From: Hirsutella rhossiliensis
Taxonomy: Eukaryota; Ascomycota; Sordariomycetes; Hypocreales; Ophiocordycipitaceae
DNA: 64,000 nt
Assembly: GCF_020360975.1 (NCBI RefSeq)
Contig: NW_025408686.1
Location: forward strand, 682,001-746,000
Direction of reading: 5' to 3'
Below are positions 1 to 64,000 of the stretch, in pieces. Position numbers and translations under genes: made by a program. Under the pieces are notes generated by a model. The model searched no databases, had not been told where the DNA came from, and saw only the letters and a program-made list of their open reading frames with translations. Positions within the stretch are counted from its first letter, which is position 1; each line of letters starts with the position of its first letter.

Positions 1-2
1 AC

Positions 3-3000
3 GAGTACGACACGGCCCTCGACCCGGAGCACGGCGACTTCGACCTCGCAAAGTGGATTCGCCGCTTCATCGAGCAGCTCCAGGAGCAGGGTCTGACGGA
101 GCGGCGCACCAGCGTCGCCTTCCGCAAGCTCGACGTCTTCGGCTCCGGCTCCGCCCTTCAACTGCAGCAGACGGTCGGCTCTGTCCTCGCGGCCCCGCTG
201 CGCATGGGCGAGTTCTTCAGCTTCGGCAAGAAGGAGCCCAAGCAGATCCTCAGGAACTTTGAGGGCTTCCTCGCGAGCGGCGAGCTGCTCGTCGTCCTCG
301 GCCGGCCCGGGTCTGGCTGCAGCACTCTTCTCAAGACGCTGTGCGGCGAGCTGGAGGGCCTCGAGCTCGGCCAGCAGTCGAGCGTCCACTACAATGGCAT
401 CCCACAGCGACAAATGCAGCGCGAATTCAAGGGCGAGGCTGTCTACAACCAAGAGGTATGTGTGCCCTGTAGTTTCTCCTGCTTGTGGGTTGGCCGCGAC
501 TTGAATCAAAATAAAGGGGGGCAGGCTGTGGGATACAATGTAGGAGAACACGGACTGACAACTCAATCTCTCCCCGTCTAGGTCGACAAGCACTTCCCTC
601 ACCTCACCGTCGGCCAGACGCTCGAATTTGCGGCCTCGGCGCGCACGCCCTCGCACCGCATCCAGGGCATGTCGCGGCAAGAGTTCTGCCGCTACATTGC
701 GCGCGTGGTCATGGCCTCCTTTGGCCTGAGCCATACGTACAACACCAAGGTCGGCAATGACTTTGTGCGAGGCGTCTCGGGCGGCGAGAGGAAGCGCGTC
801 AGCATTGCCGAAATGGTCCTCGCCGGCTCGCCCATATCTGCTTGGGACAACAGGTTCGTCCCCTTGCCCCCCTCCCCTTTATGCAAACAGAAGTTGGCAT
901 CAAATCTATGCAAGGAAACGTGCCAACATGAGTAAACAGCACCCGCGGCCTCGACTCGGCAACGGCCCTCAAGTTTGTCCAGTCCCTGCGCATGGCGTGC
1001 GACTTTGGCTCACAGGCCAACGCCGTCGCCATCTACCAAGCCAGCCAGGCCATCTACGACCTCTTCGACAAGGCCACGGTCCTCTACGAGGGCCGGCAGA
1101 TCTACTTCGGCCCGGCCAGCCAGGCCAAGCGCTTCTTCGAGGAGCAGGGCTGGTACTGCCCCCCGCGCCAGACGACGGGCGACTTCCTCACCTCGGTCAC
1201 CAACGCGCAGGAGCGTAAGGCGCGCGATGGCATGGAGCAACGGGTGCCGCGGACGCCTGACGAGTTCGCCGCCTACTGGCACCGGTCGCCCGAATATCAG
1301 GCGCTGCAGGCCGACATCGACGCCCACGAGCAGGTCTACCTGGTCGAGCAGCAGGCCGAGACGGTGGCCCAGTTCCGGGAGCAAAAGAACTACCGGCAGG
1401 CCAAGCACGTCCGGCCCGGCTCGCCGTACCTCATCAGCATCTGGATGCAGATTGCGCTCAACACCAAGCGCGCCTACCAGCGCATGTGGAACGACATCTC
1501 GGCGACGCTGACGCAGACGGTGTCGCAGCTCGTCATGGCTCTCATCATCGGCTCCATCTTCTTCGGCACCCCTGACGCCTCTGCCGGCTTCTACTCAAAG
1601 GGTTCGGTCCTCTTCATGGCCGTGCTCATGAACGCCCTGACGGCCATCTCGGAAATCAGCAGCCTCTACGACCAGCGGCCCATTGTCGAAAAGCATCACT
1701 CCTATGCCTTTTACCATCCTGCCACCGAGGCCATGGCTGGTATCGCCGCCGACATACCCATCAAGTTTGTCACCTCGACCGTCTTCAACATCGTCCTCTA
1801 CTTCATGGCTGGCCTGCGCAGGGAGCCCGCTCAGTTCTTCCTCTACTTTCTCATTACCTACATGTCTATTTTTGTCATGAGCGCCGTCTTCAGGACCATG
1901 GCCGCCGCCACAAAGACCGTTTCGCAGGCTCTGGCTCTCTCGGGTGTCCTGGTCCTGGCTCTCGTCATCTATACTGGTTTCGCCATTCGAGTTCCTGAGA
2001 TGCATCCATGGTAGGTTCATGTCCGGCCCCCGTCCTTTGATTCGCTGCTTGCGCTGGTTGCATGTGCTGACTCTGGCTTGCCTGGAGGTTCTCGTGGATA
2101 CGATGGATCAACCCCATATTCTACGCCTTTGAGATTCTCATCGCCAACGAGTTCCATGGGCGCGAATTCACCTGCTCCAGCATCGTACCTCCATACTCGC
2201 CGCCCCGGGGCGACTCGTGGATCTGCCAAGTCGCCGGCGCCGTAGCCGGGCGGTCGACCGTGAGCGGCGACGCCTTCATCGCCGCCGACTACAGCTACTC
2301 GTACTCGCACGTCTGGCGCAACTTTGGCATCCTCTGTGCTTTCCTGGTGGCCTTTATGACCCTCTACTTCATCACCACTGAACTGAATTCTGCCACGTCG
2401 AGCACGGCCGAGGCCCTAGTCTTTCAGCGCGGTCACGTCCCCGAGTACCTCCAAAAGGGCAACGAAAAGGTAGTCCAGGAGGAGGGCGGAGCCGTAGGTG
2501 CCGCCGCGGACGAGCGCGAGACCAAGGGATCCGATGTATCCAACGTCGGGGGCTTGGCACCGCAAAATGATATCTTTACCTGGAGCGATATAATTTACCA
2601 CGTTGATATAAAGGGAGAGCAGCGCCAACTCCTCGACCACGTTTCGGGCTGGGTCAAGCCTGGGACACTGACAGCTCTCATGGGTGTTTCTGGCGCTGGC
2701 AAGACGACGCTTCTCGATGTGCTCGCCCAGCGGACCACCATGGGCGTTATTACGGGCGACATGCTGGTCAACGGAAAGCCCTTGGACCCCAGCTTCCAGC
2801 GCAAGACGGGCTACGTTCAACAGCAAGGTACGCTCACGTTCCGTCGGAATCATGAAGAGAACACAATAAACTGACTTGATGCCACGCGTAGATCTGCATC
2901 TCGAAACAGCGACAGTCCGCGAAAGCCTTCGGTTCAGCGCACTGCTCCGACAACCTCAGTCCGTCAGCCAGGAGGAAAAGTACGGCTTCGTGGAAGAAGT

Positions 3001-4670
3001 CATCAAGATGCTCAACATGGAGGACTTTGCCAACGCCGTCGTCGGCGTGCCGGGCGAAGGTCTCAACGTAGAGCAGCGCAAGCTGCTCACCATTGGCGTC
3101 GAGCTGGCGGCCAAGCCGAAGCTGCTGCTCTTCCTCGACGAGCCGACAAGCGGGCTCGACTCGCAGAGCTCGTGGGCCATCTGCGCCTTTCTCCGCAAGC
3201 TGGCCGACTCGGGCCAGGCCATCCTCTGCACCATCCACCAGCCCAGCGCAATCCTCTTCCAGGCTTTTGACCGGCTGCTCTTCCTGGCCCGCGGCGGCAA
3301 GACGGTCTACTTTGGCGACATTGGCGCAAATTCGCGAACCCTGCTCGACTACTTTGAATCGCACGGCGCCCGCCGCTGCGGCGACGACGAGAACCCGGCA
3401 GAGTACATGCTCGAGATGGTCAACGCCGGCACCAACGACCGCGGCCAGGACTGGCACTCAGTCTGGGGCTCGAGTCAGGAGGCCGAGGGTGTCCGGGCCG
3501 AGATGGAGCGGATCCACGCCGAAAAGCAGCAGGCTGCCGACGGCGACGGAGACGCGGACAGCCACGAGCACGCCGAGTTCGCCATGCCCTTCACGACCCA
3601 ACTCTGGGTTGTGTCGTACCGCGTGCTGCAGCAGTACTGGCGGATGCCGAACTATATCTTTGCCAAGTTTATGCTTGGCATTGTCGCTGGTCTTTTCATC
3701 GGCTTTACCTTTTTCAACGCCGACGGCACCCAGGCGGGCACGCAAAGCGTCATTTTTTCCGTCTTTATGCTCACCACCCTCTTCTCTACCCTTGTACAGC
3801 AGGTATGTCTTCCCTTGTTATGTCCTTCTTATTTGCATTCAGGGGAGTGTTTTACTGACCGCAGTTCTCTATCAGATACAACCTCTGTTCATCACGCAAC
3901 GCTCCCTGTACGAGGTCCGCGAGCGTCCGAGCAAGGCCTACTCGTGGAAGGCCTTCATCATCGCCAACATCATGGTCGAAATCCCCTACCAGATCGTTAC
4001 GGGCATCTTCATCTTCGCATGCTTCTACTACCCAGTCGTCGGCGTGCAGAGCTCCGAACGGCAGGGCCTGGTCCTGCTCTTCATCATCCAGCTGCTCATA
4101 TTCAGCTCTTCTTTTGCCCACATGACCATTGTCACCATGCCCGACGCCCACACGGCGGGCAGCGTCGTCACCATTCTGTCAATCATGAGTATCATCTTCA
4201 GCGGCGTTCTGCAGACGCCCGACGCGCTGCCCGGCTTCTGGATCTTCATGTACCGAGTCTCCCCCTTTTCCTACTGGATCAGCGGCATCGTGGCCACGGA
4301 ACTTCACGACCGGCCCATTACTTGCTCCGCCAAGGAGACTTCCATCTTCAATCCGCCCCAAGGCATGTCGTGCGCCCAGTACCTGGCGCCACTCCTTCAG
4401 CAGGCTCCGGGGCGGTTGCAGAACCCGGACGACATGTCGCAGTGCCGCTACTGCCCCGTCACCAATGCTGACCAGTCGCTGGCGGCGTCCAAGATTTTGT
4501 GGTCCGAACGCTGGCGCAACTATGGCATCTTCTGGGCCTTTATCGCTTTTAATGTTTTCACGGCCGTCCTGCTCTACTATTTGTTCCGAGTCAAGAGGTG
4601 GAATTCCAAGTCGTCTGGTCTTTCAAAACTCTTGTCTCGCTTCAAGAAGACCAAGAAAGGCGAGTCGTGA
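3..4670 (+). CDS. PDR-type (ABCG) full-length ABC transporter, 5' partial
   Basis: Plasma-membrane ATP-driven efflux pump of the pleiotropic drug resistance family; substrates cannot be read from sequence. Predicted exons are <3-455, 582-853, 940-2010, 2088-2827, 2892-3802 and 3876-4670, all with GT-AG introns and a continuous frame, giving 1413 visible residues; about 80-100 N-terminal residues lie outside the window (family about 1500). The order is NBD1-TMD1-NBD2-TMD2. NBD1 has the PDR-typical degenerate Walker [10 protein letters not shown] (visible residues 100-108, Lys replaced by Cys), signature [10 protein letters not shown], and Walker B split by the intron at 854-939 ([11 protein letters not shown]). 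NBD2 has canonical GVSGAGKTT (about 797), the degenerate signature LNVEQRK (about 902) and [12 protein letters not shown] (about 925). Hydrophobic segments follow each NBD. GC content is normal and there is no RIP damage. The family call is very secure. Confidence 0.97.
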
Positions 4671-5169
4671 GCGATTTTGGGTATATTTTGGATAGAGAAA
4701 AGTCGTCATTCACGCGGAGAGCACGAAACCGTTGATGTTGCTATTATATGATAATGTCGTTAAACTAATGGTTTGTGTTGCATGAGCTGCTATAGTGTGA
4801 AGTAATAGAAAAAGACTTAAGAAGTATACTTCATTAAAGAATTGTCTATGTTTCTTCTTCTAGCCTTTTATATGCACTCACTTGCTGCGTGATGCTTGAG
4901 GACATTTGTGCCGTACCGTGCCAACCAAGGGTGAGACGAACTGATGACATCAAAGTTGGGTCGAGGCCACGTATAATACAAAATTTTATCTTCGGAACGT
5001 GACATGGAGGGCAACAAAAGAAAGCGAACCGGTGGGCCGTTGATACTATCCAGCTCCGCTCCATAAAGCACCAACAACATGAATTGTACGTGTGCTGCAA
5101 TCATGCGTGAGTAGGGAAATTGTTTCCCAACACTCTTGCCACCCGTTTCCGGTTCTTTGATCCGCCTTT
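4671..5169. other. Intergenic, shared 3' flank of convergent genes
   Basis: This lies between the stop of the ABC transporter (+) and the stop of the amidase (-), so it should hold both 3' UTRs and terminators. An AT-rich stretch around 4735-4855 could contain polyadenylation signals. Short ORFs here look random and no RNA gene was recognised. Confidence 0.6.
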
Positions 5170-7164
5170 TTATAGAGGAACAGGGAGATTCCTCTCCAAC
5201 GCCCCGCGCCAGGTAGGCAGCGTCCTCTTCCACTCGGTGCTCGACATGAGATCCTCGATGGCACTGCCCCATTTAACCAGCTCGTCATCTTTCCACGCAG
5301 TCTGCATGATGCCCAGTCCGATCCCCATGCCCGAGTCCTGGTGGACGCCGGCAGGCAGAGTGATCATGGGGTAGCCAGCCTGCGCGGCGATCTGGTAGCT
5401 CTGGCCCGGTTCCAGAGGCACCAGGAGACCATTGAGCTGCGTGCCGTTGTAATCGAGGGCCATGTCGATGCCTTCGCGCGCCATATTTTGGCGATAGTTG
5501 AGCGCCTCGTGGTATTTGGTGTCCTTCAGGCCCTTGGTGGCGAGGGATGCCTCCAGGCCGTCCTGGCCGGAGTAAAAGGCCGGATGAGATTGGGGGAAGC
5601 CGCCTTCGGTGCCGGAATAGCGCTTGTTGTAGTTCACAATGTCCTCGAGGGAGCACATTGGGGAGAACCTAAGCTTTTTGAGATAGTCGCTCAGGTTATT
5701 GTAAAAGTCGACCTTGATATAGGTGTACTCGGACCCTTCCGTCCCGTTTTTCTCTGGGTCGTGGCCAAAATCCCAGTCCCAGCCGGTAGGGCTCACAATC
5801 CGTTCATGGTTCTTAATCTCGGTCATATAATGAATGTTCGCGCCTTTCGCCCTGAGGAGGTCGACTACGCCCTTGAGGACGCGCCGCGTCTCTGTGTCCG
5901 TGTAAGTCCAGAAACTGTCCCATGGGATGCCAAAATTGGCCCCGACCAAGATTTCCTTCGTGCTCAACAGCTCTTCGAACCCTCCTCCGGGCAGTTTGAG
6001 CTTCTTCTGGTGCTCGGACATGGGGTCCAGTTCGTCGGGGCCGCGGATGGCGTCAAGGGGCAGGACGGCGTCGCGCACGGTACGGCCAAAGGTGCCAACC
6101 GAATCCTGATTTTCCGACTCGGGAATGACGCCGGCCCTCGAGGTCAGGCCGACGGTTGGCTTGAAGCCGACAATTTGGTTGCGCATGGCCGGGTTGATGA
6201 CTGCATCTTTCCATGTCAGAAACTGGATATCCGACACACGTGCAACGCAAACAAGGCCACTCGCAGCTCATGGAGGCAGAGACCTCCCAAATCTCACCAC
6301 TTACCGCTGCCGTCCGTCTCGGTGCCGATGGAAAAAGCAATGGCGTTGGCTGCCACGCCGACGGCGCTGCCGGAACTGCTGCCGCCCGGATTGACTGTCA
6401 GGTTGTAGGCGCTCCGGCACTGGCCGCCGCGAGGCGAGTAGCCCTCGGAGTAGTTGGAGCTTCGCATGTCGGCCCATTCGCTCATGGTAGCTTTGCCAAA
6501 TAGGACCGCGCCGGATTTGCGGAGCCTTTCCACGACCGTGGCGTCGCGATGCGGACGGCTGCCCAGCAGCGCCCAGCTGCCGGCCGTCGTCTCCATCAAG
6601 TCGTTGGTGGCGATGTTGTCCTTGACTGTAAACGGAATACCATGCAGCGGGCCACGGGGCCCCGTACACCTTCGCTCCCTGTCAAGGTCCATGGCAATGT
6701 CCATCACGTCTGGGTTTTCCTGCATGACGGAGCTTTGAGTTTGCGGAGGAACCGGGCCCGGCCGGTGTCAGCTCTTCCAGCCCGAGACGGCATGTGTGTG
6801 TACTTAAATGCATTGCAGCTCCAGCGGCGAGCCGCGGGATGTAGGGGTCAGACATTAGATGGGACGGAGTCAGGACTCACTTGAGATACGGCTTCGTCTG
6901 AAAAGTCCGCTTGAGATAGCAGCTGACGAGCTTGGCCGAAGTCAGCCACCCGTCCTCCATGGCCTTCTGCATCTGCGCGATGGTAGCCTCCTCCAGCGTG
7001 AAGTCCGCGCACTTGGACATGACCAGGTGCTCCGGCAGTTTGGCATTGTTTTCCGACACAGACAATGGCACGCCGTTGCAGTAGCCATCCTTGGGCGTAT
7101 CTCCCGTCAGGCCTACCGCTGCTGATGCGAGCAGGCCCAACAACTGAAAAGGGCGCAGGGGCAT
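5170..7164 (-). CDS. Secreted amidase-signature family hydrolase
   Basis: Hydrolyses amide bonds (amidase signature superfamily); the precise substrate is unknown. Predicted exons on the minus strand are 7164-6881, 6732-6305 and 6200-5170, with donors GTGAGT and GTAAGT. The joined frame is 580 aa, normal for fungal amidases. The N terminus MPLRPFQLLGLLASAAVGLTG looks like a cleavable signal peptide. The Ser-cisSer-Lys triad is present: Lys132 in FTVKDNI, cis-Ser213 in NPGGSSSGS, and nucleophile Ser237 in GTETDGSV. The last motif is completed only across intron 2, which supports the junction (DGS-VINPA), and VGFKPTVGLTSR follows. It is convergent with the ABC transporter. Its start is only 277 bp from the truncated copia element at 7441, so its promoter is short or element-derived. 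Confidence 0.93.
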
Positions 7165-7440
7165 CGCCGGTCGTCTTCGGCGTCGCCCTTTTCTTCTTTA
7201 CTCTTTTCCTTTGAGCTGGATTACGCTACCCCTGCTCGTGCGGGCGGTGTTGAACGGTAGCTGACGACTGCGAAGCCTCGTCTCCCACGTGGTAATGATG
7301 GCAGACCACTATACGAAAATGGTAAGAAAATGTTACGCGTGGACGACGTGAGAAGAGAGGGGTCGATGCGAGAAACTTAGCCGCGGTCATCTGCTCTGCC
7401 TGAAGTGCGAAGTCAGAGACCCAGTGGGCGTCTCCCTGCA
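7165..7440 (-). promoter_or_regulatory. Amidase 5' flank up to the transposon junction
   Basis: These 276 bp of ordinary base composition lie between the amidase ATG and the abrupt start of RIPped retroelement sequence at 7441. The region should hold the amidase promoter. I see no convincing TATA box, and the minus-strand ORF at 7226-7441 looks random. Confidence 0.5.
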
Positions 7441-10400
7441 CTCTTACGATTCCGGTCCTTTAAGAAGGCATAAAGGGAATATCTTATTGCCGGGGAATTA
7501 ACCGTATAAATAAAGGGATATAGAAGGGTGAATTTTACGATAAAATTACCTAATAGGTCTATATAAATTCTTCGATAAAAAATGGTAGCTTTTTGCCCTT
7601 AATTTTTAATAAGCCTAATTTCCTTCCGCTTTCTTTAAAAGGAAGGAATCTTCTAGGATATAACGTCTAAGCCTATAAGGCTAGTCTAGAAGAATTAGAC
7701 TATTAGGCTTATCGAGGAAAAATTCGGTTAATTTATTCTCGAATTCTAACCTATTTATAGGAAGGAACTACTTAAGAAGTTAGCTTTCCCTACTAGGAGG
7801 AATAGGTCTACTATAAAGGACCCTCTTCCGGCAGCCTAAGGAGACGGTCTTCTTTAGCACGCACGACTTAGTTACCTAGGCCCCTTAGCTTTATATAAGC
7901 TAGGCCTATAATAGGGCGTACGAATAAGGGGCCTAAAGACCGTCGAATATAAATACTACGGCTAAGGAAAGACTAAGAGATAAATTTCTAAACAGACCCC
8001 TATATAGCTAGAATAGCTATATAAGGAAATTTAGGTTAACTAGACCGACGTCTCTAGGGACTAGGAAAGCTTTATTAGGGTAATGTTTTTTATAGACGCT
8101 TTTTTAGGGATGGTTTTCCCCTATTTCTTATAGACCTACCTAAGTAAGTATAACTAGCCTACCCTCTAAGACTTCGTTAACTAAATAAAATCCTACTTCG
8201 GCTATAAGGTAAAGAAGATATAGTTTAACGGAGAGCTATTTATAAAAGATATCTTAAAATAGCTTCGAAAAAGGGGCATTTTACCCCTCCCGTTAGCACC
8301 GAATACCTAGGCCTAGAATAGAGGGGTAGAAAGATTAAGGGGTGCTATAATAAAAAGGGCCCGTACGATAAGACTTACTATAAGGCTTCTATATAACCTT
8401 TAAAGGGAAGTTATTAAAACCGCCTATTACCTTCCGAACTAGACCCTAAGGGACCCTAGGGGCCTAAGGGAATATAGGGACCTAGAGACCCTTTTTAAGA
8501 CCTAAGGAATAGACTAGAAATCTCCCCTTAAGCTCTTTATAAAAAAGAGGGCCTTACTAGCCTACCTTTATACCTATAGCTATAAGGCATACGCTATAAT
8601 AACTAATATATAGCTAAAAAGGAAGAAGAAAAAAAAGCTTAATCTTAGAGCCTTTATTAGTTACCTTATCGGCTATAATTTTATAAATATCTTCTAGATC
8701 TAGATTCCTTTTTTATAAAAGGTTATTTTAACTAAGGATATAATTTTCGATAAATCTAGCTTCTTCGACGAAAAGCGGGATTAATAGCCCCTCTTACTCT
8801 CTTAATATTAGCTAATTTAAAAGATCTAAATTCCCCCTTCCTAATAGTTAAAAGAAGAGGCCCTAAATAAGGAAACGGAAGAAGAAACTATCTTTAAAGT
8901 AGTTAAGGATAACGCCGACTTTAAAGAAGAAGAGGAAGCTACTAGATTAGATAATCTAAACGAAGAAGGAGACTATAGGAAAGCGGTAGAGCTAAAAGAC
9001 GCTTACCTTCCTACGCCTCCTCTTATAAAATAAGAAGAAGATCTAAAAGTAGCTTTTTTTATTAGTCTTCCCGTCTCGACCCCTAAGGGGGTAGGAAAGG
9101 CACCTCTCTTAAAGGATTACCTAGCTGCCTTATTATCCCTACTTTAAAAGGCAAAGGAAGGTATAGGGCCCGATACGGTTACTAAAGAAGACTAACCTCT
9201 CTCTTATTTTAATCGTTTTTCCGACTTCTATCTAACGCTTATAAAAGATAGTTCCTATAGAGTATTTATAGTAGGCCGGCTTTTTAAGCTACTATTAGTA
9301 AGGAAGGTATATAAAAGAGACCTCCTAGACCTACTAGTAAACTAAAAGCAGCTAGAAAAACACCCCTTTAAAGACTAGTTTTTCTAGGCCTAGAAAGACT
9401 ACTTAGCTTTATATAAAGAGATATAGTCTTTTAAAGAGGTCCTTAAGGAAAAGGCAAGAGGAAAATAGGTCCTTAGCTATAAGTAGGTCTTTATTTATAA
9501 GACTAATAAATATAGCTTCCTTTAAAAGTATAAGGCCTAGCTAGTTATCTATAGGAACTAGTAGGAAAAAGGGGATCTACTTACTAAGGCAACTACCTTA
9601 ATAGGGATATCTTTTTAGACCCTTATAGCTATAGTAGTAGAATTCGACCTCGAACTTAATTAGATAGATATAGTTAACGCCTTTATTAACTACCTACTTA
9701 AGGAAGAAGAGGTTATCTATATACGCCTTCTACTAGGCTTTTAATAGCTAGGAAAGGTTCTATAGCTTAAGAAAGCTTTATATAGACTATAAAGATTACC
9801 CTTTCTTTAGTAATAGTATTTAATAGGTTCCCTTAAAGCCTTAGGCTTTAAGAAAGTCCCTTAGGAACTATATATAATATAAAAGGGTAAAATTATAGTC
9901 TTTTTCTATATCGATAATATTATCTAAGCCTACTTAAAAAAAGAAGAAGTAACTACTAAGGAGGCTATAAAAGGCCTATAATAAAGGTATAAGATAACTA
10001 AGCTAAGGGAGCTAAAGTAGTTCCTAGGGATATAAATCCTTTAAAATAGGTCCTAATAGACTATCTAGCTTACCTAGGACGCTTATATCGATAAGGTCGC
10101 TTATAAATTCCTCCCTAGGTCCCTTAATAAGAAGCTTCCCTCTACGCCTATATTAAATAAAGAGCTTTTACTTAATCCGTCCTTTTAAGTAAGGGAGTAA
10201 GAGAAATACTAATACTAATAAAAGGTAGGCTCCTTACTTTTTTTAGCTATTTTTACTAGACCGGATATCTCTTTTATAGTCTCCTAGCTAGCTAGGCATA
10301 ACTAGAATCCTAGCCCTAAGCACTAAGAAGTAGTAAACCGAGCTATCCTTTATCTCTATTTAACGAGATTATATAGTCTATGCCTAGGAGGGTAGGGAAG

Positions 10401-11720
10401 GAAACTAGCTACCGAAATCTTCTTTTATTTAAGCGATTTATCCTTTATAGATAATTTATTAGATAGAAAGAGCTTATAAGGGTATATTATATCCTTTTTT
10501 TAAGGAACTATTACTTATAGAGCTTTAAAGTAAGCTAATATTATAACTTTAAGTATAGAAGTAAAGCTACTAGCTCTTTTAAAAGCTTTAAAAGCAGCTA
10601 TTTTCCTTAGCTAGCTACTAATATCTCTATAACTATAAATTCTAACCCCGTTAGCTATAGAATGCAATAATATATAGACTATACGAATTCTTACGAAGGA
10701 AAATAATAAGCTATTAACCTAGCTATAGTATATTAATATCTATTAATATTAGTTTCGTTAAGAGGTCTAAAGGGGACTTATTTCCGTTTATTAGGTTCTA
10801 ATAGTATTAATAAAAGTAGACGGTCTTATAAAGCCCTTACTAAAGTAAAAGCTAGCTATCTTTTTATAGTAAATTAGGCTAGAAGACGTTTATAAGAAGC
10901 TATCCTTAGAGGCCCGCCTTAAGAGTCTATAAGAGGAGCTAATAGCCCGTATATAAAGGTAACGTCTATAGCTAAAGAAGAAGGAAGAGGTTTTCCCTTT
11001 AAAGGGCCTACTATTTTAATTAGGTTTCTCCTTTTAAAGAAGGCCCCCTTTCTTATAGGACTTTCCCCTCTTTAGGCCCCTATTCCTTAAGTAGGTCTAA
11101 AAGAGCCTAGGGACCTAAAAGGGCCCTTGCTTTCCTTAAGTAAAGGGATAGGTATAGAGCTAAGAACCTCCTCTATATACTTATTAGCCTAAAGCCGTAT
11201 TAGCTATGCCCTTACTATAAGGGCAGGCTATAGCTAAGGGGGTGTATCGCGAAGCGTGGCTTTATTTCGTAGTTCTTAGAGATATCCCGTAGTACGAGGG
11301 ACCTAGGAAGCTAAAAAACAGGTTTTAAAGAAGGAGCTAAAAGAAGGTATAGAGAAGAGGGTAGGGCTAAGAGGGGAAGCAGAAGTAGCGATAGCTTCCT
11401 ATAGAGGTAGCGAGAGATAAAACGGATATGCTAGTAATAGCTAGAAAGGAGGGGGAAAACCGGTAAAAAGCTCGGTAGTTAAAAGGATATTAGTAGCTTC
11501 TTTAAGTAAGATCTTCTTTATTAATTAAGATACTAAATAGGTATAAAGAGGGGCGTTAGATAGAGGAAAGAAGGATAATTAAGGCAATATAATAATTACT
11601 CCCCTACTATAATTACTGCCCCTATAAGAATTAAATATCTCTGCCCTACCTATCCGACCCCTTATTTCTAATTTTACCTTCGTGCATTTATATATACTTC
11701 TCGTATCTCTCTTTGTAAGT
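7441..11720 (+). mobile_element. copia-A: 5'-truncated, RIP-inactivated Ty1/copia retrotransposon
   Basis: Aligned by eye with copia-C, this copy begins at the equivalent of 60593 there, so the 5' LTR and gag are missing while pol and the 3' LTR (11245-11720) remain. Pol is recognisable despite the stops: copia-type reverse transcriptase around 9600-10300, with a decayed F-Y-x-D-N-I-I equivalent of YVDD at about 9910, then RNase H up to about 10750. Almost every CpA and TpG has become TpA, turning Gln and Trp codons into TAG/TAA. The purine run just before 11245 is the polypurine tract. It is not functional. Confidence 0.85.
11245..11720 (+). repeat. 3' LTR of copia-A
   Basis: Starts TATCGCGAAG (RIP form of TGTCGCGAAG in copia-C) right after a G-rich polypurine tract, and ends where the TATCTCTCTT block found at every LTR end of this family stops. 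It is about 476 bp; the intact family LTR is 485-486 bp. Confidence 0.8.
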
Positions 11721-13431
11721 AAAGGATCCTCCTTTTATCTTTTAAAATTCCTAGCTTTTAATCGCTATAATATAGCTAAAATTAAAGTTATTTAAAGCTA
11801 GACCTTATATTAAATTAAATCTCTTACCCTTAAAGCTATTTACCTTTAAGTTTATATATTTATTATATTTTATACCCTTAAGCTTATTACTAAGAAGTAT
11901 TATATAATATAGATAAACCTATTTAAAAAAAAAGCTAGCTTAACCTACTAGCTGCTGCCTTTATAGCTTCCTTATAACTATATATATCCTATACTAGTAT
12001 TATCTCTACTAGCGGCTTTAAGAGGGTATATCGGTTAAGCTTATAGACTTTAATATCTTTAAGTATAAGCGCGGTAATCTAGGCGCCGGTAAGGCTCCTT
12101 ATTAGCCTCGTATAATTCGTAGTAAAAGCAGGCCTAAGGGCGCCCTAAACCTCTAGAAAATACGTAGTTTAATAGGCAAGATCGTACCCTTATAGGCACC
12201 ACCCTAACGGAGGAGGATAACTATAGCACCCCCCTAAATATACTTAAAGACCCTAAAGGGGCGCGGATTATTTAATCGGACGTCCTTTTCGATATAAATT
12301 AATATAAATATCTATTTTCCCCTATAAGGCGTAGGTTGCCTATTATATAGCTCTAGTAAGACGAAGAAGTATAAAGTAAGAAAGCATTAAGTTTTATATC
12401 TATAGTAAGAGACTCGTAGATCCCCTTACGACGCCGATAATTAGATGAGCCCATAGTCTATAAAGACATTAACTACCCTTAGCCGTCTGCTGCGCGTGCT
12501 TTGGGTGTATGCCCTCGTCCCCGTTAAAGCAGCATAAGGCGAGACCCATCGGCATACGAGATCGTGGAAAGTATCGAACGCAGTGAGGCTATAAGGGTGA
12601 CGAGGGCGGCGGCAGCATCAGCGCCGCCCCCGTTAACACCACCCGCAGCCCTCAACGCTAAGAAGACTACGGCGTTAGTAATAAGGCAAGTATTACGATA
12701 CCTTTAACAATAAGGTGATATATACGAGCTGGGTATAAGCATGCCACGAGCGTATTAATAAGCTATTCGCCGCCCGCTAGTCTCTAACGATAAACTTACC
12801 GGAGCCCTCGAGCCTAACGAGCTCGACGAGCCTATAAGGGCATAGCATATATAAGAGGAAATCATCGTCGCGATGCCCTCGTAAGAGCCCTCGCAAGAGG
12901 AAGACACATAGTAGGATAAGGTAGAAGAGGCTATCTAAGACGAGGAAGAAGCAAAGCGAGATTTAGATGCCGACGAACTAGCCGGGCGCGCAGGCAGGGC
13001 TTAATTTAACGAAATAACGCATTATTAAGCCTCCAGCTCGAATACATAGAAATTAAATAAGCAGCCTTTGCCTGCCTTGGTGCCCGTATGGACGCATAGC
13101 TTCACTTTGCGATATTTGCAATGCGTGCGTTAAAGAGTCTTCTATATAGGCGCGGGGAATATGCGTACCTAATTATACGGTATCGGCTCTACGCCTTAAC
13201 CAGCTATACTGGCCGCCTTTTTAGTTAACCCGATAAGCAAAGGGGACTTTTAACTAGTACGTATGTTTACTTATCGATAAACTTAGTTGCTGGCTATAAG
13301 GCCCCTATATTTTAACGATGGCTATGGTATATACCTAAATATATACCTGTGAGGAACACTAGGTTGTGCAGGTAAAAGTAAAGTGACACTCTAATAAATG
13401 ACCTAGAAGTGGACCCTATATGCTTTGACGG
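11721..13431 (+). pseudogene. RIP-decayed unidentified ORF region
   Basis: No intact gene is present. From about 12490 to 13330 one plus-strand frame reads as protein-like sequence with Ala/Pro-rich and Glu-rich stretches (for example DEEEAKRDLDADELAGR near 12940-12990), broken almost only by TAG/TAA as expected from RIP of CAG, CAA and TGG. The part before about 12000 is AT-rich without structure I can name. I cannot assign the protein to a family; it may be a cargo or accessory ORF of another repeat. Confidence 0.4.
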
Positions 13432-14240
13432 GGGCATCTGTACCCCAAGGAACACACACAGCCCGCGCAGCAGAGTCTTTGGCAGGGTCCTTGGCAGGGT
13501 CCTTGGCAGGGTCCTTGGCAGGGTCCTTGGCAGGATCCTTGGCATAGTCTCTGGCTAGCCCTCTTCTTGATTAGATGATCCCTTGGCCCCTGTTCGTCTA
13601 GGGAAGAAGGAGGGAAAATTCGGTCTATAACAGAGGTCTCTTTCCTCCTTAGCTAGCAGACAGCATCTTATATCATTATCTTCTTCTATATCCTCTTTTG
13701 CCAATATACCTTTTTTGGCCCTCTTTGCCTTTGCCTTGCCCTGCCTAGTGCTTTCTCTTTTCCTTCGTTCCCCTTAGACCCCCTCGTCCTTCGGTATCTA
13801 GCTGCTGCTGTTGCCGTTGGCGTGGGTGTGTCTTTGGGTGTGTGCCGCAGCCACCGTCAAAATGCCATAGAGGTGCTGGTGGCAGCTGATAGTACCTATA
13901 CCGACGGCAGCTATAGCAGCTAGAAGCAGCCGACTAGATCCCTAAGAACAACGGGTCTAAGGGAGATAAAAGAAAAGAGAAAGTACTAGGCAGGATATGG
14001 CAAAGAGGGCAAAAGGTATATTATTAAAAGGGATGCTAAGATCGATAAAGAGGAAGATGTTTGCTAGCTAAGGGGGGGGGGGAAGACCTCTATTATAGAC
14101 TGAATTTTCCCTCCTTCTTCCGTAGCCGAATATAGGCTAATAGATCATCTCATTAAAAAGAGAGCTAGCTAGGGACTCTGCTAAAGGCTCTGTTACGTGG
14201 GCTCTATATTCGTTGGGATATAGATGCCCCCGTTAAAGTT
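13432..14240. repeat. Imperfect inverted duplication (arms about 350-400 bp)
   Basis: The sequence from 13432 to about 13828 is found again, inverted and diverged, at about 13892-14240. Matching landmarks are ACGGGGGCATCT at about 13438 and the complement of 14223-14234, GAAGAAGGAGGGAAAATTC at about 13603 and its complement at 14108-14125, and AAGAGAAAGTACTAGGCAGG at about 13975 matching the inverted 13738-13757 region. The spacer is about 60 bp. The right arm has more CA/TG to TA changes than the left. It could be two inverted copies of one small element or a long-TIR element. No coding potential seen. Confidence 0.75.
13479..13550 (+). repeat. 12-bp tandem repeat, six units
   Basis: Units of TTGGCAGGGTCC run from 13479, the last two slightly diverged. 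On the minus strand they would read as repeats of T-L-P-R, but the surrounding 77-codon frame is probably fortuitous. The expansion is present only in the left arm of the inverted duplication. Confidence 0.9.
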
Positions 14241-14889
14241 TAGCTCTTTAAGACACACTGCCTTATACCTTATTTTAAGCTATAAAAACTATATAAAGGA
14301 AGGAACCTAACTAAAAAGGGCCCTAAGAGGGCAGCCTCTAACCCCTCCTATTCTTTTTACTACTATAGTAGGAAGGGAAGCTATTATAACCTTCCTTAAA
14401 GAGACTAAGATAGGGACGACGAACTGGTTTATAAAGGAGTAATATATAATAGCCCTTAGGGGTTAATAATATAGCGTAGGAATAAAATGACTAGCCCTAT
14501 TTAACTTCCTTGCTTATTTTCTCTTATATACTCTCGTATCTATTTAGCTAGTACAGCTAGCTATTAAATTAGCTAGCTATATAGGGCTAACTTCTACCGC
14601 GTTCTAGCCTAGATAGCTATATACGTATAAAAAACCCCTTTTATACTAATAACTAATCTTAGGATTCTCTAATAATAAGAGTTCTTAATTAGTTAATAAT
14701 ATTAGCTTTATAAATAAGTATAAGCTAGTATAGTTATAGTAATACTAGTAATTAAATAATAGGCTAGATATAAGATAAATACTTACTACGAGGGATATTA
14801 AATCTTCGCTTAAAACTTATTAAGGCTATTCTTTAACCATTGTTCTCTCCTCTTATAAGAATTATTAGCTCTTAATTATATAGACTTTA
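14241..14889. other. AT-rich region 3' of the micro-exon gene
   Basis: No ORF. A further donor-like GTAAGTATTT occurs on the minus strand near 14785-14776 followed by branch-site-like CTNAY motifs, so the 3' UTR of the micro-exon gene might hold another intron. Otherwise this is RIP-like AT-rich sequence without recognised features. Confidence 0.35.
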
Positions 14890-16512
14890 TTAGCAGCCAA
14901 AGACTAAGAACTTACTGGCCGATAAGTCCAGCGAATAGGTTCGAAACAGTCTAAATAAGTGTTCTGTTACTACTGTCTAAAATTATACCGGTAGAAATAG
15001 ATTAAGCTAGTATTTAGGAATCGCTTACGCACTAGAAATTCCAGCCGTATTAGTATTTTACTTATATTAAATCCTTTATAATAATAAGATAAAAACTTAC
15101 TTTCTAGTGGCTATATATTAGTATAGTTCTAGTAGTTAATTAGTTTTATAGAGTATAAATATATACTTTCTATTTTAGATCGCTAGATTAGTATATTACT
15201 TAAGGCGTATATTGCCTCTTATATAGAAATACTTACACACTGTAAACACTATAATTGCCCACTCTATTAGTATATAGCTCGTAGTTAAGCAGAGGTTAGT
15301 AATTATAGAGTAAATACTTACCCGCTAAGTTTAGTTTTTATTAGTATTTCTTCTTATGCCTAGGTTGCTGTTTTCAATACTTACAAACTATAATCCCTCA
15401 GCTTATTTAGTATATACTATTTAAGAGGATTAAATGCTCTTAATTACGCACCGCCTAAAATTAAGGTTTTGTTAATATCCGGCTGGTAGCCTAAGCAGCT
15501 ATCCTTATTAAAGTTCCTTACCATCTAAGAAGATATATTAATACTTCTATCGCAGTTAAGGTATATAGCTTGTATAGATATAATCACTTACAAGCTGAGG
15601 TTATATGTATTAGCATGCTCCTAGAGGATAAGATAAAGCGTATTGCCGGAAAATGCTTACGAGCTATTTTAATAAAACAAGTCAGTATGCTTATAGTAGT
15701 TTGTGATTCTAGTTATCGCAAGGTGAACACCTACACACTAGATTTGCAGCTTATGTTAGTGTGCTCCTAGCAGTTGGCAAATGGGTTGCGCAGCAAACAC
15801 TCACATGCTGCAGTCACCAGGTATGTTAGCATGTTAGTCGTCGTAAGGGGGTTTGGTTTATGAGAAAATGCATGCTTACACACTAGATCCGTCGGCTATA
15901 TTAGCTTGCTACTCGCAAAGAGACATCGTCGGTGGTTGGACGAGCACCCACATCCTAAGTCGTATATAGTAAGCATGCTGGCAAGAGTTCAGAAAAATTG
16001 ACCATATAGTACTCACATTCTAGAGACGCCACTATATCAGTACGCATGATAGTGGTCAAGAGACATATCCTATGAAAGATGAATACTAACGCACTGCATC
16101 CATCGGCTGTATTAGTGAATCGGTAGTAGATGAGAACGCGAATTGCCAGCAGTAGCAGTAGTCAGGCTTTTTTGCCTATTCGGCACCTACAAACTGGAGT
16201 TGCCAGTCCTGTCAATGCACTGCTACCCGTTGCGGGACGTTCGGAATCGTGGATGATATTAACTTACTAGTTCATGTTTCTATAGTCACCAGCTATATTA
16301 GCATGGGCACTGGTGGCCGTATGCAACTGCGGTTGCACCTACGCTCTGAAACCACCAGTTATGTCAATACGTCACCTAGCAGTCCAGTCACGCACGCCTC
16401 CGATGGCAAAATGGTCACTCACCGGCGGTTTTTTCCGGTCGGCTGCCTCCAGTGATGGCATCGCTAGGGTCAATCCAGCCAGGGCCGTGAGGTAGAAAAG
16501 GATCGGTTGCAT
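14890..16512 (-). CDS. Secreted Cys-rich peptide encoded by 21 exons, 18 of them single codons (micro-exon gene)
   Basis: Unrecognised gene; model from splice signals. Exon 1 is 16512-16423 (90 nt; N terminus MQPILFYLTALAGLTLA is signal-peptide-like, then a basic RKK). Next (start-end: residue): 16345-16343 S; 16279-16268 K,H,E,L; 16193-16191 F; 16093-16091 C; 16019-16017 N; 15954-15952 D; 15882-15880 C; 15807-15805 H; 15737-15735 C; 15663-15661 L; 15594-15592 L; 15524-15522 M; 15454-15452 A; 15387-15385 F; 15324-15322 R; 15239-15237 C; 15169-15167 K; 15103-15101 K; 15031-15029 C; final exon 14976-14890 (28 codons, TAA). All 20 introns are GT-AG, 52-97 nt (mean 69), with 6 GTAAGT donors, 3 each of GTGAGT, GTAGGT and GTAAGC, and CTAAT/CTGAC-like branch sites 13-25 nt before most acceptors. 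Every intron is phase 0. The product has 80 aa and six Cys. Exons 3 and 17 have alternative acceptors. Function unknown; secreted effector or signalling peptide is an inference. Confidence 0.72.
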
Positions 16513-16600
16513 CTTTACCAATTTAGACGGCGTGCTAGCTGACAAATCGATTGGGTGGAAACGCTTGGAGAGAATAGCAGAGTTGTGTGGTGGAATCTAA

Positions 16601-16610
16601 CCTTTTAATA
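16601..16610 (-). promoter_or_regulatory. TATA-like element of the micro-exon gene
   Basis: TATTAAAAGG on the minus strand, about 90 nt before the ATG at 16512. The spacing matches that of the TATA box of the neighbouring secreted-protein gene. A weak, position-based call. Confidence 0.35.
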
Positions 16611-18397
16611 CTCGCCATAGGAGGAGACTGCTCCAGCCCGGTGGGTTAGGGTTCGAGGCACGCAGCCAGCCTTTTCCGGTGATGCAGATGGGGGGTTGGA
16701 TTAGGAATTGAGGTAAGTCAGGGGAGTCAAAAGGGGGGCCTATTGGGCTCGTGAGAGAATTTCCAACATACTTAATAGTATTTACTGGTTAAATGCCATC
16801 ACTCCCCATCCTCTGCTACGCACCGGCCGAACAGCGTGCTGCGCCTAGCATACCTTGGATAAGCAAAAAGCTACGCAATCGATCAGACAAGTCTCCTCAT
16901 ACCTGAGCACTTCTGCCCCCAGTCTCCCCGGTCGGAGGCGGTTCTGGAGATTGTGCTAGGCCCTGCAACTAAGACACATTTACTTTATTATGATGATCAA
17001 AATCGCGCGGGTGGGCGGTGTGCGAATCCTTGGTGGTCGTCTCGCACGCCACACTTGTCCGTCCCGAGCTGATCACATCTGTCTCAGTCATCGTCTCCAG
17101 GGTTTCCTCCCTATAACGGCTTTTCCCATCTCCCAAGCGCTTAAGCTGGTATTCTATCCTGGCTATGACCAACCAGTCAGATCTCCTTCGAAGACCCGCG
17201 CCTTCTCCCCAGCCTTACGTTTTCATCGGCTAAAGGCAGATAATCTTGAGGATTTCCTTAATCCCGCTGTTGGGGAGCAACCGTCAATTAGGTAAGGGAT
17301 GCATGTGCAAGCAGGGCCCAAGGAACCACCCACACACAACAACACAAGGATAACCCATCTCTACGCATTAAGGCCGAGGGAAGTTGCAATTTGGTATCAG
17401 CACACCTAGACCATTAGGGTATGGCTATATTAGCAGCTACATCAGGGTCTGGAAGAGGTATATATATACGTATAAATACCCCCTTGGGTCTCACATAGCT
17501 AGAAGAAGGGCATGTACATTTATCACATCGATTCATTGCCCCTGATCACTTCCACATGCGCTCTCGAATGTTCGAGACCCGCCTATAGACCACCACACTT
17601 TATTGGATACGACGCCCTCGGCAGGAATGCGTTTTGACTTATCCGGTTCTCCATTTAGGGCGTGAACAGAAGCCTGAATGTCTATCCACTTCCGCAAATG
17701 TCTCAATCATAAGATAGGTAAAGCTCCAGCTTTCTCTCATTGCCAGATATGACTTCAATTCCTCGCAAAGACAAATGTGTTCTCGGTCATGCTCTTAGGC
17801 CGCCCTCCTAAAGCTTTTATTCCGTTGCGGCGATGACCTGATGAACCCGATGACGTTGTGCAGCTCCCAACAGGACATTTTGTGAGCTACCCATCCGAAG
17901 TGGCGGAGATCTTGCTTAGCGAGTCCTCATATGCTATCAACCTCGGCCCTAACTCAGAAGTCTCGGCATCTTTACCAATTGGAAAGCACGCCTAACGAAG
18001 TTGAGTATATATCCATTGTACATCCGACGTGCGTTGTATCGTTAAATTTCATTGAAGATTGAGCTGCCTATATAAATAGTAGAGATATCTGTCGTTAGCT
18101 GTCCAATTATTAGAAACGATGGCGCATTGATTGCGTTGAAGAATGCAGAGCGCTGGAGGCGTTGTTCTAGATATGCGAAGGAGGACATTCTGGCATCCGA
18201 AGATAAAACCGACTAGCAGGCTCCCCTGAACAGGACATTCCTCAATATTTCGCCCCAACCACCTTTTTTGTGACTGCTAGCGATGACGTGCAGCAAGCGA
18301 GCAGTTCGTAGGGAATGCAACCTACCACATTCTAGCCACCGATGGTCTTGTTCACTGAATCTCGATCCCGATTACGTGGTCCTATGTGATAATGAGC

Positions 18398-18404
18398 TAT
18401 AAAG
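18398..18404 (+). promoter_or_regulatory. TATA box of the small secreted protein gene
   Basis: TATAAAG lies about 100 nt before the ATG at 18501, a usual distance for fungal genes with a 5' UTR of roughly 60-70 nt. Confidence 0.45.
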
Positions 18405-18500
18405 AGTTCCTTCCTATTCTTCGGCATAGCCCGTCGCCTGGGCACACTCCACTTAGACATCCCGGTCATATTTTACGTTTACTTTTCGACTATCGAAACG

Positions 18501-18743
18501 ATGAAGATTACAGCTTCCTTTATTCTCGCCTACTCAATAGGTACGGCACTTGCCGGATCTATATACGGACGAACAGACCTAGAAATGTCCGGGAAAGATA
18601 AACCGTGCGGGGAAGCCTTGCCCGCAAAAATCCACGATTTGGCTCACTGCATCCTGTTTTTCATTCCCCAAGGCATCACGCATCCAGAAAATTACCGGCA
18701 CTTTAAAGATTGCTGTCCTTGGAGCAGGAAGAAGGATTTCTAA
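18501..18743 (+). CDS. Small secreted cysteine-containing protein (80 aa)
   Basis: A single uninterrupted exon of 80 codons. MKITASFILAYSIGTALAG is a good signal peptide (short basic start, hydrophobic core, small residues at the exit). The mature part of about 60 residues has four cysteines (KPC, AHC and CC near the end), charged residues and a basic C terminus WSRKKDF. I recognise no domain. Size, signal peptide and position beside RIPped repeats fit an effector-like small secreted protein; function is unknown. The ATG at 18501 is chosen because it starts the hydrophobic core and has a TATA box 100 nt upstream. The overlapping frame at 18386-18601 looks like a shadow. By coincidence or not, it has the same length as the micro-exon gene product. 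Confidence 0.65.
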   Translation: MKITASFILAYSIGTALAGSIYGRTDLEMSGKDKPCGEALPAKIHDLAHCILFFIPQGITHPENYRHFKDCCPWSRKKDF

Positions 18744-19512
18744 CTAGAAACTTAAGAAACAAGGGGAAGGAAAGAAAACCGGGCTAAGAGGTTCGAGGGG
18801 CAGACTAAGGGTAATAATTATTAAGTAGGGAGACTATATAGAGGAGGAGTCGCTCCTAGATAAATACCATGCCCTACCGAGAGCGGGCATACTCCTATAA
18901 CCAGTATAGCAAAAATGCCTACTTATAATATAAACTATACTAATTAAAATAAATATAATAGCTTATAATAGATAGTATAAAAATACTATTATATAGCGTT
19001 TTTAAAACTTCGTTGCTATAATCTACTTCAAGTTAGGTCTATTACCTTACTTGTATATAAAGAGATGGTAAATTAAGCGTATTTTCCTTCTTTTCTTTTT
19101 TCTTTTTAACCTTATAAAATATAATGAATAGCGGCGTTTTCTTCCCTGGGGAGGAACTAATAGACCTTTCGTTACTACGTTCCTCAATTCATAGTCGCAC
19201 TGAAAGTGTAAACCGCAGTTCGCAGTGCAGTGCAGTTTGTCGCTGGCAAACGGACGGACAGTTTGGTTTGGCCATCAGGGTTACACTGCCAGTTCAGTGC
19301 GCCCAGGCCGACTGCACTGGCAGATTGGTCTGGTGGAGCCACACGCACCGAAGGGGCCGTTTGGGGTGTTCGCACGCCCTACTTGCAATATTAGGAGCCC
19401 CGATATGGATAGAAAGCCTGGAGCTGCCTTATGACAACCTGGATATGTAACATATGGCTTAGTTGTGTACCACTAGCCGGTTCATCAATTAACATCAAGA
19501 CACCTGCTATGC
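18744..19512. other. Intergenic with a short AT-rich remnant and a GC-normal patch
   Basis: 18760-19120 is AT-rich and RIP-like. 19120-19450 has normal composition and an open frame of 108 codons that I do not trust. It holds a short hairpin: CTGCCAGT at about 19287 and its complement ACTGGCAG at about 19316, plus repeated GCAGT near 19215-19235. This could be the end of a small DNA transposon, but no partner TIR was found. The 3' UTRs of the two convergent genes should lie here. Confidence 0.4.
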
Positions 19513-20843
19513 TCAAGACACACGCTTTAGGAAGTCGAAGAACCCCTTCGGGAGGTTTTTCTTCTCCTTCTCCAACCGGTCCAGCGCAGCGAAAACTTCT
19601 TTGTCGGTGAAGCCTGCGACACGCACGCCCTTCTTTATATACGGTATTGGTATAATGCGCCCGCCAGTTATACTTAATACTTTCTATATAAGTCCCGTTA
19701 GAGCAGAAATAGGTTTTAAGTCCACATTAGGGTATCATAGACGTACCTCGCGTGTAGATACCAGGCCACCGCTCGTATGCTGCAGCGCCTCGTTTTCCTT
19801 TAGTAATGCCGTGGCGAAATCCAAAACGGTATCAAACTTGGCTGTAACCTCGGTCGGCCTGCATCTGTATGGGATCCTCTCGTTTTGGAATAAGTGCCGG
19901 ATGCAGTAGAATGCTAGATCTGTGCCTTTTTGCGCAGGGTTATAAGTGCCAAGCAGCATGCCGACCTCGAGAGCACCATACGCGGCGGCTTCATCGTCGT
20001 ACTTGGTCCTGGGGTTGCGTTTCCTCTCCGCCGCAATGCGGGCGAGCTTAGCCAAGCCGAGGCACTTGGGCGTCATTTTCCCACACTTCCTCAATGAGTT
20101 TAGGGTGACGTTCCAGGCCGCGGGGTCAAGGACTCTAAGGTCGCCCTGCGAGCGGTCTTTGCGCGAGTAGCTGCAGTCGTGCTCGATGCCGAACTCCTCG
20201 CTCTGAACTTCCTCCAAGTCAAATGTAGCGTTGAGGCCGCGCTTGCTCTCCATCAGTCCGTCGGCCGTGATGAGGGCGCTCGATACCGGAGAGACGCCGA
20301 GTCCCCGAAAGCACGCGACAATGATATCCAGCATATTGACTTTTCTCCCGGAATGAGGGAGAAAGCCATGGTTAGCGAGCGTATTTAATCCCGGGCACGA
20401 GCTGCGAGCTAAAGCATGTACGTTAGACACCTTGCTCTCGCCAATACAACCGGATGTCTTTTCCCTTGGGAAAAAAATTTAGAGGGAAATATATATTTAC
20501 AGTCACCACGCCTGGGAGGAGCCCAAGTTGAGAATAACGGATCTGCCGGGTCTATAATCGGCCTGTGCTCTGGAAGGTGATAAGTGGGCGGACCGGGCAT
20601 ATACCACCAGCACTTCCTCTTCCATTGATTGGCATCGCCGTCTTTTGTAGCCGACCCATGGAAGAAAGAGCCAAATAAAGGGATTTTGTGGCCAAAGCAA
20701 ATCGCCTGCTCGTAAGCCTTATGAAAGAAAGAAGATGGATCGAAACCAGTCCCGGCCTGGGCCTCGACCCTCACTGACGTCGTGTCCGATAGAGGAGTCG
20801 CGGTTCGGAGCGCGACGAAGATGGCGCAAAGCTGTAGCTTCAT
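19513..20843 (-). CDS. Secreted heme-thiolate peroxidase (chloroperoxidase / unspecific peroxygenase family)
   Basis: Members of this family use H2O2 to halogenate or oxygenate organic substrates and are usually extracellular. Predicted exons on the minus strand are 20843-20501, 20408-19747 and 19683-19513; introns (92 and 63 nt) begin GTAAAT and GTACGT, and the product is 391 aa. The join at intron 1 makes RGDS-RSSCPGLNTLANHG, the family motif around the heme-ligating Cys (Cys119; the usual PCP is SCP here), followed by FLPHSGR. The acid-base motif Glu190-His-Asp lies in GIEHDCSYSR. The N terminus MKLQLCAIFVALRTATPLSD looks like a signal peptide, but the 115 residues before the Cys motif are longer than usual. 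The C-terminal exon (FTDKEVFAALDRLEKE) is less certain. It is convergent with the small secreted protein gene. Substrate unknown. Confidence 0.83.
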
Positions 20844-21032
20844 GGCTCTCGCAGGGAGTGTACAACAAATATAGACAGTTAGCTCTAGCGCGGCGTAAAA
20901 CGATGGAGCTATCTATACGTAATGGCGGTCCGGCATCGCCTAATATACCACAAAGTATCGCTCGTCCATAACATTCTACTTAATGTGCTAAGCCTCTCTG
21001 GCTTGTCTTGAACTGGTCCTACACATTCTGCG
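20844..21032 (-). promoter_or_regulatory. Peroxidase 5' flank
   Basis: This is the region between the peroxidase ATG and the MULE target duplication. An AT-rich TATATTTG on the minus strand about 30 nt before the ATG could contribute to the core promoter. The MULE sits about 190 bp upstream of the ATG and may have displaced distal promoter elements. Confidence 0.4.
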
Positions 21033-21041
21033 TTCCACTCG

Positions 21042-21097
21042 GGCCCCCTTTCCGCTCCCTGTGCCCGATTTTTAGTCTCCCTGTGCACCTTACCGTA
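21042..21097 (+). repeat. Left TIR of the MULE
   Basis: A 56-bp terminal inverted repeat matching the complement of 23872-23927 at every base by eye; outside it lies the first copy of the 9-bp target duplication. Confidence 0.95.
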
Positions 21098-21303
21098 CTT
21101 GGCAAGACTCCACACGTAGACGCGTAACACACCATAATACACACAATTGGCGTCGCGGCAAGCAGCCTCCTGGTACAACACCACAAGCCAAAATAACTCG
21201 TGATAACCACCCACCTCGCAATACCACATCGCGTCTGCGCAGCTAAGTTTCCAGAGGCACACAACCGCCACAAAGCAGCTAATCAAACCGTTCTTTTGTC
21301 AAG

Positions 21304-23760
21304 ATGCTTCTCCAGCCCCCGCCAAACAATATGCCACTCTTTGAGACCTTTGACGATGCGTTTGACGAGCTCCAGCGGCATGCGCGCTGCCAAGGCTACG
21401 CCATAGTTAAGTTCAAGCCAAGCAACTACGAACATGGGCTCCCACGCCGTTACGACATCGTATGCGCATGCGGCGGCCGTGAATACAAGTCAGCCTCGTT
21501 AGGACTCCGGAAGACTGGCACTAGGCGGACTTCCTGCCCGTTTAGAGTCAAGGTTGTGCGCCTGAAGCTAGAGGAGGCCTCTGGCGAGTCTCTGTGATGT
21601 GCCCAAGGCACAACCATGAGGCCAATAGGCCGGCGCCTTCCCAGAATACCGGCGCCTTCATCCACATCAACTCCAGCAGGTTAAAGATTTATCTCGCGAT
21701 GCTGGCTTAACGGCGCGGCAGATCCTTCTTGCTCTTCGGGCTAAGAACCCGCGGCTACTTGCAACAGAGCAGGACATCGCGAATATCTGTGCCCGGCTTC
21801 GTCTCCGGAGCTTGGGGCACATACATCCACACAAGCGCTTATTGCCAGGCTCGACGAGGAAGGTGCCTTCCATAAAGAGCTACTTGACGATGAGGATCGC
21901 TTCTTCTACCAGATTGTGGGCCTTGCCCTGCCTTGCGGCTTTGGGCACAACATTCACACCTCATGATGGCCGACGTAACGAACAACACGAATAGATATGG
22001 CCTCAAGCTGCTAGAGATCAATGGAATCACTGCCTTGGGCTCTATCTTCCCTGTGGCTTTCTGTTTAATCCCTTCCGAAGACACGAACGCATTTACCTGG
22101 TGTTTTATACAGCTTCGCGAGTGGTTACAGTCAAAGGCAAGGCTAAGAGGCGAGGCTGACGGCAATGCCTTTATCCCACACGTTATCATCACGGACTATG
22201 ACGCTGCTGCGCGCGCTTTGTCGGCTACCTTCCCGGACTCGCAGCTACAGGTCTGTACGTGGCATATCATGAAGAACATCACTACAAACGCGAAGAAGCG
22301 CTGGCTTGGCGACTATGACGATGATGACCCATTTGACCCGCCGCAAGAGCCCCAAGACGATGAAGACCCCGGGCGCTCTGCAGCTACCGGAGCCACTGCC
22401 GGAAAAGAGGCCCTGTGCCTTCACAACAGCCTTCCGGTCCGTAGTGTATGCCCCGACCGAGGACGAGTTCAACAGCCGCTGGGGCATCGTCAAAGGCGCC
22501 TTCTCAGACCAGCACATTATTCTTAGGTATGTAGAAGAGATCTGGATGCCTGTACGAACACAATGGGCGCGCGCTTGGGTCTGCCGTTACCGCAACTGGG
22601 GCCACACAACGACCTCGCCTTGTGAATCCCTTCACTCAAGCTCTCGCACCTTCCTTCGCAACGGCCAGTCGAACCTGCTTGAATTATATCATGCCTTGCA
22701 ACTACAAGCCTCAACCTCACGAGAACACCATGATCGGACCGTTGAGCGCGAATCACGACGGACTCGCGACCCGTTCCGGCTACCATTATATGAGGATGCC
22801 GTCGAGAAGGCGTCATATCGGTCTCTCGAGCTTGTACAGAAACAGGCACTAGCCGCCTCGGCCGGCCTCCTCAAACCACAAGAGCGGCCACTTGGGGAAT
22901 GTGGGAATAGCTTCACTGCCCAATACGGGCTGCCCTGCAAGCATATTATCGCCTCGTACCTCCAGGTCCAAGGGGAGGGGACTAGCCGCAAAGTTATAGC
23001 TACAAGACCCTTGCCCTTGAACTTGTGGGACAGCCACTGGCTTCTACGGCAGGATCTTGCCGTCACAGACCCATACAGACGAATTCGCGATCCTCGAGTC
23101 ATTGCCCGGCGCCGCAGACCAGCCAGAGCCATAGCCTTTGCACCTGTGGCCACGACTGCAGCCGTTGCAACAGCCGCTGTAACTGCACCTGTGGCCTCGT
23201 CAGCAGCGGCAGCAGCAGCTACCCCACCAGCTTCGCAACAGTCACAGCCTCGCGGGCAACAGCAACAGCGGCAGCCAGTCTTGCAGACAGTGCTTTCGCG
23301 GCTTGAGGCTATTGGCAACTATCTTGGCATTGGGCCGGCTATAGCTTCGTGGTCGGTGTCAACACCACAAGCCGACATCGTGATCCGTCAAACGCCTACA
23401 CAACCGACCTCATACCAGCAGCCGCAGACTTTCCGGCGCTCAGAGTCTGCCACCCAACTTATGCGGCGGCTACCCTCCGCCTTCGAATATCACGAGCCGC
23501 CGCGGCCGCCGCGTCAAGGAGGTTCTCAACGGGGGCATCGCGAGCGCCCTCGTCTCTTTACCCTTGGGTCCTCGACCCCTCTTTCTAGCACCCTTACATC
23601 AGTGGAAGGAGGATTCATGCCGCTCCCGGCTTCGCAGATAAGTAACGCTACAGTTAGAGGAAAGGGGGAACGCTCGCCACGGCGGAAAAGAGGCCACGCA
23701 ATGCGGCAGCCGTATGAGCTTGTAATGCGGCTAGAAGATATGGAGGAAATGTGCGAATAG
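21304..23760 (+). pseudogene. MULE transposase with frameshifts (FAR1/SWIM type)
   Basis: Encodes the DDE transposase that would mobilise the element. The N-terminal frame 21304-21597 carries a FAR1-like DNA-binding start (CACGGREYKS...TSCPFRVK). The coding frame then shifts: a piece around 21600-21930 with ALIARLDEEGAFHKELLDDE, the core from about 21933 with the first Asp in MMADVTNNTNRYG and the second in ITDYDAAARAL, and a third frame from about 22410 to 23760 with the Glu in SPCESLHSS and a SWIM finger CGNSFTAQYGLPCKHII near 22900. The C terminus is a long Ala/Gln/Pro-rich tail. At least three frame changes and a stop at 21595 make it a pseudogene unless unseen introns fix some; one at about 21600-21660 is conceivable. 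Confidence 0.85.
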
Positions 23761-23871
23761 CTTCAAGTTCATAATGTTCAACGCAAGACTCTACAATCCG
23801 TGACTACCTTCTAATTGGTGTGTTGCACACACAAATGCATGTCTTGGCCGATTCGCGATGCTTCTACCTAA

Positions 23872-23927
23872 TACGGTAAGGTGCACAGGGAGACTAAAAA
23901 TCGGGCACAGGGAGCGGAAAGGGGGCC
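23872..23927 (-). repeat. Right TIR of the MULE
   Basis: Inverse copy of the left TIR, followed directly by TTCCACTCG, the second copy of the target duplication. Confidence 0.95.
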
Positions 23928-24271
23928 TTCCACTCGTGTGCATTCCGGCCACGGATTCAAGTCTGTACACGCTATGCCTCATACAGCGGGACCTGGATGG
24001 TCTGCTCGGTGCCGCATACCTTGCCAGCCTAGAACCACTTAGTGTTAAGCAACTAGCGACATCATTACGTCTTCTCGGCCAACTTTTCGAAACCAAGCCT
24101 AAAACACGAAAAAAGCATACGCCTAGAACCGTCGCGAATAGCGTATTACGCCCCCCTAAGTGCAGCCTCGTGCAGGTACTAGCGGGTGCGCAATATGCTA
24201 CCAAAGATTGCGAATTAGGCGAGGTTCTCCCCTATACGGGTGGAAAACTCTTCCCCGCCCTCGCTGACTAA

Positions 24272-27200
24272 GGGTAAGTGCCCCCCCGCCAACGGGACCT
24301 AGCCCGGACCCGACTTAGGACCCCGGCATAGACCTAAGGAGGGCCCCCTTAACTTTAACCCCTTAACCTAAGGGTCGAAATAAGCACCTTAGAGGCTAGG
24401 GCTTACTTAGAAGAAGCTTTAGAAGGCGTTAGCCTTCTAAGGACCTTAAAAGAAAGGCCTAGGACCTAAGACTAGGACTTAAAGGATATTAAGATAGAAG
24501 ATAATACCTAGCCTATATTAAAGACTAGCTGCTTTAGGCTTAGCCTAGCCCCGCCTTAGGCTAGCTACTTCTAGCTTAACTAGCCCTTAAAGTAAGTAAA
24601 GGGGTAAAAGAGAGCTGCCTTTAGTAGCTTTATTTATAAGGGAATATATATTATAGTACGATTAGTTAGGTAGTAGAGATAGCTAAAGGTACTACGCTAT
24701 ATATATTATATTCTCCTCGTTATAAGACTAAAGCTTACGAGAAGAGGGATTTCTCCTCTTTTATTAGAGTAGCGAGTAGTCTATAATAAGCGAGCGGGGT
24801 AGGTACGATTCCTTACTAATACCCTACTAATATATTAGTACTATATACCTAAGTGCTTTATTAGCCCGTACCTCTTAGTAGCGCTTTTATAACTATCTCC
24901 CCTCTTATATAGACGTCTTAGCTATATCTTTAATATATATTACTTTCGCTATACTATATATATTTAGTTAGGAAAAGAGGTAGTTTTAGGTATATATCGC
25001 GCGTATATAACGACTAGTATTATACTTAAGGGATAAACCTATCGAGGGGTTTATATTAGTAGATATAATAGGGCGTGGTCTAAGCAATAATATATATATT
25101 ATATTAGTAATAAGTTAGAGGTTATAGACTATAGACTATAACTAGGTAATTAAAATTAGAGATAGAATCGTAATATAGATCTATATTAAAAGCTAGAGAG
25201 CTATCTATCTAAAGGAGTAAAAGTAGGTAGCTATATATACCTATAGAGACTATTCTTAGATTACGGTCCTAGCTATAATCCCTTTTATAGCTTACTATAG
25301 CTTACTTATAAGCTATACTCCTAAGTAGTAATCTATCTATATAAGGCTTACTTAGCTTATATATACTCTAGGTAAGCTAAGCCTAAGTAACTTCTTATCC
25401 TAACTATTATTCCGAGCCGCCTTATTATATAAACGTAACCGGCTCTTTTATAGCCCGCTAACTATCGTCGTAATATAATATCTCCCCTCCTTTTAGTCTT
25501 ATCTATAAAACCTACTACTACCTTAGCCGCCGTATATAAATATACCCTTATCGCGTATATATATATTCCCTATTTCGTCCTTTCTATCCCTTAGGATATA
25601 CTACTAATAGTATATCTAGTCGCGTATCGAAGGATCGTTCTTATAAGACCCTTAAGCGTATTTATTTAGCTAAGTCTATTAATCGTTTTAGTTTCGACGT
25701 TATACTATATTCTTTCTATACGTTACGCGGCTTCTACTATAAAATACTAAAGAAATCTTTTAATTATACTAAATATATATAGCGGGGTCGTTCTTATAAT
25801 ACATCGGGCGTAGCGATTAGCTCTTATAGGTAACTTCGTTATCCTACTTATTATTTATAGTTAATATATTTCCTAGTATCCTAAATAAATCTAGAGTCCG
25901 ATCGACTAGATAAAAAAGAAGAAATTACTAAGGAGCGAATATTAAAAGCTTAAGCTAACCTTAATAAAGCCTTAGCTTATTTAGCGCGGCTTCGCCGTTA
26001 AAAGTACTAGCTAAAGATAAGGGGTACCGAGATAGTCTATTAAGGCCTTCGTTCCTTAGATAACCTTAAAGAGGCTAAGCGCTAAGAATCTAAAGCGGTA
26101 GTTAATATTTAGTTTATAAGTAGATTTAATATAATTAAATAAAATACTATTAGTTTATTAAGCGATTTTATAATACCTAAGGTAGATTTTACTAGTAAAA
26201 CTATTAAAGTAGAGAACTATAGTAGGTTAAGTACTTAAGTAGTTCCTAGGTATTTTCTTTTAGTTTATATCCCTTTTACTTAATAAGGTATTCTTATTAT
26301 TAATCTTATTTTCTTATATTTAGTATTTATTTTACTTTATATTCTTAATTATTATCGACTTTAATTTTTTCCTATAATTTAGCGTTTTATAGCGCTAGTT
26401 CTAATAATAAGATATAAAATACTAGGTATATCTATATTATTATTAGTAGCGAAAGTTTATAGTTAACTTTTAAAATAGTTTTCTTAACTTTAAACGGTCT
26501 AAGTTTCTTAAAATCTAACTTATTACTTAGTTATTTTATTTTAATATTTTATTATATAAGGTAGACTATATCTCCCTCTTAAAAGATTAGTTCTTATAAT
26601 CTTTTTAATTATAGTAAGTAGATATTTATTTACTAATAAATTAAAGTTTTTATTATATTTCTTTATATAATTTCTATAGCTAATCTACTTATAGTATCGC
26701 TTATTCTACTTATAGTCCTTATTAAGTAACCTTAAATACTTCTAGGTTATATCTATAATTAGCGTATACTAGTAAGAGCTTAGTTATTTTTATAACTAAG
26801 CTATTATAAGCTAGTTACGCTATTAGTAGCTATTTAACTTAATCGTTTTATTTATAGCTAATATAGTATTATAAATATTATTTAAGCGTTTAGTTAAGTT
26901 ATTTTATTTATCTATTTATTTATAGGTAATAAGCTATACTAAGCTTATATTTCGTCCTTAATTATACTATAAGAGCTTACTAAAACTTAGCTATAAGCGT
27001 ACTTTTTTTATTAAAGATAATCTCGTTTAATAGTCTATAATTACTAAGAATAGTTTATAGGAATATTTATACTAGCTCTTTTATATTACCTACTTCTTTA
27101 TATAGTAAGAAGTACTTATACTTTATTAGTTTATTAGTAATAATAAATATACTATTATACTTAATATTAGTTATAAGTTCTTTTAATAGTAGTAGTTTTA

Positions 27201-27766
27201 TAATATAATTAAAAGCTATTAAATCCTTTAGTTTCTTTAGTACTAGTAGCGGTTATAATTCTCTATATAGTTTATATCGTTTAGCTTTACTTTATATATA
27301 AAGTTTATATTCTTTAATAACTTATTATACTACTTCTTTAAACTATAAGAAGTTATATTATCGTTTAATCTATTTTATTATTCTTTAGATTCCTTAGTAT
27401 CTATATATTAAATATTCGTATATATCTTATATAACTTTATCTTATAATTCTAATAGTATCTAGATTTTATTTTTATATATTAAAACTTCTAAAGATTTTA
27501 TATTATATCCGTTTAATACTTTATATTCTTTTATTTATTTTAAGATCTTTTAATATATTAAGTCGTTAGGTTATACTTTAAATATTATATTTAGCTATTA
27601 TTACTAGTAGTTTTTATTTTTATTTATTTCTAAGAGCTATCCTTTTATTATAGGTGCTCTTATATTATAGTTACTTTATTAACTAAGGGTACTAGCTTAA
27701 CTATTTTCTATTCCTTTTTTATAGATTATTTTATAGTCGAATTCTAATAAGTATTCGGCCTATTAG
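24272..27766 (-). mobile_element. gypsy-2, piece 1: 3' part of a RIPped Ty3/gypsy element
   Basis: Very AT-rich and almost without CpA/TpG. Read on the minus strand, the sequence next to 27766 encodes the end of a Ty3/gypsy RNase H (A-E-Y-L-L-E-F-D-Y-K near 27760). It continues across the copia-B insertion at 34122, so pieces 1-4 are one element. Integrase should lie towards 26200-27600 but is too decayed to mark domains. 24272-25430 contains another protein-like plus-strand stretch (LEARAYLEEALEGVSLLRTL near 24390) that I cannot name. The outer LTR of this element was not identified, so the left boundary is approximate. Confidence 0.6.
25570..26140 (+). pseudogene. RIP-decayed ORF antisense to gypsy-2, coiled-coil protein
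   Basis: In one plus-strand frame, with only RIP-type stops, a Ser/Arg-rich start and a RRGRS-like basic stretch (about 25770) are followed by a Glu/Leu/Arg-rich heptad-like region (LDKKEEITKERILKA near 25900, ARLRR near 25985, GLRSLDNLKEAKR near 26050). This suggests a coiled coil. It lies 3' of pol and antisense to it, the same position as the antisense ORF in gypsy-1. No biochemical role is known to me. Confidence 0.5.
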
Positions 27767-28251
27767 TCTCGCGTAGAGAGATATAAGAAATATATAAAAA
27801 TATACGAAGGTAAAATTAAAGGTAAGGGGTTAGATAGGTAAGGCAGAGAGATTTAATTCTTATAGGAGTAGTAATAAAGGTAGGGGAGTAATTATTATAT
27901 TACCTTTATTATCCTTCTTTCCTTTATCTAACGCCCTTTTTTATACCTATCTAGTATCTTAATTAATAAAGAAGATCCTACTTAAAGAAGTTACTAATAT
28001 CTTTTTAACTACTAAGCTTTTTATTAGTTTTTCCCCTCTTTTCTAGCCGTTACCGGTATATCCGTCTTATCTCTTACTACCTTTATAGGAAACTATTGCT
28101 ACTTCTACTTCCCCTTATACCCCTACCCTCCTTTCTATACCTCTTTTTAGCTCCTTCTTCCTACTTCTATACTAAGTGTTTTTAGCTTCCTTAGTCCCTC
28201 CTACTAAGGGATATCTCTAAGAACTACGAAATTAAGACACGCTTCGCGATA
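27767..28251 (-). repeat. 3' LTR of copia-B
   Basis: 485 bp; on the plus strand it starts TCTCGCGTAGAG and ends CTTCGCGATA, the inverse of the family termini TGTCGCGAAG...CTTCGCGAGA. Confidence 0.9.
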
Positions 28252-31200
28252 TACCCCCTTAGCTATAGCCTGCCCCTTAAAGGCATAGCTAATACGGCTT
28301 TAGGCTAGTAAGTATATAAAGGAGGTTCTTAGCTTTATACTTCTCCCTTTACTCGAGGAAAGCAAGGGCCCTTTTAGGTCCCTAGGCTCTTTTAGACCTA
28401 CTTAAGAAATAGGGGCCTAAAGAGGGGAAAGTCCTATAAGAAAGGGGGCCTTCTTAGAAGGGAAAAACCTAATTAAATAGGGGTCCCTCTAAAAGGAAAC
28501 ACCTCGTCTTTTTCTTTAGCTATAGACGTTACCTTCTTATACGTGCTATTAGCTCTTCTTATAGACTCTTAAGGCGGGCTTCTAAAGATAGCTTTTCTTA
28601 AACGTCTTCTAGCCTAATTTACTATAAAAAGATAGCTAGCGTTTACTTTAGTAGGGGCTTTATAAGACCGTTAGCTTTTATCGATACTATTAGAACCTAA
28701 TAAACGGAAATAAGTCCCCTTTAAACTTCTTAGCGTAACTAATACTAATAGATATTAATATACTATAGCTAGGTCGATAGCTTACTATTTTCCTCTATAA
28801 GAATTTATATAGTCTATATATTATTATATTCTATAGTTAATAGGGTCGGAATTTATAGTTATAGAGATATTAATAGCTAGCTAAGGAAAATCGCTTCTTT
28901 TAATGCTTTTAAAAGAGCTAGTAGCTTTACCTCTATACTCGAGGTTATAATAATGGCTTACTTTAAAGCTCTCTAAATAATAGTTCCTTTAAAAAGGGAT
29001 ATAATATACCCCTATAAGCTCTTTCTATCTAAGGAATTATCTATAAAGGACGAATCGCTTAAATAAAGGAAGATTTAGGTAGCTTATTTCCTTCCCTACC
29101 CTCCTAAGCGTAGACTATATAATCTCGTTAAATAGAGATAAAGGATAGCTCGGTCTACTACTTCTTAGTGCCTAGGGCTAGGATTCTAGTTATACCTAGC
29201 TAGCTAGGAGACCGTAAAAGAGATATCCGGTCTAATAGAAATAGCTAAAAAAGGTAAGGAACCTACCTTTTATTAATATTAGGATTTCTCTTACTCCCTA
29301 GCTTAAAAAGATAGATTAAGTAAAAGCCCTTTGTTTAATATAAGTATAAAGGGAAGCTTCTTATTAAGGGAATTAAGGAGGAATTTTTAAGCGACCTTAT
29401 TGATATAAGCGTCCTAGGTAAGCTAGATAGTCCGTTAGGACCTATTTTAAAGGATTTATATCCTTAGGAACTACTTTAGCTCCCTTAGCCTAGTTATCTT
29501 ATACCTTTATTATAGGCCTTATATAGCCTCCTTAGTAGTAGCTTCTTCCTCTTTTAGGTAGGCTTAGATAATATTATCGACGTAGAAGAAGACTATAATT
29601 TTACCCTTTTATATTATATATAGTTCCTAAGGGACTTTCTTAAAGCCTAGGGCTTTAAGGGAACCTATTAAATACTATTACTAAAGAAGGGGTAATCTTC
29701 ATAGTCCGTATAAAGCTTTCTTAAGCTATAGAGCCTTTCCTAGCTATTAGAAACTAAGAGGAAGTCGTATATAAATAACTTCTTCTTCCTTAACTAAGTA
29801 GTTAATAAAAGCGTTAACTATATCTATTTAATCGAGTTCGAGGTCGAATTCTACTACTATAGCTATAAGGGTCTAAAAAGACATCCCTACTAAGGTAGTT
29901 ACCTTAGTAGGAAGATCCCCTTTTTCTTACTAGTTCCTATAAATAACTAGCTAAGCTTTATACTTTTAAAGGAAGCCGTATTTATTAGTCTTATAGATAA
30001 AGACCTACTTATAGCTAAGGACCTATTTTCCTCTTACTTTTTCCTTAAGGACCTCTTTAAAAGACCCTATCTCCTTATATAAGGCTAGGTAGTCTTTCTA
30101 GGCCTAGAAAAACTAGTCTTTAAAAGGGTGTTTTTCTAGCTACTTTTAGTTTACTAGTAGGTCTAGGAGGTCTCTTTTATATACCTGCCTTACTAATAGT
30201 AGCTTAAAACGCCGGCCTAGTATAAACACTCTATAGGAACCGTCTTTTATTAGCGTTAGGTAGAAGTTAGAAAAACGATTAAAATAAGGGAAATATTAGT
30301 CTTTTTTAGTAACTATATCGGGCCCTATACCTTCCTTTACTTCTCGAAGTAGGGATAAAAAGGCAGCTAGGTAATCCTTTAAGAGAGGTGCCTTTCCTAC
30401 CCCCTAAGGGGTCGAGATAGAAAGACTAATAAAGAAAGCTACTTTTAGATCTTCTTCTTATTCTATAAGAGGAGGCGTAGGAAGGAAGGTAGGCGTATTT
30501 TAGCTCTACTGCTTTCCTATAGTCTCCTTCTTTGTTTAGATTATCTAATCTAATAGCTTCCTCTTCCTTTTCTTCCTTAAAGTTAGCGTTATCCTTAACT
30601 ACTTCGACGTTAGTTTCTTCTTCTATTTCCTTATCTAGGGCCTCTTCTTATAACTATTAAGAAGGGGGGATTTAAATATTTTAAATTAGCTAACGTTATA
30701 AGAGTAAGAGGGGCTATTAATCCCTCTTTCTATTAAAGAATCTAGATTCGTCGAAAATTATATCCTTAGTCGAAATAACCTTTTATAGAAGAGGAATCTA
30801 AATCTAAAAGATATTTATAGAATTATAACTAATAAGGTAACTAATAAAGGCTCTAAGATTAAGCTTTCTTTCCTTCTTCCTTTTTAGCTATATATCGGTA
30901 GTTATAGCGTATACCTTATAGCCGTAGGTATAAAGGTAGGCTAGCGAGGCCCTCTTTTTTATAAAGAGCTCGAGTAGTAATTTCTAATCTATTCCTTAGG
31001 TCTTAATAAGGGTCTCTAGGTCCCTATAGTCCCTTAGGCCCCTAGGGTCCCTTAAGGTCCGGTTCTAAAGGTAATAGGCGGTCTTAACGACTTCCCTTTA
31101 AAGGTTATATAAAAGCCTTATAGTAAGTCTTATTATATAAGCCCTTTCTATTATAATACCCCTTAATCTTTCTACCCCTCTATTCTAGGCCTAGGTATTC

Positions 31201-33631
31201 GGTGCTAATAGGAGGTATAAAATGCCCCTTTTTTAAAGATATTTAAAGATATCCTTTATAAATAGCTCTCTATTAAACTATAGCTTCTTTACCTTATAGC
31301 TAAAGTAGGATTTTATTTAGTTAATAAAGTCCTAGAAGGTAAACTAGTTATACTTACTTAGGTAGGTCTATAAGAAATAAGGGAAAACTATCCTTAAAAA
31401 AGCATCTATAAAAAACATTACTCTAATAAAGCTTTCCTAGTCCTTAGAGATATCGGTCTAGTCGACCTAAATTTCCTTATATAGCTAGTCCGGCTATATA
31501 AGGGTCCGTCTAGAAATTCGTCTCTTAGTCTTTCCTTAGCTATAGTATTTATATTCGATAGTCTTTAGGCCCCCTATTCGTACGCCCTATTATAGGCCTA
31601 GCTTATATAAAGCTAAGGGGCCCAGGTAACTAAGTTATACGTGCTAAAGAAGACCGTCTCTTTAGGCTGCTAGAAGAGGGTCCTTTATAGTAGACCTATT
31701 CCTCTTAGTAGGGAAAGCTAACTTCTTAAGTAGTTCCTTCCTATAAATAGGTTAGAATTCGAGAATAAATTAACCGACCTTTTTCTCGATATGCCTAATA
31801 GTCTAATTCTTCTAGACTAGCCTCGTAGGCTTAGACGTTATATCCTAGAAGATTCCTTCCTTTTAAAAAAGGCGGAAGGAAATTAAGCTTATTAAAAATC
31901 AAGGGCAAAAAGCTACCCTTTTTTATCGAAGAAATTATATAGACCTATTAGGTAATTTTATCGTAAAATTCACCCTTCTATATCCCTCTATCTATATAGT
32001 TAATTCCCCGGCAATAATATATTCCTTTTATACCCTCTTAAAGGACTAAAATCGTAAGAGTATATTATAGATATTAAGGGAAGTACTAAAGTTAAGGATA
32101 GCTGATTTTTATAGGGGATAGTTAGAGGGTCTTAACGGTTAGTCTTACTAATCTATAGGGAAGATAAATACTAGATTTACTATACTAACGATTTTCCCTT
32201 AAATTTACGGCTTAAATAAGGGCAGCGTTATTATTAGTTACTATTTCTTAGTAACTTAAATCTTATCTATCTTTTTCTATAACGAGGGGTCCTCCTTAAA
32301 AGACTATTATACTATTTCTTATAGCCTCTTTAAAGGGTTAATTCCTTTAGGTCGGTTTTCCTTAAAGACCTACTAGTAGTCTTCTAGCCGATAGGGCTTT
32401 TTATATACTTAGTAGGTCGGTCGATTCCTCCTTATTTATTTCTTCGAGGAATCCTTATCCTAGTCTAGAAGGTCTGCTTTAAAAACCCTTTCTTTTTACC
32501 CCTTATTACTAATTTTAATAAAGAGGTTCGATTTTAATTAGTTCCCTGATTTTTCGACTAACGGACTAATAGGTCTATTAAGGGACTAGTAGGGCCGGTT
32601 TAACTAATAGGGCCGGGGCCGGACCCGGAATAAAATATATAGCTAGGGCTAGGGCAGCAGCTATAGTTAACGATAGCGTTAAGGCTCTCGAAGGAGGAGG
32701 AGCTAAAGGAGTAATAGTAGTAGTAGTAGTAGCGGGAGCTATAGTAATAAGGGCTATAGGTCGAACCGTCTAAGTCGAGTACTAGCTATAAAAGAATAAG
32801 ACTACTTACTATTATACTTTAGTAGCCTCTTTATTTAGTTCCTAGCTAGCTTCTTAAAAGATAGTTAAGTAACCGTTACTAATAGGCTTTATTAATAGAG
32901 ATATATCCTATAGCTACTAGCTAGAAAGAGCTTTTATAAGGAAGTATTAGTTAGCTTCCTTAAGGATTTCTTCTTACTTAGCTAGCTATAAAGAAGCTAG
33001 TAGGTTCCTAGCTAAAAAGGCTCCTAGGTATACTATATAGGTCTTCTTAATACGGTTAGTTATATAGCCCCTTAAGGGAGCTATTAAGGTCTCGAGCTTT
33101 AAAAGCTACTACTTAGGAGTCTCTTCCTCTTAAAGAGAGATTAGCTTTATAGTACTAACGGATTCCGTTATCGCTATACGTATAGTAGTTAGTAGCCTCG
33201 TCTTATAGAGGTACTACTTTCGGTAACTCTTATAGTCGCCTAAGGTAGTAGAAAAAGCTCTTTACTATATAGCGGTTAGCTCGGAAAAGAGGGTAGCTCC
33301 CTTTATAAAGTCTATTACCCTAAGATAAAGAGGGGGCTTAGGAGGGTCCTACTTATTAAAGAAGATTAAATTATAGATAGTCCTATTTATATAAGCCTAT
33401 AGCTCCTTTACCTACTTATCTTAATCTTAGGGCTTTACTAGAATCGTCTTATAGACTATAGGGATAGTAAAGGAGTTAGTTTTCGTTATTATTATAGGGA
33501 AGGGTAAAAGAGTTAAGTAAAAATTAGCTTTTTTAATAAGAGGGGTAAAAGGAAGCTATAAGGGATATAAGAAAGGTGCCTTTTATAGTAGCCGGAAAGT
33601 ATAAAAATACTATTCGTCCTTAGCTTATAAC

Positions 33632-34116
33632 TCTTACGTAGAGAGATATAAGACGTATATAAAAATATATAAAGGTAAAATTAAAGGTAAGGGGTTAGAT
33701 AGGTAAGGCAGAGAGATTTAATTCTTATAAGGGTAGTAATTATAGTAAGGGATTAATTATTATATTGCTTTAATTATCCTTCTTTCCTTTATCTAACGCC
33801 CTTTTTTATACCTATCTAGCACTTTAATTAATAAAGAAGATCTTACTTAAAGAAGCTATTAATATCCTTTTAACTACCGAGCTTTTTACTAGTTTTTTCC
33901 CTCTTTTCTAGCTATTACTAGTATATCCGTTTTATCTTTTACTACCTTTATAAGAAGCTATCGCTTCTTTTACTTCCCCTTATACCCCTACCCTCCTTTC
34001 TATACCTCTTTTTAGCTCCTTCTTTCTTTTTCTATACTAAGTGTTTTTAGCTTCCTTAGTCCCTCTTACTAAGGGATATCTCTAAGAACTACGAAATTAA
34101 GCTACGCTTCGTAATA
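33632..34116 (-). repeat. 5' LTR of copia-B
   Basis: 485 bp; starts TCTTACGTAGAG and ends CTTCGTAATA on the plus strand. Differences from the partner LTR are mostly C/T and G/A, as expected from RIP. Confidence 0.9.
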
Positions 34117-34121
34117 ATTAG

Positions 34122-35036
34122 ATCTATTATCCGTTTAACTATTATATTATTATAAAGTATAAGATATTCTTATAATCTATATAGACTTTAACTTTATATT
34201 TACTTTTAAAAAGGTAGTATTAAAATTCCTTAAAAGCTTAAATAATTATAAGGAATTCCTTATTATAAATAAGGTAATTAAGTTCTATACTATATAGCTT
34301 TTTTAAGTAAAATATAATTAGTTATAGTCTTCCTTTATTATCTTTTTATTTAATTTATACTCTTAGAGTAAAGTCTAATATATTAGTTTTAAGTTTAATT
34401 TATTGTTTTAAATTAAAGGTAGTTAAGACTAGTTTAAATATAATTATAGTCTTAATATAATCGAAAGCTTCGTTAGCTTTATCGTCCTATATAAATTCTT
34501 TTTTCTTCTTTATTAAGTTATATAGTAGTATTATAATCTTTCTAAAATCTTTAATAAATTATTAGTAGTAATTTATAAATCCTAGGAAACTTTATACGTC
34601 CTTAATATTTTTTAGTATTAGCTATTCTTAAACTAAGTTAATCTTATCTTATTATATTTATATCTCTCTTAATAAGATTATATATTTAAGGAAGTCTACT
34701 TCCTATATATAGAACTTACTTTTCTTTAGTTTAACTAGTAACTTTATATTCTAAAGTATATAGAGTACCTTATAGATATATTCCTTATATTCTTCTAAGG
34801 TATCTAAGTAGATTAGGATATTATCTAAGTATATTACTATAAAGATATCTAAGTATTTACGTAGGATATTATTAATTATTTATTAAAAGGTAGCTAGTAT
34901 ATTTATAAGTTTAAATAGTATTACTAGATATTTAAATAGTTTAAATTTCGTTCTAAAAGCTATTATCTATTTATATACCTTTTTTATACGTATTAAGTTA
35001 TAAGCGCCTTTAAAGTTAAGGGCTATAAACTATTTT
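34122..35036 (-). mobile_element. gypsy-2, piece 2: reverse transcriptase region
   Basis: On the minus strand, N-F-K-G-A-Y-N-L-I-R-I (about 34990-35020) is the Ty3/gypsy RT motif normally written D-L-x-G-A-Y. The F-x-x-Y-Y...F-I-K-D-F block after the RT palm lies near 34545-34590. It is heavily RIPped, lies between copia-B and copia-D, and continues at 48153. Confidence 0.75.
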
Positions 35037-35522
35037 TATCGCGAAGTATAGCTTAATTTTATAGTTCTTAAAGATATCCCTTAGTATAAGGGACTAAGGA
35101 AGCTAAAAACACCTAGTATAAAAGAAAGAAGAAGGAGCTAAAAAGAGGTATAGAAAGGAGGGTAGGGGTATAAAGGGAAGTAAAAGTAGTAATAGCTTCC
35201 TATAAAGGTAGCGAGAGATAAGATAGATATATTAGCAACGGCTAGAAAAGAGGGGAAAAACTAGTAAAAAGCTTAGTAGTTGAAAGGATATTAATAGCTT
35301 CTTTAAGTAGGATCTTCTTTATTAATTAAGATACTAGATAGGTATAAAGAGAGGCGTTAGATAAAGGAAAGAAGGAAAATTAAGGAAATATAATAATTAC
35401 TCCCCTACCTTAATTACTGCCCCTATAAGAACTAAATAGCTTAGCCCTACCTATCTACCCCCTTACTTTTACTTTTACCTTTATATATTTTATATATACT
35501 TCTTATATCTCTCTTTAAAAGA
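35037..35522 (+). repeat. 5' LTR of copia-D
   Basis: 486 bp, starting TATCGCGAAG and ending CTTTAAAAGA (RIP forms of the family termini), the same length as the LTRs at 47667 and 58527. Confidence 0.88.
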
Positions 35523-38500
35523 GTTATAAGCCTAAGAGGAATAGAATTCTTATACTTTCTAGCTCTATAAAAGGTATATTTCTTATATCTCTCGTAGCTC
35601 TCTTTTACCCCTCTTACTAAAAAAGCCGATTTTTAACTAACTTTTCTACCCTTTCTCTCTATAATAATATCGAAAAACGACTCCTTTACTACCCTTATAG
35701 TCTATAAGACGATTCTTATAGAGCCCTAAGATTTAGATAAGTAGGTAAAGGAGCTACGGGCTTATATAGATAGGACTATTTATAATTTAGTCTTCTTTAA
35801 TAAGTAAGACCCTCTCGAGCCCCCTCTTTATCTTAAGGTAATAGAATTTATAAAGGGAGCGTCCCTCTTTTCTAAGCTAACCTCTATATAATAGAGAGCT
35901 TTTTCTACTACCTTAGGTAATTATAAGAGTTACTATAAGGAGTACCTTTATAAGATAAAGCTACTAACTACTATACGTATAGCGATAATAGAATCTATTA
36001 GTACTATAAAGCTAATCTCTCTTTAAGAGGAATAGACTCTTAAGTAGTAGCTTTTAAAGCTCGAGACCTTAATAGCTCCCTTAAGGGGCTATATAACTAA
36101 CCGTATTAAGAAGACCTATATAGTATACCTAAGAGCCTTTTCTACTAGGAACTTACTAGCTTTATTATAGCTAGCTAAGTAAGAAGAAATCCTTAAGGAA
36201 GCTAACTAATACTTCCTTATAGAAGCTCTTTCCGGCTAGTAGCTATAGGATATATCTCTACTAATAAAGCTTATTAGTAATAGTTACTCGACTATCTTTT
36301 AAGAGGCTAGCTAAGAACTAAATAAAGAGGCTACTAAAGTATAATAGTAAGTAGTCTTATTCCTTTATAGCTAGTACTCGACCTAGACGGTTCGACCTAT
36401 AGCCCTTATTACTACGGCCCCCGCTACTACTACTACTACTATAGCTATTACTCCTTTAGCTCTACCTCCCTTAAGAGTATTAATACTATCTTTAACGGCT
36501 GCCCTAGGCCCGGCCCTAGCTCTGCCTCTTACTCTAGGCCTAGTCCCGGTCCTATTAGTTAGACCGGCCTAACTAGTCCCTTAATAGACCTTTTAATCTA
36601 TTAGTCGAAAAATTAAGGAACTAGTCGAAATCGAACCTCTTTAATAAAATTAGTAATAAAGGGTAAAAAGGGGGGGTTTTTAAGTAGACCTTTTAAATTA
36701 AGATAAGGATTCCTTAAAGAAATAAAAGACTAAACGAAATAGCTGCCTAGCCTATAAATCCTTAGGCTATTAATTATTATAATACTAATAGGTCTTCGAG
36801 GAAAACCGACCTAAAGGATTTAACCCTTTAAAGAGGCTATAAGAAACGATATAATAGTCTCTTAAAAAGGACCCCTCGTTATAAAAAAAGATAGACGAGA
36901 TTTAGGTTACTAAGAAATAGTAACTAACGCTACTACCTTTCTTTAAGCCGTAAATATAAGGAAAAATCGTTAGTATAGTAAATCTAGCCTTTATCTTCCT
37001 TATAGATTAATAAGGCAAAAACTAACTGTTAGAGCCCTCTATTTACCCCCTACGAAAATTAGCTATCCTTAACTCTAGTACTTCCCTCGATATCTATAAT
37101 ATACTCTCTTAATTCTAGTCCTTTAGGAAGGTATATAGGGAATATATTATTGCTAGGGAATTAACCGTATAGATAAAGGGATATAGAAGGGTATATTTTA
37201 CGATAAAACTACTTAACGGGACTATATAAATTCTTTAATAAAAAAGGGTAGCTTTTTACCCTTAATTTTTAACGAGCTTAATTTCCTTCCGCTTTCTTTA
37301 AAAGGAAGGAATCTTCTAAGATATAATGTCTAAGCCTATAAGGCTAGTTTAAAAGAATTAGACTATTAAGCTTATCGAGGAAAGATTTAGTTAATTTATT
37401 CTTAAATTCCGACCTATCCTTAAAAAGGAATCTCTTAAGAAGTTAGTTTTTCCTACTAAGAGGGTAGGTTCTAAGGACCCTCTTTTAGTAGCCTAAGGAG
37501 ACGGTCTTTCTTAGTATATATAACTTAGTTACCTAGGCCCCTTAGTTTTATATAAGCTAGGTTAATAATAAGGCGTATAAATAAGGGGCTTAAAGACTAT
37601 TAAATATAAATACTATAGCTAAGGGAAGACTAAGAGACGAATTTCTAAACGAACCCTTATACGGCCGGACTAGCTATATAAGGAAATTTAGGTTAACTAA
37701 ACTAACGTCTCTAGGGATTAAGAAAGCTTTATTAAGGTAATGTTTTTTATAGACGCTTTTTTAAGGATAGTTTTCCCTTATTTCTTATAGACCTACCTAA
37801 GTAAGTATAAATAGTTTACCTTTTAAAACTTTATTAACTAAATAAGATCCTACTTTAGCTATAAGGTAAAGAAGATATAGTTTAATAGCGAGCTATTTAT
37901 AAAGGATATCTTAAAATAGCTTCGAAAAAATAGTATTTTACCCCTCTTATTAGTACTAAATACCTAGGCCTAGAACGGAGCGGTAGAAAGATTAAGGGGT
38001 GCTATAATAAAAAGGGCCTATATAATAAGACTTACTATAAGGCTTTTATACGACCTTTAAAGGGAAGTTATTAAGACCGCTTATTACTTATAAAATCGGA
38101 CTCTTAGAGGCACTACCTAAGGAATAGACTAGAAATCCCCCCTTAAGCTATTTATAAAGAAGAGGGCCTTATTAGCCTATCTTTATACCTATAGCTATAA
38201 TATATATACTATTACTACTAATATATAGCTAAAAAGGAAGAAGAAAAAAAAGCTTAATCCTAGAGCCTTTATTAGTTACTTTATTAATTATAATTCTATA
38301 AATATCTTCTAGATCTAAATTCCTTTTTTATAAAAGGTTATCTTAACTAAGGATATAATCTTCGATAAATCTAGCTTCTTTGATAGAAAGAGGGATTAAT
38401 AGCCCCTCTTACTCTTATAACGTTAGCTAATTTAAAAGATCTAAATTCCCCCTTCTTAATAGTTATAAGAAGAGGCCTTAGATAAGGAAATAAAAGAAGA

Positions 38501-39957
38501 AACTAACGTCGAAGTAGTTAAGGATAACGCTAACTTTAAAGAAAAAGAGGAAGCTACTAAATTAGATAATTTAAATAAAGAAGGAAACTATAGGAAAGTA
38601 GTAGAGCTAAAATACGCCTACCTTCCTACGCCTCTTCTTATAAAATAAATAGAAGATCTAAAAGTAGCTTTTTCTATTAGTCTTCTTATATTAACCCTTA
38701 AGGGGGTAGGAAAGGTACCTCTCTTAAAGGATTACCTAGCTGCTTTTTTATCCTTACTTTAAGAAGTAAAGGAAGGTATAGGGCCTAATACGGTTACTAA
38801 AGAAGACTAACCTCTCCCTTATTTCGATTGTTTTTCTAACTTCTATTTAACGCCTATAAAAGATAGTTCCTATAAAGCATTTATAGTAGGCCGGCTCTTT
38901 AAGCTATAGCTATTAGTAAGGAAGGTATATAAAAGAGACCTCCTAGACCTACTAGTAAACTAAAAGCAGCTAGAAAGACACCCTTATAAAGACTAGTTTT
39001 TCTAGGCCTAGAAAGACTACCTAGCTTTATATAAAGAGATAAGGTCTTTTAAAGAGGTCCTTAAAGAAAAGGTAAGAGGAAAATAGGTCCTTAGCTATAA
39101 GTAGGTCTTTATCTATAAGACTAATAAATATAGCTTCCTTTAAAAGTATAAAGCCTAGCTAGTTATCTATAGGAATTAATAGGAAAAAGGGGATTTACCT
39201 ACTAAGGCAACTACCTTAGTAAGGATATCTTTTTAGACCCTTATAGATATAGTAGTAGAATTCGACCTTAAGCTAGATTAAATAGATATAGTTAACGCCT
39301 TTATTAACTACCTACTTAAGGAAGAAGAAGTTATCTATATACGCCTTCTACTAAGCTTTTAAAAGCTAGGAAAGGTTCTATAGCTTAGGAAAGCTTTATA
39401 TAAACTATAAAGATTACCCTCTCTTTAGTAATAGTATTTAATAGGTTCCCTTAAAGCCTTAGGCTTTAAAAATATCCCTTAAGAACTATATATAATATAG
39501 AAGGGTAAAATCATAGTCTTCTTCTATATTAATAATATTATCTAGGCCTACTTAAAAGAGAAAGAAGCTATTACTAAGGAGGCTATATAAAGCCTATAAT
39601 AAAGGTATAAGATAACTAAGCTAAGGGAGCTTAAGTAGTTCCTAAGGATATAAATCCTTTAGAATAGGTCTTAACGGACTATCTAGCTTACCTAAGACGC
39701 CTATATCGATAAGGTTACTTATAAATTCCTCCTTAATTCCCTCGATAAGAAGCTTCCCTTTATACTTATATTAAACGAGGAGCTTTTACTTAATCCGTCC
39801 TTTTAAGCTTGGGAGTAAGAGAAATACTAATATTAATAGAAGGTAGGCTCCTTACTTTTTTTTTAGCTATTTCTATTAAACCGGATATCTCTTTTACGGT
39901 CTCTTAGCTAGCTAGGTATAACTAGAATCCTAGCTCTAGATATTAAGAAGTAATAGA
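35037..39957 (+). mobile_element. copia-D, left part (5' LTR, gag, most of pol)
   Basis: RIPped Ty1/copia element inserted in gypsy-2. The 5' LTR is 35037-35522 (486 bp), then the primer-binding region (GTTATAAG), gag at about 35580-37080 and pol. It is cut at 39957 by gypsy-1 and continues at 46738. The flanks ATTTT (35032-35036) and ATTCT (48153-48157) are a probable 5-bp target duplication with one mismatch. Confidence 0.88.
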
Positions 39958-40143
39958 TATAAGAGTCTTTAACTATTATAGGTAATAGGCTTAGGCCGCG
40001 GCCTAAGCCGTGTAGTTACGTGCGGAGGGCCGGATCCCGTAAGTATAGGGGCGGGCCAGCCGCGTATAGAAGAGCTCTATATAGCTTGTTAACATCATCC
40101 TACGGACGGCACCTACGCACACGCCTCTACCTACTCCGTGATA
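39958..40143 (+). repeat. 5' LTR of gypsy-1
   Basis: 186 bp. It contains a perfect 22-bp palindrome at 39988-40009 (half-site GGCTTAGGCCG). It differs from the 3' LTR only by transitions, by eye. Confidence 0.93.
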
Positions 40144-40399
40144 GTATAAGCTATTAACTAATAGATCTAATAGATGTCTCCCTAGAAAGGGTGCCGCTTC
40201 CCTAAGGGAGCACCCCGCTACCCCCTAGGCGGATAGGAAGTATTATAGCTATCCTAGAAGCGATTAGAAGCGCGACGGCTAGCGAGAAGAACGAGGTTCT
40301 CGCTGCACTAGGGGAGCCGTCTGCGAGACCAGCGTTAACCCCTACGACCTTAGTAACACCGGTTGCGGCGGCGGCACCACCGATACGGAAGCCGCTTCC

Positions 40400-41230
40400 C
40401 TGGCCGACTTAGGACGGCAAGCCTAAGTCCTTCTACTTCTTCCTTAGCCGGCTATAGACGAAGTTTATAATAGACGAGAAATAGGGCCTAAACGGCTGTC
40501 GTGACATAGCGTGGTATTCGCTCCTCTATACGCTGCCGGAGCCCTAGATACGGCGGATCTCCGGATTCTAGGATAAGGGCGGCCCTAGAGGTAGACGCGA
40601 CCCGTAGGACTTCTTCTAACACCTTATATATACGTTCGGCAACGTATAGGAGCGGGAGAAGGCGTAGGATAGGCTACGGACCCTTAAGTAGAGGGACGGG
40701 CAGACCTTTAGCGAATTCCTCCCCGACTTCGAAGAGACGCTCTTATAAGTAGCGGGAACTATAGTATAGGAAGATAGCGCGAAGCTTATATAGTTACGGA
40801 ACTCGATTACGCCGGCCCTACGGGAGCTACTTATCCCCGTAATTATGCCTACTAACTACGGCGAGTACGTGAGCCGGTTAATAAAGGTGGCATAGGGCTA
40901 CGAGCAGACGCCGCGTTTCTAGAAGCTTTGTAAGCGCACGCCGTATAGCGGTGACGGGATCACCGCCCCTCTATAAGAGGAATAGCTAACTATCGACACT
41001 AACGGAGACACCCTAATGTCGGCTACCCGCACGGACCGAGCTAAACGCGGTAGGAAGTCGTCTTCGAATATCCCCTATACTATCCCGCTCTCTAAGTAGC
41101 GGGCGAAGTAGGTAATAAGCGAGGAAATTAGGAAAAGGAAGGCTAACGGCCGCTGCCTACGTTGCGGCGCGTCTATATACTTTATATTAAAATGCCCCTT
41201 CCTTTTAGCTAAGCGGCCTATAGTAGTTCG
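40400..41230 (+). pseudogene. gypsy-1 gag with zinc knuckle
   Basis: A frame with RIP-type stops resembles the Ty3 capsid region (FSEFLPDFEETLL near 40720). It ends with a CCHC-type knuckle CLRCG...KC near 41145-41200 in which the histidine position reads Tyr, as RIP of CAC to TAC would give. Gag forms the nucleocapsid. It is inactive because of the stops. Confidence 0.7.
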
Positions 41231-41399
41231 AGTAGCGAAGATAGAACCGCTCTTTGCCTTAGACGACGAAGAGGACTCCGCTCCCTTAGGCCCGGAGGAA
41301 AAGAGTAGCTCCGGAGCAAAGACGGGCTCCGGAGCCCTAATTGCTAGCACTAGCAAAGGAGAAGGAGGAATTATCCGCCCGTATAGAAGAGGAGCCTAC

Positions 41400-43400
41400 T
41401 TTAATATAGGTTATAGTTAATAACTCCTTACCCGTCGCCGCCCTTATAGACGAGGGCTGCTAGTGCTACGCCGTAGTTAACGAGGCGCTTATACGAGAGA
41501 TATAAGTGCCGGGAGAAAAGATCGCCCTAAGGCGAGTAAAGGGCGCCTTAGGCGCGATAGAGGGTGCGGTGATTAGGGGCATTACGTGGCTAGCTATAGA
41601 GGTCGACGGTTACCGTAAGCTTATCGTGGCCTATATAATCCCCTAACTAGAGTTTCCCTTAATCCTCGGGAAACCCTGGTTATTATATATAGAGTTATAC
41701 TCGGTTCCGTACTAGAAGAAGCTATGGTTTAGGCCTACGCAACGGTAGGTCCGCCACGACGACGGTTCCGTAGGCGTAGGACCAGGCGTGCGAGCTTTAT
41801 ACTCGGCATAAGAAGTCCTTGCCTCTATCTTTATAGGAACCGTGCGACGGTTAGAGCGGGAGGAAGGCCGGGCAGCGGCTAACGCAGCGGTCTACGCAGT
41901 CAGCCTAGCGGACATCGATAAGGCCCTCTAGGCGAAGAAGCTAAAGTCGCCCTCTAAGCTACGGCAGTAGATACCGGAGCGCTTTTACGACCTCCTACCG
42001 CTATTCGAGTCCTAGGAAGCGGATAAGCTTAACCCGTATAAGCTAGGGGTAGACTATAAGATCGTACTCCGCACCGATAAGAAAGGGCAGGAACTGCCCG
42101 CACCGTTCGGACCGCTATATAGTATATTATACGCGGAACTGCTAGTGCTAAAGAAGACGCTAAGGGACCTCCTAGATAAGGGTTTTATTTAAGTAAGCAG
42201 CTCCGAAGTAGGAGCGCTGGTCCTATTCGTGCGTAAACTAAGGGGCGGGATACGGTTCTATTGCGACTATAGGGCTCTAAACGTAATTACGAGGCCGGAC
42301 CGCTACCCCTTGCCCCTAATCTTAGATACGCTCCGTAACCTTTCGAAGGCGAAGTGGTTTACGAAGCTAGATATAAAACAGGCGTTCTATAAGGTGCGGA
42401 TCTTAGAGGGTGACGAGTAGAAGACGGCGTTCCGTATACGCTACGGCTTATTCGAGTAGCTTATAACGCCCTTCGGCCTCTTAGGAGCGCCCGCTACCTT
42501 CTAGCGTTATATTAATAACGTACTTCGGGACTTCCTCGACGAGTTCGCCTCCGTATATATAGATAATATCCTTATCTATACGAGCGGCTCCTACGAGGAC
42601 TATATACGGAAAGTACGGAGGGTCCTAGAGCGCCTCTAACTTTATAGGCTCTACCTCGACCCGGATAAGTGCGAATTTGGGGTTAAGAGGGTTAAGTACC
42701 TAGGCTTTATTATCTACGCCGGCGTAGGTATATAGGCGGATCCCGTAAAGATCTAGGCGATTCGGGACTAGGCTGCCCTAACTACGTAGATAGGCGTACG
42801 GAGCTTCCTTAGGTTCGCGAACTATTATAGGATGTTTATTAGGGGCTTCTCCTATATTATAATGCCCCTAAACGAGATTACCGGGAAGCGGACCGCCTTT
42901 CGCTAGGGGCCCGTATAGGAAGGAGCGTTCTATACGCTTAAGGACCTATTCTCTTAAGCCCCGGTACTGCTCTAGTAGGACTTTAACCGGTCTACGTTAG
43001 TTAAAGCGGACTATAGCGGCTAGGTACTTAGAGGAACGCTCTCCTAGGAGGTAGACGGGCGGAAGTAACCGGTAGCGTTCTACTCCCGTAAGCTAACCTT
43101 AGCGGAGCGGAACTATACTATTTACGATAAGGAGATACTAGCGATTATTAGCTACCTTAAGTAATAGTAAGCGGAGCTCTAGAGCTATAAGAGCTTTAAG
43201 GTTCTTATAGACTATAGGAACCTCGAGTACTTTATAACTCGCTAGCACCTCTCGGAGCGGTAAGCCCGCTAGGCGGAGTATCTCTTACGCTTTAACTTCT
43301 CGATTAAGTACCGGCTAGGGTAGGACTCCGTAGTCCTAGATACGCTTTCCTAGAGGGATTAGGACCGGCCGACGGGAGCGGACATCGAGGCCTAGGATCT
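41400..43400 (+). pseudogene. gypsy-1 protease, reverse transcriptase and RNase H
   Basis: A protease-like ALIDEGC is near 41440 (usual DSG changed). RT is clear at 42229-42420: G-I-R-F-Y-C-D-Y-R-A-L-N, RYPLPLI and KLDIKQAFYKVRI. The catalytic Y-V-D-D appears as YIDNILIYT near 42558, the second Asp lost (GAC to AAC). RNase H follows to about 43350. Many Trp and Gln codons are TAG. Confidence 0.85.
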
Positions 43401-43779
43401 ATAGCTTATCCCGTAAGAAGCGCTACGGACTTATATAGGAGCTTCCCTAGTAGAGGAAGGCGCGGCGCTAACGGATAAGCCTTCCCCTATACCTTCGCCT
43501 CGGCCCGGCGAGGAGGGATAGACCGGCCTAGGGGCGCGTACGGCGCGGGTGTTCTAAGATAAGGTCCTCTAGCGCTTATAGGATAGGATATCGTCTCTAG
43601 ACCGTACCTACGAGAGCGTGCGCCGCGCCGTTAAGTCTAGCGCTCGACGCCTCGATCCGAAGCTAAAGCTAAAGGTATAAGTGGCCGACTATTATATCGA
43701 CCTACGGGGGCACCTACGTTAGTAGGGGAGACTATAGGTGCCGGGCGCGCCGTATACTATAGAAGCTAGGGAGAAAGAT

Positions 43780-44900
43780 AGACCGCCGGAGCTAGACGAA
43801 CGGAACGAGCTCTAAGGGAAGCTAGTCTAGCTCGTCTATAACTCTAGTATCGTGGGCCACCCGGGTAGGCAGGGCATAGCAGCAGGCCTCGCGAGGGATT
43901 TCTACTAGCCCCTCCTATAGCACTACGTTCGCCGCTTCCTCCGTAACTACGATATCTACGGCCGCACTAAGATTTAGAGGGCGTAGCTTAAGGGGCTACT
44001 TAAGCAGCTTCCGGTGCCCGACCGGTTCTATACGTATATATAGATAGACTTTATAACGGACCTCCTACTTATAGAGGGCGGCAACCGCTATATATAGGTA
44101 ATTAAGGACTGACTTAGTAAGTCTATAGTATTAGAGCCGATGCCGTCTATAGATATAGAGTCCTACGTAGAGCGCTTCCTATAGTACTAGGCCCGCTCGC
44201 ATAGCTAGCTAGCCTCTATTATAAGTAATAGGGGATCGAATTAGACTAGCCGCTTTTAGCAGCACCTATGCTAGCTGCTTTAAATCACGCAGCTACTTAG
44301 CACGGCATATTACCTATAGACCGATAGAGGGCCTAAGAGGGTTAACTAGGAGGCGTAGGCTTACCTACGGGCTATCGTAGCCCGCAACTAAGTAGACTAA
44401 GACCGTTGGCTCCCCGCGGCCTAACTTACGTTAAATAGTAGACTATATACCTTTATTAGGATAGCCCCTTTCTTTATAACGCATAGCTTCGAACCACCCT
44501 TACTAGTTCCCTTTACCGTAGACGTAGTAGCGGAGTAGTATAGTAATTCGTTACCGGAGGGCCGCGCCTCTACGTTCGTACGAAAGCTATAGGAGACCAC
44601 GGATTATTGCTAATCCGCGATAGCCGCCGCGGCGTAAGATTAAGAGCGGCACGCTAATAAGACTAGGGCCCTAGTAGATAGGTTTACGGTAGGAGATAAG
44701 GTATAGCTAGACCTTCGCAACTATAGGTCGGCATAGCTAAAGAAGAAGCTTAACTAGCTATATACGAAGTTTACGGTGCGGAGGGTTATTAGCCCGTAGG
44801 TTATAGAGCTCGATAGTCTCCTAACGGGGGTCTATAATAAGATTAATATAGACCTCCTTCGTAGAGCCTCCTCTAACCCGCTGCCCGGATAAGAAGTAGC
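43780..44900 (+). pseudogene. gypsy-1 integrase
   Basis: The HHCC zinc-binding region is recognisable near 43850-43985 (SIVGHPGRQGI, then YVRRFLRNYDIYGRTK, where both Cys positions read Tyr through RIP). The catalytic core follows with RIP stops. The tail near 44810-44860 (LTGVYNKINIDLLR-like) leads into the chromodomain. Confidence 0.75.
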
Positions 44901-44929
44901 GGACGCCTAACCGCCCGTAATCGAGGTAG

Positions 44930-45130
44930 AGGGAGAGGACGAGTTCGAGGTCGAAGAGATACGGGCCGCGCGCTAGAAAAAGGTTAGTAGGGGGAAACGC
45001 CGGGAGGTCCTCGTTAAGTAGCGTAGGTATCTCGACCCTACGTAGGAACCTATACGTAAGTTTACGGGAACTATAGCCCTCGATAAGTTTAAAGCCTTAT
45101 TTAGAACGGTAGATAAGAACGACGAACTAG
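44930..45130 (+). pseudogene. gypsy-1 C-terminal chromodomain
   Basis: Near 44940-45100 the frame reads F-E-V-E-E-I-R-A-A-R, REVLVK, then R-Y-L-D-P-T-stop-E-P-I and ALDKFKAL. The stops sit where the conserved Trp residues of chromodomains occur (TGG to TAG). Chromodomains of chromoviruses direct integration to H3K9-methylated chromatin; that role is inferred from the family. Confidence 0.85.
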
Positions 45131-45724
45131 CGGACTACCGATAGTAGCCCGGGCTAGGACTACGAAGTAGGTATAGCGGAGGGGGCAGTTACGGCAATAT
45201 AGGCAATATAAGCGCAATAGTATAGGCAGAGATAAAAACAGTGTTTATTATAGGGCGGAGCCCTTAGACTACCTAGGCCTATTCCTTATCGTTATTATTA
45301 TTATTATTATCTTCGTTATCGTTATCCTCGTCGGCCTCCTCCTTCTTATTAGCGGCGGCGGCGGTCTCTAGGGCGCTAAGGCGGCCCTCTAAGCCCGCAA
45401 GCTAGTCGGCGGCGGCGGCGGCTCCGGGGGCAGAGGGGCGGCGGCCAGCGGCGGCGGCAGGGGCAGCGGCGGTAGCGGAGGCGGGCACGGCCAAGGACCG
45501 CCGATAGGGCGACGGAGCAGTATCCCTAGCGCCGGGTGCGTTAGAGGCGGAAATAGGGAGCGGAGGAGTAGGACTTACTTAGCATAAGGCCCTATCGCTC
45601 GAGGGCGCGGAGGTTACGGTAGGCGGCGGCGGCGGCGGTAAGGCGCTTTAGCAGCCCCCGCGCCTGCCCGTGCGAGCCGGCCTTCTAAGCCGACGCCGCA
45701 GCGAGTAGGACGGGAGGCGCCGCC

Positions 45725-46295
45725 TTATGCGCGGCCGGCTCGCGCGCCAGTAGCAGCCGCCGCGGCGGCGCCCGGCCTAGTCGGAGCAGTCGAGCTCCTA
45801 CGACGCATAACGCATATAGGGGGCCGAGCGGGCGGCGCCGGCCTATACTTAGCGCTTATGCTATAGGAGGTTAGCGGACAACGTCTATTACGCTTGCCTA
45901 ACTGCGGACTTACGGGGGTAGCGGAGACGGAGGCGGGGGCCGAGGGGCCGGGCGTTACGGGTAGCGGCGGGGACGGCGTCGTCACCCTAAGGGGCGACGT
46001 AAGAGCGAATAGCGCAGCAGAGGCGGCGGCGGCGGCGGTGGGAGCGGTAGCAGCGGCGCGGGTAGGAGCGGCGGCAGCGGCGGAGTCGTCGTCGGCCGCG
46101 GCTAGCACGGCGTCGACGAACGACTCCGCACGCTCCGAGAAGGAGGAGGTAGGAGAGGGAGAGGCGGATATATCTATCGCGGAAGTTAGCACGACGGAAT
46201 ACGGCCTCCCGCTCTATAAGGCGCGGAACTTACTAGTTAGAGATATTATTGTTATTAGGGCTATTATTGCTGCTACCGCTACTACTACGAGCACA
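45725..46295 (-). CDS. Antisense ORF in the 3' part of gypsy-1
   Basis: Open for 155 codons from 46192 (readable from about 46295 with one RIP-type stop) on the strand opposite to gag-pol, between chromodomain and 3' LTR. The N-terminal part is Ser-rich (SPSPTSSFSERAESFVDAVL), followed by Ala/Pro-rich low complexity and a basic block near the end (VMRRRSSTAPTR). A second frame 45290-45410 gives LAGLEGRLSALETAAA and an Asp/Asn/Glu tail. The inverted copy gypsy-1b keeps matching sequence at about 57100-58050. Unknown function; GC-rich composition alone can create open frames, so it may be non-coding. Confidence 0.45.
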
Positions 46296-46546
46296 CGTTA
46301 ATAGAGCGGCCCGTATAGCTAGGAACGGACTAACGCCCTAGGTAGAGCGCCCCTATTTAAACGGCCAGCCGGCCGACGAGTATAGAGCCGGGTCCCGGCT
46401 GCCCGGGCTAACGGGCGCGGGGACAATAGGCCTAGTAGGGCCGGCCCTATTAACGGGAAAGAGTAGGGAAGAGCCCGCGGCACGGGCCTAATTATACGGG
46501 AGCCGTTAATAGGGCAGCGCTGCGCCGCGCTCGAGGGAGGGCATTA

Positions 46547-46732
46547 TATAAGAGTCTTTAACTATTATGGGTGATAGGCTTAGGCCGCGGCCTAAGCCGT
46601 ATAGTTACGTGCGGAGGGCCGGATCCCGTAAGTATAGGGGCGGGCTAGCCGCGCATAGAAGAGCTCTGCATAGCTTATTAACATTATCCTACGGACGGCA
46701 CCTACGCACACGCCTCTGCCTACTCCGTGATA
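46547..46732 (+). repeat. 3' LTR of gypsy-1
   Basis: 186 bp, preceded by a purine-rich GAGGGAGGG tract (polypurine tract). It has the same 22-bp palindrome at 46577-46598 and is followed by the target duplication ATAGA. Confidence 0.93.
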
Positions 46733-46737
46733 ATAGA

Positions 46738-48152
46738 TAGAGCTATCTTTTATCTTTATTTAACGAGATTATATAGTCTACGCTTAGGAGGGTAGGAAAG
46801 GAAGAAATTAGCTACCGAAATCTTCCTTTATTTAAGCGATTTATCCTTTATAAATAATTCCTTAAATAGAAAGAGCTTATAAGGGTATATTATATCCCTT
46901 TTTAAAGGAACTATTACTTAGAAAGCTTTAAAGCAAGCTACTATTACTATATTAAGTATAGAAGTAAAGCTACTAACTCTTTTAAAAGCGTTAAAAGAAG
47001 CGATTTTCCTTAGCTAGCTACTTATATCTTTATAACTATAAATTCCGTCCCTATTAGCTATAAAATATAATACTATATAGACTATATAAATTCTTATAGA
47101 AAATAGTAAGCTATCGATCTAGCTATAGTATATTAATATCTACTAGTATTAGTTATACTAAGAAGTCTAAAAGGGACTAATTTCTATCTATTAGGTTCTA
47201 ATAGTATTAATAAAAGCTAATAGTCTTATAAAGCCCCTACTAAAGTAAAAGCTAGCTGTCTTTTTATAGTAAATTAAGCTAAAAGACGTTCGAGAAAAGC
47301 TATCCTTAGAGGCCTGCCCTAAGAGTCTACGAGAAGAGCTAATAATATATAGGAGGAAGGAGACGTCTATAGCTAAAGATAGGAATTAAGACTTATTTTA
47401 AAGGAGGGCCCTTAGTATAATTAAGACTTATTCTTCTTAAAGGTCCCTTTTTTAGGGACTTATCCTTAGAGAAGCCCCCTTTCTTATAGGACTTAATTTC
47501 CTCTTTAAGGCCCCTTTTTCCTAAAGTAGGTCTAAAAGAGCCTAGGGCTAAAACCCGGATTTCTTAAGTAAGGGATAAGTATAGACTAAGACCTCCTCTA
47601 TACGCTTACCGGCCTAGGTATTTAGCTTTACCCTTTTTATAAGGGCAGGCTATAGCTAAGGGGGTATATCGCGAACCGTAACTTAATCTCTTAGTTCTTA
47701 GAGATATCCCTTAGTATAAGGGACTAAGGAAGCTAAAAATACCTAGTATAAAAAAAGGAAGAAGGAGCTAAAAAGAGGTATAGAAAGGAGGGTAGGGGTA
47801 TAAGGGGAAGTAAAAGTAGCGATAGCTTCCTATAAAGGTAGTAAGAGATAAGATAGATATATTAGTAATAGCTAGAAAAGATAGGAAAAACTAGTAAAAA
47901 GCTTAGTAGTTAAAAGGATATTAATAGCTTCTTTAAGTAGGATCTTCTTTATTAATTAAGATACTAAATAGGTATAAAGAGAGGCGTTAAATATAAGAAA
48001 GAAGGAAAATTAAGGAAATATAATAATTGCTCCCTTACCTTAATTACTACCCCTATAAGAATTAAATATCTTAGCCCTACTTATCTACCCCCTTACTTTT
48101 ACTTTTACCTTTATATATTTTATATATACTTCTTATATCTTTCTTTACGAGA
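46738..48152 (+). mobile_element. copia-D, right part (end of pol, 3' LTR)
   Basis: Continues copia-D after gypsy-1: RNase H end of pol to about 47290, spacer, polypurine tract before 47667, and 3' LTR 47667-48152. The join at the ATAGA duplication restores the sequence seen uninterrupted in copia-C near 63475. Confidence 0.88.
47667..48152 (+). repeat. 3' LTR of copia-D
   Basis: 486 bp, starting TATCGCGAAC and ending CTTTACGAGA; same length as the 5' LTR. Confidence 0.88.
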
Positions 48153-49227
48153 ATTCTTTACTATATAGTCGATCTTATAGTTTTAATATAAGTAGTAATA
48201 GTACTTAGTCCTTTATTATAATATCGTTTAAGCGTTTATAGTTAATAACTAGTTATAGCTTACTATCTTTCTTTAAAATAAATATAACTAAGGAGCTTAC
48301 TTTAGATATTAACGTTAATATATATCCCTTTTATAGATTCTTATTAAAGTAGTCGCGTAGCGTTTATAGTTACTTTTCGTTTAAGTTATAGATCTTATAA
48401 AATATTAGCGTTATTCTATCCTTAAGATAAACTTTATAGTCTTATTAGCTATATTTAAGTAACCCTATCTTAAGTTCTTCCTTAAAAGGTTTATTATATT
48501 TCTAGTATTCTTAAGGGATATTCTTTATTCTATTTTATAAGCTTTATCTTTTCTTTTAAGAGCTAGTTTCTCTTAACTTAAGCTCTTTATTAATTTATTT
48601 AAGGTTTTTCCTTAAAGTAGTAATAACTCTTTAAATATTTATATTATATCCTTTATTCTATTTATATTAGATACTAAGTTATATAGCTATATTAGTTAAT
48701 ATATAAGTCTTATTAGTCGATTTTATTATATCCGCTAGTTTAGTTACTATTTTTACTTATATTACTAAAGCCTATAATAATTTACTTAAAGAGTTATCCT
48801 TTTTATCTTATTTAGTAGCTAAATTATTATAAAATTTTACTTTCTTTTAAATCTACTAGTCCTAGAAACTTATATCTTTATTTTAATATAGCTAGCTAGT
48901 TCTCTAGTTAATTAGTAGGTTGCTTTCTTATAGCTATAAAAGTCTTAATATAAAGTCTTATTCTTTAATATCTATAATATTAAAGTTAACTTATTTATTA
49001 TATCCCTAGATATTAATATTAAGGTAATTAATCTCTATATTAATAATTTTATTATTATAGTTAAAGGCCTCTTATTTAATATTTATAAGTTTATATAGAT
49101 CTTTCTTATATCTTTATATAAGTTAATAACGATTAATAACTCTAAGTAAAACGTAATTACCTATTACGCTATAATCTAAAAGTATATATATATAATATCC
49201 CGCGATTTAAATATTTAATACTATTTA
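48153..49227 (-). mobile_element. gypsy-2, piece 3
   Basis: A continuation of the old minus-strand gypsy upstream of its RT: joining 48157 with 35036 on the minus strand gives a continuous reading into the RT motif. It is extremely AT-rich and no further domain can be named. The last five bases (ATTTA, 49223-49227) are the target duplication of copia-E. Confidence 0.65.
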
Positions 49228-49430
49228 TGTCGGGAGGTCTGTACTGCAGTAACGCAATGGGTTGTATTCAAGATGTCTTGCTAGGAAGGGAGGAAAGGGA
49301 ATGAGGGGGCACACTACGTGCCCTTTATACACGGATCCCCGAGGTCCATACACGTGACGCTAAGGGTCACGTGTGCGTGTGTGCGCACCTCCCTTACAAT
49401 CCTACTATAGCTATATGCTACATTCCCACA
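49228..49430 (-). repeat. 3' LTR of copia-E
   Basis: 203 bp. It contains a 9-bp inverted repeat ACACGTGAC/GTCACGTGT at 49350-49374 with two CACGTG E-boxes. Confidence 0.95.
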
Positions 49431-49444
49431 CTGGCAAATCTTCT

Positions 49445-51476
49445 TTATCGCTGCAATCGCAGCAGTAGCAGCAGGTGCGGGAGCGTAGCAGCAACCGCAA
49501 GGGTGCGAAAAGAGTGACGGTTCGAGCGGCAGCTAGCGGGAGGGCGTTCGACTGATCCTTCTATCCTAATCGTAAGGCTATTCGTATCGACGAGGCGTTC
49601 GAGGGCGCGGTTAGGCGATGCCTTTGTCATAGCATCTGCTGGGTTGTCTGCGCCGTTAATCCAGCGGATTTCTGTGATCTCACGCCTTTCGTAGGATTGA
49701 CGTAGGGCCATGATATCTATCATCAATCGCTTCTCCTTCGTTGTGCCTAGCTTAACGAGGCACTCGTAGAGGAAAAGAGTCGGTGCAAACGATTAGGGGA
49801 TAGGGAAGATTGAGGCGGTCTGTGATCTTCCGTATCGTCGTTGCTAGTGATATCCCAATATCGAATCCGTTGACCATGCCGTAGATCTCTGATGCTAGCA
49901 CGCTTCGGGTGACCCTCTTACACTTCGTTGAGCTCCAATGGAGGACATTGCCCTTGATCCCGAATTGGTCTTTGGTACGTGCGGTCTCGGTCTCATTGAC
50001 TAGGGCAATGACGAAGCCTAGCTGTGACGATAGGTCCTTATTGTTCGCAAAGGAACCGTCGGTAAAGACGATAAGCTTGGCATTGGCGAGGTCAATAGGG
50101 ATATACGTTAGGCCTCGCTGCTGGTGGTCTTTCTGCCATTGAAGCCGCTTGTTGAGGTCGTGCAATCCTCTTCCGTAGGGGTTTGGACCTGGGCAGCAAT
50201 AGAGATGTCGAATGAGGCCTCTGGTTGACAGATTGAAGCCACATACGCGCCACGGGCACGCTGTTCCACGTACTGTTGGGCTCGATCGTATGCCTTGATG
50301 TCGATGGGTTCGATCTTGGCTGCTTGACCCTTTTGTTGAAGCAGTAGAGCGTTGTGGAAAGTGGTGTCTTGGAGGGTTATCTTTGCACCGTTGAAGTCAA
50401 TGCTAGTACCCGGGGTCATCGTTGTCTTCGGCTTTGCCCGAAATTGTGCCTTTACGAGTTCCGCTTCCTCTAGCGCGGAAAAACGTTGTGTGCCAAGCAT
50501 AAGGGTATCGTCAGTCTGCATTCCCACAATCCCAAAGTTATCAGGTCCCTTATTCGTAATTAGGAAGCATAGGTCGTAGGTTGATGTGGACATGTCGAGG
50601 TTATCGACATGATGCCCGTGATAGGTTCGAAACCAATGGACTCCGGCCTCCGCAATTCCGTATAGGGGCTTAATAACGCGAATGATTGTTCCTTCCGGGT
50701 ATCTTCCTTCTAATTCGGCGGGAAGATGCGTGAGAATGGTGCGGAATAGTTCGGTCTGCGCCTGGGGATACGCTTGTGTGATGTCACGAAGAGAGAGGTC
50801 ATGCCGTGAGAAAGGAGGTCTGGGGAGATAGCAGAAATAAGCCGTTGACTGACGCGTTGAATTGTCGGGATTGCGTCAATAGGGTGGTTTTCTCTTGGTC
50901 GTTGTGCCCTTGGACCACGAGCCTTGACTTCTCGTATGGTTTGGTTTCTTTGCCTTTAACCTCGCGGACCATGCGGGAGCGGAAGATATGATGGTTCCCG
51001 TGCTTTGCTTCATTGTAGCGTTCGAAGCTAAACACTCGTACCAATAGATCATCGATCTCCGTGCTATCGGATTCCTCAAAGGGGGTGCCTGGCGTTGTGA
51101 TAATGCCTTCGTCCCGTAGCTTGATGGCTAGTTGGTAGGCATCTTCTTCCTTCTTGACTAGGAACGTCGTCTTTGGCTTGTTCTTCGAACCAGGGGGGCG
51201 GCCTCGCTTGCGCGGCGCCGGGGGATTAGGAGCAGGAACAGGGGCAGGGGCAGGGGCAGAAACAGGAACAGAATCGCTCGCAGGATCAGAAACAGGAATG
51301 TCAGAATCATCCGCAGCAGCAGCAGCGGGGGCAGGGATCGTCGTCTCGTCGCGGAAATAAGGCTGCACAAGGGTGGAACGGAAGGTCTGGGGTCCGTTGA
51401 TAGTATCAATTGTGACATTGGAGCCATCAATTGCACTAATCTTAAAAGGGCCTTGCCAGCCGAGCTTTCTCTCCAC
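49445..51476 (-). pseudogene. copia-E reverse transcriptase and RNase H (frameshifted)
   Basis: RT begins near 51000 (MVREVKGKETKPYEKSRLVVQG), continues in other frames with IIRVIKPLYGIAEAGVHWF near 50650, and has the catalytic motif MQTDDTLML at about 50510 in place of the usual YVDDML. RNase H has FTDGSFANN (about 50055) and LHWSSTKCKRVTRSVLASE (about 49900); the end (RWINGADNPADAMTKA) is in the frame 49726-49445. At least three frame changes. Confidence 0.87.
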
Positions 51477-52910
51477 ACTCGGACCTCGCTTTGCAGTGGG
51501 AGCGATAGTATAACGCCTGTTGATGATGGTCCGTTCTTTGTGTGTAAGGCGCCCTGCACTTGCCGCTCTGCTGAGAGCTGACGAAGCATTTTCATCGCTT
51601 TCTGGCTGCGGCAGCCCTTTTCAGGGTCGTAGCAGAAGGGGCGAATCTAACGCCATTCGAGGGTAGGCGCCAAAGACTAGGAGCGTAGGGACAATGCCAT
51701 TTGGCCCTGCTGTGTCGTTGATGGCTTTGATAGCCATTTGAAGGATCGATTCGGGGGATGTGAAGGTCCCGATTTCTGCGTGGAGGATCTCAAACGCACG
51801 GCGGAGAGGGCATGATATCTTTCAACCTTTCCAACGGACCAATGTGCTTCCACAGGGACTTGCTTGCAGGTTATCCCCATAAGCTTTGCCTCGTTACGGA
51901 ACTCTAGGGAGGCAAAATTGGTCCCTGCGTCGTGCTTGATAGTATCAGGGGGTCCGAGATATGTGTCTATCCAGAGGGCTCGGAGGGCTTCCCACGTATC
52001 CTTTGCTGACATCGATAGGAGGAACCTGGCTGCTTGGAACGCTGTTGCTGTATCTACCACGTGCAAGACGGGGCGTTGAGGGTTCCAAGGTAGAGCACAT
52101 CAGCGACGATTTCGTAGTTGAATTCCTGGTCATCCTTTAGGGTGAATTTGAAGCGTCTTGGAGCTTGAGAGTGCATTTGACAGTGATGACAGAATCTCGA
52201 GATGTTCTCTAGGATATCTATCGTCACATCGTTGTGGCCAGCTTGCCGTAGGAGGTTGTGAAGTCTTGGGACCGCTGGGTGCCCGAATCGACGATGAAGA
52301 GTGCGGATCTCGCTCTCCGTGAGGAATGCGATAGCGGCCTCGTTGGTCTTAGGTAGGAGGAACCAAGGATGTCCCCATTTGCGGATAACCGGGAGGGTTG
52401 TTCGTCCGACAATAGTGTCTGTAAGGTTGTTGAAATAGATGCCTAGGCGATCCATATCAGCGAGAGAGAGAGGAAGGGAGTAGGGGTCTTGAGGATATGG
52501 AATGTGATCCTTCCGAGAGGTGTTTTAAGGGCGATAGAGCCGAGGATAGAATGGCTTCGCCGTTGCCGAATTTGATAGAAGCTTGGCCTGCTGTAGTCTT
52601 ATCGAGCGTTATAGCAGGGTCTGCTCGTTGTAGAGCGATGCATTGGTCGTAGCCAGCTGTGGAAACCTTCGCGGCGCCTGTGTCAATTATGATGCCCTGG
52701 AATCAGGTCTTGAGTAGCGCTCCTCTATCATGAATTGGGAAGCAGGTGTAGCGTTGTTTTGAGAGGTGCTATACACGTCTTCCCCTGTGATCAGATGGTT
52801 GAAGGCTTGCTGGCAGAGCATTTGGCTTGTGTGCCACTGTTCTGGGTTGTTGTCATTATCTTCATTGTCGTCCTCGTCCCAGGGTCGTTAGCATCATCGT
52901 GGGCATCCAT
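51158..52910 (-). pseudogene. copia-E protease and integrase (frameshifted)
   Basis: A protease active-site motif IIDTGAAKVST is near 52670-52695. The next frame (52455-52054) holds the GAG-pre-integrase / zinc-binding part (LHRRFGHP...FCHHCQMH). The following one (52066-51677) is the catalytic core with VVDTATAF, IKHDAGTNFAS and VEAHWSVGKVERYH giving the D-D-E residues. The C-terminal piece (51595-51480) leads into a Pro/Ala-rich linker with an AT-hook-like RKRGRPPGSKNK near 51190. It inserts element cDNA into the genome; here it is broken by frameshifts. Confidence 0.85.
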
Positions 52911-52964
52911 CTCGTGACCTTCAAAGTCAAGAACGTAGGCTGTAAGGTCCTGGGAGGGTAATCC

Positions 52965-54635
52965 CTATGAAGTGACAGTGGGCGACGTATTGGTCTCGGA
53001 TCTTTGACGTTCCTCGGCAGTGTGCTTTGTAGACCAACATCCTTCCTTATTGCAGACGAAGCACTTCTTATTCCACGGGTGGTTGTGGCCGTAACGGCCT
53101 TGTGGGCGGTTAAAGCGTTGACTATTGAAGATTCCCCGTGGAGCGTTGTAGCTGCCTCGTTGAGCGTTGCCTCTATACCTTCTATACCCCTTCTGACCAA
53201 ATCTTCCGCGATTGTTGTTGTATCTTCGATCGAGATAGTAGTGGTCATTGGGATCCATATGATCAGATGGTTCCTCGAGGTCTTGATGGTATTGAGGGCC
53301 TCCTTGAAGATAACGAGGCGCTATTCCGCGTGCAAGATGGGTCTCAACGGAAGAGCGAAGATCTGCAAAAGGGCTCGATTCCTTCGGCGGGCTTGAATAA
53401 AGCGTATTCAAGTTCAGGAACACCGCGGCATGCATTAATAAGCGTTGTACGCAGTGGAACGTTTCCTGCATACGCGTTGCCAAGAGCTCGTTGGCATAAC
53501 TGTAGCTTATCAAGGAGTAGCTGAAGAACCTCGTGTAGGGATTTCGTAGCATTATCGGCACGGAGCTTGTTAAAGGAAATAGTCGTCCATTCAGTATAGT
53601 AGTGAACGTGGTTAACTTCCGTATCGAAATGTTGCTTGATGCTATCGTATGCCTTGCGGAACGTTGAGGTCCAGTTAACGTGGTCAATGTAGTACGTTTG
53701 GGCTCGGCCAGTAAGGATTCGAGGAAAAGAGCGTGGAATTGGTCCGGCTTGACCTGAATGTTATAACAGATACTCATAAAGATGCGTAGCTTATCATCGA
53801 GAAGGTCATAGGGTTCCCCCGTATAGTTCTTCTCTTTGTCCCAGATCTTGGTGAATTTCTGTTGTGTGTCGGCATCGACGATGCCGTTCGGGATGTCGGC
53901 CGGGGGAAGCGTTGTGTACGCTTCGAGGGATGTGGAGAAGAGGGTTCTGCTAGAACGATGCTCTGTTGCTGGAACTGATAGCTTGTAGGATGTATTGTTC
54001 GTTGGGAAGCGTAGCAGTCGTTGTGGGCGGTTCCGCAATTGTCGTAGCGGGAGGAGCAGGGAGCGTCGGAATAGGGGCTAACGGCGTGGATGGCTCCGCC
54101 GTGTTGGAGGTGGGAGGGTTCTGCGTTAGTCGTCTCTCTTTTCTTGTATAGGCCTCCGTTCCTTTATCGAATTGGGTTACCATGAATTCGTTGTCGGGCC
54201 AGGCTGGTGGGTTATCGATCGTCTGTAGGAAGACGAGCTGTGGGATGATGTGGTCACCCTTTTCTCCTGTATAGATACCACGTCTCTTTAAAAGGTAACG
54301 TAGCTCCTTCGAAATTCCTTTGGCATCTTTCTCCACGTTGCCTCGGTCCACTGTTGGAAGTGATCCTGGAAGAATTCAAGGATATTAGTGCCATGAAGGT
54401 GTACGTTCTCCTCGCATTCTGACATAAATCGTGCGGTATATGTCATAACAGCTATTCTATCTTCCTCTTGTGGCGTGATCTCATCCTCCCATCGGGTCGG
54501 ATCGATATCCTGATATTGGGTCTTTGGGATCGTGAGATTTTGGACCAATTCCCTTACTTGGTCGAGGAAGGCGTCGTTCCTCGTAGAGGCGGGGTTCGGG
54601 GTTGGGGTCGTGCTTGTCATTGTGAGGGTTGTCAC
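52965..54635 (-). pseudogene. copia-E Gag (frameshifted)
   Basis: Minus-strand frames 54635-54288, 54351-53950 and 54038-52965 together form one copia-type Gag. The N-terminal part has a capsid-like region (FFQDHFQQWTEATW). The last frame ends with an Arg/Gly/Asn-rich stretch and a zinc knuckle CFVCNKEGCWSTKH. The switches near 54310 and 54000 need single-base shifts. Almost no internal stops occur between shifts, unlike the RIPped copies. Confidence 0.85.
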
Positions 54636-54677
54636 GTAGTTGTCGAATCGTGAGGGCTGTCACGTAGTTGTCGAATC
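54622..54677 (-). repeat. 28-bp tandem duplication in the copia-E leader
   Basis: Two adjacent 28-bp copies (54622-54649 and 54650-54677) differing at one base, between the 5' LTR and gag and overlapping the start of the gag frame. Confidence 0.85.
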
Positions 54678-54896
54678 GGCGTTGTGGACGCACTTACACT
54701 AATGTAACCGTTAAGTGAAGTTGGAAGGATCTATCAATGGCCTACCGGGAGCTAGTTGGTTGCCGGGTCCGGGTAATCGTAGAGTCCTTGATCTTAGCAT
54801 AGAAACCTCCTCTAGGTCCAACCAGGGCAATATCGCTAGGAATATGGTAGTTGGGCTTTCGAAGGTTGCGTTCTATCTCTTCTTCCTTGCCAATCT

Positions 54897-54917
54897 GTGA
54901 TCGACCAAATCGATCAC
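54897..54917 (-). promoter_or_regulatory. Hairpin at the primer-binding position of copia-E
   Basis: Perfect 8-bp inverted repeat GTGATCGA / TCGATCAC with loop CCAAA, followed by palindrome TGATCA (54918-54923), directly next to the 5' LTR where a primer-binding site is expected. No obvious tRNA 3'-end complement was recognised. Confidence 0.6.
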
Positions 54918-54924
54918 TGATCAG

Positions 54925-55127
54925 TGTCGGGAGGTCTGTACTGCAGTAACGCAATGGGTTGTATTCAAGATGTCTTGCTAGGAAGGGAGGAAAGGGAATG
55001 AGGGGGCACACTACGTGCCCTTTATACACGGATCCCCGAGGTCCATACACGTGACGCTAAGGGTCACGTGTGCGTGTGTGCGCACCTCCCTTACAATCCT
55101 ACTATAGCTATATGCTACATTCCCACA
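54925..55127 (-). repeat. 5' LTR of copia-E
   Basis: 203 bp, identical by eye to the 3' LTR. On the minus strand a TATAAA (55021-55026) follows the E-box inverted repeat (55047-55071), a plausible promoter for the genomic RNA. Confidence 0.95.
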
Positions 55128-56415
55128 ATTTAGTTATTATAGCTTACTATTACTATATATAAGGTCCTTAGATCTTATTATATTATACTAGTCTATAGCC
55201 CTTTTATAAATAGTATACCTTGTTTTTTACTTAGTTTTTATTTATTTTATTTAGGTATTCTTCTTTAATTTATTATTAATATCGTTTCTTTATATTTTTA
55301 TTATATAGTATTATATTAAGGCTTAAGAAACTAATTTCTTATAGCTAATTAAAGATTTCTTATTTCTTAACGCTATATCGTTTATATTATATTACTTTAT
55401 AGTTAATTATATATTATACTTTATAATTTTACTTATTTTTATATTAAAGGTTAAGTTTTTATTTAGCGTCTTTTTATTTATTATATAGTATTTCTATATT
55501 AACTCTTCCTTAGTTAAATATAGCTTATAGCCTTTATATATATTACTAATAATCTTTTAGTATACTATTATATTATTTATACTATACCTATACTTTTTTA
55601 TACTTATAAACTCTATAGTTTAAGTATATATATTTATTATAATCTTCTTTATTATATTTAACTTATTATATAAGTCTTTAAAGGATTAAGGGTTTAAATA
55701 CCTTAAAGTAAGTAGCGTTATACTATTCCTTTATTTTAGTATATTTATAGATTTTATATATCTTTAAAAGATATCTTATTAATAAACTATAGTTATTATA
55801 GTATTTAAGTAGTATACTATAATTAGGTTCTAATAATATAACTTAGTTATTTAAGTAGCGTTAATCGATTTTCTAGTAGTTTAGTTTTATACTTAGGTAG
55901 GGTTTTAAAAGTAATTATCCCTTAAACTTAACTAGGGAGGTATTATATTATACTTTTATCTAAAAGTATATTATATAATATAAGTAAACGTATAATATCT
56001 ATAAAATATACTTATAGTACTTATAAGTAAGTAGTATTTATAGATTATCTTTAAATTCTCCTTATAGTTACTATTCTTATTATAGAGCTATAAAGGTATA
56101 AACTATAGTAATAGCTATAGTATAGTCTCTTTTATATAGTACTAGTTAATATTAAATTAATATAGCTTATTAGTTTTCTATAAGAATTTAAGGTATTTAT
56201 TAAGTTTTAATTTTAAGTATTTCCTTAAATTCTTTAAAGTATAACGCGTATTTTTTAATTATAGTATTCTCCTTTAATAGTAAGGGTAGTAGTAAGAGTT
56301 AGTTCTTATCTTTTATTTCTTTAAGTAATTCTTATTTTTTAGAGCTTATATTATTAATACTTTATTATTTCTCTTTAAGTTATTATTTAAGTTTCGTAAG
56401 TATAAGAGCTATATC
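55128..56415 (-). mobile_element. gypsy-2, piece 4 (5' part), very AT-rich
   Basis: Assigned to gypsy-2 because it continues after the ATTTA duplication of copia-E with the same composition and lack of CpA/TpG. No protein domain is visible. Its right edge is the LTR of gypsy-1b. Confidence 0.5.
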
Positions 56416-56601
56416 TATTATAGAGTAAGTAAAGGTATATATATAGGTACTATTTATAAGATAATATTAATAAGCTATATAGAGCTCTCTTATATATAGC
56501 TAGCCTATATATATATATATAAGATCCGGCCCTCTATATATAACTATATAGCTTAGGCTATAGCCTAAGCCTATAACTTATAATAGTTAAAGACTCTTAT
56601 A
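56416..56601 (-). repeat. 3' LTR of gypsy-1b
   Basis: 186 bp; on the minus strand it begins TATAAGAGTC and ends ATAATA. The palindrome is retained in RIPped form at 56551-56570. Confidence 0.88.
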
Positions 56602-58526
56602 TAATACCCTCCTTTAAGCGTAGCGCGGCGTTACTTAATTAATAGCTTCTATACTATTAGGCCTATACCGCTAGCTCTACCTTACCTTTTTTAGTTAATT
56701 ATACTAGCCCTACTAGCCTTATTATCCTCGCGCTTATTAGCCTAGGTAGCCGGAACCGGGCTCTATACTTATCGGCTAGCTAGCCGTTTAAATAAAGCGT
56801 AACCTATTATATACGCCCTTAGGTAGCTAGCGGCCGGCCTAGACCTATATAAGCCTTAAGTTACCTATCCCCTCGGCCTTAAGTAGCTTCCTTTACTTAG
56901 GGGTATATAAGGCGGTATCCCCCCCTTCTTCTTTTTTTTCCTTCTCCTCTTTCTTTAACTATAATAGTAATAGTAATAAGTAAGTTCCGCTTTACTTAGG
57001 GCGTTAGTTCGCTCTTAGCTATATAAGCTACTTTATTAATATATACTTATAGTAATAGCTATAGTAATAATAATAGCCTTAATAATAATAACTTTAACTA
57101 ATAAGTTCTTTGCTTTATAGAGCGGGAGGCTATAATCTATAATACTAACTTCCGCGATAGATATATTTACCTCCCTTTCCCTTATTTCTTTCTTTTTAAA
57201 GCGTATAGAGTCGTTTATCGACGCTGTACTAAGCATAGCCGACGATAGCTCCGCCGCTACCGCTACTCCTACCCGCGCCCCCGCGACCGCGCCTACCGCC
57301 GCCGCCTCTACCTCTACTACGCTAGCCGCCCTTATATCGCCTTTCCGGGTAACGACGCTATCCCTACCGCCGGCTATAACGCCTAGCCCCTTTACCCCCG
57401 CCTCCGCCTCTACTACCCCTATAAGTCCGCTACCTAGTAAGTATAGTAGCTATTTTCCGCTAACTTCTTAAAGTATAAACGCTAAGTATAAGCTAGAGCC
57501 GCCTATACGGCCCCCTATATATAGTACGCGTTATAGGAGCTCCCCTACGCCGACTAAGTTAGGCGCCGCCGTAGTAGTAGTTATTACTAGTACGCGCGTA
57601 CTAGCCGCGCTTATAAGGCGGCGCCTCTTATCCTACTCGCTATAGCGTTAGCTTAAAAGGCTAGCGCGTATAGGTAGGTATAGGGGGCTACTAAGAAGCG
57701 CCTTACCGCCGCCGCCGCCGCCTACTATAATCTCCGCGCCCTTAAGCGCTAGGGCCTTATCCCTAAGTAAGTTCCTCTCTACTAGCTCTTTTACTTCCGC
57801 TACTAACTCTCCCGGTACTAGGGATATTGCCTCCGTCGCCCTATTAGCGGTCCCCTTAGCCGTGCCCGCCGCCGCCCCTACTACTACTACTAGCCGGGCC
57901 CCCCCCGCTCCCGGAGCCCCTAGAGCCGCCGCTACCGCCGACTAGCTCGCGGGCCTAAAGGGCCGCTTAAGCGCCTTAGAGACCGCCGCCGCCGCTAATA
58001 AAGTAAAGGAGGATAATAAAGATAAGGATAAAGATAATAATAAAGATAAAGAGTAAGTCTAGGTAGTTTAAGGGCTCTACCTTAAAATAAACGCTATTTT
58101 TATCTCTATTTATATTATTATACTTATATTATCGTAACTACCTACTTTACTTTACTTACTTTATAGTCTTAGCTTAAGCTATTATTAATAGTTTACTAGT
58201 CTATTATTTTTATTTACTATCTTAAATAAGGCTTTAAACTTATTAAGGGCTATAGTTCCTATAAACTTATATATAGGAACCTATATAGGGTCGAGATACC
58301 TATGCTACTTAATAAGGACCTCCTAGCGTTTCCCCTTACTAACCTTTTTCTAGTACGCGGCCTATATCTCTTTAACCTTAAACTCGTCCTTTCTTTTTAC
58401 CTTAATTATAGGCGGTTAAGCGTCTACTACTTCTTATCTAAGTAGCGGGTTAAAGGAGACTTTATAAAGGAGGTCTATATTAATCTTATTATAGACCCCC
58501 GTTAATAGACTATCGAGCTCTATAAC
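56416..58526 (-). mobile_element. gypsy-1b: inverted, truncated, RIPped copy of gypsy-1
   Basis: The 3' LTR is at 56416-56601 (186 bp, same length as the gypsy-1 LTRs). Towards higher coordinates follow the GC-rich 3' segment with the antisense ORF (about 57030-58060, Ser/Ala/Pro-rich as in gypsy-1) and the chromodomain and integrase tail (to 58526; complement of 58494-58526 matches gypsy-1 near 44800-44830). Cut at 58526 by copia-C; the rest must lie beyond the window. It is more heavily RIPped than gypsy-1. Confidence 0.88.
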
Positions 58527-59012
58527 TGTCGCGAAGCGTGGCCTGATTTCGCAGTTTTCGGAGATATCCCTTAGTAAGAGGGACTAAGGAAGCTGAAAAA
58601 CACCCGGTGTAGAAGAAGGAAGAAGGAGCTAAAAAGAGGTGCAGAAAGGAGGGTGGGGGCATAAGGGGAAGTAGAAGTGGCGATGGCTTCCTATAGAGGT
58701 AGCGAGAGATAAGACGGATGTGCCGGCAACGGCTAGAAAGGAGGGGAAAAACCGGCAAAAAGCTCGGTAGTCGAAAGGACATTAGTAGCTTCTTTAAGCA
58801 GGATCTTCTTTGTTAATTGAGATGCTAGAAGGGTATAAAGAGGGGCGTTAGATAGAGGAAAGAAGGACAATCAAGGCAATATAACAATCACTCCCCTACC
58901 TTTATTGCTGCCCCCATAAGAATCAAATCCCTCTGCCCTGCCTATCCGACCCCTTACTTCTAATTTCACCTTCGTGCATTTTTATACACTTCTCGTATCT
59001 CTCTTCGCGAGA
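58527..59012 (+). repeat. 5' LTR of copia-C
   Basis: 486 bp from TGTCGCGAAG to CTTCGCGAGA; nearly unmutated, defining the family termini. Confidence 0.92.
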
Positions 59013-59028
59013 GTTATAAGCCCGGGAG
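59013..59028 (+). promoter_or_regulatory. Candidate primer-binding site of the copia-A to -D family
   Basis: GTTATAAGCCCGGGAG directly follows the LTR. Its complement CTCCCGGGCTTATAAC looks like the 5' half of an anticodon stem plus a CTTATAA anticodon loop (anticodon UAU, isoleucine), so a half-tRNA primer as in Drosophila copia is possible. The idea rests on pattern only. Confidence 0.4.
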
Positions 59029-62000
59029 GAATAGTATTCCTATACCTTCCGGCTGCTATAAAAGGCACCTTTCTTGCATCCCTTATAGCTTTATTTTACC
59101 CCTCTTACTAGAAAAGCCGATTTTTAACCGACTTTTCTACCCTTCCCCGCAACGATAACGAAAACCGACTCCTCTGCCGTCCCTACGGTCCGTAGGACGA
59201 TTCTTGCAGAGCCCTAAGATTAGGATAAGTAGGTAAAGGAGCTACGGGCTCGTGTAGACAGAACCATCTATAATTTAGTCTTCTCTAATAAGCAGGACCC
59301 TCTCGAGCCCCTTCTTCGTCCTAGGGCAACGGACTTTATAGAGGGAGCTACCCTCTTCTCTAAGCTAACCTCTGCATAATAGAGAGCTTTTCTGCTGCCT
59401 TAGGCGACTACGAGAGTCACCGAAAGGAATACCTTTACGAGACGAAGTTGCTAACGGCTGCTCGTACGGCGATAACGGAATCCGTTAGTGCCGTAAAGCT
59501 AATCTCTCTTCGAGAGGAAGAGACTCCTAGGCAGTGGCTTTTAAAGCTCGAGACCTTAATAGCTCCCTTAAGAGGTTATATAACTAACCGTATTAGGAAG
59601 ACCTATACGGCCTACCTAGGAGCCTTTTCTGCTAGGAACCTACTAGCTTCTTCGTGGCTAGCTAAGTAGGAAGAAATCCTCGAGGAAGCTAACTAATACT
59701 TCCTTATAAAAGCACTTTCCGGCTAGTGGCTACGGGATATATCTCTGCTAATAAAGCCTATTAGTAACGGTTACTCGATAATCTTTCGAGAAGCTAGCTA
59801 GGAACTAGACGAAGAGGCTGCTAGAGTATAATAGTAAGCAGTCTTATTCCTTCGAGGCTAGCACTCGACCTAGACGGTTCGACCTATAGCCCCTGTTGCT
59901 ACGGCTCCCGCTACTGCTGCTGCGGCTATTGCTCCTTCGGCTCCTCCTCCCTCGAGAGCCTTAACGCCGTCGTTAACTGTAGCTGCGGCCCCGGCCCCGG
60001 CTACGTATCTTGCTCCGGGCCCGGCCCCGGTCCCGTTAGTTAGACCGGCCCGACTAGTCCCCTAATAGACCTTTCAGTCCGTTAGTCGAAAAATCAGGGA
60101 ACTAGTCGAAATCGAACCTCTTCGTTAAAATCAGTAATAAGGGGTAAAAAGGGGGGGTTTTTAAGCAGACCTTCCGGACCGGGACGAGGATTCCTCAAAG
60201 AAACAACGTACGAGGAGGAATCGACCTACCTACTAAGCGTGCAAAAAGCCCTATCGGCTAGAGGACTGCTAGTAGGTCTTCGAGGAAAACCGACCTAAAG
60301 GAATTAACCCTTTAAAGAGGCTACGAGAAATAGTATAATAGTCTCTTAAGGAGGACCCCTCGTTATAGAAGAAGATAGACGAGATTCGGGTTGCTAAGAA
60401 ATAGCAACTAACGCCGCTGCCCTTATTCGAGCCGTAAATTCGAGGAAAAATCGTTAGTATAGTAAATCCGGCATTCGTCTTCCCTACGGATTAGCAAGAC
60501 CAACCGTTAGGACCCTCCGACTATCCCCTACGAAAATCAGCTATCCTTAACTCTAGTGCGTCCCTTAATATCTATAATATACTCTTACGATTCCGGTCCT
60601 TTAAGAAGGCACGAAAGGAATATCTTATTGCCGGGGAATTAACCGTACGGATAGAGGGATACGGAAGGGTAAATTTTATAATAAAATTACCTAACGGATC
60701 TATACGAATTCTTCGAAGAAAAAGGGTAGCTTTTTATCCTCGATTTTTAACGAGCCTAATTTCCTTCCGCCTTCTTCGAGAGGAAGGAATCTTCTAGGAT
60801 ATAACGTCTAAGCCTACGAGGCTAGTCTAGAAGAATTAGACTATTAGGCTTATCGAGGAAAAATTCGGTTAATTTGTTCTCGAATTCCGACCTATCATTA
60901 GGAAGGAACCTCTTAAGAAGACAGCTTTCCCTACTAGGAGGAATAGGTCTACTATAAAGGACCCTCTACCGGCAGCCTAAGGAGACGGCATTCTTTAGCA
61001 CGCACGACTTAGTTACCCGGGCCCCCTAGCTTTATATAAACTAGGTCAACAATAAGGCGTACGAATAAGGGGCCTAAAGACCGTCGAATGCGAACACTGC
61101 GGCTAAGGAAAGACTAGGAGACGAATTTCTAGACGAACGCCTTTACGGCCGGACTAGCCGTGTAAGGAAATTTAGGTCGATTAGACCGACGTCTCTAGGG
61201 ATTAGGAAAGCTTCGTTAGGGTAATGTTTTTTATAGACGCTTTTTTAGGGATGGTTTTCCCCTATTTCTTACGGACCTACCTAAGTAAGCATAACTAGTC
61301 TGCCCTCTAGGACTTCGTTAACTAGATAAAATCCTACTTTAGCTACGAGGTAAAGAAGATACGGTCTAACGGAGAGCTATTTACGAAGGATATCTTAAAT
61401 TAGCTTCGAAAAAGGGGCATTTTACCCCTACCGTTAGCACCGAATACCTAGGCCTAGAACGGAGGGGCAGAAAGATCAGGGGGTGCTATAATAGAAAGGG
61501 CCCGTACGATGAAACTTACTATAAGGCTTCTACACGACCTTTAGAGGGAAGTCGTTAAGACCGCCTATTACCTTCGGAACCGGACCCTAAGGGACCCTAG
61601 GGGACTAAGGGACTATAGGGACCTAGAGACCCTTTTTAAGACCCAAGGAATAGATTAGAAATCCCCTCTCGAGCTCTTTACGAAGAAGAGGGCCTCGCTA
61701 GCCTACCTTTATGCCTACGGCTATAAGGCATACGCAATAACTGCCGATATATAGCTAAAAAGGAAGAAGAAAAGAAAGCTTGATCCTAGAGCCTTTATTA
61801 GTTACCTCGTTAGGTATAATTCTATGAATATCTTCCGGATCTAGATTCCTCTTCTACGGAAGGTTATTTTAACTAGGGATGTGATTTTCGATGAATCTAG
61901 CTTCTTCGACGAAAAGAGGGATTAATAGCCCCTCTTACTCTCTTAACGTTAGCTAATTTAGAAGATTTAAATCCCCCCTTCCTAATAGTCTTAAGAAGAG

Positions 62001-64000
62001 GTCCTAGACGAGGAAACGGAAGAAGAAACTAACGTTAAAGTAGTCGAGGATAACGCCGACTTCGAAGACGAAGAAGAGGAAGCTACTAGATTAGATAATC
62101 TAGACGAAGAAGGAGACTATAGGAAAGCGGTAGAGCTAGAATACGCCTACCTACCTACGCCTCCTCCTACGCAAGAAGATCTAGAAGCAGCTTTTTTAGT
62201 TAGTCTTCCCGTCTCGGCCCCTAAGGGGGTAGGAAAGGCACCTCTCTCGAAGGATTACCCGGCTGCCTTTTTATCCCTGCTTCGAGAAGCAAAGGAAGGT
62301 ATAGGGCCCGATACGGATACTAAAGAAGACTAATCTCTCCCTTATTTCGATCGTTTTTCCGACTTCTACCTAACGCTAATAGAAGACGGTTCCTACGGAG
62401 CGTTTATAGCAGGCCGGCTTTTTAAGCTAATATTAGCAAGGAAGGTATATAAAAGAGACCTCCCGGACCTACTAGCAAACCAGAAGCAGCTAGAAAGACA
62501 CCCCTTTAGAGACTAGTTTTTCTAGGCCTAGAAAGACTACCTAGCCTTATACGAAGAGATAGGGTCTTTCGAAGAGGTCCTTAAGGAAAAAGCAAGAGGA
62601 AAACAGGTCCTTAGCTATAAGTAGGTCTTTATCTATAAGACTAATAAACACGGCTTCCTTTAAAAGTATAAGGCCCGGCTAGTTGTCTGCGGGAACTAGT
62701 AGGAAAAAGGGGATCTACCTACTAGGGCAACCACCCTAGTAGGGATGTCTTTTCGGACCCTTATAGCTATAGCAGCAGAATTCGACCTCGAGCTCGAATA
62801 GATAGATGCAGTCAACGCCTTTATTAACTGTCTACTCGAGGAAGAAGAAGAAGTTATCTATATGCGCCTTCTACTAGGCTTCTAACAGCTAGGAAAGGTT
62901 CTACGGCTTAGGAAAGCTCTATACGGACTACGAAGATCACCCCTTCTTTAGCAACAGCATTTAACAGGTTCCCTCGAAGCCCTAGGCTTTAAGAAAGTCC
63001 TATAGGAACCGTATATAATGCAGAAGGGTAAAATCACGGTCTTCTTCTACGTCGATAATATTATCTAGGCATACCTAAAAGAGGAAGAAGCTGCTATAAG
63101 GGAGGCTATACGTAGCCTATAATAAAGGTATAAGATAACCCGGCTAGGGGAGCTAAAGTGGTTCCTAGGGATATAAATCCTTCGGAATAGGTCCTAACGG
63201 ACTATCTAGCTTACCTAGGACGCCTATATTAATAAGGTCGCTTATAAATTCCTCCCTAAATCCCTCGATAAGAAGCTTCCCTCTACGCCTATATTAGACG
63301 AAGAGCTTTTACCTAATCCGTCCTTTTAAGCTAGGGAGCAAGAGAAACACTAATATTAATAGAAGGTAGGCTCCCTGCTTTTTTTAGCTATTTCTACTAG
63401 ACCGGATATCTCTTTTACGGTCTCCTAGCTAGCTAGGCATAACTAGAATCCTAGCCCTAGGCATTAAGAAGCGGTAGATAGAGCAATCCTTTATCTCTAT
63501 TTAACGAGATTATATAGTCTACGCCTAGGAGGGCAGGAAAGGAAGAAATTAGCTGCCGAAATCTTCCTCTATTCGAGCGATTCGTCCTTTGCGGACAATT
63601 CCTTAGATAGAAAGAGCTTATAGGGGTATATTATATCCCTTTTTAGAGGAACTGTTGCTTAGCGAGCTTCGAAGCAAGCTACCGTTACGACTTCGAGTAC
63701 GGAGGTAGAGCTACTAGCTCTTTTAGAAGCGTTAAAAGAAGCGATTTTCCTTAGCCGGCTACTAATATCTTTACGACTGTAAATTCCGTCCCCGTTAGCT
63801 ATAGAATGCGATAACACGTAGACTATACGAATTCTTACGGAGGAAAATAGTAAGCTATTGACCTAGCTACGGCATATCGATATCTACTAGTATTAGTTAC
63901 GCTAAGAGGTCTAAAGGGGACTAATTTCCGTCCGTTAGGTTCTAACGGCATTAATAAAAGCCGACGGTCTTACGAAGCCCCTACTAAAGCAGAAGCTAGC

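Follow-up and report, generated by a model that had tools for sequence, protein, structure and literature searches.

A family of predicted genes built mostly of single-codon exons in the genome of Hirsutella rhossiliensis

Examining a 64,000-nucleotide stretch of the Hirsutella rhossiliensis genome (contig NW_025408686.1, positions 682,001 to 746,000; hereafter the window), we found that a minus-strand locus running from position 16512 to 14890 very probably belongs to a gene family with runs of predicted exons of exactly three bases. Introns of about 70 bases lie between these exons, whose joining, one codon at a time, would yield a small, cysteine-rich and likely secreted peptide. The evidence comes from the sequence of one genome, splicing, secretion and function being predictions throughout. 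An earlier, sequence-only reading of the window had proposed a real gene composed mostly of single-codon exons at this place, a proposal that gains support from similar arrays elsewhere in the genome and from contiguous relatives of one of them.

The predicted gene opens with an exon 1 (16423..16512, minus strand as for all exons below) of 30 codons from the ATG (MQPILFYLTALAGLTLAMPSLEAADRKKPP), which resembles a signal peptide by eye and whose sole match in the genome is itself. The following span (14977..16422) holds 20 introns of 52-97 bases and the intervening exons, of which 17 measure three bases and two measure 12 bases in a frame-aware parse. In order, these exons are AGC (Ser, 16343..16345), the 12-base exon KHEL (AAACATGAACTA, 16268..16279), TTT (Phe, 16191..16193), TGC (Cys, 16091..16093), AAT (Asn, 16017..16019), GAT (Asp, 15952..15954), TGT (Cys, 15880..15882), CAT (His, 15805..15807), TGT (Cys, 15735..15737), CTC (Leu, 15661..15663), CTT (Leu, 15592..15594), ATG (Met, 15522..15524), GCG (Ala, 15452..15454), TTT (Phe, 15385..15387), CGG (Arg, 15322..15324), the 12-base exon CLQC (TGTTTACAGTGT, 15237..15248), AAA (Lys, 15167..15169), AAA (Lys, 15101..15103) and TGC (Cys, 15029..15031). 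A predicted terminal exon of 28 codons and a TAA (14890..14976) closes the gene.

The donors, acceptors and codons of the array were all confirmed at the places given by the sequence-only reading, and its intron sizes and GT...AG ends hold for 20 introns out of 20. Likewise, its claim that most introns carry a branch-like motif is borne out by a branch-site-like YTRAY lying 12-20 bases before the intron end in 17 of the 20, the motif being absent at the usual distance in introns 6, 14 and 20. Its tally of 18 single-codon exons and one exon of 12 bases needs revision, 17 three-base and two twelve-base exons giving a better account of the same array. The difference lies in intron 16, for which an end at 15249 appears more likely, because the branch site there keeps its usual distance; the TGT that would stand alone (15237-15239) with the downstream AG thus falls inside the predicted CLQC exon. 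Consequently, the cysteines, previously put at five of 18 single codons, become four of 17, plus the two within CLQC. The donor of intron 18, which follows the AAA exon at 15167-15169, is a weak GTATAT, and skipping this exon would preserve the frame. The terminal exon is the least certain part of the model: its frame is indeed open for 28 codons to the TAA as had been described, but the acceptor (14977) is doubtful because its sole YTRAY lies 25 bases away. Under weak generic signals, AG-NNN-GT units at the locus chained up to 11 in a row, against a maximum of three in 1000 dinucleotide shuffles and of two in 64 other tiles of the window. Parsing the gene without the frame rule still gave 13 internal exons of three bases out of 17 and two of 12 bases, along with two wrong exons of 17 and 7 bases.

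A DNA search of the 81.8-Mb genome matched the window array to itself only. By contrast, searches for the intron-codon-intron cassette returned 261 clustered matches versus 15 for the reversed pattern, a second cassette pattern giving 85, also clustered, versus 31 in its reversed control. These clusters, with a spacing of about 70 bases, occur at least on contigs C3, C5, C6, C8, C10, C13 and C18, besides C20. They correspond to arrays of 10 to 74 single-codon exons on seven contigs besides that of the window, namely L043 on C6 (74), L046 on C13 (43), L045 on C10 (41), L035 on C18 (34), L036 on C5 (33), L042 on C8 (32) and L037 on C3 (18). Three more stretches of C8, with 10, 42 and 10 single-codon exons, form one 13-kb cluster (C8:1040001-1053300), bounded by a signal-like exon 1 on one side and by the hairpin described below on the other. 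They may represent one gene split by insertions, possibly corresponding to the gaps of about 3 and 3.6 kb. Contigs C1 and C19 also carry members, L049 (parsed with six single codons) and L062, respectively, and six loci are broken or partial (L034, L039, L044, L055, L057 and L058), L034 and L044 being too broken to be modelled. The AG-NNN-GT frames, whose conservation in related loci the sequence-only reading had expected, are kept at these other loci of the same genome, where introns and codons differ.

The three-base exon length was recovered when it was left free. Allowing internal exons of 1-60 bases over 14 stretches, 310 of 314 came out at exactly three bases and none at six or nine, with site scores trained on three-base cassettes but donor and acceptor scored apart; with untrained consensus signals only, the figure was 243 of 253. 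Under these same consensus signals, chains reached at most three introns in 280 shuffles and two in 34 other window tiles, and among 60 strands of other loci the longest chain, of four, was in L011; as this locus overlaps array L049, it does not serve as a control, and the second-longest chain reached two. The splice signals themselves are strong and regular: GTAAGT accounts for 238 of 303 donors in eight loci, and 280 of 327 cassettes from 14 stretches have a 14-base gap from CTRAY to YAG. A stop codon opens the terminal exon in L036, L039/L040, L042, L043, L045, L046, L051, L055, L057 and L058; this is not general, since L035, L037, L038 and the window gene carry codons ahead of the stop.

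Many arrays are also followed by a conserved 3' UTR hairpin, whose core (CGTTGTATGGAGTTCTCC) has 16 exact sites in the genome and none in the reversed control; eight of these 16 lie behind arrays and three more behind short arrays. The hairpin stands behind the arrays of L034, L036, L039, L040, L042, L043, L045, L046, L055, L057 and L058, and is also present in L052, L053, L054 and L056. Across 10 distinct hairpin sequences, five of 18 pairs display changes on both sides, one of these five being unpaired in seven of the 10 sequences. Searching six family loci against Rfam returned zero matches. Two of the hairpins sit just after long frames that have no array, in L052 (minus strand, 352-726) and L053 (plus strand, 1906-3096), so the hairpin may mark regulation common to these two loci and the array genes.

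Because the array units are repeats of similar sequence, and exon 1 could join the terminal exon directly, the arrays might instead be minisatellites of an intron-derived repeat that is removed as one large intron, its codons never being read. We regard this explanation as highly improbable on several grounds, the first being the lack of stops. In a parse permitting stops (11 stretches with at least 10 introns, where 341 of 354 internal exons are of three bases), none of the 341 single codons is a stop, against 8.1 expected from independent base frequencies, and leaving out the near-copy L046 gives 0 in 298 codons against 7.5 expected. The constrained parse (354 single codons) forbids stops and was left out of this test. 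In comparison, each of 39 intron-interior registers of the same units, which are mutually dependent owing to the repeated units, contains one or more stops, with a mean of 19.8. The lack of an internal stop noted in the sequence-only reading, correct for its 18 codons, has little weight alone, the family-wide count being the stronger argument. Cysteine is encoded by 54 of the 298 single codons, against 26.5 expected.

The pattern of variation likewise argues against removal of the array as one large intron. In L042, L043 and L045, codon positions 1 and 2 are the most variable of the unit, exceeding the flanking splice signals, while in the window array, L035 and L036 intron drift is nearly as large as codon drift. 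Introns of young arrays are nearly identical, unlike their codons. Mean divergence per site in L045 amounts to 0.58 for codons and 0.05 for introns, and pairs of units with identical introns carry different codons in 10 of 15 cases in L045, nine of 11 in L046 and one of two in L043; in L042 and in L038, the sole identical-intron pair has identical codons (0 of 1 each). Moreover, a TAA opens the terminal exon in L043, L045 and L046, so skipping the whole array would leave only signal and propeptide.

In our view, the best proof that the single codons are read together comes from the match of the L043 codon order to contiguous frames on three contigs, which also weighs against removal of the array in one piece. 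Unbroken reading frames followed by the hairpin were found in L054 (C10) and, in two copies, in L056 (C13), to which a protein search added the C19 locus L062 and, on C6, the fragment L065. Over their first 32 residues the contiguous members are similar to exon 1 of L043 and L045, after which they continue free of introns. In alignments with the 74 stitched codons of L043, residue identity in the mature part is 41 of 73 for L054, of which 33 also have the codon in common, 37 of 62 (29) for L056 copy a and 39 of 59 (31) for L062. The corresponding alignment scores of 215, 159 and 196 stand far from the maxima reached with 2000 random orders of the residues in each case, of 80, 77 and 76, respectively. 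In addition, the stop codon of L054 coincides with the start of the last exon in L043 and L051. The single-codon reading is thus credible, since contiguous relatives of the same genome spell a similar peptide. L062 (C19:663157-663468) is itself a mosaic, made of a long exon, an 11-codon exon, a single codon and a stop-first exon divided by introns of the array type; L065/L051 (C6:3594373 onward) is a mosaic copy of the same kind, without the 5' part. The frames of L054, L056 and L062 use TGT for cysteine and mostly GGT for glycine, unlike five window frames, which pooled lean to TGC and GGC.

A search of the genome for a contiguous relative of L035 matched only its own exons, and the same was observed for the window product among the scored genome candidates. 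The predicted splicing of the window gene therefore rests on its intact signals and its family resemblance. In its 80-residue form, the product shares three 5-residue words with zero of 5.8 billion proteins. The window introns are old, with a divergence of 0.62 per site over eight comparable pairs. The family being real, the window copy might have decayed and lost its ability to make a peptide, as would fit its weak donor GTATAT, its two 12-base exons, its doubtful terminal exon, the lack of any close match to the hairpin core between 14001 and 17500, and its AT-rich surroundings. Such decay nevertheless seems unlikely, given that despite this divergence (about 0.62 per site) 20 introns out of 20 keep GT and AG, 17 keep the branch-like motif, and the frame contains no stop.

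Taking the array genes as read codon by codon, introns of about 70 bases would be recognized across the intron, by ordinary intron definition, and removed one after another, since three bases hardly offer room for the factors of two flanking introns at once. With each removal, the upstream exon would gain a codon and the next donor would become free. As all single-codon exons are in phase 0, skipping one of them would cost a single residue without shifting the frame. Pairing between the two ends of an intron is not supported, the duplex energies of own ends ranking first over those of swapped ends in only two of eight loci (L042 and L045); whole-intron folding did not surpass that of shuffled sequences either, mean z values in eight loci ranging from -0.65 to 0.56.

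The history of the arrays is best documented by L045 and L046, which are recent copies with 99.5% identity over 1002 bases of the 5' region and an identical 3' flank over 454 bases; an ungapped 5'-flank identity of 0.42 was discarded as an offset artefact resolved by gapped alignment. The first 24 and the last nine units carry the same codons in the two arrays and enclose a middle block of eight units (GGGGLGGP) in L045 and of 10 units (LLNDHLPGGP) in L046, and units 25-27 of L045, in this block, have introns identical to those of its upstream units 11-13. From these differing blocks and repeated unit introns, whole units appear to have been exchanged or shuffled. Recombination between the repeated introns would grow, shrink and reshuffle arrays, each recombined unit adding, removing or moving exactly one residue and leaving the frame unbroken.

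The even three-base spacing favours an origin by duplication of intron-codon units, the contiguous members probably being spliced messages copied back into DNA. Upstream of the ATG, L056 shares only 56 bases (copy a) or 30 bases (copy b) with L043, as it might in a retrocopy, and the downstream similarity of copy a extends about 160 bases beyond that of copy b. Intron loss through cDNA is usually strongest at the 3' end. A cDNA origin of the contiguous members is not clear-cut, because L054 and L062 have promoter sequence in common with L043 and L062 keeps 3' introns. The opposite course, in which the contiguous genes are ancestral and an introner-like intron was inserted at every codon boundary, concerns the origin of the genes and not how they are read, and we hold it to be possible, if rather doubtful. 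It would account for near-identical introns with non-identical codons, for the partly divided L062 and for the promoter sequence that L054 and L062 share with L043, so identical introns with different codons and the common promoter are compatible with insertion as well. Against it, more than 70 insertions would be needed in one gene, all at codon boundaries (310 of 314 exons being of three bases), and exon 1 is whole in the members modelled. Furthermore, the 3'-end motif of the introns has 144 matches in the genome and, among the 100 listed, 99 fall in family loci and a single one (C1:3441096) outside. Another repeat, containing CTAATCCGTCCTTTTAAGCTAGGGAGTAAG, is frequent among 100 matches listed (on C1, C2, C3 and elsewhere) and looks unrelated to the arrays.

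Regarding the products, exon 1 is signal-peptide-like by eye in the window gene, L035, L036, L037, L041, L043, L045, L046 and L049; the search for such an exon in L042 found none. A KR follows the signal-like region in L041, L043, L045, L046, L054, L056 and L062, which we take to be a Kex2-type site. Exon 1 would supply the signal peptide, to which several members would add a propeptide with this KR at its end, so the mature peptide would derive wholly or almost wholly from single-codon exons. The products of L035 (CLQNGGQCYSSRSCCPGSRCKPIGGAYVYLIAGRCMPRNA) and L036 (ACTPIFQKCGFRIPPCCKGLICKGVGSKTCRKP, a doubtful 12-base exon being left out) both display the cysteine spacing C-x6-C-x5/6-CC-x4-C, presumably that of the inhibitor cystine knot (knottin) with its six cysteines and CC pair. 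Permuted codon orders also fit this spacing in 1.0% (L035) and 1.3% (L036) of cases, the test covering two of nine products, chosen by eye. Cysteine patterns differ from these two in the other family products. Against Pfam, none of the nine products matched a family at the cut-off (best 18.9 bits versus a cut-off of 21), including L035 and L036, whose Pfam and PDB matches are weak and below cut-off. The PDB gave no match for the L043 product and no convincing one for that of L046, and a protein database offered no candidate for the L043 product when queried with a superseded exon 1. To our knowledge, no knottin gene has a comparable structure. We expect the products to be secreted peptides that would act towards hosts, competitors or the fungus itself.

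An exon of three bases probably comes close to the lower limit of spliceosomal exon definition, and the reported examples are isolated ones. Schistosome MEG genes have secreted products and many small exons of multiple-of-three length, none being known with fewer than six bases; we know of none with a run of three-base exons or with repeated intron units. The present family resembles MEG and bicycle-type genes in having a first exon that looks signal-peptide-like by eye, followed by many small exons in one phase, L042 excepted. Aphid bicycle genes are described as putative effectors with about 17 small exons on average, in one phase, and megacycle genes as encoding about 2000 residues from more than 100 microexons (PMC9168663). 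Bicycle exons start in phase 2 according to the same source, whereas the single-codon exons here are in phase 0, and the megacycle figures imply exons of tens of bases, against single codons and tandemly repeated introns here.

Even smaller exons are described in two other papers: a single-base exon in Fusarium CYP621A, for which an intronless relative served as mRNA stand-in (PMC12940212), and single-base exons in plant APC11 and VPS55, intronless APC11 copies being read as intron loss through reverse transcription (PMC8831610). Each concerns one tiny exon in an ordinary gene, in contrast with genes built of them; the contiguous relatives are used here by the same logic as the intronless CYP621 relatives. 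Likewise, introner-like elements (PMC4457414) and the sister stwintrons of Hypoxylaceae (PMC8469720) are near-identical introns multiplied in fungal genomes; those occupy new positions in many genes, while the present introns stand in tandem, one codon apart, within one family. The arrays are distinct from stwintrons, where an internal intron splits a splice element of the external one: their donors and acceptors are whole, with three-base exons between them. A literature search, incomplete and without bioRxiv, returned no gene with a run of three-base or single-codon exons; its match for "3 bp exons" (PMC12308204) deals with mitochondrial genes, and PMC7821500 with a detection limit.

If real, a gene with up to 74 such exons requires dozens of faithful and ordered splicing events for a peptide of about 100 residues, which would make these genes well suited to studying exon definition, recursive splicing, intron origin and minimal exon size. 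Because contiguous members coexist with mosaic and fully divided ones in a single genome, intron gain, intron loss and unit shuffling can also be compared directly. Tentatively, and as something quite conceivable, we suggest that the family could form a peptide-diversifying system of single-residue resolution. Recombination between the repeated introns would add, drop or swap intron-bounded residue units with the frame unbroken, and each exon skipped in the RNA would remove a single residue, so that the secreted peptides of one gene might form a library. Genes of this type escape ORF finders and challenge standard read aligners, which means that small secreted peptides encoded in such a way may be absent from fungal annotations.

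Elsewhere in the window, family matches were obtained for a PDR-type ABC transporter (932-4471), an amidase (5170-6267) and a Peroxidase_2 protein (19735-20478). AT-rich stretches with a G+C of 20-36% (25001-40000, 47001-49000 and 55001-57000) lie beside stretches of about 50-60%, an alternation also seen in fungal genomes with repeat-induced mutation.
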